Source: Isoetes taiwanensis
Taxonomy: Eukaryota > Streptophyta > Lycopodiopsida > Isoetales > Isoetaceae
DNA: 64,000 nt
NCBI GenBank assembly: GCA_021234155.1
Contig: JAJEKV010000023.1
Location: 7,108,009-7,172,008, forward strand
Direction of reading: 5' to 3'
Of this stretch, positions 1 to 64,000 are shown piece by piece (position 1 is the first letter of the stretch; the number at the start of each line of letters is the position of its first letter). The notes beneath the pieces are model-generated. The model had not been told where the DNA came from, ran no database searches, and saw nothing but the letters and a program-made list of their open reading frames with translations. Made by a program: the position numbers and the translations under genes.

Positions 1-2648
1 TTGAATATGTGTAGCGGATTGGACTTGATTGTCTTAAACGGTATACGAAGATATCCAAAATCTAGATACTGTACTTCAGTTGGCTCTCTTGGAAAAGGGG
101 TTAGTGTAGTGGATTTAGCCATGGCGGGTACACATATTTTGGGTGACATTACAGATTTTTGGGTTGATAATTCGCTACCTGTTTCAGACCATTACCCAAT
201 CATCATGCAGATTGACATAAAAAAGGAGGAACAAAAATTGGGTGAAGTAAATAGAGAGGCAATATATATGAGACCAGATAGAATGAAGATGTACATGAAA
301 TATTGTGAAGAAAGGATACAAAGTATAACATGGCCAGCTGATGCAGTGAACATAGACAAAATACTTACCCAAGTATTGATGGAGGCAGCCACTCAATGCT
401 TTGTATCAAAACGAAAAGCAAAAGGGCTTTTGTGCAATGGATGGTATGATACCGAGTGCAAGCAAAAAAGGAAGGAATTTCAGAGAGCTAAGTCCGAGGA
501 GAAGAATGCACTAAGAATTGAGTATCGGAAATTAGTAAAGAGGAAAAAGAGAATGTACTTACAGAACAAACAGGAAATGTTGCTACAAGAACTTATAAAA
601 GAGCCAAAAAGATTTTGGAGTAGACTTAGACAACGAAGCAAAAGGGAGGAAGTATTGAGCGCGGAGGTGTTAATATCACAGGTTCGAAAATTATATCATA
701 TTGAAGGGATTGAAGATGAAATAAATAAATGTGGAAGGGCAAAGGATGCAGTTGGATTAGTAGCAGAAATGATTAAATGGGCAGGAGAGCACATTATTCA
801 AATAATAAAAAACATGATGAATGCAGTTTTGGTAGAGGGATTTCCCCCTTCCTGGCAAGTAAATCGGGTGATCCCCATTCATAAAACAGGTGATGTATAT
901 GATCCTAACAATTACAGAATGGTCATGGTTAGTAGTTTGTTTGCTAAGCTATTTGCAACCATAGTAGAACAAAAAGTGAGTAGATGGGCAGAAAATAATG
1001 ATATCAGAGCTGAAGGGCAGGCGGGATTTAGGCCAAACAGATCTACAATAGATCATTTGGTCACCCTGAGAGTAATGGCGTACTTCGATGAAGAAAACTA
1101 AAAAACCGCTATTTGCTTTGTTTGTAGATCTGACCAAAGCATTTGACATGCTAAGGAGGAGAAATATTTGGGAATATATGGAGAAAATAGGGGTTCCAAG
1201 TAATTTACAGAATGCAGTGGCGGTGTTATATGAAAAAGTAGTAGTGAGATTATCATCTCCTTTGAATGAAAAATGCAAAGAAGAAGTTATAAGTAATATT
1301 GGGGTAAAACAAGGATGCCCGTTGTCTCCAACACTTTTTGGGATATATGTGGATCAATTGGAGGATTGGCTAAAACGCAATGGAGGCACTGGGACAAACA
1401 TAGCGGGGTATGTAGTATTGCTTTTATTATATGCTGATGATATAGTGTTATTTGCAAGAAATGCAATAGATATGCAAAAGCAAATAGATGCACTGAGTGC
1501 TTTTTATGATAAGACGTACATGAAGGTAAATCCAACAAAACGAAAATTCTGATTTTTGGTATGAGAAAGCCCGAATTTCATTTCTGCTATAAAGGCCAGG
1601 AAATAGAAATTTGCAATACTTATAAGTATTTGGGTCTTATTGTGGGGAATACATATAGCTGGAATAGAGCAGTAGAACACCGAGCAGATGCGGGACTAAA
1701 GGCTCTGTATGCTATGCAAAGAAGATGTAAAAAAACAATGCTCGTAGATTGGCAGATGAAGAAACAATTGTATGTGGCATTAGTGAGAAGTGTATTGCTA
1801 TATGGCTGTGAAGCATGGGGACCCGGGTTGTCAATGGATATGTGGAAAAGAATAGAAAAGATACAGAAGAAATTGTTTCTATCGGAACTAGGAGTTAAAA
1901 TGCAGACACCATATCCTATGATGTTAGCAGAAGCAGGAATGATGAATGTGGAGGCAGAGGCACTATATCAAACGTTGAAATATATGATGAAGGTAAATGA
2001 CATGGAGGCAGAAAGGTTGCCAAGATTGGCTATGATACAAAGCAGTATAAAAGGGTGGTATGCTGAAATTGTTAAATGGCTTAATAAATGGGATATGTGC
2101 TTAGAGGATATGCCATCAGAGGTGTCAGAACTGCGTAGCTGGATATTTGTACATGTGCAACAAAAGCTTTGGAGGAATCCAAAAATCAAAATGTGCTATT
2201 ATAAGGAGGAGATCAATCCAATGCTAGTGGAAGCACCGCATCTATGTGAAAAATTATCGTACCATAAGAGACATGTTATATGCAGGATGAGATTGAGTTC
2301 ACATCATTTGGGAGTGGAAATAGGGAGATGGGGTAATGTGCCCCATGAAGCACGCACATGTAAGGTATGTGGATCGGAAGATGTTGAGGATGAAGAACAC
2401 GCCATCTTAAAATGTCCAAATTTACTCTAACATCGATGCGGTATTCCATACCAGAGGATATTACTTTGGGATGCTTTTTTCATTTACCATGCAAAGATAT
2501 TAGTAATTATTTAGTGGATATGTTGAAACTGAGAACGATGTATATAAAAAATTATAAATATTTGTTGGATGTATATGAGGGAGAGGAGAACGAGACAAGT
2601 GAAGCTCTACATGAGAGCACACTAGAAGTAGATGGAGAAGACTTGTAG
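1..2648 (+). pseudogene. LINE-a ORF2: endonuclease/reverse transcriptase, frameshifted
   Basis: This encodes the element's nicking and target-primed reverse transcription enzyme. The part present begins in the last third of the APE endonuclease, where the SDH motif (codons near 188-196) keeps the catalytic His. The reverse transcriptase follows in pieces: the template-contact region with GQAGFRP near 1017-1034 is in the first frame (1-1101). FVDLTKAFD (motif A), GVKQGCPLSPT (motif B) and LLLYADD (motif C, near 1425-1440) are in a second frame (1088-1552). The thumb with YKYLGL and a CKVCG...H...C zinc knuckle near 2360-2415 is in a third (1561-2430). A fourth frame (2412-2648) holds the C-terminal tail. 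The catalytic residues seem intact, but about three frameshifts make this copy dead, unless some are sequencing indels. Confidence 0.85.
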
Positions 2649-2660
2649 GGAATTTTGATA

Positions 2661-2690
2661 TGTCTTCTAGACCTGATGGTCTCATAGACA
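2661..2690 (+). other. LINE-a 3' terminal hairpin
   Basis: A two-part stem: the outer arms TGTCT (2661-2665) and AGACA (2686-2690) enclose a perfect inner stem AGACC/GGTCT with a TGAT loop. The same fold with different bases occurs at the 3' ends of the other two LINE copies. By analogy with stem-loops recognised by reverse transcriptases of stringent LINEs, it may mark the RNA for target-primed reverse transcription. Confidence 0.7.
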
Positions 2691-2715
2691 GTAAATAAAC
2701 ATTTCATTTCATTTC

Positions 2716-3053
<338 letters not shown>

Positions 3054-6000
3054 GGATTAGAGGCCTTCAGGTTTGGGGTATGGAATGTAAACAAATTGAA
3101 TGATACTAAAGCACAGGGTATGACTCCTATTTTGGACGAATTGGATGCTATTTGTTTTGTAGAAACGCATGAGCATGAGGAATGTGGTCTGCCGGAATTA
3201 AACGGGTTCCAACTGTTATCGTCCCTCTGGAATCCTAGGTTTGGAAATGGACCAAAAGATAATGGGGGGATTGCATGTTACATACGAAAGGAGTATAGTT
3301 CTTTGCTGAAAGAAGTGAAAAAGGATCCACATAACCAATATATTTGGTTTGAAATGCAAAAGCATGATACTAAACTGTATATTGCTGCTTGTTATTTTGC
3401 TCCTTTAGACAAAAAAGCATACAAAAAGCTGATTTGGATAGTCTTGACCCATTTTATCATCTTGAGCGTGACATTATACACTATCTTTCTTTTGGTTACG
3501 TGTTTGTTAGCGGGAGATTTTAATGCAAGGACAGCAAATTCCCAAGCAAACATCATTGGGGAGAAGGGCGATGTCTTATGGTTCAATGAATTAGATGAGA
3601 CGGAGATGGAAGAATTAGGCTGGAGCCGCTCTTCCAAAGACAATGCTCGGGTGACCTCTATGGGTAAGTCATTGCTAGCTTTGTGCACAAGTTTTGATTT
3701 CCGCATATGTAATGGTTTGAAGAGATTTCCGGGCACGGATATGCTTACCTGTAAAGGCAAAAGTGTCGTTGATTATCTGATTGGTGATGAGAATGCTATT
3801 GCTAGCATAAGGCACTTTATAATAGGGGAAGGTAGGGCTGAATCAGACCATAACCCTCTGCTGTTTTCTATTGCGACCCATAAAGAGATACTTCCAAAGA
3901 AACAGGATCTGTCTGCATCACATGGTTATCGAGTAAATATAAAAAAACAGGAGAAGTTTAGAAAGCTGATAGAAGAAACCACTCTAGAGGAACATGATGA
4001 GGCATCCCAGATGAGTGCAGACATTACTAGAGCTCTAGTGCAGGCTGCCCGATCATGCTTTCATTCTAACAGAGCAGCAAAAGGCTTACCGTGCAATTCT
4101 TGGTTTGACATGGATTGCAAGTTGGCACGCCAAAGATTTGTCTTGGCATCGGAAGCAAATAAGAAAGAATTGTTATTGGAGTACAAAAGATTGACACGAA
4201 GAAAAAAGAGGGCATATATCAAAGACAGGCAGTGGCAGCTGTTAAGGGATTGGGTTGTCGATCCTAAACGTTTTTGGAATAGGTTGAAAGTAAAGAAATG
4301 TCTGGAAAATGCATTGTCATGTGATACGCTGGTTGCTCATGTGCGTAAGCTCTATCATAAGGTTGACTTACAGGGGCAAACACCATTGCTGGCTTGGGAT
4401 ACAGATATCTTCACTACGGATGATATATGCTGTGGCATTAAGAGACTGGCTAATAATAAAGCCGCTGATAGTTTGGGGTTGGTTGCTGAATTGGTTAAAT
4501 GGGCTGGTGACACAATTATAGAGTATATCTGCAGTATGTTCAATAAGGTGATGAGGCAGGGGTTTCCATCAGAATGGCAATGTAGCAGAGTGGTGCCGGT
4601 GCTTAAGGGAGGAGATGTAGCTGATCCGAATAATTATCGGACAATTATGGTAAACAACTTATGGGCTAAGTTATTTGCTACCATTGTTGAGGGAAAGCCG
4701 AGTGCTTGGGCGAGGAGACCGGGCGTGAGAGCCAAAGGGCGGCGCGTGCTTTAGGCCTCAATATTCCACGATAGACCAGCTGGTAACCTTGCGGGCTATC
4801 GTGGAGAATGTGAAAGGAAAGAAAAAACCGTTGTTTATGGCATTTGTAGACTACACTAAGGCATTTGATACAGTGCCTCGCGAAAAATTATGGGACCGAA
4901 TGGATGCTTTGAATGTTCCGCTTGAGCTAAGAACGACCACTTTCGAGATTATATGAAAAAGTTTTAGTAGAGCTCTCAAGACCTTGGTCCGATATTTGCA
5001 AGCAACGATAATCAGTAATATTGGGGTGAAACAAGGATGCCCTCTTTTTCCCCGACGCTCTTGATATCTTTATAGATGAACTTGAAGATTGGATTTTGTA
5101 TAATGGCGGTCCAGGAGCAATTCTAGCTGAGCATGTGGTATCCTTATTGCTGTATGCAGATGATGTAGTCCTCATTGCAAGGACGAAGCAAGGGTTGGAT
5201 AAACACCTGGAAATTCTAGCTACATTTTGTGATAGAACCGGTCCGAGGTAAATATCTCCAAGACTAAAGTTATGGTAGTGGGCACGCTTGCTAAGCATGT
5301 ATTTTGTTATAAAGGACTGGTGGACCGGAGAGTGACCTCTTTCAAATATTTAGGGATCATTTTTGAAAACAATTACAGGTGGAACCAATGTGTTGAGCAA
5401 AGGTGCAGCAATGGATTAAAAGCCTTGTGTGCACTCCAGAGACAATGCAGAAGGAGTTACTTATGGAATTGGTCCATGAAAAAGATGCTCTTCAAGACTT
5501 TGGTCCAAACGGTAGTCCTGTATGGATGTGAGGTTTGGGGCCCGAGTCTTCCAGCTAATTTGTGGCTAGCAATTGAGAAATTGCAAAAAAGATTCCTATA
5601 TTCTGAACTAGGTGTCAAAATCACGCACACCATATGCTATGATGTTGGCGTAGGAGGGTTGCTCCCTTTGGAAGGGGAAGCCATAGTGCATTTTGCGGCA
5701 TATGTTGCCAAAGTTCATCGCATGGAAGATGACCGCCTACCACATATTGCTATGCATGCTAGCAAGGACAAGGGATGGTATCATGATGCAGAGGTCTGGT
5801 TAAAGAAGTGGAACATGAACTTGGATGAACTACAGGGCAGTAAAGAGGATATACGTAAGTTAGTAATGTAACGGGTATACTAAAAAGTTATGGAGGACTC
5901 GGAGACTAAGATGTTGTTCTACCGCACATCACTAAACCCAAGACTTATAGAAGCCAAGTATCTATCCGATGGCGTCTCCTTGCATTTTAGGCATGTGATG

Positions 6001-6358
6001 GCTCGCGTGAGACTTAGCTTCGCATTATCACGAAGATAGAGACGGGAGATGGCACGGATACCTCGAGACAAACGCGATATGTGAGTTTTGTGAAAGCGGA
6101 CACATAGAGGATGAACTTCACACCTTGCTTTGTTGCTCAGCATATGATGATATCAGATACAAGCACGGGATACAGGCTAAGACATTGCTAGAACTTTTTG
6201 AGCTCCCAACCTTGAAAACTTGTCATTTTATATTTGACGTACTCCATGTTAGAGAGAAGTTCTTTAAGGTCGATAATAATAATTTTGTTGATGATATTAC
6301 CTCGGAGAGTGAGAGTAGCGCCTATCTGGATGATATCGGTGGCATTTTTTTGATGTAA
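3054..6358 (+). pseudogene. LINE-b ORF2: endonuclease/reverse transcriptase, decayed
   Basis: The endonuclease runs from FGVWNVN (from 3072) through CFVETHE (catalytic Glu), AGDFNART near 3510-3535 and ESDHNPL near 3840. A hydrophobic stretch between YFAPLDKKAY and AGDFNART is not present in LINE-c and looks like a frameshift patch or small insertion. The reverse transcriptase continues to 4754 and then breaks; motif A (FVDYTKAFD, near 4840-4870), GVKQGCPL (near 5020-5045) and LLYADDVVL (near 5148-5175) lie in changing frames. The thumb and C-terminal part are open at 5272-5871, and a C-X2-C...H knuckle and KHGIQ motif are readable near 6080-6180. Many indels make this a pseudogene. Confidence 0.8.
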
Positions 6359-6359
6359 T

Positions 6360-6396
6360 GTCTGTTAGTCTTATAGACTGATGGGTCTCAACGGAC
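6360..6396 (+). other. LINE-b 3' terminal hairpin
   Basis: The outer 7-bp stem GTCTGTT (6360-6366) / AACGGAC (6390-6396) has one T-G wobble. It encloses AGTCT/AGACT or AGACT/GGTCT alternatives. The bases differ from LINE-a and LINE-c but the fold is kept, and GTAATAAACACTTC follows as in the other copies. Confidence 0.65.
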
Positions 6397-6420
6397 GTAA
6401 TAAACACTTCACTTCACTTC

Positions 6421-6624
<204 letters not shown>

Positions 6625-6683
6625 CAACCATGGCATCGGGGAACAAGAACGAAAGCATTGAAGGGAAAAGAAATGGAAACTAA

Positions 6684-7077
6684 AAAGTGGTTAATAGTCC
6701 AAACACAGTGCTGCACGGCTCCTTGTCTCCTTCGTGTAATGCAAAGATGGCAGGGACATACAAAGTAAGGATGCAATAGGGCAGCATGTAGGGTCGAGTC
6801 TAGCGGTGGTGGTGCGAGCAAGGCACATCGGGGGCTACCGGAAACTAATGCATCGGGGTTTATTGTGGATCGATAAATGTAACCCGAAATCCCAAGCAAA
6901 GATCGTGGGTCTTCTTCCCAAAGATCTGCGGATCTCAAACCTCTCTCTCGCTGGACTAGAAGCCTCCTAATAGGGCTGGGAGCATCGAGAACGATGGGGG
7001 CATTAGGAAATTTTACTGGGGCATGGATCGGGGTATGATGATATTGATGAATATGAACGAGTGTGATGATGAAATTG
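6684..7077 (+). other. LINE-c leader or decayed 5' part of ORF1
   Basis: No long reading frame. Short Met-started frames lie at 6630 and 7023, both soon stopped. I see no promoter motif that I can defend. Confidence 0.4.
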
Positions 7078-7694
7078 ATGGAGATGATGGAGGCAAATAG
7101 AAGAGAATCTGCCAGCTTGCGAAAAAGCTCGACTAGCGCATTGCGGGGATCACTATCACTCAAGGAGCTGAAAAACGAAAATAAGATTCTTAAAGAGGAG
7201 GTAGCGTAAATCAGATCCCGGAGGAACTTTGATAACGACGATGATGAGAGTGATGAAGAGGAAAAAGATAGTATCGGGGAGATTGTTGATAAGATGAACT
7301 CTAGAATGAATGATATCTTTGGAACATCGGAAATAGAAAAGAGATCGTGCAACATACCTGGATTGCTCGGGCTGCCGAGGTGGAGAATGAGACTTGCTCA
7401 AATGAGGTTAGTAACCTATTGCATGACCGTATGGAATTAAATGTTTCCGTTCTAAATGCATTCAGGATTGGTAAGAAAGAGGACAGGCCCAGGCATGTCA
7501 TAGCAAAATTTGCATCTAGAGATGATAAATCTGCAGTCCTCAAGCAATCAAGCATGCTCAAAGGCCTAAACATTTGGATAAATGAAGATTTAACGCCACT
7601 CAATATGCAAAAAGCATTTATTGAAATTGCTAAAATGAAAGAGGCTAGGAAGAATAACCAAAAAGCATTCGGAGAAATGGGAAAGTGCATATAG
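7078..7694 (+). pseudogene. LINE-c ORF1: coiled-coil plus RRM-like RNA-binding protein, broken
   Basis: The first part (ATG 7078, stop near 7209) is rich in Glu, Lys and Leu (KELKNENKILKEE), like the coiled coil that trimerises LINE ORF1 proteins. An acidic stretch (DDDESDEEEKD) follows. After a frame change, 7347-7694 reads through an RRM-like domain with RIGKKEDRPRHVIAKF and LKGLNIWINEDLT, both hallmarks of LINE ORF1 proteins in this group. The protein would bind element RNA and act as a chaperone in the RNP. At least one stop and one frameshift break it. Confidence 0.65.
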
Positions 7695-7719
7695 AACCAA
7701 ATGATAGGCGAGAGACCAT

Positions 7720-10700
7720 CGTAATAATGGCCTGAATGTCAATCATTTGACCAGCTTTAAGATAGATCAGATAAAGGATATCCTGGATGGAGTAGATTTA
7801 ATATTCTTTATAGAAACATGGGAAAATGAGGAAAGTGGTCTGCCAGATATTGATGACTTCGTGCTAGTGCACTCAGTTTGGCATAAAAAGGGATGGAGGA
7901 GAAGAGGATTCGGAGGGATAGCGTGTTATGTACGGAAGGAATTTGAACACCTAATAAGCCTTGTAAGTAACCAGGACAGTAAACAATATGTATGGATTGA
8001 GTTAGCAGGCACAGAAAGAAAGGTATTTGTTGCTGGATGTTACTTTCCACCGTTAAAAAGGGAAACCTATAAGCAATACAATTTAGACATGGGTGATCCA
8101 TTACAAAAGCTGGAGGCAGACTGTCTTCGACTGTTAGGAGCAGGGGATGTAGTATTGCTAGGAGATTTTAATGGTCGTACAGCAGGTAAACAGGCAGCAT
8201 TGGCAAGTGAGGGTGGAGATCCATTATGGGCAGAGAACATGGACGAATCTGAATTGCAAGCAGTAGGATGGAGGAGACAATCTCACGATGTCAGCAAATG
8301 GGTAACGGCTATGGGACAGCATGTTTTGGATATGTGTACTGGAACAAATATGGTAATATACAACGGTACCGAACATTTTCCCAATACTGCAAGATGTACC
8401 TGTAGAGGGAAAAGTGTTGTAGATTATTTTTTGGCTTCTGCATCTTTTAGTAAAAATGTCAAAAGTTTTGAAATCAAAGATATACAGGCTGAATCGGACC
8501 ATGTACCATTATTGATGAGTATCTTAATTGCTGGCAAGCAGGCTCGGGTTGATAAAATGCACAGATGTGGCATGAACTTGAACTATAAAAAGGCTGACAT
8601 GTATTTTGAAAAATGTGAAGAATACAGTGTAGACATTGAATGGCCAGATAATGTTAATGGCAAAAGTGAGGTTATGACCTCCTTGTTGCTAAAGGCTGCG
8701 CAAGAATGCTTCATGTCTAGACGCCGACTCAAAGGGCTTCCATGTAATGGGTGGTTCGATGCGGATTGTAAATCCAAGCAGAAACAATATAAGCAAGCTG
8801 TGGGTGAAGTACGCACTCAATACATTAAAGAATTTAAAAAGCTGGTCAGACGAAAAAAGAGAGCGTATCTTAAGCAGAAACAAGATGAGCTAGTGATCTC
8901 TTTGCTAGAGAATCCAAGAAAATTTTGGAGCAAAATGAAAGGAGGCAAAGTGGAAACCCCACCGTTACCAGTAAATAGTCTTATCAGACAGGTTAGGAAA
9001 CTGTACGAAGTAGAAGGTGTTGAGGAAAATATAGTGGTGACAGGTTCAGAACTATGTTTTACATCTGAAGATGTAATTGAAGGTTTGAAGAAATTATCAA
9101 ATGGGAAAGCTAGAGATAATATGGGCTTAGCAGCAGAGATGCTGAAATGGGCTGAGGGTGTAATACTGGAGCAATTAGTAGAAATGTTTAACGCAGCAAA
9201 TAAGGAAGGTTTTCCTGAGAGTTGGAAGTCCAACAGGGTAGTACCAATATATAAATCAGGAGATGTAAAAGATCCAGGAAATTATCGTATGATAATGGTT
9301 GGCAATATATTTGCAAAACTGTATGCCACTATGATAGAGCGTAAAATAAGCAGTTGGGCAGAAGACCACAATGTAAGGGCCAAAGGGCAGGCGGGTTTTA
9401 GGCCAAGGAAGAGCACAATTGATCACTTAGTGACACTCAGAGCTATGATGGATATGGTCAAGGGGATCAGAAAACCCATGTTTGCATGCTTTGTAGACTT
9501 TGCAAAGGCATTTGACATGGTAAGTAGAGGAAACCTGTGGGAGGCAATGGAAAGGATCAATGTGCCTAGACATTTGAGAGATGCTGTGAAAGTACTTTAT
9601 GAGAAGGTAATTATACAACTATCATCTCCATATGTAGAGGAATGTGGAGAAAAGGTGATGAGTAATATTGGGGTTAAGCAGGGCTGCCCTCTTTCGCCCA
9701 CATTGTTCGGCCTCTTCATTGATGACCTGGAAAATTGGATAGTTGGGCTTGGAGGAGATGGAATGCAATTGGCTGGGTACGCTATAATGTTGCTATTATA
9801 CGCTGATGATGTAGTATTGCTCTCTCGTAGTAAAGAAGGGATGCAGAGACACCTAACCATATTGGAAGCTTTTTGCGTGATAACAGGTATGCAAGTCAAT
9901 CTGCAAAAGACTAAAATTATGATCTTTGGCACAAATGTGGAAGATAATTACTCATTTATGTATAAGGGGGTAAGTGTGGAGATATCACCCACTTATAAGT
10001 ATCTCGGCCTAGTTGTGGATAAGCATTTTACCTGGAATGAAACAGTGGAACAAAGAGTAAATGCGGGTATTAAGGCCCTATATGCAATGCAGAAGAAGTG
10101 TTTAAAGTCCAAAGTTTTTAGGTTTGGGCTTAAGAAAATGTTGTATAAAACTTTAGTTGCGGTCGGTTGTGTTATACCTGATGTGAGGTATGGGGCCGGC
10201 CTATCTCTCAGGATGTGGAAAAAGATAGAAAGAATTCAGAAGAAATTTCTTCATATAGAACTAGGGGTAAAGACGCAAACCCCCTATGAAATGATGATGG
10301 CTGAATGTGGAATGTTGCATTTGGAGGGTGAAGCACTTTGTCGCTTCCTCACATACCTAACTAAGGTTGGAGGTTTGAGGGAAGATAGTTACCCCAGGTT
10401 AGCTTTAAAGGCCACGTTTGACAAAGGGTGGTATGCAGAGGGCATAGCTTGGTTACACAAGTGGGGGATGCAGATTGATGATTTGATGAGAAATAAAGAT
10501 AGAATCCGAGAATGGGTAAAAGAGTCTATGCTGGGAAGAATATGGTCTAACCCCCGCAAAAATGCAAAGATTACGTAATAATTATGAACCCAAATCTGCA
10601 AGAGATGCCATATTTGAATGCAGATGTTACCCCAAATAAGCGCCACACTATATGTAGGATGAGGCTAAGTGCGCACCATCTTGGGGTTGAAGTAGGTAGA

Positions 10701-11039
10701 TGGTACAATATTCAAAGAGAATACAGGACTTGCAGAGCGTGTGGAACAGATGAGGTAGAAGATGAGACACATTCGATCCTACAGTGCCCAGCATATCAAA
10801 CGCTCCGAGATAGATATGGCATTCAATCACAAACGCTTTGGCAGTTTTTTGAGCTTGATGCTTCTATTACTGGTAGCTTTTTGATACAACTATTAAAAAT
10901 AAGAGATGCATGTATCAGTAGAAATACTTTAGAATGTAGTGATGACGAGATAGAGGAGAGGGATGATGGGGACCTTGATGAAGGCCCATCTGATACAGAT
11001 GCCTTGTATGAGGATTATGTAATGACTGTAAACGTCTAA
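7720..11039 (+). pseudogene. LINE-c ORF2: APE endonuclease, reverse transcriptase, zinc knuckle
   Basis: Almost complete. The open frame is in place by 7720 and needs no ATG to reach the first motif (NVNHLT at 7735; a TTG is at 7747). Counting from 7747, the endonuclease shows FFIETWE near residue 20, LLGDFNGRT near 140 and ESDHVPL near 249. The reverse transcriptase shows GQAGFRPRKST, FVDFAKAFD near 583, GVKQGCPLSPT near 640 and YADD at 685-688. Beside KTLVAVGC (residue ~800) the sequence differs from its sisters, as if two compensating indels shifted the frame briefly. The frame stops at 10578; the C-terminal knuckle CRACG...H...C and GIQSQTL continue in another frame at 10584-11039. One repair would give a full enzyme, so this copy is young compared with LINE-b. 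Confidence 0.88.
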
Positions 11040-11063
11040 TAGACCTGATGGTCTCAATAGACG
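11033..11063 (+). other. LINE-c 3' terminal hairpin
   Basis: The outer stem CGTCTA (11033-11038) / TAGACG (11058-11063) encloses the inner stem AGACC (11041-11045) / GGTCT (11050-11054) with loop TGAT. The inner stem is identical to LINE-a; the outer differs with paired changes. Confidence 0.72.
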
Positions 11064-11079
11064 TAATAAACACTCTCTT

Positions 11080-11267
<188 letters not shown>

Positions 11268-11492
11268 GGCGCAAACTTGTGGGCCACATTGCATCATATA
11301 AGCAACATATTTTGGAACATATATAAGCAACATATTTTGGAACATGCGGCGAGGGTTCACGATAAACGCAGCCTTGCAATAAAGAAGAACTAGTGAAATA
11401 TGCATTATCACTGTTGCAAGCGTAAGCATGAGATATGCAAAATGAGAAAGCATCGCTTTTAAAATGTCGCTTTAAAATGGAACGTCATAAAA

Positions 11493-11531
11493 TCTATTCT
11501 ATTCTATTCTATTCTATTCTATTCTATTCTA
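11493..11531. repeat. (ATTCT)n pentanucleotide microsatellite
   Basis: Seven to eight ATTCT units. Related units recur near 12697 and, as AGAAT, at 51375-51460. Confidence 0.95.
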
Positions 11532-11644
11532 TCCTATTTTCTTCTATTTTTTATCATGTAAATGCTAGAAGATTTTTTTTTTCCAGTAGATCTTGTCCTT
11601 GAATAAAATGGTATTTTTGTTCGTTTAAGGGGGATATCATTGTC

Positions 11645-11730
11645 AACCAGGGCTCCCCGCTTCACGGGTCGCCCTGGTTTCCAATCAGGAATGCAGGGTA
11701 AAGGGCCTTTCCCTTTACGACATGTTTCCC
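11645..11730. other. Cluster of nested hairpins
   Basis: The perfect 9-bp arms AACCAGGGC (11645-11653) / GCCCTGGTT (11671-11679) enclose CCCG/CGGG. A second perfect 8-bp hairpin GTAAAGGG (11698-11705) / CCCTTTAC (11711-11718) follows, then the palindrome CCCATGGG. It is GC-rich against an AT-rich background. No RNA family recognised. Confidence 0.6.
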
Positions 11731-12204
11731 ATGGGTTCTAACTTTTGAATTTCTCTTCAAAGGGTGCAGGTGATAGCTCTACCCACTTGGAACTAGTGAG
11801 GCCAAAACTAAAGTGCAGAACGTTGGATTGGTGGTATTTTTGTTGTTCATAATCTTGTAGTTTTTGTATAAAGTGCCCTATAAGTGATTTTAAATTCCCT
11901 TCAAAGGCCCATAGGCCGCTTGTTTGGTGGATGACAGAAATTGAACTAATTTCCTTCCAGAAATGTATGTATAAAGTATAATTTTTTTGTATATAAATAA
12001 TATCATCTATTATAGTTTTTTTTGTATAGTTCACCTCTAATATTACAAGATTTATGGCAAAAATCTTAAGCATGATCTATGTTTTCTAGTTCAAATACAC
12101 TTCATGTGCTACGTGGCTACATGGAAGGTTTACTGGGGTTCTCATTTACCCAGTGAGAAAGCAAGAAATCAAAATGGGGCTGATATGGCCAAGACTAGAC
12201 GGAC

Positions 12205-12320
12205 AGACGGACGGAATAGAATAGGATAAAATAGAATAGAAAGGAAGGAAGGAAGGATAGATAGATAGGTAGGTAGGTAGGTAGGTAGGTAGGTAGGTAG
12301 GTAGACAGACAGACAGACAA
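12205..12320. repeat. Compound tetranucleotide microsatellite
   Basis: Consecutive blocks of GAAG, GATA, GGTA and GACA units, preceded by GACG and AATAG units. Confidence 0.95.
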
Positions 12321-13618
12321 ACTCGTCCACTATTTAATACTAAATGATGACATAAATATTTATTGCTTGGATATTTGGCTTGTTGGTAATGCACTAGGGC
12401 TTTTAACAATGAGGTTAACAATTCAATTTCTTGTCAAAGCAAAGGGGAATTTCCATTTTTCTAAATCTTTTTGTTTTGAGTCCTCTTCAAAATGAACTAA
12501 TCTTGTATTTTTGTGTAAACACTATAACTATCATAAAGAAAAGTACTAGCTAGCTATAAGAAAACACTAGCTATAAGCATAAATGCTAACTTATAGATGT
12601 CCAATTTTATTTTTAATTTAAAACATGTTTTGACACTATTTATTATTCGATTGAATGTCAATCACTTGATCTTTTGATCTTCCTTAAAAAATTTATTCTA
12701 TTCTATTCTATCCTCATCCTCCTTAAAGTGCTTGCCCTTGGAATCATCATCACTTGTGTCCTCATCTTCCTTTCGGGGTTTATCGTTATCATCATTATCC
12801 CCCAGTTTTGTGTAGAGCATATGCTCTACATCCATCTCTCGAGTCTCGATACATTTACTTTTACAAGGTTGGAAGTTGAAAATGTTGATCGCAGAAGTGT
12901 TTATTGAAAACAACAATATTATGTTTCCATTGCCCAACCAAGAAGAGTTTAGCATCATAATAAGCTTTTGAACTATCGATAAGGATTTCTTTGGCAGTCA
13001 TATCTTCAAAAAATTGAATAACAAACAGGTAAATAACTGATCTTCAAAAATATGGCAGTGATCTATGTATATGTTGGCAACTTCGTTTCTGATCAATATT
13101 GACGAGCACTTCTCTGGAACCTGAAGAAAGGAGTTAGTACAAATACTAAAAACTTGCAAAATTGAGCTTCTTCATAAATCAGCTTTTCAAGATTCGCTTG
13201 AGCTGGGTAATGAAACTTTCCAAATTGCGGATAATACCCTCTGAGGTAACCCAAGTGGTTCCCTTAATAAGTGCCCAGTTTGGGACATGTTGCCGAGTAG
13301 ACTTTGTCCAAGTCATCCAAGCGAGGATCTAAATTTAGGTCATTCTGCAAAAGAAGCAATGCAATATCTGGAGATTGCAAGAGAGAAGTATGCCAAGTAT
13401 CATCTTTTGTAGGTTGATAAGGAGGCATACCCTGGAAAACATCAATGTCCTTATCTGATTTGAACAAGGAATTGACTTTTTGGAGCATTAAAGAGGTAAA
13501 GTGTTGAATCTCTTTCCACTATCTATCCATCCATCCATCCATCCACTAGTTTGCTTATAGTGTCTGCCAATTGATTTCATATCTTGTCATTGAAGTCTTA
13601 GCATTAGTCAATATGGTG

Positions 13619-14089
13619 TCATGATGAGAAAGGACAACACACTCCATAGCTTGCAAAAATTAAGTCTTGCATCTTTGTTGTGCTGCGGAAATGTCGCTTC
13701 GCCAAGTCTTGATCACTCTTCTCTAAGTGGTTAGGAGCTTTTATGACTTGAAAAGAAAATGCCATCTTTAAGGTACTAATGGCATCTTTGTTGGTATATC
13801 CCCTAATAGTTCCAAAACAAGCCAAATAAATAAGGATATACCTGTGATATCTACTACCCAATCTTGATAGGTGAGCCAACAAAATATCCAAGCGACAAAT
13901 GGTTTTGACTAGATCCAAGCTTGTTGGATAGGGCAAAGTTTTCCAAATTTCAGAGGGAGAAATAGGAACAATAGGATCTATATTTTGAATAAGCAAATAG
14001 ACTTTCAAACTACTCAGATCATATTGATAATTTATTTTAAAAGTGGTAAGTGCAGAAGTAAGGTCATGATATGCACGAAAATATTCCAA
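13619..14089 (-). pseudogene. Family A helical domain, unknown function
   Basis: An open stretch of 156 codons, mostly predicted helix by composition, with the signature YDLSSLKVYLL...ISPSEIWKTLPYPTS. The same peptide appears at 17358-17735 (plus) and 59203-59484 (minus), so the protein sequence has been recognisably kept across copies. I do not recognise the family. Stops and shifts separate it from the coiled coil upstream and the PYQPTKDD part downstream. Confidence 0.5.
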
Positions 14090-14996
14090 TGGTATTCAAT
14101 GAGGTTTGTGCATGTGTCAATTGATCCTTCAATGTTTGATGTTGGTTCTTGAAGGCTTGAAGTTGATATTCCCTTTCGGTTTTAAAATATTCAAATTTAT
14201 CTGGAAGAAGTTTTTAATATTTTACATATTAACCGAGGCAAGATTTTTACTAGCATTTTCATGGTCACGCTGCAGCATTTGCAATTTTTAGTTGAGCTCA
14301 TTATGAGCCTAAAGTTTCAAATGCAATGTATCTTGAAGAGTTTGTTTCTCTAGTTGAAGAACTATATTATGTCAATTTTCTCATTAATGGTCAATAAGAC
14401 ATTTTAATAGCAACTTTTTATGTTTGTCAGCAACTGACTCATAGTTGTAATTGAGTCGGTTGCTATTGGAGAGTTTAAAAGTGGAGTATCACTCTGAGTG
14501 TCGCGTGATTCATGAGATTCCATTTCTTTTAAACCACCATATGTGCCCTGTAAAGATAGTAAATAAGAAATCATTATATGCAAATGTGTAGCATAAGGCA
14601 ATTCTTGAGCATTATATCTTTTAATACTTCTCAACTGCCTATGCAGTTGCTCTATAACTATGGAAGTTCAGGGTATTCATGTTCCTTGAGTGGACTTAAT
14701 TACATATGCCAACCATTTTCTGTTGTAACCATTATGATTATTCGGGTCAATTAAATAGTGTGCATAATGCTGGAGTAACTTTATGCTGGAGTAACTTTAT
14801 CAAGGCTAAAGCGACGGTTAACATAACAGATACCATAATGAGTTAAATCTGCATCAACATGTATATGAAGGTGCGTCTTTAGAGTTTGGTAGCTTTAATG
14901 CAGCCATTGCTAACTCTCTTTATGACCATTCAGGTGAGTATAACATGTCTTTGTAATATGTTCATAGTTACTTATGTATTCTTAAATAACTCGGCT
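13835..14996 (-). repeat. Inverted repeat 1, left arm
   Basis: This matches 16455-17640 in reverse orientation over more than 1.1 kb, with scattered substitutions and small indels. The arms flank 1.46 kb with an integrase fragment. Confidence 0.8.
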
Positions 14997-15306
14997 GATA
15001 TAATCCGGTCTGACGATATTGCTGATGAAATCTAGCCTGTCGTTGTTCACTGCTCAACTTATTCTGAATATAATGATGACACAAAGATGTATTTGATCCT
15101 TTGCCAAAACATAGGATTATTTTATTGAAAAGCCAAAATCCAATGTAATACATAGCCTCCATAAAGTCATCATCAGATATCACCTTAAATTGAGGATTCC
15201 ACCAGTGTCGAACTTTAGGACCAGGAAGTGGAACCATGATTAATTGAAAAATGGAACATGGAGCCTTGGCTTTTTGCAATTTAATGGAGAATTTAGAGTT
15301 ACACAT
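14968..15306 (-). pseudogene. Unrecognised ORF between integrase and family A
   Basis: 112 codons with PLPGPKVRHWWNPQFKV and DDDFMEAMYYIGFWLF. It lies 3' of the integrase fragment on the same strand and seems to lead into the family A coding region. No family recognised; it may be the N-terminal part of the same extra protein. Confidence 0.4.
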
Positions 15307-15538
15307 AATCCCTGGCCACCTCCGATTTTCAATTACAATTACTAGTAAAATTTAAATGTCGTTGAGAACATGTTGCAATGGTACTCACAAAAATGTCAAA
15401 TTTATAACTTTAAACGACTACCATTTACTAAAGTTGGCAAGAATTATCTTTATCTTTGAGTTGCACGGATCCATTATTGTAGAAGATATGAATGATGAAT
15501 GGCCTAAACCATCTACATTTAAGCTACCCTGGTGTTAT

Positions 15539-16376
15539 TTACACCAGAGTCATATAGTAGTATTTGTACTTTTGTGAAATCTTGAAATTTCTGAAAGAAT
15601 GCTGACATAGACATTCTAGTTGAAACAAATGTTGCTGAAGGGAAGGAAGATCAGCCATACGATGATGAATAGCAACATGAAGACTTGGAACTGCAAATTT
15701 AAGTGGCATCACTGCTTCAATTTCATAAGTCAATTGGAATGGAATATGTCAAATAATGGTTTTATATGTAATTCTATAGGCTTACAATACAGCTAGCAAC
15801 TTTAATTCCCAATCATTTCTTTTGGAGCCACATATTTTCTTCAAGATCCTGACTAGAATTTTGTTAGTGGACTCAATCTGCCCATTAGCTCGAGTGTGAT
15901 AGGGAGTGGATTTACGATGAACACGCGAAAAATCTCTTGTAAGTATTTCTATTGTAGAATTAATGAAATGAACTCTCTTATTGCTTACAAGTTCAATGGG
16001 ACAACCAAATCTGGTGATGGCCTGTTGGTTGCAGAACTTTTGCTACCTTTTAACTGTATCATCTTTTAGGGCTCTCGTATTTCCCCATTTGGTACGGTAA
16101 CCAATAAGAACCAATATATATTGGGGCTTTAGTTCGCACTGCTGGAGGGTTTATTGACCTGACGAAGTCCATGCCCCATTTTTCAAAAGGACCTAAGGGC
16201 AATATTGGGTTGGGTAGCATGTAATGTTTTTCACTGGGTCGTCTCACTCTTCGACATACGTCACAAGTGGTGGCCTCATGACGAGCATCTTTGAATAAGC
16301 TTGGCCACCAAAAACTTGCATGTAAAATCTTCTTTGTTATTAAGTCATCAATGAAATGACCGTGTTGTGGTTGCAT
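15539..16376 (-). pseudogene. Ty3/gypsy integrase fragment
   Basis: The zinc-binding part (H...H...TCDVCRRVRRP) and the start of the core with FEKWGMDFV lie at 16059-16376. The core continues in other frames: TRFGCPIELVSNKR in place of the usual SD region, then HTRANGQIESTNK with the catalytic Glu, near 15830-15920. The end of the domain (YEIEAVMPLKFAVPS) is at 15539-15733. Integrase inserts element cDNA into chromosomes. Frameshifts and the altered second Asp region make it inactive. Confidence 0.8.
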
Positions 16377-16454
16377 GAGGTAACGTATTACCTAAAAGAT
16401 AAAGATGAAATTTTTGAATCGCATAAACCATAGCCAAACCCTCTTACAATCAAT

Positions 16455-17640
16455 GAAGACTTATTTCAAGAATACATAACTATGAACTTATTGCAAGGAC
16501 AAGTTATACTCACTTGATTGGTCGTATCACCATTCAAAGGGAGTTTAGCAATGGCTGCATTATAGCTACCAAACTCTAAAGACTTACCTTCACTTGGTGA
16601 TGTAAATTTAACTCATTATGGTATCTGTTATATTAACTGTTGTTTTAACTTTGATAAAGTTATCTGGCATTACGTACAGTATTCTCACATTTCGACCCCA
16701 GTAATCAGAATGGTTACATCATAAAATGGTTGGCATATGTAATTAAGTCCACTCAAGAAACACCAGTACCCTGGGCTTCCATAGTTATAGAGAAATTGCA
16801 TGGGCAATTGAGAAGTATTAAAAGATATAATGCTCAAGAATTGCCTTATGTTACATATTTGCATATAATGATTTCTTATTTACTATCTTTATAGGGCACA
16901 CAAGGTGGTTTAAAGGAAATGGAATCTCATGAATCACGCGACACTCTGAGTGACACTCCACTTTTAAACTCTCCAATGGCAACCGACTCAGTTACAACTA
17001 TGACTCAGTTGCTGACAAGCATAAAAAGTTGCTATCAAAGTGCCTTGTTGACCATTAATGAGAAAATTGACGCAATACTAGTTCTTCAACAAGAAAAGCA
17101 AACTCTTCAAGATACATTGCATTTGAAAATTGATGCTCATAATGAGCTCGACCAAAGACTCCAAATGCTACAGCGTGACCATGAAAATCTTCAAAGTAAA
17201 AATCTTGCCTTGGTTAATATGTAAGATGTTAAAAACTTCCTCCAGATGAATTTGGATACTTTTAAAACCAAAAGGGAATATCAACTTCAAGCCTTCAAGA
17301 ACCAATATCAAACATTGAAGGATTAATTGACACATGCACAAACCTTGTTGAATACCATTGGAATATTTTTTTGCATGTCATGACCTTACTTTTGCACTTA
17401 CCACTTTTAAAACAAATTATCAATATGATCTGAGTAGTTTGAAAGTCTATTTGCTTATTCATAATATAGATCCTATTGTTCCTATTTCTCCAGCTCAATA
17501 CTCTGAAATTTGGAAAACTTTATCCTATCCAACGAGCTCGCATCTAGTCACAACCATTTATCGCTTGCGTATTTTTGTGGCTCACCAATCCATATATCAA
17601 GATTGGACAGTAGATGTCACAGGGCATATCCTAACTTATA
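16455..17640 (+). mobile_element. Family A copy 2, right arm of inverted repeat 1
   Basis: The reverse-orientation counterpart of 13835-14996. Frames read QNGYIIKWLAYVIKSTQ near 16706, then the coiled coil MESHESRDT...QQEKQTLQDT at 16919-17224 and the helical domain YDLSSLKVYLLIHNIDPIVP from about 17420. It ends at about 17640, where gypsy B starts, so the two inverted repeats abut. Confidence 0.7.
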
Positions 17641-17737
17641 CAACAAAAAGAACAATAAAAAACAACAAACCTTTTAAGATAAGAAATCAAATAAGATTAA
17701 AAAGGCTTAATAGCTTTTGTACAAAAAGTTGTTAAGC

Positions 17738-17806
17738 ATTAAGTGTTTGTTCTGGTGGATAAGACTTCATTGTGGGACTTTAAAGGTTGAGGGTTCAATA
17801 CTCCTC
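17738..17806 (+). other. tRNA-like promoter boxes in gypsy B leader
   Basis: TCTGGTGGATAAGAC followed about 45 bases later by GGGTTCAATACTCC resembles the A and B boxes of a tRNA-derived Pol III promoter. The reverse copy is at about 20976-21030. No cloverleaf is convincing. Confidence 0.3.
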
Positions 17807-18190
17807 GATAACTTTCTTAAAATTTCCCTGACCTTCAAATTCAAAAAGTTATTTTGAATTTATGCAAACTTTCAAAATTCTTTTTGAAACTTTTAAGATT
17901 AAGAAGCTTGTGCTACACTAAAATAACTTAGTGCATTTTGAAGGTTATTTAAGATGCCTAAGGAAGACAAACCATACGCGCTCCCCGTATCCTTTAAGAA
18001 AAGACGGCCCTTTAAAAGAACCTAGTACCACTCCAATGGTGGGGGCATCTCCCCCTAGAGACCCACCCAAAGAAAGCGATCCCAAGCCAGAGGCAAGCAC
18101 TTCAACTCCTCTTGATACGGAAACGCTTCAGGATGTTAAACTTGAAGACGATAAACATGAGAAACGTGAGGACTCTAAACATGGGACCGC

Positions 18191-19024
18191 TTGGACGTGG
18201 ATTTGGAGGGAGAGGACTTCGACATCGGGGACCCTCTCCAAGAGGAAATGCATGACCTCCGTGCGCAACTTCATACTATGGCTGCCCAACTCGCCGAGTT
18301 ACGAAGTGAAGGGAGCCGTAGGCGCAGGTGTAATGAGGACTCTGATGAAGACGAAGAGAAGGGAGATAGACAAAAAGGCAAAAAGGAACCCAACGACTTC
18401 TCTCCAGAGGTTAAACAATTATACCACCTTTTAAAAAGAGATAAGAAATCTTATGTTCCTCCTTTGTCTAAACCATATAATGGGGCTAGAAATAAAACGA
18501 TCCTCTCCGATTGGATTTTTAAAATGGAACAACATTTTCAATCTGCTGAAACCCCAAACTCAGAGAAGGTTCTTTGTGCCTCAAACTCCTTAGAAAAGGA
18601 TGCCTTGTCATGGTGGCGATGCCATACTAAGGCTGTCCAACTAGGGCAGGCACATAAGATTGAAACATGGCCCAAGCTTATTAAGAAATTAGGGAACTAT
18701 TTCATACCTTCTAATGCCGATCTCAAATTGAGGGATAAGTTACATGAATTATGCCAAACAGGAAGCATTGCTTCCTATGTGCAAGATTTTACATCCTGTA
18801 TTTTGAAGATTGAGGATATAACAGAGAAGACGAAGCTACATCAATTTCTTTGGGGACTAAAGAAGTATATAAGAAGAGAAGTTGAGAAATCATCTCCTGA
18901 AGATCTTCAAGATGCGATTGAACTCGCTGAGGCAGTAGCAGACTTCATACCTGATCTTGATCAAAAAGGTATTGATCGAAATGCTTCAATTCAAATTTCC
19001 TCTAATAATAAGGATCATCACCAA
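18191..19024 (+). pseudogene. Gypsy B gag, truncated
   Basis: The gag polyprotein forms the virus-like particle. An acidic N-terminal part (MDVDLEGEDFDIGDP) and a coiled-coil stretch with a SRRRR basic patch precede the retrotransposon gag domain, seen as ILSDWIFKMEQHFQ, KDALSWWRCHTK and YFIPSNADLKLRDKL. The frame runs into the inverted junction after NNKDHHQSSF, so the zinc knuckle is missing. An overlapping frame at 17931-18434 contains the leader-proximal part KPYALPVSFKKR... in a different phase. Confidence 0.8.
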
Positions 19025-20522
19025 AGTTCTTTTGTGAGTAATGGAGTCGATGGTAAATCACGCTCTCCTTGCAATTCATATCTTTTTCCGTCCACCTGAC
19101 GTTTCATAATGTGTCGTCGAAAGCTGATGAACGGATCATACTTCCACAACCACTCTTGATCGATGATCATATCAATATGCGTCAATTCCATGACAGCAAA
19201 AGAATCTCGTGCATGAAAAGTCTGAATTCGGTAGGTGATGTCCTCCACTTTATCAGAGGAGATTTGAGAACTCCCATCGACGACTTGGACATCAAGTGGC
19301 TAGTCGTGGGGACTGGTTGGGAGTCTTAACTTAGTGGCCATGGTACGTGAAATAAAATTATGAGAACACCCCGAGTCTACTAGAATTATAAACTCCTGAC
19401 CCCTTAAGGACCCCTTGATCTTAAAAGTGTCGTTTGGTAAAAATGGGGTGTCTTTTACTTGGGCGACCCCAACAAATACCACATTGTTGGATCCTGTATT
19501 CTTACTTCTCTTATCGTTGTTCTTAGGGTTGTCCCCTTCATTCTTAGTATTGCTCTTAGGTTTCTTATGGGGACATTGGTAAAACATATGCCCACCTTTT
19601 CTACATATATAACATAAGCCTTTTTGTCTGTACTCTGTCTTTTGTAGATAATTAAGTTTCTTGAAGATAGGTTTATTATCATTCTTCTTAAAAGAACTTT
19701 GGTGAGGATCCTTATTATTAGAGGAAATTCGAATTGAAGCATTTCGATCAACACCTTTTTGATCAAGATCAGGTATGAAGTCTGCTACTGCGTCGGCGAG
19801 TTCAATCACATTGAAGATCTTCAGGATATGATTTCTCAACTTCTCTTCTTATATACTTCTTTAGTCCCCAAAGAAATTGATGCAGCTTCGTCTTCTCTGT
19901 TATATCCTCAATCTCCAAAACACAGGATGTAAAATCTTGCACATAATGCTTTCAGTTTGGCGTAATTCATGTAACTTATCCCTCAATTTGAGATCGGCAT
20001 TAGAAGGTATGAAATAGTTCCGTAATTTCTTAATAAACTTGGGCCATGTTTCAATCTTATGTGCCTGCCCTAGTTGGACAGCCTTGGTATGGCGTCGCCA
20101 CCATGACAAGGCATCCTTTTCTAAGGAGTTTGAGGCACAAAGGACCTTCTCCGAGTTTGGGGTTTCAGCAGATTGAAAATATTGTTCCATTTTAAAAATC
20201 CAATCGGAGAGGATCGTTTTATTTCTAGCCCTATTATATGGTTTAGGCAAAGGAGGAACATAAGATTTCTTATCTCTTTTTAAAGGTGGTATAATTGTTT
20301 AACCTCTGGAGAGAAGTCGTTGGATTCTTCTTTGCCTTTTTGTCTATCTCCCTTCTCTTCATCTTCATCAGAGTCCTCATTACGCCTGCGCCTACGGCTC
20401 CCTTCACTTCGTAACTCGGCGAGTTGGGAAGCCATAGTATGAAGTTGCGCATGGAGGTCATGCATTTCCTCTTGAAGAGGGTCCCCGATGTCGAAGTCCT
20501 CTCCCTCCAAATCCACATCCAA
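19018..20522 (-). pseudogene. Gypsy B' gag and aspartic protease, frameshifted
   Basis: Gag begins at MDVDLEGEDFD (20522), stops near 20280 and resumes at 20250 (ILSDWIFKMEQYFQ). A shifted frame from 19839 has the CCHC knuckle CYICRKGGHMFYQC near 19600 and the protease motif LVDSGCSHNFIS near 19370. The last part (19018-19248) reads MIIDQEWLWKYDP. The protease cuts the polyprotein, and D-S-G is the catalytic triad. At least two frameshifts break it. Confidence 0.8.
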
Positions 20523-21130
20523 GCGGTCCTCATGTTTCTCATGTTTATCGTCTTCAAGTTTAATATCCTGAAGCGTTTCCGTATCAAGAGGAGTGCTTGC
20601 CTCTGGCTTGGGATCGCTTTCTTTGGGTGGGTCTCTAGGGAGATGCCCCCACCGTTGGAGTGGTACTAGGTTCTTTTAGAGGGCCGTCTTTTCTTAAAGG
20701 ATACGGGGAGCGTGTTGGCACCACCCCGTGGTTTGTCTTCCTTAGACATCTTAAATGACCTTCAAAATGCACTAGGTTATTTTGCTTCTTAATCTTAAAA
20801 GTTTCAAAAAGAATTTTGAAAGTTTGCGTAAATTCAGAATAACTTTTTGAATTTGAAGTTCAAGCTTCTTAATCTTAAAAGTTTCAAAAAGAATTTTGAA
20901 AGTTTGCGTAAATTCAGAATAACTTTTTGAATTTTAAGTTCAAGGAAATTTCAAGAAAGTTGTCGAGGAGCATTGAACCCTCGACCTTTAAAGTCCCACC
21001 GTGAAGTCTTATCCACCACAACAATCACTTAATGCTTAACAATTTTTTGTAAGACAAAAACTATTAAGCTTTTTTAATCTTATTTGATTTCTTATCTTAA
21101 AAGGTTTGTTGCTTTTTATTGTTCTTTTTG
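19030..21130 (-). mobile_element. Gypsy B' fragment (gag-protease), right side of inverted repeat 2
   Basis: The same element as 17640-19030 in opposite orientation and extending further: gag, zinc knuckle, protease and the start of the linker to reverse transcriptase. The inner 19030-19750 has no partner in the left arm and would be the loop. Confidence 0.8.
20785..20944 (-). repeat. 80-bp tandem duplication in gypsy B' leader
   Basis: CTTCTTAATCTTAAAAG begins at 20785 and again at 20865; the two 80-base units are nearly identical. The plus-oriented arm has only one unit, so the duplication came after the inverted repeat formed, or one unit was lost from the other arm. Confidence 0.9.
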
Positions 21131-21249
21131 TTGTCTTCGTTGGTTCTTCTTTTCTGGTTCATGCCGATTGCCTCGGCGGTTTTCGACGACAGCAGGGAGT
21201 GCCAAAATAGCAGGTTCTTTCCCTGTGTTTTTGGATAGCAGAGATTTCT

Positions 21250-22434
21250 TAATCTTACAGGTGTTTGGTGGGTTAACGCATGAAGCTTGATACTCACCGT
21301 CCTGCTAGGCTCTTACATCCATTAGATATCCCAAAGGAGAGATGGGAATCAATATCTATGGACTTCATCACAGGACTCCCAAGAACCTTACGAAAGAATG
21401 ATGCAATCTTGGTCATTGTTGACCGATTGACTAAGTTGGCACATTTTTTGCCATGTAAGAAAGCTATTACAGGCATCCAGGTAGCTCAACTATTTATTAA
21501 AGATGTTTTTAAGCTACATGGTCTTCCTAAGTCGATTGTGTCCGATCGAGATTCTAAATTTACTGGTCATTTTTGGACAAGTTTATTTGAGTCTCTTGGA
21601 ACAGAACTTAAGTTTAGTTCATCTTATCATCCTGAAATGGATGGTCAAACAGAAAGGACTAACCGCACTCTGGAAGCTATGTTACGAAGCTATACTGCAA
21701 ATAAACCTACATTATGGGAAGATTATCTTCCACTAATAGAGTTTCCTATAATAGCTCATTGCATGCTTCTACAGGTGTTACTCCTTTCCATGCAGTATAT
21801 GGCTTTACTCCTCGGACACCTGTTAATTGGTTGGCGAATTCTCGAGTAGAGATGGCTAATCAAGTTGTTGAGGAGATGGGTGGTATTATTACTGCCGTAA
21901 GAGATAAGTTAAGTCATGCACAACTCCAACAAAAGAAGTTTGCTGATCGCCATCGAAGCCATTTAGAATTTGCAGTGGGAGAGAAGGTGTTGGTGTACAT
22001 TGCACCACACCGTTGAACAAGAAGTATCCAAAGTTACGAGCAAGATACTTTGGACCTTATGAAATATTGCGCAAGTTCAATGATGTAAGTTATGAACTTA
22101 AGCTTCCCGTCATGTGGAAGAAAATCCATCCAGTATTTCATGTTTCACTCTTGAAACCTTTCATTGAAAGTGAAACAACTCAGTTGGAACCTGAGGATGC
22201 ACCACCACCTCAGTTTGTTGAAGGCAATAAGGTTCTAGTGGAACCTCTTAAGATCTTGGATACAAGAGAGAGAGTTCTGACCCGTCGAACAACGGTATTG
22301 GAATACTTGGTCCAATGGAAGGGTTTGCCTATCGAAGATGCAACATGGGAATCATCTTCCTTTGTCGCTGGATTCTGAAAGAATACTTGGGACTTCGACA
22401 ATGAGGACATTGTCTTCTTTAAGTCGAAGGGAAT
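21250..22434 (+). pseudogene. Chromovirus C integrase with chromodomain
   Basis: The integrase core at 21280-21849 has all three acidic residues in the contexts SMDFITGLP, VSDRDSKF and DGQTERTNR. A frameshift near 21740 moves the rest to 21714-22016 (TPFHAVYGFTPRTP) and another near 22013 to 22013-22378 (RYFGPYEIL, IHPVFHVSLLKP). The chromodomain EYLVQWKGLPIEDATWES is at about 22300-22355. Chromodomains of this group bind modified histone tails and steer insertion. The 5' part of the element is missing. Confidence 0.88.
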
Positions 22435-22600
22435 GTAAGAAACCATGATCATGGTAGAAATGCATAATATATTGTATTTATACTTTTATACGTCGTTTGA
22501 GACATGACTTTTTATTTTGGGACTTATGTCCTCTTTTGTACCATTTTTGAGTTACGTAATACAAGACCAAAAGTATTAGATAGTATTTTGGAGCGTTCTC
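22435..22600 (+). mobile_element. Possible 3' LTR remnant of chromovirus C
   Basis: A purine-rich GTCGAAGGGAA precedes TGTAAGAAACC at about 22434, as expected for a polypurine tract and LTR start. Family A sequence begins by about 22600, so only the 5' part of the LTR would remain. There is no second LTR to compare. Confidence 0.35.
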
Positions 22601-22651
22601 TCTCTTGGATCCTTCACAAAAGGTCAATTCTTTGTCCAAATTAGATAATGA

Positions 22652-22658
22652 CATTGAT

Positions 22659-22700
<42 letters not shown>

Positions 22701-23026
22701 TAAGAGTATGTATGTATTAAGATATAAGATAAAGTACATCATATCCCCATATAAGGGGAGAAAGAGTGTAGCCAGATATTGTGTACTCAAGGTAATATCA
22801 CCTCTTCTTCCCCACCATGTGGGTACTATAAGGGAGATCATCTGTCTTCACCATATGGTGGGTACTACAGAGTGATTTCACTCATTTTCCACATCTGGAA
22901 CCCCACAACACTTAGCTCGGTATTGCTAAGACACTTACCACCTCATTACTAGCATCAGTTGCATCCGCAGTATTTCTATTGAGCCAATGACATCTAAAGA
23001 AGGAATTGGCATTGGCATTGATGTTT
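22652..23026 (-). mobile_element. Poly(A) retroposon with target-site duplication, inside family A
   Basis: The direct repeats CATTGATGTTT at 22652-22662 and 23016-23026 flank about 353 bases that begin on the plus strand with about 36 T, so a poly(A)-tailed sequence was inserted on the minus strand. Joining the flanks restores the family A sequence seen at 59990-60050. No Pol III boxes are clear, so this is a SINE or a 5'-truncated LINE end. Confidence 0.8.
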
Positions 23027-23146
23027 CTAGGGTATGCCTCCTTATCAACCTGCAAAAGATGATACTATGCACAGGCCGCAACTAATAGTAACTAAGTGGT
23101 CTAAACTAGGACCATCATCTACATTGATCCTCGCATATCTGCAGTA

Positions 23147-23518
23147 TGCCCACTCTGTCTGTCAGACGTTGAGACTCTTGAGCATTGTCTCTTTGATTGT
23201 CCTGAGGTTCAACCAGCGTGGTCCTGGCTACAAGGTTTGTTTAACAGTACTTTGGATTGCCGATGCATCCTCTTGGCATCCTATCCCAACGCATGGCCTC
23301 CAGTTAAACAAAGGGCATTCCATCTTGGTTCCGGTTGGCTCCTATGGTCGATATGGGAGCATCGCAGACACCACATCTTTCAAGGCATTAATTCTTCTGC
23401 ACGCGGTGTTATTACGGTGGCCCAGAAAAAGATATTGACAGCCTACGAGTGTTCGTCCCTTGATTCAGAATTGATGGGGCGCATGTGGATTCAGTATCTT
23501 CGAATTGATTCTTATTAG
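23147..23518 (+). pseudogene. L1 LINE ORF2 C-terminal fragment (zinc-binding)
   Basis: The frame starts with CPLCLSDVETLEHCLFDC, the CX2C...HX4C zinc-binding module at the end of plant L1 ORF2, followed by the conserved region with GSGWLLWSIWEHRRHHIF. It ends with TAG at 23516-23518. Sequence to about 23660 may be its 3' UTR with AATAAAC; no poly(A) remains. The left edge falls next to a family A segment. Confidence 0.75.
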
Positions 23519-23989
23519 TCTCCTATTCTGGAGTAAGTACGTTGTGCTCCAGGCTCGTGCTCCTGTGGCATCTTTTTGTGCTTACACAGTTAGATGAGAC
23601 ATGTAAATTTTGTACTGTTTATCTGATTAATAAACTTTTTGGCTTTCGTCCTACAAATATGACTTGCACAAAATTATATAGCCGTAACAAGTATTGTTAT
23701 AAAAGTTTGCACACATAATATTATCACAACAATTTTAGGAGTTCATAGTTAAGTCTAAAATCTATGACTTCTGTCTTCTCGTAATGTGCTCCCTCCTCCA
23801 TGCTCCCATTCACTGGCCTGCACAAGTAGCATATTATGTCAGTTTAGTTAATAAGTTTGCGGTTTTAGGGGACCACCCCTCTAATTACCTCCTTGAGCCG
23901 AACTACTAGCTCAAGGTTACCCCTACTACCTTGCATTCGATCATGGCCCAAAGGATTTGAGCTTGACCGTTTAAGACGATCCTATCATC

Positions 23990-24400
23990 GCCTATGATCG
24001 GGTGCTACCTTGTGCAAGATCCCCTTGATCGTGTACACCCGCAGTGCCTCATGCTCCTGGGGGTTTAAGCTAGAGAATATTCCAAATGATCCTATCATCG
24101 CGCAGATCATGCTTACCTCATCATGACCCCCTATGGTCATGTGCACGTGCCCTACAACATGGCATAAAGAACATCCTAATGATGATTCTATCATTGCCCA
24201 GGATCCCATGCCTACTCGAGCATGACCTCTTTTGTCATGCACACCTAGAGTGCATCGTGGCATCGAAGGTTTTAACCTAGGGGACCTTCTACTAATTCCA
24301 TCATTGCCCACAATGTTGTGCTCCTCTCACATGACCCTCCCGGTCATGCGCACCACTGGCCTAGAGAACCCCCTGGGGGGGATCTCATCATCGCCTACAC
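23990..24400 (-). repeat. D1 3' non-coding tandem repeats (~95 bp)
   Basis: About four diverged units, each holding a CATGACC...GGTCATG inverted pair, AGTGC, TGGCAT.GAGAAC and TATCATTGCCCA. D2 has about three units at 36180-36475. They lie between the chromodomain and the expected polypurine tract. Confidence 0.65.
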
Positions 24401-24483
24401 TCCAAGATCTTCGCATATACATTCCAACTACTCTAGAATGCACACGTTTTCCTGCACTTCCACTAAGGCATACTCAAGCTTAG

Positions 24484-25561
24484 CTAAGAGCACCCGACAG
24501 GTTGGCATCGACCCATTTGGAGATGACTTGGCCGTCGAATTGCTCCATGAATTTCGGGTATTGTTTCTCTAGATCTTTCTTTAATACTCATGTTGCTTGC
24601 GTCTTCCACGGGCAAGTGCTTCCATTTGACCAAGTATTGGAGGAACTGCGACCTTCTTGTCTTCTTAAATGCCTTATCGAGAATTAGCTCTGGAATTATC
24701 TTGATTTGCTCCTCCGTCATCTCCAACAAAGTTAGAATCTCCTAGACCTCCTCCGGGGTTGGAGTGTGCCTCTTTAATAGGCTTATGTGGAAATCTTTGT
24801 GGACTTTGAGATGGGCCAGAAAATCGAGCTTGTAGGCTTGCTCTCCTACTCACTCTAAAATCTTGAAAGGTCACCTTGGAGCAAGCTTTTTACAATTGCC
24901 GATGCGAAGCTTCACTTGCTTGATCGTTACTTGAGCCAAACTTTATCTCCCACAACAAACTGTCGAGAAGTTTTATGTCTATCTGCTAGACTATTCTGAT
25001 GTGCCCTTGCTATTTGAAGATATTTTCACACTTCTACCACAAGTTGCTGCATATCTGCTGTCGTTGTTGAGAAACTTCCACCTTGGGCACTAGATTGTGC
25101 TACGTATCTGGGGTCAAGCATTGATAACTGTAACTGATCATGAAGGGAGACATCTTTTATGACTCTTGCTTCATATTATTATACGGAACTCGACTAGGTG
25201 GATGTAATTGGCCCATTTGGATTGCTTGTTCCAAACATAGTTTCTCAACATATCCTCCAATGTCTGTTGGTGCGCTCCATTTGCCCATCTGACCGTGGAC
25301 AAATAAGCAGAACTCCTCTACAACTTGGTGCAGATCGTGTTGAAGAAGTTTTGCTAAAAGGCGTGGAAGGCTTTGGATCTCTATATGTGATGATCGACCT
25401 GGGCATTCCATGCAACTTGAAAAAAAATCTCTTATGTAGACAACAAGGGCAGATCCAAAGTTGTGTCTATGGTGCAGCATGGCAAGAATGTGCCCTTTCG
25501 GTGACTTATCTACCACAACCATCAATGCATCAAAGCTCTTTCTTGTTCTTGGAAGGCCCAC
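24484..25561 (-). pseudogene. D1 integrase and chromodomain remnant
   Basis: MGLPRTRKSFDALMVVVDKS is the start of the integrase core, decaying soon after; HGQMGKWSAPTDI is a scrambled HPQTDGQTER region. LRIGNCKKLAPR-like text near 24890 and the chromodomain FLQYLVKWKHLPVEDA near 24600-24660 remain. Dead by many indels. Confidence 0.7.
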
Positions 25562-25575
25562 TATGAATTCCTTTG

Positions 25576-27690
25576 GAAATGCAGCAGCTCTGTTCCAGGA
25601 TACCAGCCTGATAGCCAGCCCTCAATTATCAAGAGAACACTATAACTGCTCAAAGACGGACTGACCCAAATCAGAACACAGGCCTGGTATTTCAAGACTG
25701 CACTTTGAAGGGAGTTCCAGAGCTTCAAAGCAGGATCCCAACGTATCTAGGCAGATCTTGTAAGGAAATTTGCCCTCAGTCCTTGGCAATCTTGAAAGGT
25801 TATTTGTGTGGAACATGGGACTCTAGCAGCTGCTTGAGCACCGGGGTTACCACAGGGATACTCTACATAGAACAAAGGAAAATACAAAGATGATGAATTT
25901 GTTCTACCTATGGGCCATCGATAATACTTCGTGGCACTAAAGAATGCCTAACTACGATATGAGTAGCTTCATTTCCCAATGAGCATCAAAGAAGATGTTG
26001 AGACTTTATTAATTTGGACAACAGATGGATCACTACTAGAGTTAAGTGAATTGGTTCTGTCCTAGAACAGCTTCCTCTATAGATCTCCAAACGCAAAGCT
26101 TCCATCTGAAAGTACATTTGATTATGCCTGGGACAAAGAAATGTAAATGAAGACAATCAAATTAGTTTCCATACCTTGGCCAATTCGCACGACCTTAGGG
26201 AGGCCAGTCATAAGTATCAGAAAATGTTCAAGTTCCAGAGATAGTATATATGCCAAGTATAAATGTACATAGCATGTAATTTATGAGTGAAATTGGCCAT
26301 GATCTACCTTTTCCCTCTGTTTTCAGCAAATGAAAGGCCACACATTTTAATATCACAACTGCTCGCACACTGTCAGATATCAAAATATGATGAATTACAA
26401 GGACCAAACCTGCTTCCAATAAGAATAAGTAAGATATCAAAATTTTACCTTGATGGATGAGAATCTTGTTCCACTCAGTCAACTTTTTACTTTGCATATA
26501 CAATTTAAGCACATTATTCACTCGTCTACAAAATCAATATTTTTAAGTTTATGGAAAACTTTAGAATATCTGTTGCCAAAACTCTGCAGAGGTTAATTCA
26601 CAAGAGGCATTACACAGAGGTGGGAAAAAGCATAGACGGTGCATTGAATTCCCTTTCATGAACGATAAAAAACAAATCTAGCACTTACTGAAATTTTTGA
26701 TTAGAAATGTCTATAATTTCATGATGGCAATGCACGATGTTAAAGATGAGGTTTCTAGCATTCTACCTTGCTCGAGGGTTTGCTAGGCAGGATGTGCAGG
26801 AGCAGCTTTGAAAGCAGCTTATCTCCTGAATAAATCATCTGGAAATAAAGAGGAAAGATTAACTTATACCGTGCTTATATGCCTGAACTGGTGTCGTGGC
26901 ACAATTTCTACCTCATTTGAAATAAGACCACGTGCAAACTAAGGCTTCTTGTTACGTATGTCATGAAAGCCATATTCGCAACTTGTGCATCCATGCCTGT
27001 ATGGTGGCAAAAATGGATTCAACATATCTTTCTTACATTCTTTGGACTGCAACTTTAGTGAGCAACATTCTCCAAACAAAGTGAATGCTGTAATGCCATA
27101 GTATATGAAGGGGTGATTCTCCTATCCATAAAAGGACATCAGTTACAATTGTTCTATTTTTATCTCTTGTGCATTAACAACCATCGACCTTGCATTTCCA
27201 ATTTCCTGTGTCTAGACTAATGCAAGAAGTAACGTAAATGTCTTGATTTTGATTTTGAGTAACTAGGGCAATAAATCTCCATGCTCTAATTTCTGCACCA
27301 CCACCTAATTCAAAAGATTTCTTTGCGCAGTCCAATGATGCACTCAAGTTCTGCAGATTGCAGCAGTCAAACAAGGTGAGGATCCTCTCATTCTAGAAGT
27401 GTTGCTTCCTGCAGTTCTTCTAATGCCTTTGATTCTAATATTGTTTCGCACTATTGGCTTTTTTGTTTAAAGCTAAAGCTTTTTTGTTTGCCAGCTTCCC
27501 ATGAACTGGGACCTTCATTGGTAAATAGCTTTGCCAGTTACCTTTAACTATTTGCTGCAAGATATCTTCAAAGCCAATTCATCCTTAGTTTCAAAACTGA
27601 AATACTGAACAAATTATCCCTTGCCATCTTAGCCTCCTGTTTTATTGCATTTGGCAATACATCTCCCTGTTATGGCTGCTCGTATCATTT
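25576..27690. other. Unrecognised sequence, no clear gene
   Basis: AT-rich, with no long frame or repeat that I can identify apart from the possible exon at 27174-27374. It could be old intron or decayed transposon. Confidence 0.4.
27174..27374 (-). pseudogene. Possible exon of an NPG1/TTC7-like TPR protein
   Basis: The minus-strand peptide FDCCNLQNLSASLDCAKKSF, then ELGGGAEIRAWRFIALV and LDTGNWKC, resembles the TPR region of plant NPG1/NPGR proteins (YPP1/TTC7 family, which anchor a phosphatidylinositol 4-kinase complex). There the pattern is A.KKA..L.GGS.I.GWRLLAL followed by ALD.TGKW. The usual SAQ..F.DAE segment is changed, and no clear splice sites or neighbouring exons are seen, so a pseudo-exon is likely. 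The match is from memory of the family and needs a search. Confidence 0.3.
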
Positions 27691-27698
27691 TAATTGTT

Positions 27699-28200
27699 GC
27701 CCCCAACACATAACAACCATTAACAACCAACACATAACTACTATTGACATTAATTAACACAACCATTGGGTCCAACACATTTAAATTAAAATCCCCCTTA
27801 AACCCCCTTTGGTTTGGGTGCATATTCACACGGGGGGTGACGTAGGGCAGCGAGAGCCCTCATAATTGTATTTTGCACGTACAAAATAACACCATATAGT
27901 ATTCCGCTTGAAATCTTATAGTATTTTGCGAATCTTGTTATACAGTATAGCAAATTTTGTACTTGCATACCCCACAAACGAGGAACTTTACGTACGGTGT
28001 AGATTAAGGAATAAGGGGTGAATATGCCTATCCAACAGCTCTCGTTGCCTGGAGTCACCCCCGTGTGAATATGCACCCAAACCAAAGGGGGTTTAAGGGG
28101 GATTTTAATTTAAATGTGTTGGACCCAATGGTTGTGTTAATTAATGTCAATAGTAGTTATGTGTTGGTTGTTAATGTCAATGGTTGTTATGTGTTGGGGG
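27699..28200. mobile_element. Foldback element with ~150-bp inverted arms
   Basis: The left arm (27699-27850) and right arm (28045-28200) are near-perfect inverted copies, starting CCCCCAACACATAACAACC at the left outer edge and ending GGTTGTTATGTGTTGGGGG at the right. The right arm has an extra TTAATGTCAATGGTTG unit. About 190 bases of unique sequence lie between. No transposase, so it is non-autonomous (foldback or MITE-like). Flanking AT-rich bases give no certain target duplication. Confidence 0.75.
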
Positions 28201-28237
28201 ATTTAATTTTTATATGTCGGATGTTAATGGTTTGTGT

Positions 28238-28295
28238 TGCAAAAAAAATTTTTTGGCCCCTTCGGGGCTTTAGGGACGTCCCCGCCCCCGGTGTG
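28238..28295. other. GC-rich palindromes after the foldback
   Basis: GCCCC-TTC-GGGGC and the palindrome GGGACGTCCC lie 10 bases apart, after a run of A and T (AAAAAAAATTTTTT). A local strong structure of unknown role. Confidence 0.5.
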
Positions 28296-28379
28296 ACAAA
28301 ATATTTAGAATTCAAACCAGAAAAAAAACTAGAATCCATTTGAGGCTTTCATCACCTGTAGCTTTTGAATTTCATCACA

Positions 28380-31300
28380 ATAAAACAAATAGAACATGAG
28401 TAAAAGTTACCATAAAGATAGAGCGGATTGATCCCATTATTCTGAAAGTCATAAAGTTTGCAACACCCATACACAAACATCTTTTAACTGGAATTTAACA
28501 ACAGTATCTTTCAACTGGAATTTAACAGCAGCCTTTGGCCTCCATGGATTCTTGTGGTGAGAAACCAAAGTGGGAAACTTTTCTGCTTGTTAGCACAAGG
28601 ATCTAGAAGCCTTGGAATTTGCTTAATAACTGCCTCAAAATCTAAAAATACATGGTAATTTTTTGCAACCTTCATTCGGAATGAGCCATAAAACAATATC
28701 CAATAGCGCAATCCTGTATTAATCAGCTGGTAGGATGTGAAAGCCTACCAAACCCGGCCGAAAAATTATTGTTTTAGCATAGATAACTTAACCAAACATA
28801 TACATATCATACACTATCAAAAAGATCTCGGAGAGAGCTTTCCAACGCAATAAAAATCATCTCAAACAGAGCTCTGGATCAAAAGTTATGATAAGAAATG
28901 TGTTGCCGGCGGGGAAACTGCACTACATGCGCCCTTCAAGCCCTTCATGTGCCCATTATGCACCACACACACAAATTGAGGGCTTTTGTTGTGAGCCATT
29001 GGTTGTTGACCATTATGCACCACACACACAAAAAGAGGGCTTTTGTTGTGAGCCATTGATTGTTGACCATTATGCACCGCACGCACAAAAAAAAGGCTTT
29101 TGTTGTGAGCCATTGGTTGTTGACCATTGGAAAAAAAAGGCTAAAATCAATGGCTCAGAAATGGTGCACTCTAGATGTACGCATTAGTACATCCATTTGA
29201 ATACATCAGGAAATCATAGGAAAACCTTAGTGAAAAGCGTATAAAAACACAAAGAAAACCCCCTGTTATTATGCTACATATTTCTTGTTTTAGGTCCAAT
29301 CTATACTCTAGGGTCCTCCTTTTCTTGCTTATTACCTCTTGAAATAGTCCCACCTTTGAATTGATGCCATCTAAGAAGTTGGCCGGACTTGTTAGTCTGC
29401 TTCTTTTCATTGGGTCGGATTATTCCTTATATTATGGAGGTACTCGTCATATATATGGTGGACGGTTATCCTATTATTGAATCCTGCTTAGCGAGGTGCT
29501 CAAGCTCATGAAGAGGTTCCAATATATTGGATATCTGGCAGCAATGTATATAGTTTTAATACTCCCTACGTTTTTCTTCCAATCCTTGAAGCTTTGCTCA
29601 ATTCTTAGGTCCATCCTTTCTAAAAGAAATGACAAAATCTACTCGAAATTTTATCCCAATCCCATCATGGATGTCGTCACCCATAATTCTAAGAGTTTGA
29701 ACTATCTGATAGGTCCTCTAGCTTGCTAAAAGCTAGTGTAGTCGTTAGTCATTGGGTTAGCAAGGCGATGGTCCACAATTTTGTTGAAAAATCTGATCTC
29801 CTTGGAGTCGTTATATAATCATTCATGTGTCCTGCTTTCTTTTGTCGAACATATTCTGACTCTGCTCGTCCTTAATGTTGATGTTGACTACCTTCAATAA
29901 AGTTATTCATATTAGTGGATTTGATGATGTAGTGGGCAACATAAGGTCTCGATGTCACATCTCCAAAGGCTTGAAGGTAATGTTCTCCACTCTGTAGAAT
30001 CTTTCATGTCGACTCATTTGCCTTGGAGGTTACAAGATTTGAGGATGATTCTTCTAACTCCTGAATTGATTTTGTTGTGTTGACCTTGTCGATTCAATTC
30101 TTCGTCTTGGCGGTCACATGCTGCTATTATAAGGCTGATGACAATATTGAGTGCTTTACCACTTCTAACTGTGCAACTTCTCTTCCTGAGAAAAGTCTAT
30201 TTGCATCCATGTGCAGGGACTATAATCCACTGATCAGTTAGTAATGCTGGTATTTGGTCCCCCATGGTGCCTCTTTTTGTTGGTGTTTAACATCCAATCT
30301 CTAAGGTGGAAGATCGTCATAATCTTGAGATGGTGCTATCGAGGCTGATATAGCTGCTCTGAAATATCGAGGTTGACGAGGAAGAAGTTGGCTGTGGTCT
30401 GGCTGTATTCCTATTCCTGAACAGCCCGTCTTTGCTGGCTTGTAATTCCTCCTAATTAGTCAAAGCATCTTTGCTTGAAGTCTAAGTCTGATATTACTAT
30501 GGGCCTGTATATCTGAGATAGTTGCCCTTCCTAAGAAATATGACCGTCTCCTCGTTTGGAAACTCTTGATGTCACAAGTCGATGAAGTCATCTATTTGTT
30601 GGTGGCGTAGTTGTGACATTAATTGTCGATGTGGGGCCCTTTCTCGAGACAATATGGTATTTGAAGAATATCCTTGATTAGGAGATGTTCGTCCCTTAAT
30701 GTGATTCATGGTATAAGTGCCATGATGCCCATTGACTATTGCATAGCCCTTCTTGGCAACTCATGTGTCTATCCTTGATGTCCCAATAATCTTTTCCGTA
30801 GGTTCCTCTCTATTATTGTGTCAGAGCTTCCCTGTGCACCATCTTGACCTTTGCTTTGCTGAACTTTCCTCCGTATGGTTCCCCTCTGCTTTCATGTTGT
30901 CGAGTGGCTCCGTGTTGCGAGCTCGAGGATCTGCAATGAAGGTTCCCCTGACCTATTTGACTGCCCTAAAGTGCACAAGCCGGCTAATACTACCACAACA
31001 ATAATTATTTATTTCTACTTACTCTATAATCTCTATATTTATTCTATATTTTTATGCCTCTATCTACTCTAACTACAAATGACCCCCTTGGCATTTGGCA
31101 TCTTACTAGGCACCGAGAAGGGTACTTATTTATTGTCATGGGGTGGTATAAGGAGACTTATTTTACGGGTGTACTTGGTGTGTTGGACTAAATTACCTAG
31201 GTAGAATGAATTCCTAGATAATTATCTATGATACAAAGGCACGGCGGGACACATTTGATGGTGATGCATCTATAACGTGTGTTGGTGTGTCATACCAACG

Positions 31301-31530
31301 CGTGACAACAATTTCTAAGCCCTTGGCAACTAGCTGGATTGCTATGAAAAAAGTTTGATTATACTACCTATGTGTAGACAAGAAGACATTAGCAAGATAA
31401 GAACGACAACTAAGCTAAGATGAATGCAGATGCTGTCTCTATCTAGCTTAATGGTCTTGGTAAGGGTCTTGGCCATTAATATTATCCAATCAATATGATT
31501 AAAGCTTAAATGTAATTAAGAATTATAATT
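28380..31530. other. Unrecognised sequence with no supported gene
   Basis: Only short frames. Parts near 29800-30900 have even base composition and could be a very old retroelement read on the minus strand, but no motif supports this. The minisatellite at 28954-29124 is inside. Confidence 0.4.
28954..29124. repeat. 57-bp minisatellite, three units
   Basis: Units start with CATTATGCACC at 28954, 29011 and 29068, with a partial fourth at 29125. The unit is a multiple of three, so frames stay open on both strands; I do not take that as evidence of a gene. Confidence 0.9.
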
Positions 31531-31539
31531 TAGACATAA

Positions 31540-31804
31540 ATGATGCTCGCCCTCAATGGTCTTTGACTAGCTTGCTCATTGTATAGAATGATAAGGTTGT
31601 TAAGGGATTGATTGAGGCAGTCTGAGGAACTCGTAAGATTGTTGTCTAGGCTAGTTTGATCCCGTCCCCCTCTTTCCAATTTTGAAATGAACTCTTGTAT
31701 TTTTGTGAAAACAACATGACTATAAAGAAAGAAAGCACTAGCTATAAGCATAAATGCTAACATGTAAATGTCAAATTTTAATGTAAAAAATGTTTTGACA
31801 CTTT
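31540..31804 (-). mobile_element. Family A copy 3, left piece
   Basis: This includes CACTAGCTATAAGCATAAAT and ends GTTTTGACACTTT where the DNA transposon begins. It continues at 52458 after the insertion, as the uninterrupted copy near 57905-58020 shows. Confidence 0.75.
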
Positions 31805-32165
31805 GGGTACCTTCGCACCCGCCATTAAGTTGGGATTAAGTTAATTTTTTTAACCGCCCAATTAAACTTAAAAGAGACTCTTACGTTCACACCAAGACTA
31901 AGTTAACTTTCCGTTAAGACTAACAAAACTAGTTAAATCCTTTCGCACAAAAACAAATTAGTTTATTTTTATTTTTATTTTTTTAATTAACAGCAAAATA
32001 AAAGTGTGTTCGCACACGTCTTGGTTAAGTTAGCGCTAACTTAATGCTAACGAAAATTGCTTCACATAGATGCCTGTTAAGTTAGTCTAATATGCTAACA
32101 GCAATGCCTTCACATATTCGTCCGTTAAGTTTTTTTTTTTTTTTTTTTTTTTTAACTTAATGCAC
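31805..32165. repeat. T1 left subterminal repeats
   Basis: The motif TTCGCAC/TTCACA followed by GTTAAGTTA and its reverse TTAACTTAA recurs at least six times (31811, 31885, 31941, 32008, 32060, 32110 areas). Clustered subterminal motifs are typical transposase-binding sites. The right end has the related TTAACTTAG and CCTAACTTAACG. A run of about 23 T lies at 32129-32152. Confidence 0.65.
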
Positions 32166-32317
32166 CTCTGCCAACAAATTTGCTAGTTCATTCCTTACTC
32201 GGATAAAACCTAGGACCAATAGATGCCTATTCTGACCAAAGTTTTTCGTTGTATTTAAAATGCATTTTTTTTTTCAAACACATTCAACATTTAAATAGAA
32301 ATTATACAAGAAACCAA

Positions 32318-32480
32318 CACTACAACAGAATAGGGGGTTTTTCGTCGAATATAGCGTCAAATAAAGTGACACTATGCGTATTCTCAAAATCCCACTTACT
32401 ATCACAAAGTTGACGCTAAAAGGGCCATACTTTGGTGTCGCATGGGCGTCAATGTTTTTGTCAAGTATTGCGTCACATTT
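32318..32480 (+). mobile_element. CACTA-type terminus (solo end)
   Basis: CACTACAACAGAATAGGGGG at 32318 has the classic CACTA start, followed by repeated GCGTCA/TGACGC motifs (near 32352, 32412, 32448, 32470) like the subterminal repeats of CACTA elements. I could not find a matching opposite end, so this is a fragment or a chance match. Confidence 0.45.
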
Positions 32481-33927
32481 AAATAATGCAAAAATGACAT
32501 AATAAGAACATTTGTGGCAATTGCATGACATGGTTTGTGTCAGGCTTATAACCAAGTTATTCAATAAATGCATCACATTTTGTATCATATTAGTCTTGAC
32601 TATGCGACTAAATTCTTACACTAATTTGGCATCCTCATCTTTTATAGGCTGACATGCGTTGTATCACACAAGAACTGGCGCCATACTCACCTGGGCCAAT
32701 TATAAAGAAAATAGCATTGCGTCTGCATCAGGTCTTGAAAGAACTTTCTAGACAAGACAATATCACCAGCATCGACTCTCTATAGATTAGCACTAGTTAT
32801 TCGTTTGGCGAACAGAATGGACAGGCACGTTTGAAACATAGGTTAGAACCCATTCTTTTGATTAAAGAACCCACAAATGCAGATAAAATAACCCATAACT
32901 TTTGATTATCACATTACACTTATCATGGCTTTAGAATCAAATTACATCTCATGATGCAGAGCAAAGCTTGCAGACAGTCAGATTACTTCTCTTTCATGTC
33001 CATTGTCAAAAATGTGTGAATCAGCCTAAATCAAAGGTATCCCATACTGATTACATTTTCAAATGCATAAAGGAAACGAAACAGACAGACCATGTTTACC
33101 ATCAGTATAACAGTAGCAAAACAGGGAAACAAGATCGATGTAAATCGAGATAGAAGAAAAAGAAGGGAATGTTGCTTCACAGATCCCTTGCCATTGATAT
33201 GTCTGCACAGCCTGCCAAAACCAAGCCACTGTCGCCGCCCTTAACCACTGGCCCTTGCAGGTTATTTGGATCTAGCCACTACTCACCGTCCTATCACAAC
33301 AAGGTTATTTTCTATAACTCCTCGAATATTCCTTTCTTGGAGAATGTTTGGATGATTACGGGCATAATATCCCGAATACACCATAATCGCCAAGAGATGC
33401 TTTTGCATGCCTCTGTTCATGTGTTCTTCCCAATGGCAGCAGAGGTTTTTGGTTGGGGCCTGCAGCAGCGGTTTTTGGTTGGGGTTTGACTACCTCAAAA
33501 AAATTTTGTATTAAAATGGGTCATGATGTAGAATAAAACAGTTGATCAGAACCTCTGTTTTCGTGATTGGGCAAATCACAGGAGCTTAATAAGGCTTAAA
33601 TCATGTGTTTTAATTGCTGGGAGTTTCAGATATGTGTAGTGGTGAGATTTCGAACTAGCCCATTTGCAACCTCGGCAATAAATTGGTAGGAATTTCCCTG
33701 TTATATTGAAGCTATGAAAGAGATCCTGCCTGCTTGCCTTACCTGTAAGTAGGAGCAAAGCTGAGAGATCTTAAAATAGGGATGCTTTGTAAAAGGTCTT
33801 CCTTATCTCCCTGTAACCAAACTGGGATGAAAAAGCCTGAATCTATCTACTAATATCGCAGCTTGAGATCTACTTCGGCGAAAAAAACCTGAGTTCGCCC
33901 AACCTGCTCGGGCCTGTGGTTAAGGGA

Positions 33928-34024
33928 GGTTAAACCTCCTCTCTCGGGGATCATGGGAAATAACCCTCTCGGCCTTCGGCCTCGAGGGTTATTTCCCATA
34001 ATCCCCTCAAGAGGAGGGTTAACC
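33928..34024. other. 97-base near-perfect palindrome
   Basis: Arms of about 45 bases run from GGTTAAACCTCC at the left to GGAGGGTTAACC at the right. The centre is GGCC-TTC-GGCC (33971-33981) and the long middle stem includes ATGGGAAATAACCCTC. A few unpaired bases only. It lies about 140 bases from the LTR element. Confidence 0.8.
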
Positions 34025-34161
34025 TACTCATCGCGCCCCATACCTAAAAGAATAAAAAAAGAAAACAGGGAAGGCGGGAAAGAAAAGGGCATTATATTTC
34101 ACAAAAGGGCAAAATATAAGGTTCTTCGCATATGGTTCATGCCTCTTAAGGGTAAGACAAA

Positions 34162-34166
34162 GGAGA
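34162..34166. other. D2 target-site duplication, left
   Basis: GGAGA directly before TGTGACG; the same five bases follow the right LTR at 47096-47100. Confidence 0.85.
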
Positions 34167-35783
34167 TGTGACGCTCCCCGTACAATATACGGTAACCACC
34201 GTACACTCCACGGAAAATCCCCCAACCAGTGTCGTCTACTGGATGGGCCCTCCATCTATCCCGTTCTAGGGATGGCTAGAATGGTAAGGGACACGGAGGT
34301 GTCTCGTAAATCCGTCCCCTATGGACTCCTAATAACAGCGGAAGCATATAACTAATGTCAGTACTAGCAACTAACAACAACAATAATAAGTCTACCTCGA
34401 AGGGTAGCTCAATCCATCCATCCATAAAATCGTCAGAAGGATCAATACACCATAAAACAATAAAGCTTCTACCCAAGCTCTGACTCGTGGGGAAAAGTAC
34501 ACTGACGGCTAGGTCTCAAGATAGATACAGACGGAAGTGTAAACAATGGCGTGGCTGGCTATAAGACAATGGCTAAGGGTTGACCACTCCATCCGCCCCT
34601 CCTGTGCATACTTTGCAGATGGGCTAAAACGAGATATAGCGTGACTGTAGCCGCCGGATACGCAATCTCTTGGATTCACCCTAAGAGACTACTCCAGGTT
34701 TCATCTCCCTGGTCCGATGAGGCAAGGTCGGGTTACATCTCCCCTTCCCGGAAATCAGTGATTCGATGGGCGACTAGAGGATCGTGGCGACACACGTCCG
34801 TTCACGTCTTTAACCCCCCCAAAACAAGAACCAGGCTGGCACCTGCAGCTCTTCAGGATCAGGGCGGCACCATTGATCCAGGGGGTGACGAACCCATGCC
34901 CGGCCCACACGAAGTGACCGACCATAGGCCTAGTGCGCCCCAAGTCCCCAGTAGCCGCGCTCAGCAGGGACTATTCCTCCATCTTGTCATTGATCCCGTT
35001 ATATGGTGCTCAGTCATCCCATAACTCCCTTAGTCCGGTGGGCTCTATGCACAGGCCGCATATAATAGGTATTATGGGTCTATCTAGAAGCATCATACAT
35101 AAGGCTGCTAGGTCTCTACCCCCCTTCCCAATACATGAGGAGCATAACAAGAGATCAACCATATCATATCCATAACATATGAACAATAAGAATAAGATCT
35201 AACCTAATCACATGAATCTAACTAGGGAGTTAGGGTTCATTGATTCGGTTCATTAGTTGAAATAGTGATTCTAGGAAGGCTCTACTAGAATACATGACTC
35301 TACGACATCTCTATAGCTGAAACTGCTTCAAAATACCTGCTCCTGACGCGTTTCCTCCTGATCCTGGGGTCCCCATCGATTCTTCGATGTTTGAGATTAC
35401 TGCTACTGAATCCAACACGTCCACACTACTTGGGTCGCTAAACCGTGCTATGTTGCAGCTTCTGGATCTTGATTCTGAACTCCGGTTGTGACAATAGCCT
35501 CAAGAGTGGGAGGAGCAAAAGTGTCTTCTGAGTTAGGGTTAGGTATTCATAGGCAAGTTAGGGTTAGGGTTGACACCTTGTCCAATGGGATGCGAACACG
35601 TGGCCAGTTACCCCAATCAGGTAGTGCCACGTGGATATATCCTTTCCTAAGGTTAATCAAGTTACATTTTAATGTGACTTGAACTTACGTAATTGTCATA
35701 CAAATCTAAGTCATACTGGATTTGTATGGTGACGTGGCCCAAAATATACGTATACATACCGTATATTTTAGAGGAACGTCACA
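34167..35783 (-). repeat. D2 3' LTR
   Basis: It starts TGTGACGCTCC and ends GGAACGTCACA, an 11-base terminal inverted repeat with one mismatch. It contains the small hairpin CCGTA-CAATA-TACGG near its left end and short TTAGGG runs near 35535-35575. It differs most from the other LTR at 34610-34960. Confidence 0.95.
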
Positions 35784-35797
35784 TTCTCCCCCCCTTA
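35784..35797 (-). promoter_or_regulatory. D2 polypurine tract
   Basis: On the minus strand AAGGGGGGGGAGAA lies immediately before the 3' LTR. This is the plus-strand DNA primer site for RNase H-resistant RNA. Confidence 0.85.
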
Positions 35798-36179
35798 GAA
35801 TAATGTTGTCCGCAGCATTAAGTAATATATAACTTATATAATATTGCATAACTTATATAATATTGCATTTGTATATATATAAAAAGAAACGATAACTTCT
35901 GATATATATGTTTCTACAACAGCTTGGAAGAATATCCTTGCAAGCTTATACATAAGTATTTTCAAGTTTATTTATAACAAAACATTATGAATTGGACACA
36001 TCAATTCATAATTTAAGTTTAGGAGTTTAAGCTATCTACAAAATTCTTAACTCCTAACTTCTCGTAATGTGCTCCCTCGTATTTGCTTGAATTCACTTCC
36101 CTGCAATGAGTAGCACATTACGTTAGTTTAATTATAAATTGTGGTTTTAAGGGGACCACCCCCCTAATTACTCACTATA

Positions 36180-36475
36180 CTTTTTTTCTAACTGCATACG
36201 ATCATGGCCATACGGTTTAAGCTAAGAATCATTTAAGATGATTCTATCATTGCCCATGATGGTAGCTACCTTGTGCATGATCTCCCCCCGTTGATCCTGC
36301 ACCCCACTGTGCTTCATGGTTTCCTGGTTTAAGCTTAGGAACATGCAATTGTATCCTTCATTGCCCATGATCACTTTTATTTTACATGACCCCCCTATGG
36401 TCATGTACACTTGCAGTGCGTAATGGCATAGAGAACGTCTTATGGATGATCTCATCATCGCCAACACTCTCTTCT
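36180..36475 (-). repeat. D2 3' non-coding tandem repeats
   Basis: About three diverged ~95-base units with TATCATTGCCCATGAT, CATGACC...GGTCATG and TGGCATAGAGAAC. Same family as in D1, so kept in the 3' untranslated part of this lineage. Confidence 0.6.
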
Positions 36476-36547
36476 AGACTTATCTAAAACACGATAATCT
36501 ATACTTTGTAATTATCATAGCTAACTACAAAGTATTCACTCACTTAT

Positions 36548-37456
36548 TTAATCTATCACAGATTTTAACAATGGCAGACCTATATATTCGATGTTGGCCA
36601 TTTCGGAGATGACTTGGCCGTCGAATTGGTTCATAAATTTTGGGTATTGTCTTTCTAAATCTTGTTTCAATACCCAAGTTGCGTCTTCTACTGGCACGTG
36701 CTTCCATTTGACTAAGTACTGAAGAAATTCCGATCTTCGTGTTTTCTTGAGTGCTTTGTCAAGGATGATTTCAGGAACAATTTCAACATGCTCCTCTGTC
36801 ATTTCCAATAATGTTGGAGTCTCTAAAATCTCTTCCGGATTTGGGGTATGCCTCTTAAGCAGACTAACGTGGAAGACTTTATGAACCTTTAGATGAGCGA
36901 GTAAGTCTAATCTGTAGGATTGATTTCCAACTCTCTCAATAATTTTAAATGGTCCTGCCCATCTTGGTGCCAATTTCTTGCAATTTTCAATTCTGAGCTT
37001 GGCTTGCTTAACTTTGATCTTTAGCCATACGCTATCTCCAATTTGAAATTCTCTCAACGTTTCTATGCTTATCTTTAAGCTCTTTTGGCCGACTTCTAGC
37101 TTTGCTATCAAATATTCCCGAACTTCTTGCACTAGCTCTTGCATATCTTCTAGCATTTGTTGAGAGACTTCAACTTTTGACACCGGATTATGCCACGTGT
37201 CAGGTGTGAGACATTGGTATCCATAATTAATCATGAACGGGGACATCTGTGATGATTCTTGCTTGGTACTATTATATGCAAATTCTACCAAGTATATGCA
37301 GTCCTCCCATTTCGTCTGTTTGTTCCACACGTAATGTCTCAACATATCTTCCAAAATTCTGTTTGTTCTTTCTGTTTGACCATCTGTTTGAGGGTGATAA
37401 GCCGTACTCATACAAAGCTTTGTTAGATGGTTCCAAAGAAGTCCTTCAAAATGCAC
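36548..37456 (-). pseudogene. D2 integrase C-terminal half and chromodomain
   Basis: It starts just after the second catalytic Asp and shows STAYHPQTDGQTERTNR with the catalytic Glu, then the SH3-like part RWAGPFKIIERVGNQSYRL and KVHKVFHVSLLKRH. The chromodomain is FLQYLVKWKHVPVEDATW, about residues 247-264. The chromodomain would tether the integration complex to modified chromatin. The frame differs from the upstream integrase part by a shift between 37456 and 37542, where SDRDPKF is readable in another phase. Open for 302 codons and probably recent. Confidence 0.9.
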
Positions 37457-37541
37457 TTATAAATTTCGGATCTCTATCCGATATTATTCCTCTAGGCATG
37501 CCATGAAGTCTGAAAATTTCTTTAGTGAAGAGCAAGGGTAT

Positions 37542-38456
37542 CTAGGGTAGGTAATCATTTGTTCTACATGGCAAGAAATGTGCCATATTTGAAAGTTTAT
37601 CGACCACTACCATGAGTGCGTCATGCCCCCTTGCTGTTCTTGGGAGGCCCGTGATGAAATCCATACTCACTATTTCCCACTTGGCATCTGGAATTGCTAA
37701 TGGCTCTAGGGCTCCAGGAATGCGAAGTTGTTCGGCCTTGGTTTGTTGACATAATTGATATTGCCGAATGTAATTGGCAATGTCCTTCTTCATACCTGGC
37801 CAGAAGTAACTACTTCTTATTTTAAAGTAAGTTTTCATAAAGCCTGCATGACCTGCAATCGGGCTATTGTGAGTATCATTGAGAATCAACTTTCTCACTC
37901 CTGATGCTTCTGGAACACACAACTTGTCCTTATGGTAAAGAAGCTTGCCTTCCTTCTTATAATTCTTAAAAAGTTCCCTTTCTTTGTTTGTTCTTGCATC
38001 CTTGCAAAGACTTGCCCAAACCTGTTGGAACTCCACACTAGAGGGTATTGCCTCCTCAATTTTCCTGCCGAATTCACTTGATAAAGTTAATATGGCATTG
38101 CAGTGTGTTCTTGTAACTATTGGCCTGCGAGAGAGAGCGTCAGCAACTACATTCAATTTGCCGGGCTTATAGACTATATCAAAGTCATATTCTTCTAAAA
38201 ACTCCATCCACCTTCTTTGTCTCAAATTTAGAAGTGGTTGTGTGAATATGTATTGCAAACTCTGATGATCTGTGTCTAATTGGAACTTCTTTCCTAACAA
38301 ATAATGTCTCCAAATGCGTAGTGCCCTCACTACTGCCAATAGTTCTTGATCATGAGTCGGATATCGTTGTTCTGCTTCATTCATTTTCTTTGAATCGTAT
38401 GCAATTACCCTTCCTTCCTGCATAAGTACCCTTTTTGTGGCAATCATGCTTTGCAT
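37542..38456 (-). pseudogene. D2 RNase H and integrase N-terminal half
   Basis: 304 open codons. RNase H is shown by AYDSKKMNEAEQRYPTHDQE, LLAVVRALRIWRHYL and DTDHQSLQYI, and the tether by FDIVYKPGKLNVVADALSRR. The integrase zinc part is H...H...CQLCQQTKA (read QYQLCQQTKAEQ; the first Cys is replaced by Tyr in this copy), then WEIVSMDFITGLPRTARG with the first catalytic Asp. RNase H degrades the RNA of the hybrid. Confidence 0.88.
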
Positions 38457-38495
38457 CGGTTGCTACAAGTTTATCTTTTTCGAGTCGGGGTAAGG

Positions 38496-39439
38496 TTAGA
38501 ACTGAGCTGTTGTCAAGGCTTCTTTGAGCTTATCAAAAAAAACTTGTACTTCTTGCATCAATTGTCCATCCAGTTCTTTACCTTCGTTTCTTTGTGAGGT
38601 CTGCATCAAAGGAGCTGCCCACTTAGCGAAGTCCTTTACAAATTTTACGTAGTATCCCCGCAAGACCCGGAAACTTCTTACTTGAGGAACGTTTCTTGGT
38701 GCCGGCCAATCTATGATGGCTTCTATCTTTCTTTGGATCCGTTCTTTATACAATATGGCCCAAGTAATCAACTTTGGGGGTGGCAAAGTGACACTTGGAA
38801 AATTTGGCAAATAGCTTATGCCTTCTTAGTTTACGTAAGACTTTTCTTAGATGGTGATCATGTTCTTGATTGACTTGCTATAAATGAGGATGTCGTCAAG
38901 AACACTATTAAAAAATCATCCAAGAACTCTCTGAAAATATCATTCATCAACCTCATGAGCGTTCTTGGTGCATTTGATAGGCCAAAGGGCATAACGTAAA
39001 TTCATAATGACCATAGCGTGTTAAAAAGCGTTTTATGAACATCTTCTTCTTTTATTCTTATTTGGTGGTATCCTGACCTTAAGTCAATTTTGGAGAATAT
39101 CTTTGCCCCTTGAAGTTGATCCATTAGATCATCTGCTCTTGGTAATGCGTATTTATTCTTTACCGTTTGTTTGTTGAGTTGTCGGTAATCTATACACATT
39201 CTGAGACTTCCATCTTTCTTCTTCACGAAGAGAATAGGTGCCCCAAAGGGTGATACACTTGGTCTTATAAAACCAATTTCCAACAACTCCTTCAACTGAT
39301 TCTTGAGTTCTCCAAGTTCCGGTGTGCTCATCCTATAGGGAGCCTTGCTAGTAGGCTTAGCATCTGGTGCTAGAGTAACCTCACATTCCACACCTCTATA
39401 GGGTGGTAGCTCTCGGATATCATCCGGAAAAAACATCAT
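38496..39439 (-). pseudogene. D2 reverse transcriptase, frameshifted
   Basis: It opens at 39439 as [19 protein letters not shown] and includes [52 protein letters not shown] and [15 protein letters not shown] with the first catalytic Asp. It then breaks at 39002. The active-site motif is readable as VLDDILIYS near 38870-38900, where most relatives have Y/F-x-DD. The thumb and connection (YYVKFVKDFAKWAAPL) lie at 38496-38810. At least three indels, several beside homopolymers. Confidence 0.88.
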
Positions 39440-41390
39440 AAAATTCTTTTATGATTTTAGCAATAGGCTTAGGCAATTTTTCTATGCTTTCCTCCTGTGT
39501 TATATTCTTACTATCAGGTTGAATTGCCTTTAGCCTAAGGATATATTCAATCTCCTTCTTTACACTGTATTTATTCAACTGGCTTAAAGTTATACACTGC
39601 ATTACTGAAGGAATTTCCTTACCTCTGACCACTATTCGTTTGTCATCTGGTGCGGTGATTGCTATTTCTTTATTGTCGCAGTCAATGATTGCCTTAGCTG
39701 GTTTGAGGAATTCCATTCCGACTATCAAGTCATATTTGCCAATATCCATTACCTCAGCTCCCATGGTGAACTTAATTCCGGTCAATCCGACGTCAAAGTT
39801 AACTCTTCTTCCCTTTGTATGTCGAATTGCCCCATTTGCCATGCTGACTGGTCTGGGTTTAGATTTTAGGGTCTTTGACTTTAATAATGCTGCCAGTCTA
39901 GGAGATGCAAAATTGTGTGAACTACCTGTGTCTATTAGAATTACATACGGTTTATCATCTATTATAGCATCAGCTGAGATGACTGTGGACTGACTTGCAA
40001 CATTATCAGTCTCAATAGCTGCACAAATCTTACACTCACCATCTATGTAATCTTGGGCTTCCTCCTGATCATCATCTTCATCTTGTTCAGTAGGTGATTC
40101 CCATCCGTCTAACTCTGCCAAAGCTGCCTGCATAACGAAAGGACATGTATGTGTTCTGTGGCCCGGCTGGAAACATCTGAAACAGAGTTGTTTCTTGATG
40201 CATTCATCCCTCTTTTCCTTTGGAATACTGTCTAGGAAGCTTTTGATTGACCTGCCAGATGAAGACCCTTGAGCTGCCTGATTTCTGTATGGTCCCTTCC
40301 TGTCATTCTTCCCTTGCAACTGTTGGTTAGCAGGTTGATTTCCCTGCTGCCTTGGAGTGTATGGAGCTATTGACTTGTCCTTTGAATAGTTGCTCTGCTT
40401 TGGCCCAGGTGTTTGTGGAGTTTCTTCCAAACTTAAGGCTTTATCTTCAGCTTCCCCAACTGTTTTTGGGTTTATGGCCCGCACAAGTCTCTTGATGTTG
40501 GGGTTTAGTCCCTCAATGTATCCATCTACGGCTTGCCTTTCTGTTATTGTTGGCACATTTAAGCGTAGCCTCATGAACTCTTCTGTATATTTGGCTACGG
40601 TTAAGTTTCCTTGATCCAACCTATAAAATTGTTGAATCTGCCTGCTTGTATGTGATCGAGGTACATAGTGCTTGCGAAATGCTTTACTGAAAGTTTTGAA
40701 CTTACAATTGTTTCTTTTCAGTCTATTAGATTTGGCATATCCCTTCCACCATATTCTGGCTGGACTATTCAAATTTGATGTTGCTACCTTTCCTATGTCC
40801 TTATCCTTCATCCCATAGGAGTTGCCAAATTCTTCCATCTCATCAAGCCATGCTTCTGCTTCCATGCCGGATCTGTCCTTTCCAGAGAACTGCCCCAGTT
40901 TCCTTGTTTTCCAGACATTGCTCATAGCAATATCTATTTTCTTCTGGTAATCTTCCGCTCGATGTACTGTTCCTCCTCTTCGATGTCTATTCCTATCATT
41001 GGAACTATCAGACTCAGTGTCGGAGTTACTGTCACTAGCTGTACCTGATGTGGTGTTGTCTGCACTTGAGCTTGAAGGAGTTACAGTTCTCCTATGTCTT
41101 TTCTTTCTCTTTTTCTCCCTTGGAACTTCCGGTGGTGGATTCTGCCCTAGTTGAGCTTGTTGATCAATTCCTGGGACTTGTGGTGGTAGAGGTGCACACT
41201 CCTGGTTTTGCATCAGTGGTGTTGCCCAGTTGACTATCCGTGTCATTTGATTTCTCATGCGCACTAATCGTCGGTTTATAGCTTCGGGTGACATGTCATC
41301 CTCGACTGCTTCATCATTGTCATGGCCGAATAAGTTTCTTGGCAACCAGTTTCGTTGTCGGTTTTGAAATTCTTGTTCCTGAGGTGTCAA
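39420..41390 (-). CDS. D2 gag and aspartic protease
   Basis: 656 codons without interruption. A charged, low-complexity N-terminal part (Ser/Asp/Arg-rich near residues 100-145) precedes the gag domain (about 170-330: [68 protein letters not shown]). The zinc knuckle [14 protein letters not shown] is at about 400-414, and protease [19 protein letters not shown] at about 485-503. Gag forms the particle and binds RNA; protease matures it. The frame ends at a T6 run (39428-39433) just before PDDIREL of reverse transcriptase; one T fewer would fuse gag to pol. The start ATG at 41390 fits the usual length. Confidence 0.93.
39426..39440 (-). other. Gag-pol frame junction at a homopolymer
   Basis: Minus strand GATGTTTTTTCCGGATGAT: with six T the frame stops (DVFSG), with five it reads DVFPDD as in most relatives. 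Either a programmed shift, an old mutation or a sequencing indel. Confidence 0.6.
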
Positions 41391-41630
41391 GCCGAATGTT
41401 CCTGCTGCAAGATTTTATCAAATACATTGTTTATGCAGTATTCCTTGGTGCTATGATATTGTTATCTTGCTTCAAATAAACCATAAAAGATTTTAAAATA
41501 GTCAATGATTTATATGATCATAAGATAATTTTTCTATTCAAAACATATGGGTACATAAAATTATGATATTATCCTTAAAAGGTAAATACTTGACATAATT
41601 TTAAGAAAGCTAAACATGAAAATTGATAGT

Positions 41631-43166
41631 TTATCTCTTGGAGCTGGATCCTGTGTTGGATTTGAAGAAATCCTTGATATGCTTGAGTCTAAGGCCTTTG
41701 CCCGCATTTCGTAGGATATTTCGTGTCGACCCTCCTTCTAGGGCTTGCTGCATCTGTGGTGCTGGAAGTTCCGGTGCCGTAGCTGCTACAACTGTCAGTA
41801 GTCCATCTCGCATGTGGCCCCGGGCGAAATCTAGACTATAGAGAGCTACCGATCTTTTAATGAGAATGACGTGATCGATATTTTCTCTTATTTTGGCATG
41901 CTGCCCGAAACCTGTGAGTGCCATGAGCAATGCCACTGCTTCTTCCCCTCTTGGGCTAAATTCTTTGTGAAAGACTAACATTTGGCCTTGACATAGGGTT
42001 GGGAGATAGTATCTCAAGGCCTTGCCCTTTTGATGCCCCTTTGGTGCTTTTCCTTTGCCTGTTCCTTTTCTTGCTGCTGCAGATCCCACTATTTCAAGTG
42101 CTAGGAGATCATCATGGTCTCTCATCATTGTTGCCGCGTTTTCAAGATTGATGCTGGTTCTCTCCCTGACACTTGATGATCTCCTGGGCTGACTCACACT
42201 AAGTCCTCTGCCTGTTTTATACAAAGTGCTTTGAATTGCTTGGAATTCCTCTTCCGATATAATGGGTTCATTTTGCTTATAGAATTCCTTTATATATTGG
42301 TAGGCTTCAATATCGGTCATTGTTTCACCCGCATAAGAATGGTGCTCCGCTACTTCACGAGGAATCTCCTGATAAGAATAATCAATAAGGTCATGCGGCT
42401 GTCCTTCGGAGATGATGCCTAGGAGTTCATCAATCCTTAGGCCTTGTTCCAAGCAGTAAGGTAGGTGCAATATGTCATTTGCGAGGAGGTATTCTTCTCC
42501 TTCGACAATTATTGGAGATAAGGCAGTGATACCTATTGGTGGCGGGTTTGATTTTAGCACCCGTTCTTCGTGCATAGTAATTTGCCTTTCCCATTTTTCA
42601 GCGAATCTCGCTTCTTCTTCTTCATCTAGCTCACCAGTTTCTTCATAATCTTCCTGTAGCTTGAGTATTTCATGTGATGTGCCTTGGGTCACGTACTCAG
42701 TCGTGTCGAGTTCGAGGATGTCATCTTGATTTACCCTTGTGTTCAAGGGTGCAAGGTCTAGGGGCTGAACTGAAGGTTCCCCTACCTGATTGATGGCGTT
42801 AAATAGCATAAAAATTGCAAGTGCTGCTTGCGCTGAAACATGCCTATGCTTTTGTACTGTGCATCTTATATAATCTGGCATGTTGCTTGTTCTTTCCCAT
42901 ATTTGTTTCTTGATTTTAGATGTGTTGCCCAATACTCTGGAGAGTACTTCCAATGAAACCCACTTTCCTGCTCTGGGTGGAATGTCAACTTCTGATGGCA
43001 ATATCTGTTGATCATACTGGATCATTATCTCTGTGTAGAATGGTGTTCTTGTTAGTGTTGCATATAGATCAAATGTATGATTGAACACCTCAAAGGCCTG
43101 CTGTATGGGTACTTCTCCCTTGTGGTCGGAGCTATTATACCATTCGATGAAGTTGGTAGGCGCCAT
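41631..43166 (-). CDS. ORF-X, extra protein upstream of gag, unknown function
   Basis: 511-512 codons from MAPTNFIEWYNSSDHKG; an in-frame ATG at 43313 would add 49 residues with a hydrophobic, aromatic stretch, but the inner start looks more natural. The N-terminal 140 residues (KWVSLEVLSRVLGN, YIRCTVQKHRHVSAQAALAI, FMLFNAINQ) faintly recall the 'putative plant transposon protein' domain found in extra ORFs of other plant LTR elements; this is tentative. The middle is acidic (EETGELDEEEEARFAEKWER), then basic Gly/Lys (RKGTGKGKAPKGHQKGKAL) before a C-terminal globular part with ALRYYLPTLCQGQMLVFH. No transmembrane segment in the core, so not an obvious envelope. It lies on the sense strand between the H3-like gene and gag and is uninterrupted, which argues for function. 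Confidence 0.8.
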   Translation of the reverse strand: MAPTNFIEWYNSSDHKGEVPIQQAFEVFNHTFDLYATLTRTPFYTEIMIQYDQQILPSEVDIPPRAGKWVSLEVLSRVLGNTSKIKKQIWERTSNMPDYIRCTVQKHRHVSAQAALAIFMLFNAINQVGEPSVQPLDLAPLNTRVNQDDILELDTTEYVTQGTSHEILKLQEDYEETGELDEEEEARFAEKWERQITMHEERVLKSNPPPIGITALSPIIVEGEEYLLANDILHLPYCLEQGLRIDELLGIISEGQPHDLIDYSYQEIPREVAEHHSYAGETMTDIEAYQYIKEFYKQNEPIISEEEFQAIQSTLYKTGRGLSVSQPRRSSSVRERTSINLENAATMMRDHDDLLALEIVGSAAARKGTGKGKAPKGHQKGKALRYYLPTLCQGQMLVFHKEFSPRGEEAVALLMALTGFGQHAKIRENIDHVILIKRSVALYSLDFARGHMRDGLLTVVAATAPELPAPQMQQALEGGSTRNILRNAGKGLRLKHIKDFFKSNTGSSSKR

Positions 43167-43466
43167 TAGAGCAAGGTAGGTGTAAAAGTCGGTTTGATAA
43201 AATAGCAAAAGGCCTGAAAATCGCCTAAAGGGGTAGGAGCTATCTTTGAGAGGAAAAAAATAGAAAATGACCTTCCTTTTATAGAGGTTATGGTTTCTAG
43301 TTTTTCGTGCCAATCATAATTGTTTAGAAAAATCTAAGTTTTATGAGCTAGAATTTACCAATCTAAGAGATATGAAATGCTAACGTAGTTAGAACAAGGC
43401 GGAAAACATACTAATTTATTTTATTTTATTTCAGCTAAATTGGACATCTTTTTGATCAAATCGGGC

Positions 43467-43540
43467 GAATTCGGTTACACCGCGCGAAAGGGGTTTCCGA
43501 GCCCCTCGGAAGGCTGTTTGGCGCGGTGTGACCGAATTTG
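43467..43540. other. Structured repeat copy 1 between H3-like gene and ORF-X
   Basis: An 18-bp stem AATTCGGTTACACCGCGC (43468-43485) pairs with 43521-43538, one wobble, around an inner stem TTCCGA/TCGGAA with a GCCCC loop. Its twin lies 200 bases away. Confidence 0.85.
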
Positions 43541-43670
43541 GGTCAACTTTATTTCTATAATGGCGATTTTGATAATAAAACATACTAACTTGCGTTTATT
43601 TTCTAAATTTAGTCAACCTAGCATGTTTATTTATAAAAATCTAACTTATTTGACTCCGAATTTACCCTAT

Positions 43671-43737
43671 TTCGGTTACACCGCGCGAAAGGGGTTTCCG
43701 AGCCCCTCAGAAGGCTGTTTGGCGCGGTGTGACCGAA
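43671..43737. other. Structured repeat copy 2
   Basis: TTCGGTTACACCGCGC (43671-43686) pairs with 43722-43737. Copy 1 and copy 2 differ by one base in the 67-base core (TCGGAA versus TCAGAA), a change that weakens the inner stem. Confidence 0.85.
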
Positions 43738-43862
43738 TTTGGACTTTTCGGCGCCGTTGACTTTATCAACTCCGATAATTATTAATTTTTTTAAAAGTAG
43801 TACAACATCTATATAACATCTTGGAGTCAAAATTACAAAATTTCTAGACAATTATATACTAT

Positions 43863-44936
43863 CTAAAACTTTGCCCCTCTAATTCTTCTTGCCAAATGAA
43901 TGTCTTTAGGCATTACGGTAACCCTCTTGGCATGTATAGCACAGAGGTTACCTTCTTCGAATAATTGAACTAGCTCCGCCTCCGAAGCTTCTTGCAGAGC
44001 ACGAACCATCAATGGTGTGACCCGATAATCTGTCCTAAATTCCTGCAACACCTCTCTAAGCAACCGCTCGAAGGGTGCCTTGCGTATAAGGAGATTTGTG
44101 CACTGTTGAAAGTGCCGAATTTCCCTAAACGCACGGGAGTGCTTCGAGTTGGGGCCATGGTGTTTCCTCTTGGGCTCTCTGGGGTGTGGTGGGGGTGGCT
44201 TCGGCTGATTTTTCTTGGGTCTGCCCCCTTTTATCGTCCTTGGAAAATTCTGTTTGCAATACCATTTGTTGTATAGGTACCATCGGCGGAAATAAATTTT
44301 ATATGCCGCCTTCTTTCTTTCAAATTGGGCGTCGTGACTCAATTTGAATGCCCTTTCGCCCGGCTTTTGCTTCTTTTTACTCTTCTAAGCGTTGGGCCAT
44401 GTTGGATAGGGTGGAGGGGCATTGGGGTCGGATGGTTCGGCCTCATCCCCTGATCTTTCGACCACGGCGTCTTCCTCCTCTTCTTCTTCAGCATTCTCCT
44501 CTTCTTCTTCTGTTGGTTCTTCATCCCTAAGGGGTTCTTCAATAGTAATTGTCCCCCTAGGCCTATCCTGCCTCCTCTTCGTCCTCCTCTCTTGCCTTCT
44601 CACCTCCTCCTCTCTTTCCTTTCTCTTTCTCTCCCTCCTTTCTGAGGCCCATTCGGATACTTTTTCCTTGCCTTTCTTGCTTTTGGGTCTCATACTTTTT
44701 GGCAGCTGCTTCCCACCTGTTGTGGGTCTGGTGACTGCCTCCTTTTCGGTCCGTTCCTCATCAACCTCCTGTTCTTCGCTTGATTCTTCCTCTTCTTCCT
44801 CAATTGTTTCTTCTTGTTCTTCCTCAACCACTTCCTCTTCTTGAGGGGGTGGCTGGGCGGCTGCTGCTTGAGCGGCGAAGTGAATTTGTTCTGCATATAG
44901 GCCACAAACTCTGGCAGTGGATTTGGTTTTGGCCAT
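43863..44936 (-). pseudogene. Histone H3-like protein encoded by retrotransposon D2 (one in-frame TAG)
   Basis: One frame of 358 codons, interrupted only by TAG at 44387-44385. It starts MAKTKSTARVCGLYAEQ, matching the H3 tail ARTKQTAR: Lys4 and Arg8 positions are kept, Lys9 is Val. About 165 residues of Glu-rich then Arg/Lys-rich linker follow. After the TAG come [13 protein letters not shown], a basic Pro-rich stretch ([16 protein letters not shown]) and a full histone fold: [76 protein letters not shown]. The alignment to canonical H3 is ungapped from the alpha-N helix to the end, about two-thirds identical by eye. Cys110, His113 and Asp123 of the H3-H3 interface are kept; Lys56 is Gln. 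RHFQ..TNLLI recalls plant CENH3, but loop 1 is of canonical length. The frame after the TAG has no early ATG (the open stretch starts at a TTG), so the fold was made as part of one protein. Sense to gag, no intron: a captured retrocopy is likely. Confidence 0.85.
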
Positions 44937-45475
44937 GTTTTTTATCTCAGAAAACGGACGTTGATTGGCTATAGAACTGCTTATCACTAAGAAAGGAACT
45001 TAAGAGACTTTTTAGGGTTCTTTTAATTAATATGAAGTTTAAAAAGGTAGTTTATGGGGAATCGTGGAGGAATATTCCTTTTTTTTCTCATTACGGTGGA
45101 ATTTATTGAGCCCCCTTTCATTAATATCCCTCTCCCAATTTAAATTTCGCATTTTCTTGGTTGGAAATTATGAACCTTCACCATTTTTCACTGGAACCTC
45201 AGAATTTAAAAATTCTTTGACCCTTTTTATGTGAGATTTGGTGTAGATGCATAATTTTCACCCCAATCTTACTAGAATGTTTATTTTACTTTATTTTTCA
45301 TCCCCTTTTTAACTAGAATTTAATTTACTCTAGGACCCTCCTATTGGAAAAAAAATTTCTCCCCACTTTACGAGGTTCTAGGTTGGAATTTTTCATTCCA
45401 TTCCTTTTTCTAGGTCAATTAGCCTATTAAAACAGGGATATGGTCAGTGCTAGTTCTTGGTCAACCAAGAGCATG
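44937..45475 (-). other. D2 5' leader
   Basis: About 540 bases between the primer site and the first gene. AT-rich, no long frame. Repeated TTACTAGAAT/AACTAGAATTTA words near 45270-45320. Confidence 0.6.
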
Positions 45476-45487
45476 GCTCTGATACCA
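45476..45487 (-). promoter_or_regulatory. D2 primer-binding site (tRNA-iMet)
   Basis: On the minus strand TGGTATCAGAGC, complementary to the 3' end of plant initiator-Met tRNA, begins one base after the 5' LTR. This fixes the direction of the element. Confidence 0.93.
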
Positions 45488-45488
45488 T

Positions 45489-47095
45489 TGTGACGCTCCC
45501 CGTACAATATACGGTAACCACCGTACACTCCACGGAAAATCCCCCAACCAGTGTCGTCTACTGGATGGGCCCTCCATCTATCCCGTTCTAGGGATGGCTA
45601 GAACGGTAAGGGACACGGAGGTGTCTCGTAAATCCATCCCCTATGGACTCCTAATAACAGCGGAAGCATATAACTAATGTCAGTACTAGCAACTAACAAC
45701 AACAATAATAAGTCTACCTCGAAGGGTAGCTCAATCCATCCATCCATAGAATCGTCAGAAGGATCAATACACCATAAAACAATAAAGCTTCTACCCAAGC
45801 TCTGACTCGTGGGGGAAAGTACACTGACGGCTAGGTCTCAAGATAGATACAGACGGAAGTGTAAACAATGGCAGGGCTGGCTATAAGACAATGGCTAAGG
45901 GTTGACCACTCCATCCGCCCCTCCTGTGCATTATGGGCTAAAACGAGATATAAGCGTGGATCAGAGCAGCCCGGATACGCAATCTCTTGGATTCACCCTA
46001 AGAGACTACTCGGGTTTCATCTCCACAGTCCGATGAGGGCAAGGTCGGGTTACATCTCCCCTTCCCGAAAATCAGTGATTCGATGGGTGACTAGAGGATC
46101 GTGGCGACACACGTCCGTTCACGTCTTTAACCCCCCCAAAACAAGAACCCGGCCTAGGCACTGCGGCTCTTCGGGATCGGGCGGCACCATTGATCCGGGG
46201 TGTGAACCCATGCCCGCCCCCCACGAAGTGACCCACCATAGGCACGGGTGCACCCCAAGTCCCAATGGCCCTTCGGCGGGGACTATTCCTCCATCTTGTC
46301 ACTGATCCCGTTATATGGTGCTCAGTCATCCCATAACTCCCTTAGTCCGGTGGGCTCTATGCACAGGCCGCATATAATAGGTATTATGGGTCTATCTAGA
46401 AGCATCATACATAAGGCTGCTAGGTCTCTACCCCCCTTCCCAATACATGAGGAGCATAACAAGAGATCAACCATATCATATCCATAACATATGAACAATA
46501 AGAATAAGATCTAATCTAATCACATGAATCTAACTAGGGAGTTAGGGTTCATTGATTCGGTTCATTAGTTGAAATAGTGATTCTAGGAAGGCTCTACTAG
46601 AATACATGACTCTACGACATCTCTATAGCTGAAACTGCTTCAAAATACCTGCTCTTGACGCGTTTCCTCCTGATCCTGGGGTCTCCATCGATTCTTCGAT
46701 GTTTGAGATTACTGCTACTGAATCCAACACGTCCACGCTGCTTGAGTCGCTAAACCGTGCTATGTTGCAGCTTCTGGATCTTGATTCTGAACTCCGGTTG
46801 TGACAATAGCCTCAAGAGTGGGAGGAGCAAAAGTGTCTTCTGAGTTAGGGTTAGGTATTCATAGGCAAGTTAGGGTTAGGGTTGACACCTTGTCCAATGG
46901 GATGCGAACACGTGGCCAGTTACCCCAATCAGGTAGTGCCACGTGGATATATCCTTTCCTAAGGTTAATCAAGTTACATTTTAATGTGACTTGAACTTAC
47001 GTAATTGTCATACAAATCTAAGTCATACTGGATTTGTATGGTGACGTGGCCCAAAATATACGTATACATACTGTATATTTTAGGGGAACGTCACA
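45489..47095 (-). repeat. D2 5' LTR
   Basis: A direct copy of 34167-35783 with the same TGTGACG...CGTCACA ends. As 5' LTR it should hold the promoter, reading leftwards; I do not see a certain TATA box. Confidence 0.95.
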
Positions 47096-47100
47096 GGAGA
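47096..47100. other. D2 target-site duplication, right
   Basis: GGAGA, as at 34162-34166. Confidence 0.85.
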
Positions 47101-50100
47101 CATAATTCTCAAATTGGTAGTGAGTGGCGGAGGCCGGGAGTTGTTAACTGGGAATTGTGCCCTTATAATTTCATAATTAGGGAGGCTCCACGTCTCTCAA
47201 CTTTATTTTTGCAGTTGTTCTCTACTTATTGTGACGGTTGTCTAGAATGATCCGGTAGATTAGCATTCCTCAAAATTGTGGCAGATGATGTGGGTGCACC
47301 ACAGTGCAATCGAAAAGAAATCCAACCTAAGTTTCTACGTTTTTGCAGCATGATTTATACTTGCTTAGCATTTAGAATATGATGATTTTAACATGTACTT
47401 AATTGAGGCTTCCTGTTTTCCTTTACATCAAGCTTCTTGATGATTGCATTATATTCAATATATTCTAAGTTCATTTAGATTTATATATGAATAGCTACAA
47501 TGGACGAGCGAAGCATGAGAAAGTGCATGAGCAGCTATAATGGACGAATAGAGCATGAGAATTCACATGTAAACCATGCGAAAAGTTTGCATTGTATGTA
47601 GAAAGGATTTTAATAAATTAAACATTAATTCTACATAACGTTCTACTTTGTGGTCATAGTAAATAGTGTAGGAGTAGCAATAAGAAGTTCAATTTACATT
47701 TGCTTCCCAAATACAAATGTTCAGTCTTCCACGACACAATTTCATTGCCATGAGCAGTTTTTGTCAGAACAATCTTTGGCATGGATGCTCAATAAAAGAA
47801 ACCCTGTGTGGTCAACGTGCCACTGCTCAGGATCTCATGCATGCTTTGTAGATACAAGTCCAACATTACCTTCACTTCGTGAATAGGCAGAGTCTATTTA
47901 GTCGGAGGGGTGCATGACTGACACCTCCATGACTGTATCTATTTTGAGGTGGATATAACTCTTAAGTTTGAACTCGCATTGATTATTAAGTTTGGTGTTT
48001 AGAGACCTTTCGAGAAAGTTGATGTCTCAGTTCAAGCTCAAGATGTATGGTCATAAGAAAATCATTATGCTGCGGTGGAAGTGCATACATCTCGAGAATC
48101 TACAGTGGATCAGGAACCCTAGCATCATAGTAGGGAACGGGACCAACATGCCTCGGTATCTAACCAGAACCTTGAACTTGCGCATTATAGCGGTTGACGA
48201 GACAGAGGCATAGGATCATTCATATATGCATGAAGCTCTATATTTTTTTTTACTAATGGCATACACGTGTAGGTTGGTGGAGTTGTCTTTGCTATAAGGT
48301 GGAAGCTGCAAAGACTGATCGTCCTCGCCATCTATTAAATCAGTTCAATGTGCTCTTAGCTGGCCCCATGGTCTACAACATGAAAACACCTCGGAGGGTC
48401 TAGTTTTTCGCTCAAAGAGGATCTCCCCCTCTTTAGTTGTGTAACGGCAGAAAGAAGCTCTGCAATGCGAGGGAAACATATGCATGCAAAAGAAATAGAT
48501 AGTCTACAAAAAAGGCATAGCAATTCAACCCTTAGATTAGCTATGTCTAGATAATATTTATGGGCTTTGTTTCACTTTTTGGTCTTTGTGTCATATAAAA
48601 TTGCTTGGGCTTCTTGTCAAAAAAGGATTGAGACGAAGTTATTAGTGTTCAACATACATAGCATCCTCAACATATTGCACTTCGATAATCACGTGCTTGC
48701 AGGAGATGAGGACAAGCACCATGCAAATGTTTGATCGCTATAGACATGCATGTGGCGTGAGGATGCTCTAGACAAACTCCAGCTATAACACTACAATATG
48801 ATATGCACATCAACCCTCACAGAAGTCACAACAACATTCGAGGACCTCGATGGGGAGCAATCATCAACACAGGAACCACATACATGCACCAACAGAAAAG
48901 ATAAAAATCATTATTTGACATGATGTTGATTGTGGTTCATGGGATAGGTTTGGCAGCAATGCAATTTTGCATTAACTACAATAATCTATGCAGAAGACTT
49001 CAATATTGACTACCAGTGCAAAGGCAATAACAAGACAACACTAAAAGAATGGCGCCAATGCTCATCCATGAGTCACCTCTTCATGCATGAGCTCCTTGTC
49101 AGATAAGAATTCTCAACCTAGATCTCATCATGTGGTTGAAATTCTTGCACTTGAAGATTGAGCCAATCTTTGATAATGACGATGGGCAATTAGATTATGT
49201 AGCAGAGAACTTTAAACTTGTATTGAAAAGGGAAGTTGATGCATCGTAGTTGATACTACTGAAGTCAAAATTACTCCTACAATGCATAGTGAAGATACAA
49301 ATGATGCATTACCTCAAGCATCATATGTTAACGATGATGTCAATGAAGGAGACACTTCCATTTTCTGGTCTCCACTAATGATATCTCCTCCACGAGATGA
49401 TGTTGGAAGCATTAGACAACGAAGTCATGATGACATTTAGAACAGTACTGTTGGTAGTGGTTTGTCATATAAAAGAATAGGCATTAACAAAAGCAACAAT
49501 AACAATGCAATTGATTTAGTAATAAATCAGCTTCAGCATCAGGAGAGTATCCTGTCAACTTGCACGCAATATGTAATATCATTTGGAAAAGTTTTGGTCT
49601 TCACATAGGCCCTCACACAATCGCTGAACAATTCCTCAGTCTTCTTAAGATTATTCCTCCCCATTATATTGCATGTTAGTAAGCGTAGGTCAATTGGTAC
49701 TTGTAGGTACTTGCAAAGATGTTTGACATAACCCCATAAGCTGCAGAGAAGAGCAGGTATGATCCTATAATGTACAAGCACTACTTATGACAAGATTTTT
49801 TGCTTCATGAAAGTGTTATATGTGCTCAGAACTTCCACAAAACATGTAATTTGATATTAATTAGGTTCTAGGCTATAGTATCAGTTCATAACCTTAAAAT
49901 ATTGGAATACTCCATCAAACTGATGCCGTTTAGTGCCATGAAAATACCACTAAATGCCCTTCAATATGGGGATCTTGGTTCTGTTGCGCACCCACCACAC
50001 CAAATCCTCTTGCCCCATGTTCTTGACCAACATGACCATCAATAATGAGAACACCTTTGATGCAAAATCATGCAAAATCGTTAAAGATATTATTCAATCC

Positions 50101-51880
50101 ATAGTCTGCCCGAGAGGCAAAATGTAAAACCATGAAATTCAAAGAGACAATACACAAAATTCAAAGAGATAATCGTTGGGAAAATTTGACAATGTAGATT
50201 GAAATATGGCCAAGAATCACAAGGAAAACAACAAGATCATGCCTGTTATGTGAGAAGAATAAAAGCATTACATTTATATTTACATAAAGCTATAAAGTTG
50301 TAACAGAGCTGGAAAAAACTGCCCAGAAGAAAATTGTAGAAGAAATCAATCCTACAAAGTACAGACTACACTTGTACACTTTTACAAAGTAACTTTCAAC
50401 TTGTTCTCCTTCTCTAAAGATAGATTCAATACAACTGCATTATATAAACTTATAGGAGCATTCCTTTGGCAAAGCATTGACTAGAGCTACAACTAATATG
50501 CTAAGCTATGTTCTTACTTATTTGCACTCAATCACTTGCTGCAGCTAGACAGTCCCGAAAACAGATTCATCAAGAAGGAGCTCTACTTCTACACATCTTT
50601 TCCTAGCAATGGTATTCACGAACACATGCAATGGATCTGCCTACAACCAAATGCATACAAAGTTTGATTAATGTATGCTGGCCTGTTCACCAAGATCTAG
50701 ATTGTACCCTTAACATCATCTGCCATAGAATCCCTTATAGTAATCCACGCATTAGAAGTCCCACGACCTCGATTTGCAAACATGCACTCTCTGAGAATTA
50801 AACAATTGGATGCTCAGAAAAGAAAAATTTGAATGGCCAAAATTAAAAAATTGGCATCTCTATAAATTGGAAAGAACAAGTCGAGTTTGTATGGTCTCTA
50901 TCTTATGTGCAACAAGACTTTAGGCCCCCATTGACCGGATGCTCAAAACATGAAGAGTTCCAGACAGATATAATCAGAGAGATCATTCTGGCATATAATT
51001 GATCGTAGTCAGGAAGATGTGCTTGTGCTAGTGTAGAATATCAAGAAAGCTTAGGAATCAGCTTCTTTACGGACCCGCTAAAATGATAATGCAGTGAAAT
51101 AGCATGTCCAAAATTAAAACTAATTAATCATGAGATGAATCTCAAGGTATGGACAATGTCAAGCAAGTTTTCTATCTGTAAGAAAGGAGAGATTAGTTGG
51201 TGTTGTAGCTTATAAATTTCCTACAATGACAAAGTTCTGCCGACAACATCGTCCAACAACCGACCCATTCTAAAGCAGTCTAAAAGCCTCCCCATTCATG
51301 AAATTAAGTTTTTAATGGGACAAATGAACGGCATTTAAAGAATTGGATTTAAATGAATGGGATAAAGAAAAAAAAAGAATAGAATAGAATAGAATAGAAT
51401 AGAATAGAATAGAATAGAATAGAATAGAATAGAATAGAATAGAATAGAATAGAATAGAGTAGAGTTTTTATCGTCCATGGAGACCAATTGATTTATGGGA
51501 TCTCGTTGTGTGTACAGAATGAATGAGATAAATGAATGGGATTTAAAAAATGGGACAAATGAATAGGATAAAGAATGGGATTTAAATAATGCCCTTAACC
51601 ACTCAGTTCGCCCTCACTTCTAGTTTTAGAGCTCCATAAGCACAGAGATTTGGAATTCTATATTTGCTAGGACACTCCTTGACTACACTTTGGTCAATAG
51701 TGAAAAGCCTAACTGCATTGAAATGCAACTCAGTAATATATGGCATTTTAATTTATCTGCTTAAAATTGCAGTATCAGAAGAAAAAAAACATAGAGGCAT
51801 TTTCCAAGCCTGACATGCTTTCCCATTTTACAAAATTTAGTTGTAAACAAAACTAACCCACTAGGGATCCTCATCCTCAT
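47101..51880. other. T1 internal sequence, right part; no gene recognised
   Basis: Short frames only (for example 47992-48213 plus, 49539-49781 minus) without known motifs. A plus-strand stretch near 49130-49530 reads through several stops as acidic, Ser/Asn-rich protein and might be a decayed accessory ORF of the transposon. Not supported further. Confidence 0.4.
51375..51460. repeat. (AGAAT)n microsatellite
   Basis: About 16 units, the complement of the ATTCT tracts at 11493 and 12697. Confidence 0.95.
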
Positions 51881-51882
51881 CG

Positions 51883-51991
51883 TCTTGTTCTTGTTCTTGT
51901 TCTTGTTCTTGTTCTTGTTCTTGTTCTTGTTCTTGTTCTTGTTCTTGTTCTTGTTCTTGTTCTTGTTCTTGTTCTTGTTCTTGTTCTTGTT
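51883..51991. repeat. (TTCTTG)n hexanucleotide repeat
   Basis: About 18 perfect units. It translates as simple dipeptides in each frame. Upstream on the minus strand MADMIDSSRTRAWRTVIELE (from about 52163) may be the start of an ORF that runs into the repeat, but it soon stops. Confidence 0.95.
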
Positions 51992-52457
51992 CTGCTGCTA
52001 TGGCTCGACCAGCTATTCATCCAGCTCCAGATATGGTATGACCTCCAGCTATGGCCCGACCTGGACCAATTCTGACACGCCCTCGACCTGCTCCACCATT
52101 TCGAGCTCAAGTTCTATTACTGTTCGCCATGCTCGAGTTCTACTACTGTCTATCATGTCCGCCATTTCGACAATAGAGCCAACAGAGCCGACAGCTACGT
52201 CCGTTAAAAATTAAAGTGACCTTGAAATGTCACTTTAATTTTCAGTGTAATTTTGATTTTCACCTAACTTTGGATTTAATTTATTAACTTAGAATAAATT
52301 AGTCTGAAGCCAATTTAGGTTAACACTTTTAGATTAAAAGAGTTAATGGAACCCTAAGTGAAAAAATTAATGTAAACCTAACCTAACTAGTGGTGTGAAG
52401 ACAAATCCAGCTAAAATCCTAATGGAATCCTAACTTAACGGCGAGTGTGAAGGTACC

Positions 52458-52681
52458 TTTATTTGTTATCTAACTAAATGTCAATCATTTGTCTCTCATT
52501 GAGCACGTTTTAAGTGCTTGCCCTTGGAATCATGATCATTTGTGTCCTCATCCTTTTCTTGGGGCTTATCGTTATCATCATAATCCCCCGATTTTGTATG
52601 GAGTGTACGCTTTACGCCCATCTAGCAAGTTTTGGTGCATTTACCTTTACAAGTTAAAGATGGAAGAATCAAATGTTGATC
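52458..52681 (-). mobile_element. Family A copy 3, middle piece
   Basis: It continues from 31804 across the T1 insertion (TTTATTTGTTATC...AAGTGCTTGCCCTTGG) and ends at AAATGTTGATC, where the L1 inserted. The sequence resumes at 57706. Confidence 0.75.
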
Positions 52682-53332
52682 ACTAAAGATGGAGAGGTGG
52701 ACATACCAGCTGCCCTCCCAAAGATGCCAGCTCAATTGGAGGTTCAGTCCCAACTAAATCAGCAGGGAAATGATTGTATCACCTCAAAAGGCCAGGAAAC
52801 TGAATCTGTTCACAAAAGTAGACCTATAAGTCCAGCTGGCCAGTTGGAGTCAGGTGGCCAGGGAACTTGTGAACAGGTCAGGAGACCTATAAGCCCTTCT
52901 GGACAAGATTTTCAAAAAGCTGACCCAAAGAACCAAGGAACTGAAAGTAATCAAAGGTCTATAACTCCAAACAACCTGGTAACTGACTCTCCTCATAGTA
53001 GTAGACCTATAAGCCCAACTGGTCAACCTATTACTCTAGTTGGCCAGGGAACTTTCTGTGAGCAGAGCAGGAAATCTACAAGTCCTCTTGCAGAGAGAGA
53101 TGTAGAATCTGAAGTCTTCAAGACACCAAATTTCCGCTTAAAGGAACTGAGGGATCCCTCATCTCGATTGGCTGGAAAATTCTGGGATGATGAGGAAGAT
53201 GATGATAAGGACCCTAAAGAACTCAGTGATCAGTCCTGTGTCACCCCTCTCCCACATGCTACAAAAAGAAAGAAGAAGGTCTACACTCCTAGGGAGCAAG
53301 GGCCTGTCACTAGGAGCTCCAAATCCCAATGA
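52682..53332 (+). CDS. L1 ORF1, C-terminal part with peptide repeats
   Basis: The frame is open through the left junction; the ATG at 52673 belongs to the target sequence, so the true start was lost by truncation. The peptide has four to five units of the pattern (S/R)RPISPxGQ spaced 25-45 residues apart, mixed with Gln/Gly-rich text. An acidic patch (WDDEEDDDKDPKE) and a basic end (KRKKKVYTPREQGPVTRSSK) follow. ORF1 proteins of L1 bind element RNA; here the RNA-binding domain itself would be upstream and is missing. The stop TGA overlaps the ORF2 start as ATGA. Confidence 0.7.
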   Translation, partial: TKDGEVDIPAALPKMPAQLEVQSQLNQQGNDCITSKGQETESVHKSRPISPAGQLESGGQGTCEQVRRPISPSGQDFQKADPKNQGTESNQRSITPNNLVTDSPHSSRPISPTGQPITLVGQGTFCEQSRKSTSPLAERDVESEVFKTPNFRLKELRDPSSRLAGKFWDDEEDDDKDPKELSDQSCVTPLPHATKRKKKVYTPREQGPVTRSSKSQ

Positions 53333-56300
53333 AGATTGTTTCTTGGAATATGAGAGGTATTAAGGGTCCTTTGAAAAGAAAGAGGGCTCTAATTGCCATT
53401 AGGGAGATCAAAGCAGATATAATCCTCCTTCAAGAACACAGGGCTTCCATCCTTTGAAGCATCAAATCTAGGTAATTGGATTTTTCCAAATGGGGATTCT
53501 ATATGGGCCCCAAAGAGATGGTACCAAGGGGGGTATATGCATTGCTTGGAAAGGGTTAAAAAAAATAGACTTCTTCTCACATCCCTCGGGCAGGTGGCAG
53601 GTTGTGTTTCTGGAAATCGAAAAAGAGCAGGTAGGCATCATCAATGTCTATGCCTCAACTGCCCCTGAAGAAAGAGAAAAACAATGGTTGGAAATGTGTG
53701 ATTGGTTACAGAGACAAAATGTCAATAATTGGATCTTGAGTGGGGATTTTAACAACACCCCCTCATGGGATCAGAAGGCAGGTAAAAAATTGAACATGAC
53801 AAGGGGAGAAAGGTTCCAATGGGATAAGCTGATCCACAGATTTGTGTATCATGCCCCATCATCCTCAAATGCTTATTCTTGGAGTAATAAAAGGAAAGGA
53901 TTGGACAGAGTGTATTGTCTTCTTGATAGATACTACACAAACATATCCTCCTTAACAGGCTGGGACAACTTGACTATAAGTAATGACTGCAGTAATTCCA
54001 TTTCGGATCACTATCCCCAGATATTAGACACTGGAAAGATACCTCAAAATAATCCCTCTGACATCCCATTTAAGTTCAATAACAGTTTATTGAGCAACAA
54101 AGCCTTCTGTGATGATTTTACCGCATATTACAGCTCCTTGAAAGCTATAAATCGAAGTGGATCAATGAAAGAGTTTGTCATGAAATGTAAGCAGATAAAA
54201 AATTGGATAAAACAGTGGGGTAAACAATGGAATCAGAGGAAGAAACAGGAAAAATCAGAGATCTACTTAGAAATGAAAGAAGTTAGACAAAAACTTTTTC
54301 TTGACAAAAATGATGTGGCTCTTCAACAAAGGGAAGAAATTTTGGAAAGGAAAGTTAAATTAATAGAAGAACATGAGGCTAAGAGTTTGGCAATCAAGAG
54401 TAGAAGCTTGTATATTAACTTCATGGATGACTGTAGCTCCAAGTTTTTCTTCCGGGCTGCTAAGAGCAGGATATTGAACAATGGGATTGTTTCAGTAACA
54501 GATAATCAACAGGAAATATCTAAACAGGAGGACATACTACATTTATTCCATAGCAAATATAAAGATCTTTTTGCTGCAAAAGACATGGATAGTGAAAGCA
54601 TGTCAGATTTTTTTAATTCTCTTGGTCCCAAAGATTTGCCAGTTGAAGAAGATCAACTTCTGGCTATCCCAATGGAGAATGAAATTCTGGAAACTGTGAG
54701 AAGTATGGCACATGGGAAAAGCCCGGGGCGGATGGCTTACCCCCGAGTTTTATGAACACTTTTGGAGCATAATGTCCAAAGATCTTACAACATTTATACA
54801 AGGTGCATGGCAGGCTGAAAAGCTTCACCCAGCTATTAATGCTGGACTCATTGCCTTAGTTCCAAAAGTGGATAAGCCTGCTACCTTCTCGGACTGGAGA
54901 CCAATATCATTGACTAATGTGTCATACAAAATTATAGCCAAGATCTTTGCCAATAGGCTTAAAAATATTCTGCAAACAAAGATAAGCCCAGTCCAATCTG
55001 GCTTCTTACCAGGTAGAAGTATTCTCGATAACTTCATTGGTGCATATGAAGGGCTTCACTGGAATAGAGCCACAAATCAGAATTGTGTGCTACTAAAGTT
55101 GGATTTCAAAAGAGCCTATGATACCATTGATTGGAATTTCTTATACAGAGCAATGTCTCAAATGGGATTTTCAGAGGCAGTAATAAAAAAGGTTGCTGGG
55201 TTGAATGTCACAGGGAGTTCAGCAGTGTTGGTCAATGGTTCCCCATCTCCATTCTTTGAATGTAAAAGAGGAGTTAGATAGGGCTGTCCCCTTGCCCACT
55301 ATCTTTTTTTAATAGTAGCAGAGATGGTGACTAGAACTATTTTTAAATTGCAGCAAAATGATAAAATTAGTTGCCTTGAGCTTCCAGATACATGTGAGTC
55401 CCTGTCAGCCATGCAGTATGCAGATGACACATTTGTGTTTTTAAAAAGACAAGGTGATCATATCAGAAACTTCCTACTGGCAATGGAGGGGTTTGGAAAG
55501 GCATCTGGTGTATTGCTGAACAAGGATAAATGTGCAATAATTTCTGACAGTATGGATGACTACATTGAAGGGATTAAAGTTTGTGGATTTCATTGTGCTA
55601 CCAAACTCTTAGGACTGCCTTTGGCCCTAAATATGAGTTTACATGGTCTTTGGGAGCCAATAGTCACAAAAATAAAAAAGAAATTACAAATGTACCCCAA
55701 AACTCTCTCTATGGCTGGTAGAGTAGAGATCATTAATAGTGTCATTGCTAGCTCCCATGTATACTTTTCCTCTGCTATAATTGCAGATAAGAAAACCTAT
55801 AAGGAGTTGGAGATAATTATGAAGGAATTCATCTGGCAAGGCTCCCATATGGTTGGATGGCAAAACCTGACACTACCCAGGAAGAAGGGAGGCCTTGGAT
55901 GCAAGGATCTCTTTTTACAAGCACAGTCTTGGCAAAAAAAAAATGTATGGAGGTCTTTAATGTCATCCTCAAAGTCCCCCACTTCATCTTATTAAATATT
56001 GGATTGGGAAAACCTCATTAGTAGGGAGCCCTTCTACTCCTCACCAATTGCCCGACTGCGATTTTATCAACTCAACCCAAGCAAAGGGCACTTCCAATAT
56101 CATGAGGAGAATCATTCAAGCATGGAATAAAGCATCTGTCTGCTTCAGAGCCCTTCCTATGGAGAGTGTTTCACAAGAGTTTAATTTCTTTTGGCACCAA
56201 AACCTTACAGCTGAGGAGGAGGGATGTCTAGCATTGAAACATCCAAGAAAGTATAAAGAATGGACAAGTAAAGGATTATACACAGTGAGCAGCATGATCA

Positions 56301-57098
56301 GAGAGGATAATTGGAAAACATGGCAGGAAATCTCTGCAATTGTACAAGATTCCAACCGTAATGCAGAATATTTACAACACACTCACCCGACATCAAAGAG
56401 GACAGGATGTTGAAACAGACCAACAGAATTGGGTTCTTGAAGGAAAGGGATACAAAGTGTCCAGAATATATTCAATATTGTTGAGTTCACAGGGCACTAA
56501 AGTAGCTGAACAATGGGATTGTCCAGATAGTGAAGCTATTCGAGTCATCAGAAAGGGATGGAAATTACAATGTGCTAAAAAAATTACCCTTTTTAGATGG
56601 CTACTTCTGAACAGAAGCCTTAAATGCAATGCCTATAGAGCCAAATATAATGACCAGATCTTAGATAGGTGCCCTTTAGGCTGTGGCCAGATTGAATCAT
56701 CAAGCCATATCTTCATCTGTCCCTGGCTTTCTCCTTTCTGGAATTGGATTAGACCCTATATAGGAATCACTCCAATTAATGAGTCTGACCTTTTTTGCTT
56801 CATTGCAAACAGCTCCCCATTCTTGGATACACTTAGATCTCTTTGTCTTTGGGTGATCTGGAAACACAGAAATAATGTTGCTATCAACCACTCCAACCCA
56901 GATTTGAATTTTCTCAAATCAACATTACAATTAGAACTGGCAGATGCTGCCATGGCTCACAGATTAAGTAAAGGTTCCAATTATGATAGGAATTGGGACA
57001 CATTGGGCTCCTTCCAGGGGTTCTATTCTTACTTTACTTCTTACTTTAACAATTTGTATGATGATGGAAACAGATTATCTGGTCAGGAAACATCATGA
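53329..57098 (+). pseudogene. L1 ORF2: endonuclease, reverse transcriptase, zinc module
   Basis: It starts MKIVSWNMRGIKGPLKRKRA at the ATGA overlap, so translation would follow ORF1 by termination-reinitiation. The endonuclease shows LLQEHRA (then a shift near 53450), GGICIAWKG, ILSGDFNNTPS and ISDHYPQ. The reverse transcriptase shows LVPKVDKPATFSDWRPISL, SGFLPGRSILDN, LKLDFKRAYDTIDW and MQYADDTFVF. Between them GVR-TAG-GCPL at 55279-55281 has a stop where relatives have Gln. The final module is CPLGCGQIESSSHIFIC near 56670-56720. Frameshifts near 53460, 54740, 55990 and 56350. Dead, though all domains are recognisable. Confidence 0.88.
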
Positions 57099-57426
57099 AG
57101 GAGGGCATGCAAGGGAGGTCCCGGAAGATACAAGGCCCATGTCTCATCAGGAGGTTCTGGAAGCTCTTCTCTGGGCCAAAACAGAGACAATTATGATCCG
57201 GACACTCAAGAAGATTCTGCAGGATGCTGATATATGGCAGTTTAAACAAGAGCTGAAACCTTTCTTTGAAGAAAAACTTGGCATAGTCGAGGGAGCGCGC
57301 GAGTCGTGGATCCTTTATATTCTGGATGGGGCAGCATATGGAGCAATTGAGTTGGATGATCTGCTCTTCAAGCATACAGATCATGCTTTTGCTATAATTA
57401 CTCTGGACGGAGTAAGGGAAGACTAA
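57058..57426 (+). CDS. L1 small downstream ORF (ORF3), unknown
   Basis: 122 codons from three successive ATGs (57058, 57061, 57064), overlapping the end of ORF2 by about 40 bases in another frame. The text (LVRKHHEGGHAREV, TRPMSHQEVLEALLWAKTET, IMIRTLKKILQDADIW) looks like a compact helical protein, not low complexity. It has no stop in a region where ORF2 has many. No family recognised. It could be a chance frame or a true extra gene of this L1 lineage. Confidence 0.45.
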   Translation: MMMETDYLVRKHHEGGHAREVPEDTRPMSHQEVLEALLWAKTETIMIRTLKKILQDADIWQFKQELKPFFEEKLGIVEGARESWILYILDGAAYGAIELDDLLFKHTDHAFAIITLDGVRED

Positions 57427-57670
57427 GGACACATCTGCTAAGATCACATCTGCTATCGACGAACTTCTTAATTTCTAATTTTCATGATCAATATCTAGAT
57501 TATGGTCCTTTTACGGTTTTAAAAACTTTTAAACAGTGTTTGTTTCTGTTAAATTTTCCTCCTTTGGAGTGACCGGCCATTTTTGATATTATGGCTACTA
57601 TAACAGAGCTTTGCTCTGTCCTTTTGTATTACCATGTATTACATGTAATATAATACTTCTGCCGTTTCTA

Positions 57671-57702
<32 letters not shown>
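57427..57702 (+). other. L1 3' UTR and poly(A)
   Basis: Non-coding end with a T-rich middle, TGTATTACATGTAATATAAT and a poly(A) run of about 31. Confidence 0.85.
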
Positions 57703-57704
<2 letters not shown>

Positions 57705-57705
57705 A

Positions 57706-57900
57706 AAATGTTGATCGTGGAAGTGTTTATTAAAAATACTATTCTGTTTCCATCGCCCAGCCCATGAGAGTTTAGCATCATAATAAGCTTTTGAACCGTC
57801 AATAAGAAATCTGTTGGCAGTCATATCTTCAAAATTTGAATATAACGAGCAGGTAAATGACTAATCTGCAAAATATCGCAGCAGTGTATACTATAAAAAA
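57706..57900 (-). mobile_element. Family A copy 3, right piece
   Basis: It continues from 52681 with GTTGATCGTGGAAGTGTTTATT and AGTTTAGCATCATAATAAGC, then meets the next family A copy near 57900. Confidence 0.7.
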
Positions 57901-59885
57901 GAAAGCACTAGCTATAAGTAACAACACGCTAGCTATAAGCATAAATGCTAACTTGTAAATGTCATATTTTAATATAAAAAAATGTTTTAACACTCTATTT
58001 GTTATTTGACTGAATGCCAATCACTTGGCCTTTTGGCAAGCACATTTGAAGTGCTTGCCCTTGGAATCATCATCACTTGTGTCCTTATCCTCCTCTTTGG
58101 GCTTATCATTATCATCATTGTCCACCGATTTTGTATGGAGTGTATGTTTTACACCCATTTACAAGGCAAAGATGGAAGTTGAAAATGTTGATCGCGGAAG
58201 TGTTTATTCAAAACAACAATATTTGTTTCCGTCACCCAACTCAGAAGAGTTTAGCATCATAATAAGCTTTTGAACTGTCAATAAAGAATTCTTTGGCAGT
58301 CATATCTTCAAAATCTGAATAACGAGCTGGTAAATGACGGATCTTCAAAATATGGTGGTATCCATGAGTGTATGTTGGCAACTTTATTTCGTATCAATAT
58401 GGACGAGCACTTCTCTGGAACTTGAAGAAAGGAGTTAGCACAAATACCAAAAACTTGCAAAATTGAGCTTGTTCATGAATCAGCTTGCCTGGACTCGCTT
58501 GAGCTGGGGTAATGAAACTTTCCAAGTTGGTGATAGTACCCTTCGGGGTAACCCAAGTGGTTCCCTTGATAAATGCCCAGTTTGGGAGATGTTGCCAAGT
58601 AGATTTTGTTCAAGTCATTCTCCTAGTAAAGCGAGGATCTAAATGTGGGACATTCTGCAAAAGAAGCAACGCACTAGAAAAGTTGAACTGGATATCTAGC
58701 GATTGTAAGAGAGAAGGACGCCAAATATCATCTTTTGTAGGTTGATAAGGAGGTGGTATACCATGGAAAACGTCAATGTCATTATCTGATTTGGACAAAG
58801 TTGACCTTTTGAAGCATAAAAGAGGTAAAGTGTTGAATCTCTTTCCCCGGTCTGCTGGTGGTGTCTCATAATTGATTTCATTAACTTGAGCTATGGAAAT
58901 CTTAGAGTTAGTCAATATGATGTCATAATGAGAAAGAACCAAAGAAGCAAACTTAGCTCAAAGCTTGAAACCCTAACAACACACACCATAGCTTGCATAA
59001 ATAAAGTCTGGGCATATTGGCTGTGCAAGCGGAAATATCGATTCGCCAAGTCTTAATCACTCTTTACTAAGTAGGTAGGAGCATTTATGACTTGAAAAGA
59101 AAATGTCATCTTTAGGTTACTTATGGTGTCTTTACTGGTATATCCCCTAGCAGTTTGAGAATAAGCCAAATAAGTAAGGATATACCCTGTGACATCTACT
59201 GCTCAACCTTGACATATGGATAGGCGAGTCACAAAAATATCCAAATGAACCAGATGCAAGCTTGTTGGATAGAACAAAGTTTTCCAAAATTTGGAGTATT
59301 GAGCTGGAGAAATAGGAACAACATGTTCTATATTATGAATAAGCAAATAGACTTTCATACTAACCAGATCATACTTATAATTGGTTTCAAAAGTGATAAG
59401 TGCAGAAGCAAGGTCATGGCATGCATGAAAAGATTGTCCAATGGTATTCAATGAGGTTTGTACATGTGTCATTTGACCCTTCAATGTCGGTATTGGTTCT
59501 TGAAGGCTCGAAGTTGATGTACCTTTTTATTTTCAAAGTATCCATTTTCGTCTAGAATAAGTTTTTATCATCTTGCATATTAACCAAAGCAAGATTTTTA
59601 CTTTGGAAATTTTCATAGTCATGCTGCAGCATTCGAATTTTTGATCGAGCTCATTATAAGCCTGAATTTTCAAATGTAATGTATCTTCAAGAGTTTGTTT
59701 CTCTTGTTGAAGAATATGCGTCAACTTTTTCATTAATGGTCAACAAGATATTGTGGTAGCAACTTTGTTTGTTTGTTGGCAACTAACATAGTTGTAATTG
59801 GGTTGGTTGCCCTTTGAAAGTTTAAAAGTGGAATATATCTCTCTGAGTTCACGTGATTCATGAGATTTCATTTCCTTATAAGCAC
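57900..59885 (-). mobile_element. Family A copy 4
   Basis: The same order as copy 1: coiled coil (LQQEKQTLEDTLHLK, near 59690), helical domain (59203-59484), PYQPTKDD segment (58610-58942) and acidic tail. It includes the uninterrupted site near 57985 used to judge the T1 insertion. All frames are broken. Confidence 0.7.
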
Positions 59886-60110
59886 CCAATGAAACCACTT
59901 TCCATTTCCATTATGAAATCAATTTGGAGACACCATCAGCAGACCAGTGGGAAGAGATCAACACTTTACCCCTCCAAAAGGTCAATTCATTGTCCAAATC
60001 AGATAACGACATTGAAGTTTTCCAGGGTATGCCTTCTTATCAACCTGCAAAAGATGATACCTGGCGTGCTTCTCTCTTACATGTAGAATTCAGAAGACTA
60101 ACCTCATAAA
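59880..60110 (+). mobile_element. Family A copy 5, short inverted piece
   Basis: Opposite in direction to copy 4 and homologous to 58705-58890. It reads DNDIEVFQGMPSYQPAKDD on the plus strand. Confidence 0.7.
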
Positions 60111-60890
60111 TGCCTTGTGAAGGTATGCCATTGCAATAAGCCATAAAGTTTCTCGACCATTGAGTCAAAGTGCATATATGTACATAGATATATAGCTCTG
60201 CTACCATATGCTATCAATATGTTGACCCTAGATATTTTAGTTATTCATGGTAATAGTTGCCTTGAATAAGGAAAAATGAAGAAAATCCAACTTCATGCAT
60301 ATTTAGAAGTCCAAAGAATCGTTCTTGCAATAATTAGACAAGAGCCCTATGTATCGTAAATTGCATGAGCCATCTAAGAAGTACAAGCCATAATAAAAGT
60401 TGCATGTCAGCATTTTGCTTCTTGACATCTACGTGTCAAACATGCACTTCAAAAAACATGCATTCATATGCTTTTACAACAAACTACATCTCATCAAAAC
60501 TTTTCCTTTCAAAATAAACCTTCACTCTGGATTTAATAATAGAATCCAAACAAAGTCTAACCTTATACGAGTGTGCATGCTGCTTCCAAATGGCATCATG
60601 GTAAGTTTTCTGCACCAAAAGTACATGAAGCACATTGCATAATATTTAAATAATTATGCTTAAATAACTGCATAGTGTTCTGCCTACGTGGCAAGTGATC
60701 AATGTTCCACATATTACGTAATACATTTATTCCATGATGCTTTCTAGGAAACTAGTTACTTTTCATTAAACTTGAGCATCTACTTTTAAGAATTGAATTA
60801 AAAAAAAAAAAAAAAAAAAACTCATGAAAGTGGTCCACTGCTACGAATAAACATGTGACACTATATTGTCTTCAACTTGTAAACAAACTA
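60110..60890. other. Unrecognised AT-rich spacer
   Basis: No gene or repeat family recognised. A run of about 20 A lies near 60801-60820, possibly an old retroposon tail. Confidence 0.4.
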
Positions 60891-60899
60891 GATGAGACT

Positions 60900-61435
60900 T
60901 CTGTTTTCTATGGCGAACTATTCGAAAGAAAACTTTGAAGCTACGAATGGCATCAGACGGGATTTACCTCTGCAACTGCCTTCAATGTTCTCCTTCAGTA
61001 GTCATTATCTCCGCTTGTCTAGTATCATCATTACTGCAAAGGTTTTTGTTGAGATAACAGCCTGTACACGTGTTGTGCCATGATTGTGCCACACATACAT
61101 GCTTTTCCAAGCGGTGGATCAGGTAAAAACAATAAAAAGGGGATTGAATCGATGACTGTAACGGCAGAGGTGGAGTCGAATCGAATGGCAGATTGATCAG
61201 ATAAGGAGGATCGGACTGATTAAAGAGTATCGATCCGTGGTTGCGTGAGCGGGAGATTGATTCATCGTGCAGAACTTTCGGCCGCAGAGAAAGATCCGGG
61301 CTAAGCCGCCTTTGGGTTGTCGGGGAACAAGAGGAAGAACGTAAAATCACACATGCCGTTAGTGTGATATCGGAAGATAGCATCGGGCGCATCGTAGGAG
61401 CCGTAGGAGAAGCCCCATCAACGAAAACTCATCGC
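60900..61435 (+). mobile_element. Possible 5' LTR of copia element
   Basis: Sequence directly before a degenerate primer site and gag of a copia element. The start is not defined, since the partner LTR is beyond the window. Confidence 0.35.
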
Positions 61436-61448
61436 TGGTATCGAGCCA
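61436..61448 (+). promoter_or_regulatory. Copia primer-binding site, degenerate
   Basis: TGGTATCGAGCCA is the tRNA-iMet site TGGTATCAGAGCCA with one base missing. It lies six bases before the gag start. Confidence 0.6.
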
Positions 61449-61453
61449 TCGCC

Positions 61454-63364
61454 ATGGCCAGCAGGCTTGCATTAACGTACTTGAATAACACCAAAGTTTT
61501 TGAAGGAGATGAAGCTGGTTTTCAACTCTGGAAAGCCATGATCACGCAGGCCCTCAAGGTAGATAAATTATGGGAGCTTGTATCAAGAGGAAAATCAGCT
61601 TTGACATCAATCAAAATAAAGAAAGAAGCTTCAGGATCTGAAGAAGGGAAGAAAGAAGAGACATCTGAGGATGAGAAGGAAGAGATTGCAAAGGCAATCA
61701 TCATGGCAAAATTGGGAGGAGATATAGTGCTTGAAATTCAGCACAAATCTCCTGCTGAAATGTGGGAATACCTTCTTGAAAGGTATGAAGCGAAGACCTC
61801 TTCGCAAATTGAGGTGCTGGAGATGCAGGTACGGAGCCTGCAGTTTGAAAAGGGGGGAGATGTGACGAGTTTGATAAGGCGTCTACGCTTGTTATTCCAC
61901 GATTTGGAGGGAGCCGGAGTAAAGTATTCCGAGCAACAAAAGGTATTAGTTTTAACAAGAGCTTTCCATGATTCTTACAAGGATTTAGCTGTGTTGGTTA
62001 GGCGCACTTCGCCTACGTTTGATAAAGCTGTGGAGGCAATTAGAACAGAAATGGAACAAGAAAAGATTGCGGCAACAAGTATAAGGGAGAGATCTATCCG
62101 TACAGAAGAGCATCCCACTGTTTTATATACAGGTGAAAGAGGTCGGGGCCGAGGTAGAAGCCGAGGAAGAGGAAGAGCACACATACAGTGTTATGGATGT
62201 GAAGAGTTCGGCCATATAAAAGCAGAATGCCCAAATCGAGAAAGGTGGGGTCGTGGACGAGGAACATATTCACGAGGAAGGGGTCGAACATCATCGGTGG
62301 CAACTGTAAGTGAGCTTGATGATAGCAATGACAAATTGGCAACAGTAGGAGTGCTTAGTGAAGATAAGGTAACAAATTTAAATTCTAAGGATGTAGCGTT
62401 GAATGTTACTCTTAAAAATGGTTTGGATAAAATTGACACTTTGACTTTAGATTCGGGAGCTGAAGTCTCCATAGTCAATTCACCTGGTTTGTTGAATAAG
62501 GTTGAGCTAAGTAGGGGTGATTCGAGGGTGCAAATGGGAAATGGCGCAACACAAAAGGTGCGTGGAAAGGGGGAGTTGCAGGTATCAAGAGAAGGCAAGG
62601 AAGTTTTAAGATTGCCAGATACTCTATTTGCTCCAGAAATGTTGTTTAACTTGGTCTCGGTTGCAAATCTTGTTGATAATGGTTATGATTTGCTTTTTCA
62701 TAAGCATGGATGCAAATTTATCAAAAATGGTGTGAAGATATTTGATGCTGATAGAAGAGGAAATTTGTTTGAGTTTGACATCAAAGCAATCAATAAAATA
62801 TCTCCCATAGATAAATTGCATACTTGGCATTTGAGGTTGGCACATACAAATCATAATAATATTAAAATTGCAGAAAAGCACAATCTTTTGGATGACTTGA
62901 TGTGTGAGCATGAAAGTCATGATGATGTTTGTGAGGCATGCATGTTAGGGAAGCAAAGTAGATTGCCTTTTAGAAATAAAGGCAAGAGAGCACGAAAATT
63001 ACTTGAGTTAGTTCATTCAGATGTATGTGGTCCCATGCAAGTTCAAAGTCTAGGGTTGAAATTTTACTTTGCATCATTCATTGATGACTATAGCAGAAGG
63101 ACTAAGTGTTACTTTTTGAGGTCCAAAGACCAAGTGTTTGATGCCTTTAGGCTCTATGTTATGGAGGTTGAAAGAGAAACATCATTAAAGGTTAAATGCT
63201 TGAGATCCGATCTTGGTGGGGAATATAGATCGGGTGAATTTTGCGTGTTTTTGTCGAACATGGGATTAGAAGACAAGATACATGTCGGTATACGCCACAA
63301 AAAAAATGGTGTAGCGAATCGAAAGAATCGCATCACCATGAATGCAAAGAAGGTCCATGCTTAA
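61454..63364 (+). pseudogene. Ty1/copia gag, protease and integrase (inactive)
   Basis: 637 codons from MASRLALTYLNN; the ATG right behind the primer site is preferred to the frame opening at 61241. Gag is typical of copia (KVFEGDEAGFQLWKAMITQA; SPAEMWEYLLERYEAK; residues 1-215). An RG-rich stretch leads to the knuckle CYGCEEFGHIKAEC at 246-259. Protease LDSGAEVSI has its Asp at about 333. The pre-integrase region is HTWHLRLAHTN...CEACMLGKQSRLPF. The integrase core has Asp 523 (ELVHSDVCGPM) and Asp 586 (LRSDLGGEYRS); at residue 622, exactly 35 residues on, Asn (AAT, 63317-63319) stands where the catalytic Glu is expected in NGVAxRKNR. A stop at 63362-63364 ends the frame inside the core. Confidence 0.9.
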
Positions 63365-63439
63365 GCATGCGGGCCTACCCAACAAAATTTTTATGGGCGT
63401 ATGTGGCGGCCGCTTGTCACATTCTCGAACAAAGTTGCC

Positions 63440-64000
63440 TAGTGTTGCGAAAAGAGGCGCACGAACGAGGTTTGACCGGACAAAGACAATCTGTGAAGCG
63501 CTTTAGAGTGTACGGGTGTCTAGCCTATATGTTGGTCCCCGAAGAACTCAGGAGGAAGTTGGATGACAGAAGCATATGTACCTTTCTGGTTGGCTACGAT
63601 GAAGAAACGAATGGTTATAGGTTATATGATCCAAACACTCGCAGAATACATGTTAGCAGAGATGTGATATTTAACGAAAACGTCCTGTACAAAGATAGGA
63701 AGCTGCTTAGCAAGCCGGAGATGACAGAATGGGTACCAGTAGAATATTTGGAAAATGATTCAGGGGTAAATAAAGAAGCAATACACAATTTTAGGGAGAC
63801 TATAAGTTTACCCATGGAAAATGAGATTGACCTTGAAGATGATGAAATTGAGGATACAAGTGAGCAAGAAGGCACAGAACCAGATGTGGTGCATGAGGTC
63901 GCAGAAACTGATAGTGCACTATATACTGAGCCAGAGGAGGTGCATGAAGGCTTAGAGCCAGAGGAGGTGCATGAAGCCTTAGAGGCTGATAGTGCACCGG
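63440..64000 (+). pseudogene. Copia integrase C-terminal part, continues past window
   Basis: Another frame, open from about 63463 to the window end, reads GLTGQRQSVKRFRVYGCLAYM, LVPEELRRKLDDRSICTFLV, GYDEETNGYRLYDPNTRR and IHVSRDVIFNENV. This is the conserved region after the copia integrase core. An acidic linker with a repeated EPEEVHExLE unit follows near 63925-63990. The segment from 63365 to 63440 (SP..A...T type) is damaged. Reverse transcriptase would lie beyond 64000. Confidence 0.85.

Follow-up and report, generated by a model that had tools for sequence, protein, structure and literature searches.

Retrotransposon silencing in plants works in part through histone H3 marks, and an element with an H3 of its own would confront it at the histone itself. 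Does a Ty3/gypsy retrotransposon of Isoetes taiwanensis carry such a gene, and is the gene still a histone gene? The window (the whole stretch of DNA analyzed here, 64,000 nucleotides of contig JAJEKV010000023.1, read on its forward strand) contains such an element, for which an earlier note made from the sequence alone had claimed a histone H3-like protein between the 5' LTR and gag.

The element in question (D2) is a chromodomain Ty3/gypsy retrotransposon on the minus strand, bounded by LTRs at 34167-35783 (3' LTR) and 45489-47095 (5' LTR, TGTGACG...CGTCACA) that pair at 95.75% in a self-BLAST comparison. The target-site duplication GGAGA lies on both sides (left copy 34162-34166, right copy 47096-47100), a primer-binding site TGGTATCAGAGCC that we take to be of the initiator-tRNA-Met type is found at 45475-45487 (minus strand), and a polypurine tract adjoins the 3' LTR (35784-35797, minus strand). 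The order on the minus strand is leader, H3 gene (44936-43863), spacer with two hairpins, ORF-X, gag-protease and pol: gag and protease lie in an open frame at 39420-41414 (Pfam Ty3_capsid, Retrotrans_gag and RVP_2), and pol at 36548-39448 has reverse transcriptase (RT), RNase H, integrase, SH3 and chromodomain parts with several breaks. The order protease, RT, RNase H, integrase with a C-terminal chromodomain (Pfam), together with the LTRs, the 5-nt target duplication, the primer site and the polypurine tract, is that of a Ty3/gypsy chromovirus. The integrase piece has no match to Pfam rve and does match Ty3 integrase in PDB (7.1e-20). Rfam gave nothing at E 0.5 over 36000-47100.

The H3 gene is thus located, as claimed, between the 5' LTR and gag and in the sense direction of gag-pol, and the LTR pair, the GGAGA copies, the primer site and the polypurine tract bear out the view that it is cargo inside the element borders and not host flank. 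The earlier description of the element as otherwise complete holds for these same features and fails for pol, which is not intact in this copy: stops and frame changes between 39001-38463 and 37541-37457 disrupt the frames of RT and integrase. Two of the three cage aromatics appear to be absent from the D2 chromodomain (its translation was judged by eye only), in which case reading of K9 methylation would not be required of it; plant group II chromodomains are described as being without the first and usually also the third cage aromatic (PMC3350952, in part).

The histone assignment itself rests on the C-terminal piece of the gene (43863-44384, minus strand; 173 codons plus stop), which consists of a basic linker and an H3 fold and matches Pfam Histone (PF00125; 1.9e-31) and PDB H3 chains (6.1e-34), far beyond chance. 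From alpha-N to the C-terminus (88 residues, 43866-44129, minus strand) it aligns with plant H3.1 and H3.3 without a gap, 58 of the 88 residues being the same in both (66% identity, 34% changed), and loop 1 has the H3 length. The residues C110, H113, K115, R116, D123, L126 and R129 are kept, as are R63, K64, R69, R72 and R83; their roles are presumably in H3-H3 contact and DNA contact. The ungapped fold and the H3-H3 interface that the earlier note had read from the letters are therefore confirmed, and the Pfam search that it had proposed as a check does recognize a histone. Overall 23 of the 32 key residues listed in the fold are as in H3, and the nine that differ are K56Q, L65A, K79R, F84V, D106E and four in chaperone region 86-90 (the chaperone site of H3 is described in section 9 of PMC9145170, in part). 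The DNA-contacting stretch ahead of alpha-N (RYRPGTVAL in H3) is lost in the PDB-search alignment. A structure model of the D2 H3 has its helices in place at low confidence (pLDDT 52.5); nucleosome entries dominate its top Foldseek matches, to which we give no weight because their TM-scores are only ~0.2. The ranking from a protein search with the H3 half likewise says little, since 7981 of the 8000 scored candidates passed and, of 19 sequences examined among the 120 matches listed, 18 had whole or partial H3 repeats.

Upstream of the fold the gene departs from H3. It does begin, as the earlier note had it, with an H3-type tail: from the first in-frame ATG (44936) it reads MAKTKSTAR, seven of these nine residues are as in H3 (reached by 0 of 200,000 shuffled starts), K4 is kept and V replaces K9. 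The "one reading frame" of that note is not found, as an in-frame TAG (44387-44385) interrupts the path from this ARTK-type tail to the fold and leaves an N-terminal piece of 183 codons (44388-44936, minus strand) and the 173-codon piece, the latter with no in-frame ATG ahead of the fold. After the tip the N-terminal piece has two acidic tracts (net -13 per 20 residues each) and basic stretches, and in all 269 residues precede the start of the fold versus 47 in H3, a tail ~220 residues longer. Past the first nine residues it is only marginally H3-like (its two scores are equalled or exceeded in 142 and 35 of 5000 shuffles), and the linker has no relative at E 0.1 in a protein search (8 candidates).

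Do the two pieces belong together? Measured from stop to stop they are 204 and 173 amino acids long, longer than 131, the 95th percentile for the longest open frame across 2000 shuffles, the maximum of which (239) exceeds either piece. Element-like codon bias peaks in the frame that they share (tail 0.21, linker 0.07, fold 0.03, the last being weak), and the score is negative in all six frames of the leader and spacer. We read the pieces as parts of a single gene, about 357 codons long, that is broken in this copy. The copy is dead, because the TAG splits the H3 frame and pol is broken, and ten upstream ATGs in the leader argue against easy translation of the H3. What stands of the claim that the element encodes a histone H3 is an H3-derived gene inside its borders; a working H3 in this copy does not.

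Has the gene remained under constraint as an H3? With other H3s and CENH3s as the reference panel, 27 of 53 variable sites and 3 of 35 invariant sites are changed in D2 (p 2.3e-5), and other panels gave 28/66 versus 2/22 (p 0.003), 26/56 versus 4/32 (p 0.0009) and 19/32 versus 11/56 (p 0.0002). The changes thus favor sites that vary among H3s, a pattern that points to a gene that stayed constrained as H3. A neutral simulation speaks weakly against decay (no stop, P 0.18; conservative changes, P 0.07; joint, 0.012). The age of this divergence can be set against that of the insertion as follows: over 1623 aligned columns, 22 of them with gaps, the LTR pair has 57 substitutions, a level of 1.4-3.6% depending on the treatment of one 400-column patch that contains 40 of the 57, the other 17 being spread over 1223 columns (1.4%). 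None of 20,000 uniform placements gave such a patch. It lies at ~34567-34967 versus 45889-46289, includes all 22 gap columns, and looks as if this copy had recombined or exchanged sequence with another member of its family. With 34% of the H3 residues changed and the LTRs differing by 1.4% outside the patch, most of the H3 divergence is older than this insertion; it may have accumulated while the gene was carried by the element lineage, or already in the host ahead of capture.

ORF-X (41634-43166, minus strand) is an open frame of 511 codons for a protein of unknown kind, which reached no Pfam family cut-off and had no match at E 0.001 among 7998 scored candidates in a protein search; its structure model is useless (pLDDT 34). 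A decayed relative of ORF-X at 31221-30374 is part of an older relative of D2 (about 23707-31335, minus strand) that retains integrase-chromodomain and ORF-X remnants and has no gag match at E < 0.2 and no RT match at E < 2. No H3 remnant was found beside it in 31000-34160, a search in which planted test remnants were recovered at E 0.001 in 59, 55 and 48 of 60 trials at 25, 30 and 33% substitution, respectively. Because the older relative keeps ORF-X and no H3 remnant was found with it, the idea that H3 is as old in the lineage as ORF-X is mildly disfavored, unless the relative's 5' region was deleted or decayed further. The older relative also has a fold-back element inside it (27700-28200; arms of about 160 nt, 93% identical).

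Between H3 and ORF-X are two copies of a 72-nt hairpin, 201 nt apart and 99% alike, at 43470-43541 (folding z -5.9 on the minus and -8.4 on the plus strand) and 43671-43742 (-4.5 and -6.7). Their folding energies are -51.1 and -44.9 kcal/mol on the plus strand versus -35.8 and -33.6 kcal/mol on the sense strand. In IMG/VR, from which records near the source genome may be absent, a hairpin pattern had 0 matches, and with six peptide patterns each for ORF-X and the H3 half, 2 and 3 stretches, respectively, matched a pattern and none encodes a relative.

Capture of H3 by mobile elements has been published, for hAT DNA transposons of Pyrenophora tritici-repentis (PMC3538342, in part) and of Pseudocercospora fijiensis and relatives in Pseudocercospora, Cercospora and Sphaerulina (PMC6710886, in part). 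The view that histone capture by mobile elements is not an established class, which the earlier note put forward for chromodomain retroelements, is therefore partly wrong. For LTR retrotransposons we recognized no histone in searches of open-access literature, judged mostly by title and opening of the abstract. The word "histone" occurs 0 times in a review of gene capture (PMC13317346) and 0 times in a paper on Troyka elements (PMC12440569). D2 and these hAT-H3L elements are alike in having an H3 gene inside the borders of a mobile element, and in P. tritici-repentis the H3 adjoins an ORF of unknown function as it does ORF-X in D2 (PMC3538342, in part). The hAT-H3L H3 was captured as a transcript, and its role for the hAT element is untested in the available parts of PMC3538342 and PMC6710886. 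The differences are that hAT-H3L elements are class II elements of fungi with inverted repeats and a reported tens to hundreds of copies, whereas D2 is a class I chromodomain LTR element seen in one copy, and that D2 has the long tail ahead of the fold. A hAT transposon with H3L was considered for D2 itself and rejected, as D2 has LTRs, a 5-nt duplication and gag-pol and not inverted repeats, an 8-nt duplication and a hAT transposase.

Single H3s are also described in DNA viruses, namely xenomavirus, Dishui Lake phycodnavirus and viral MAGs (PMC9145170, in part). Like D2 these have a lone H3 whose fold is kept, with 73-87% identity versus 66% in D2; three of the six have extended tails, as D2 does, and they are thought to use host histones. 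They belong to DNA viruses with no LTR and no reverse transcription, and no interrupted frame is described for them in the available part of section 9 of that paper. ORF-X fits a different precedent, that of the additional ORFs beside gag-pol in plant LTR retrotransposons such as Athila, Bagy2, Grande, RIRE2 and Retand (PMC7264820, in part). Those extra ORFs usually sit after pol and before the 3' LTR, often in antisense, with no histone among those described in the portion available.

How, then, did the H3 gene come to lie in D2? The H3 fold, the borders, the gene order on one strand, the codon bias in the shared frame, the changes at variable sites and the hAT and viral precedents lead us to favor capture by the lineage, an explanation that we hold at about even chances. 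A host H3 coding sequence would have been taken up by a chromodomain Ty3/gypsy lineage of a plant, most simply if reverse transcription of the element had also copied in an H3 mRNA, either intronless or spliced, and would have come to lie in sense between the leader and gag; copied along with the element, it would have drifted under constraint to 66% fold identity and gained its long charged tail. Other copies would then carry and express the gene, and the product of an intact one would move to the nucleus and, together with host H4 as its partner, become part of nucleosomes, by analogy with what is inferred for the viral single H3s. The V in place of K9, K56Q and the altered chaperone site could mark the element DNA or cDNA as hard-to-silence chromatin, since the missing K9 and acetyl-like Q56 suggest open chromatin and the acidic tracts suggest a built-in chaperone. 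The earlier note had offered, as possible roles of the histone, that it might enter or mark chromatin, supply nucleosomes for the cDNA or counter silencing. That the lineage encodes its own H3 variant with these properties, whose nucleosomes resist H3K9 methylation on cDNA or new insertions and so escape silencing, we consider doubtful. Against capture followed by constraint are the one copy seen, the TAG, the broken pol, the older relative with no H3 found, the linker without a relative, the weak neutral simulation, the loss of the RYRPGTVAL stretch and the marginal likeness of the tail, and the H3 divergence may predate capture and have arisen in the host, which also counts against it. If the explanation is right, D2 H3 amounts to a natural experiment that tests which residues of H3 are needed for silencing, and H3 capture, to date described in fungal DNA transposons and DNA viruses, would extend to reverse-transcribing elements. 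It allows direct testing by copy number, selection and ChIP.

The same stop, single copy and older relative without detected H3 speak for a one-off transduction, in which this copy or a few took up a transcript from a host H3 variant that had already diverged, and which then rode along as a neutral passenger with no role. This is a credible account that we nevertheless lean against, since the H3 gene has the coding bias of the element (weakly in the fold) and the protein search gave no relative of its long charged tail. A recent capture of an ordinary H3 is a poor fit, with 34% of residues changed against 1.4-3.6% LTR substitutions. It is quite unlikely that another mobile element such as a LINE inserted a retrocopied host H3 variant after D2 was complete, which would make the H3 foreign to its design: LINE-like RT frames are present in the window, the H3 segment has no intron, short imperfect repeats occur on both sides of it (15 nt, 93%, at 43618 and 45272; 17 nt, 82%, at 43341 and 45306) and a run of seven A's lies 70 nt past the H3 stop, but the repeats are hundreds of bases off the H3 frame and, like the A run, may be chance, no longer poly(A) run occurs within 300 nt past the stop, and the H3 is in sense orientation.

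Very improbable, in our estimation, is a captured centromeric H3 (CENH3) able to steer the element to centromeres. Five of the 30 changes (K53H, Y54F, E59N, L65A and Q85T) match two plant CENH3s. D2 H3 is 66% identical to H3, 52% to human CENP-A and 50-53% to those plant CENH3s, its loop 1 has no CENH3-type insertion, and RIRG and MPKD are as in H3. On the identity values of 50-53% and the loop, the fold is by its residues H3-type and not CENH3-type, with five CENH3-like residues. A tree of 11 short sequences, mostly poorly resolved, pairs the two plant CENH3s at 92% and does not join D2 H3 to them. Lastly, a host H3 gene sitting between two LTRs by chance, for which only the single known copy speaks, is refuted by the element borders, that is by matching 5-nt duplications outside both LTRs, the primer site, the polypurine tract and gag-pol in the same orientation.

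Other repeats accompany D2 in the window. Another gypsy element (17640-22378) has gag-like stretches in inverted order (17829-19033 and 20862-19690; 92%) and integrase-chromodomain frames. Three long TC arrays (2719-2898, 6424-6624 and 11073-11262) lie beside the LINE-like reverse transcriptase frames, and a 57-nt tandem repeat is present in 3.1 copies at 28953-29128.
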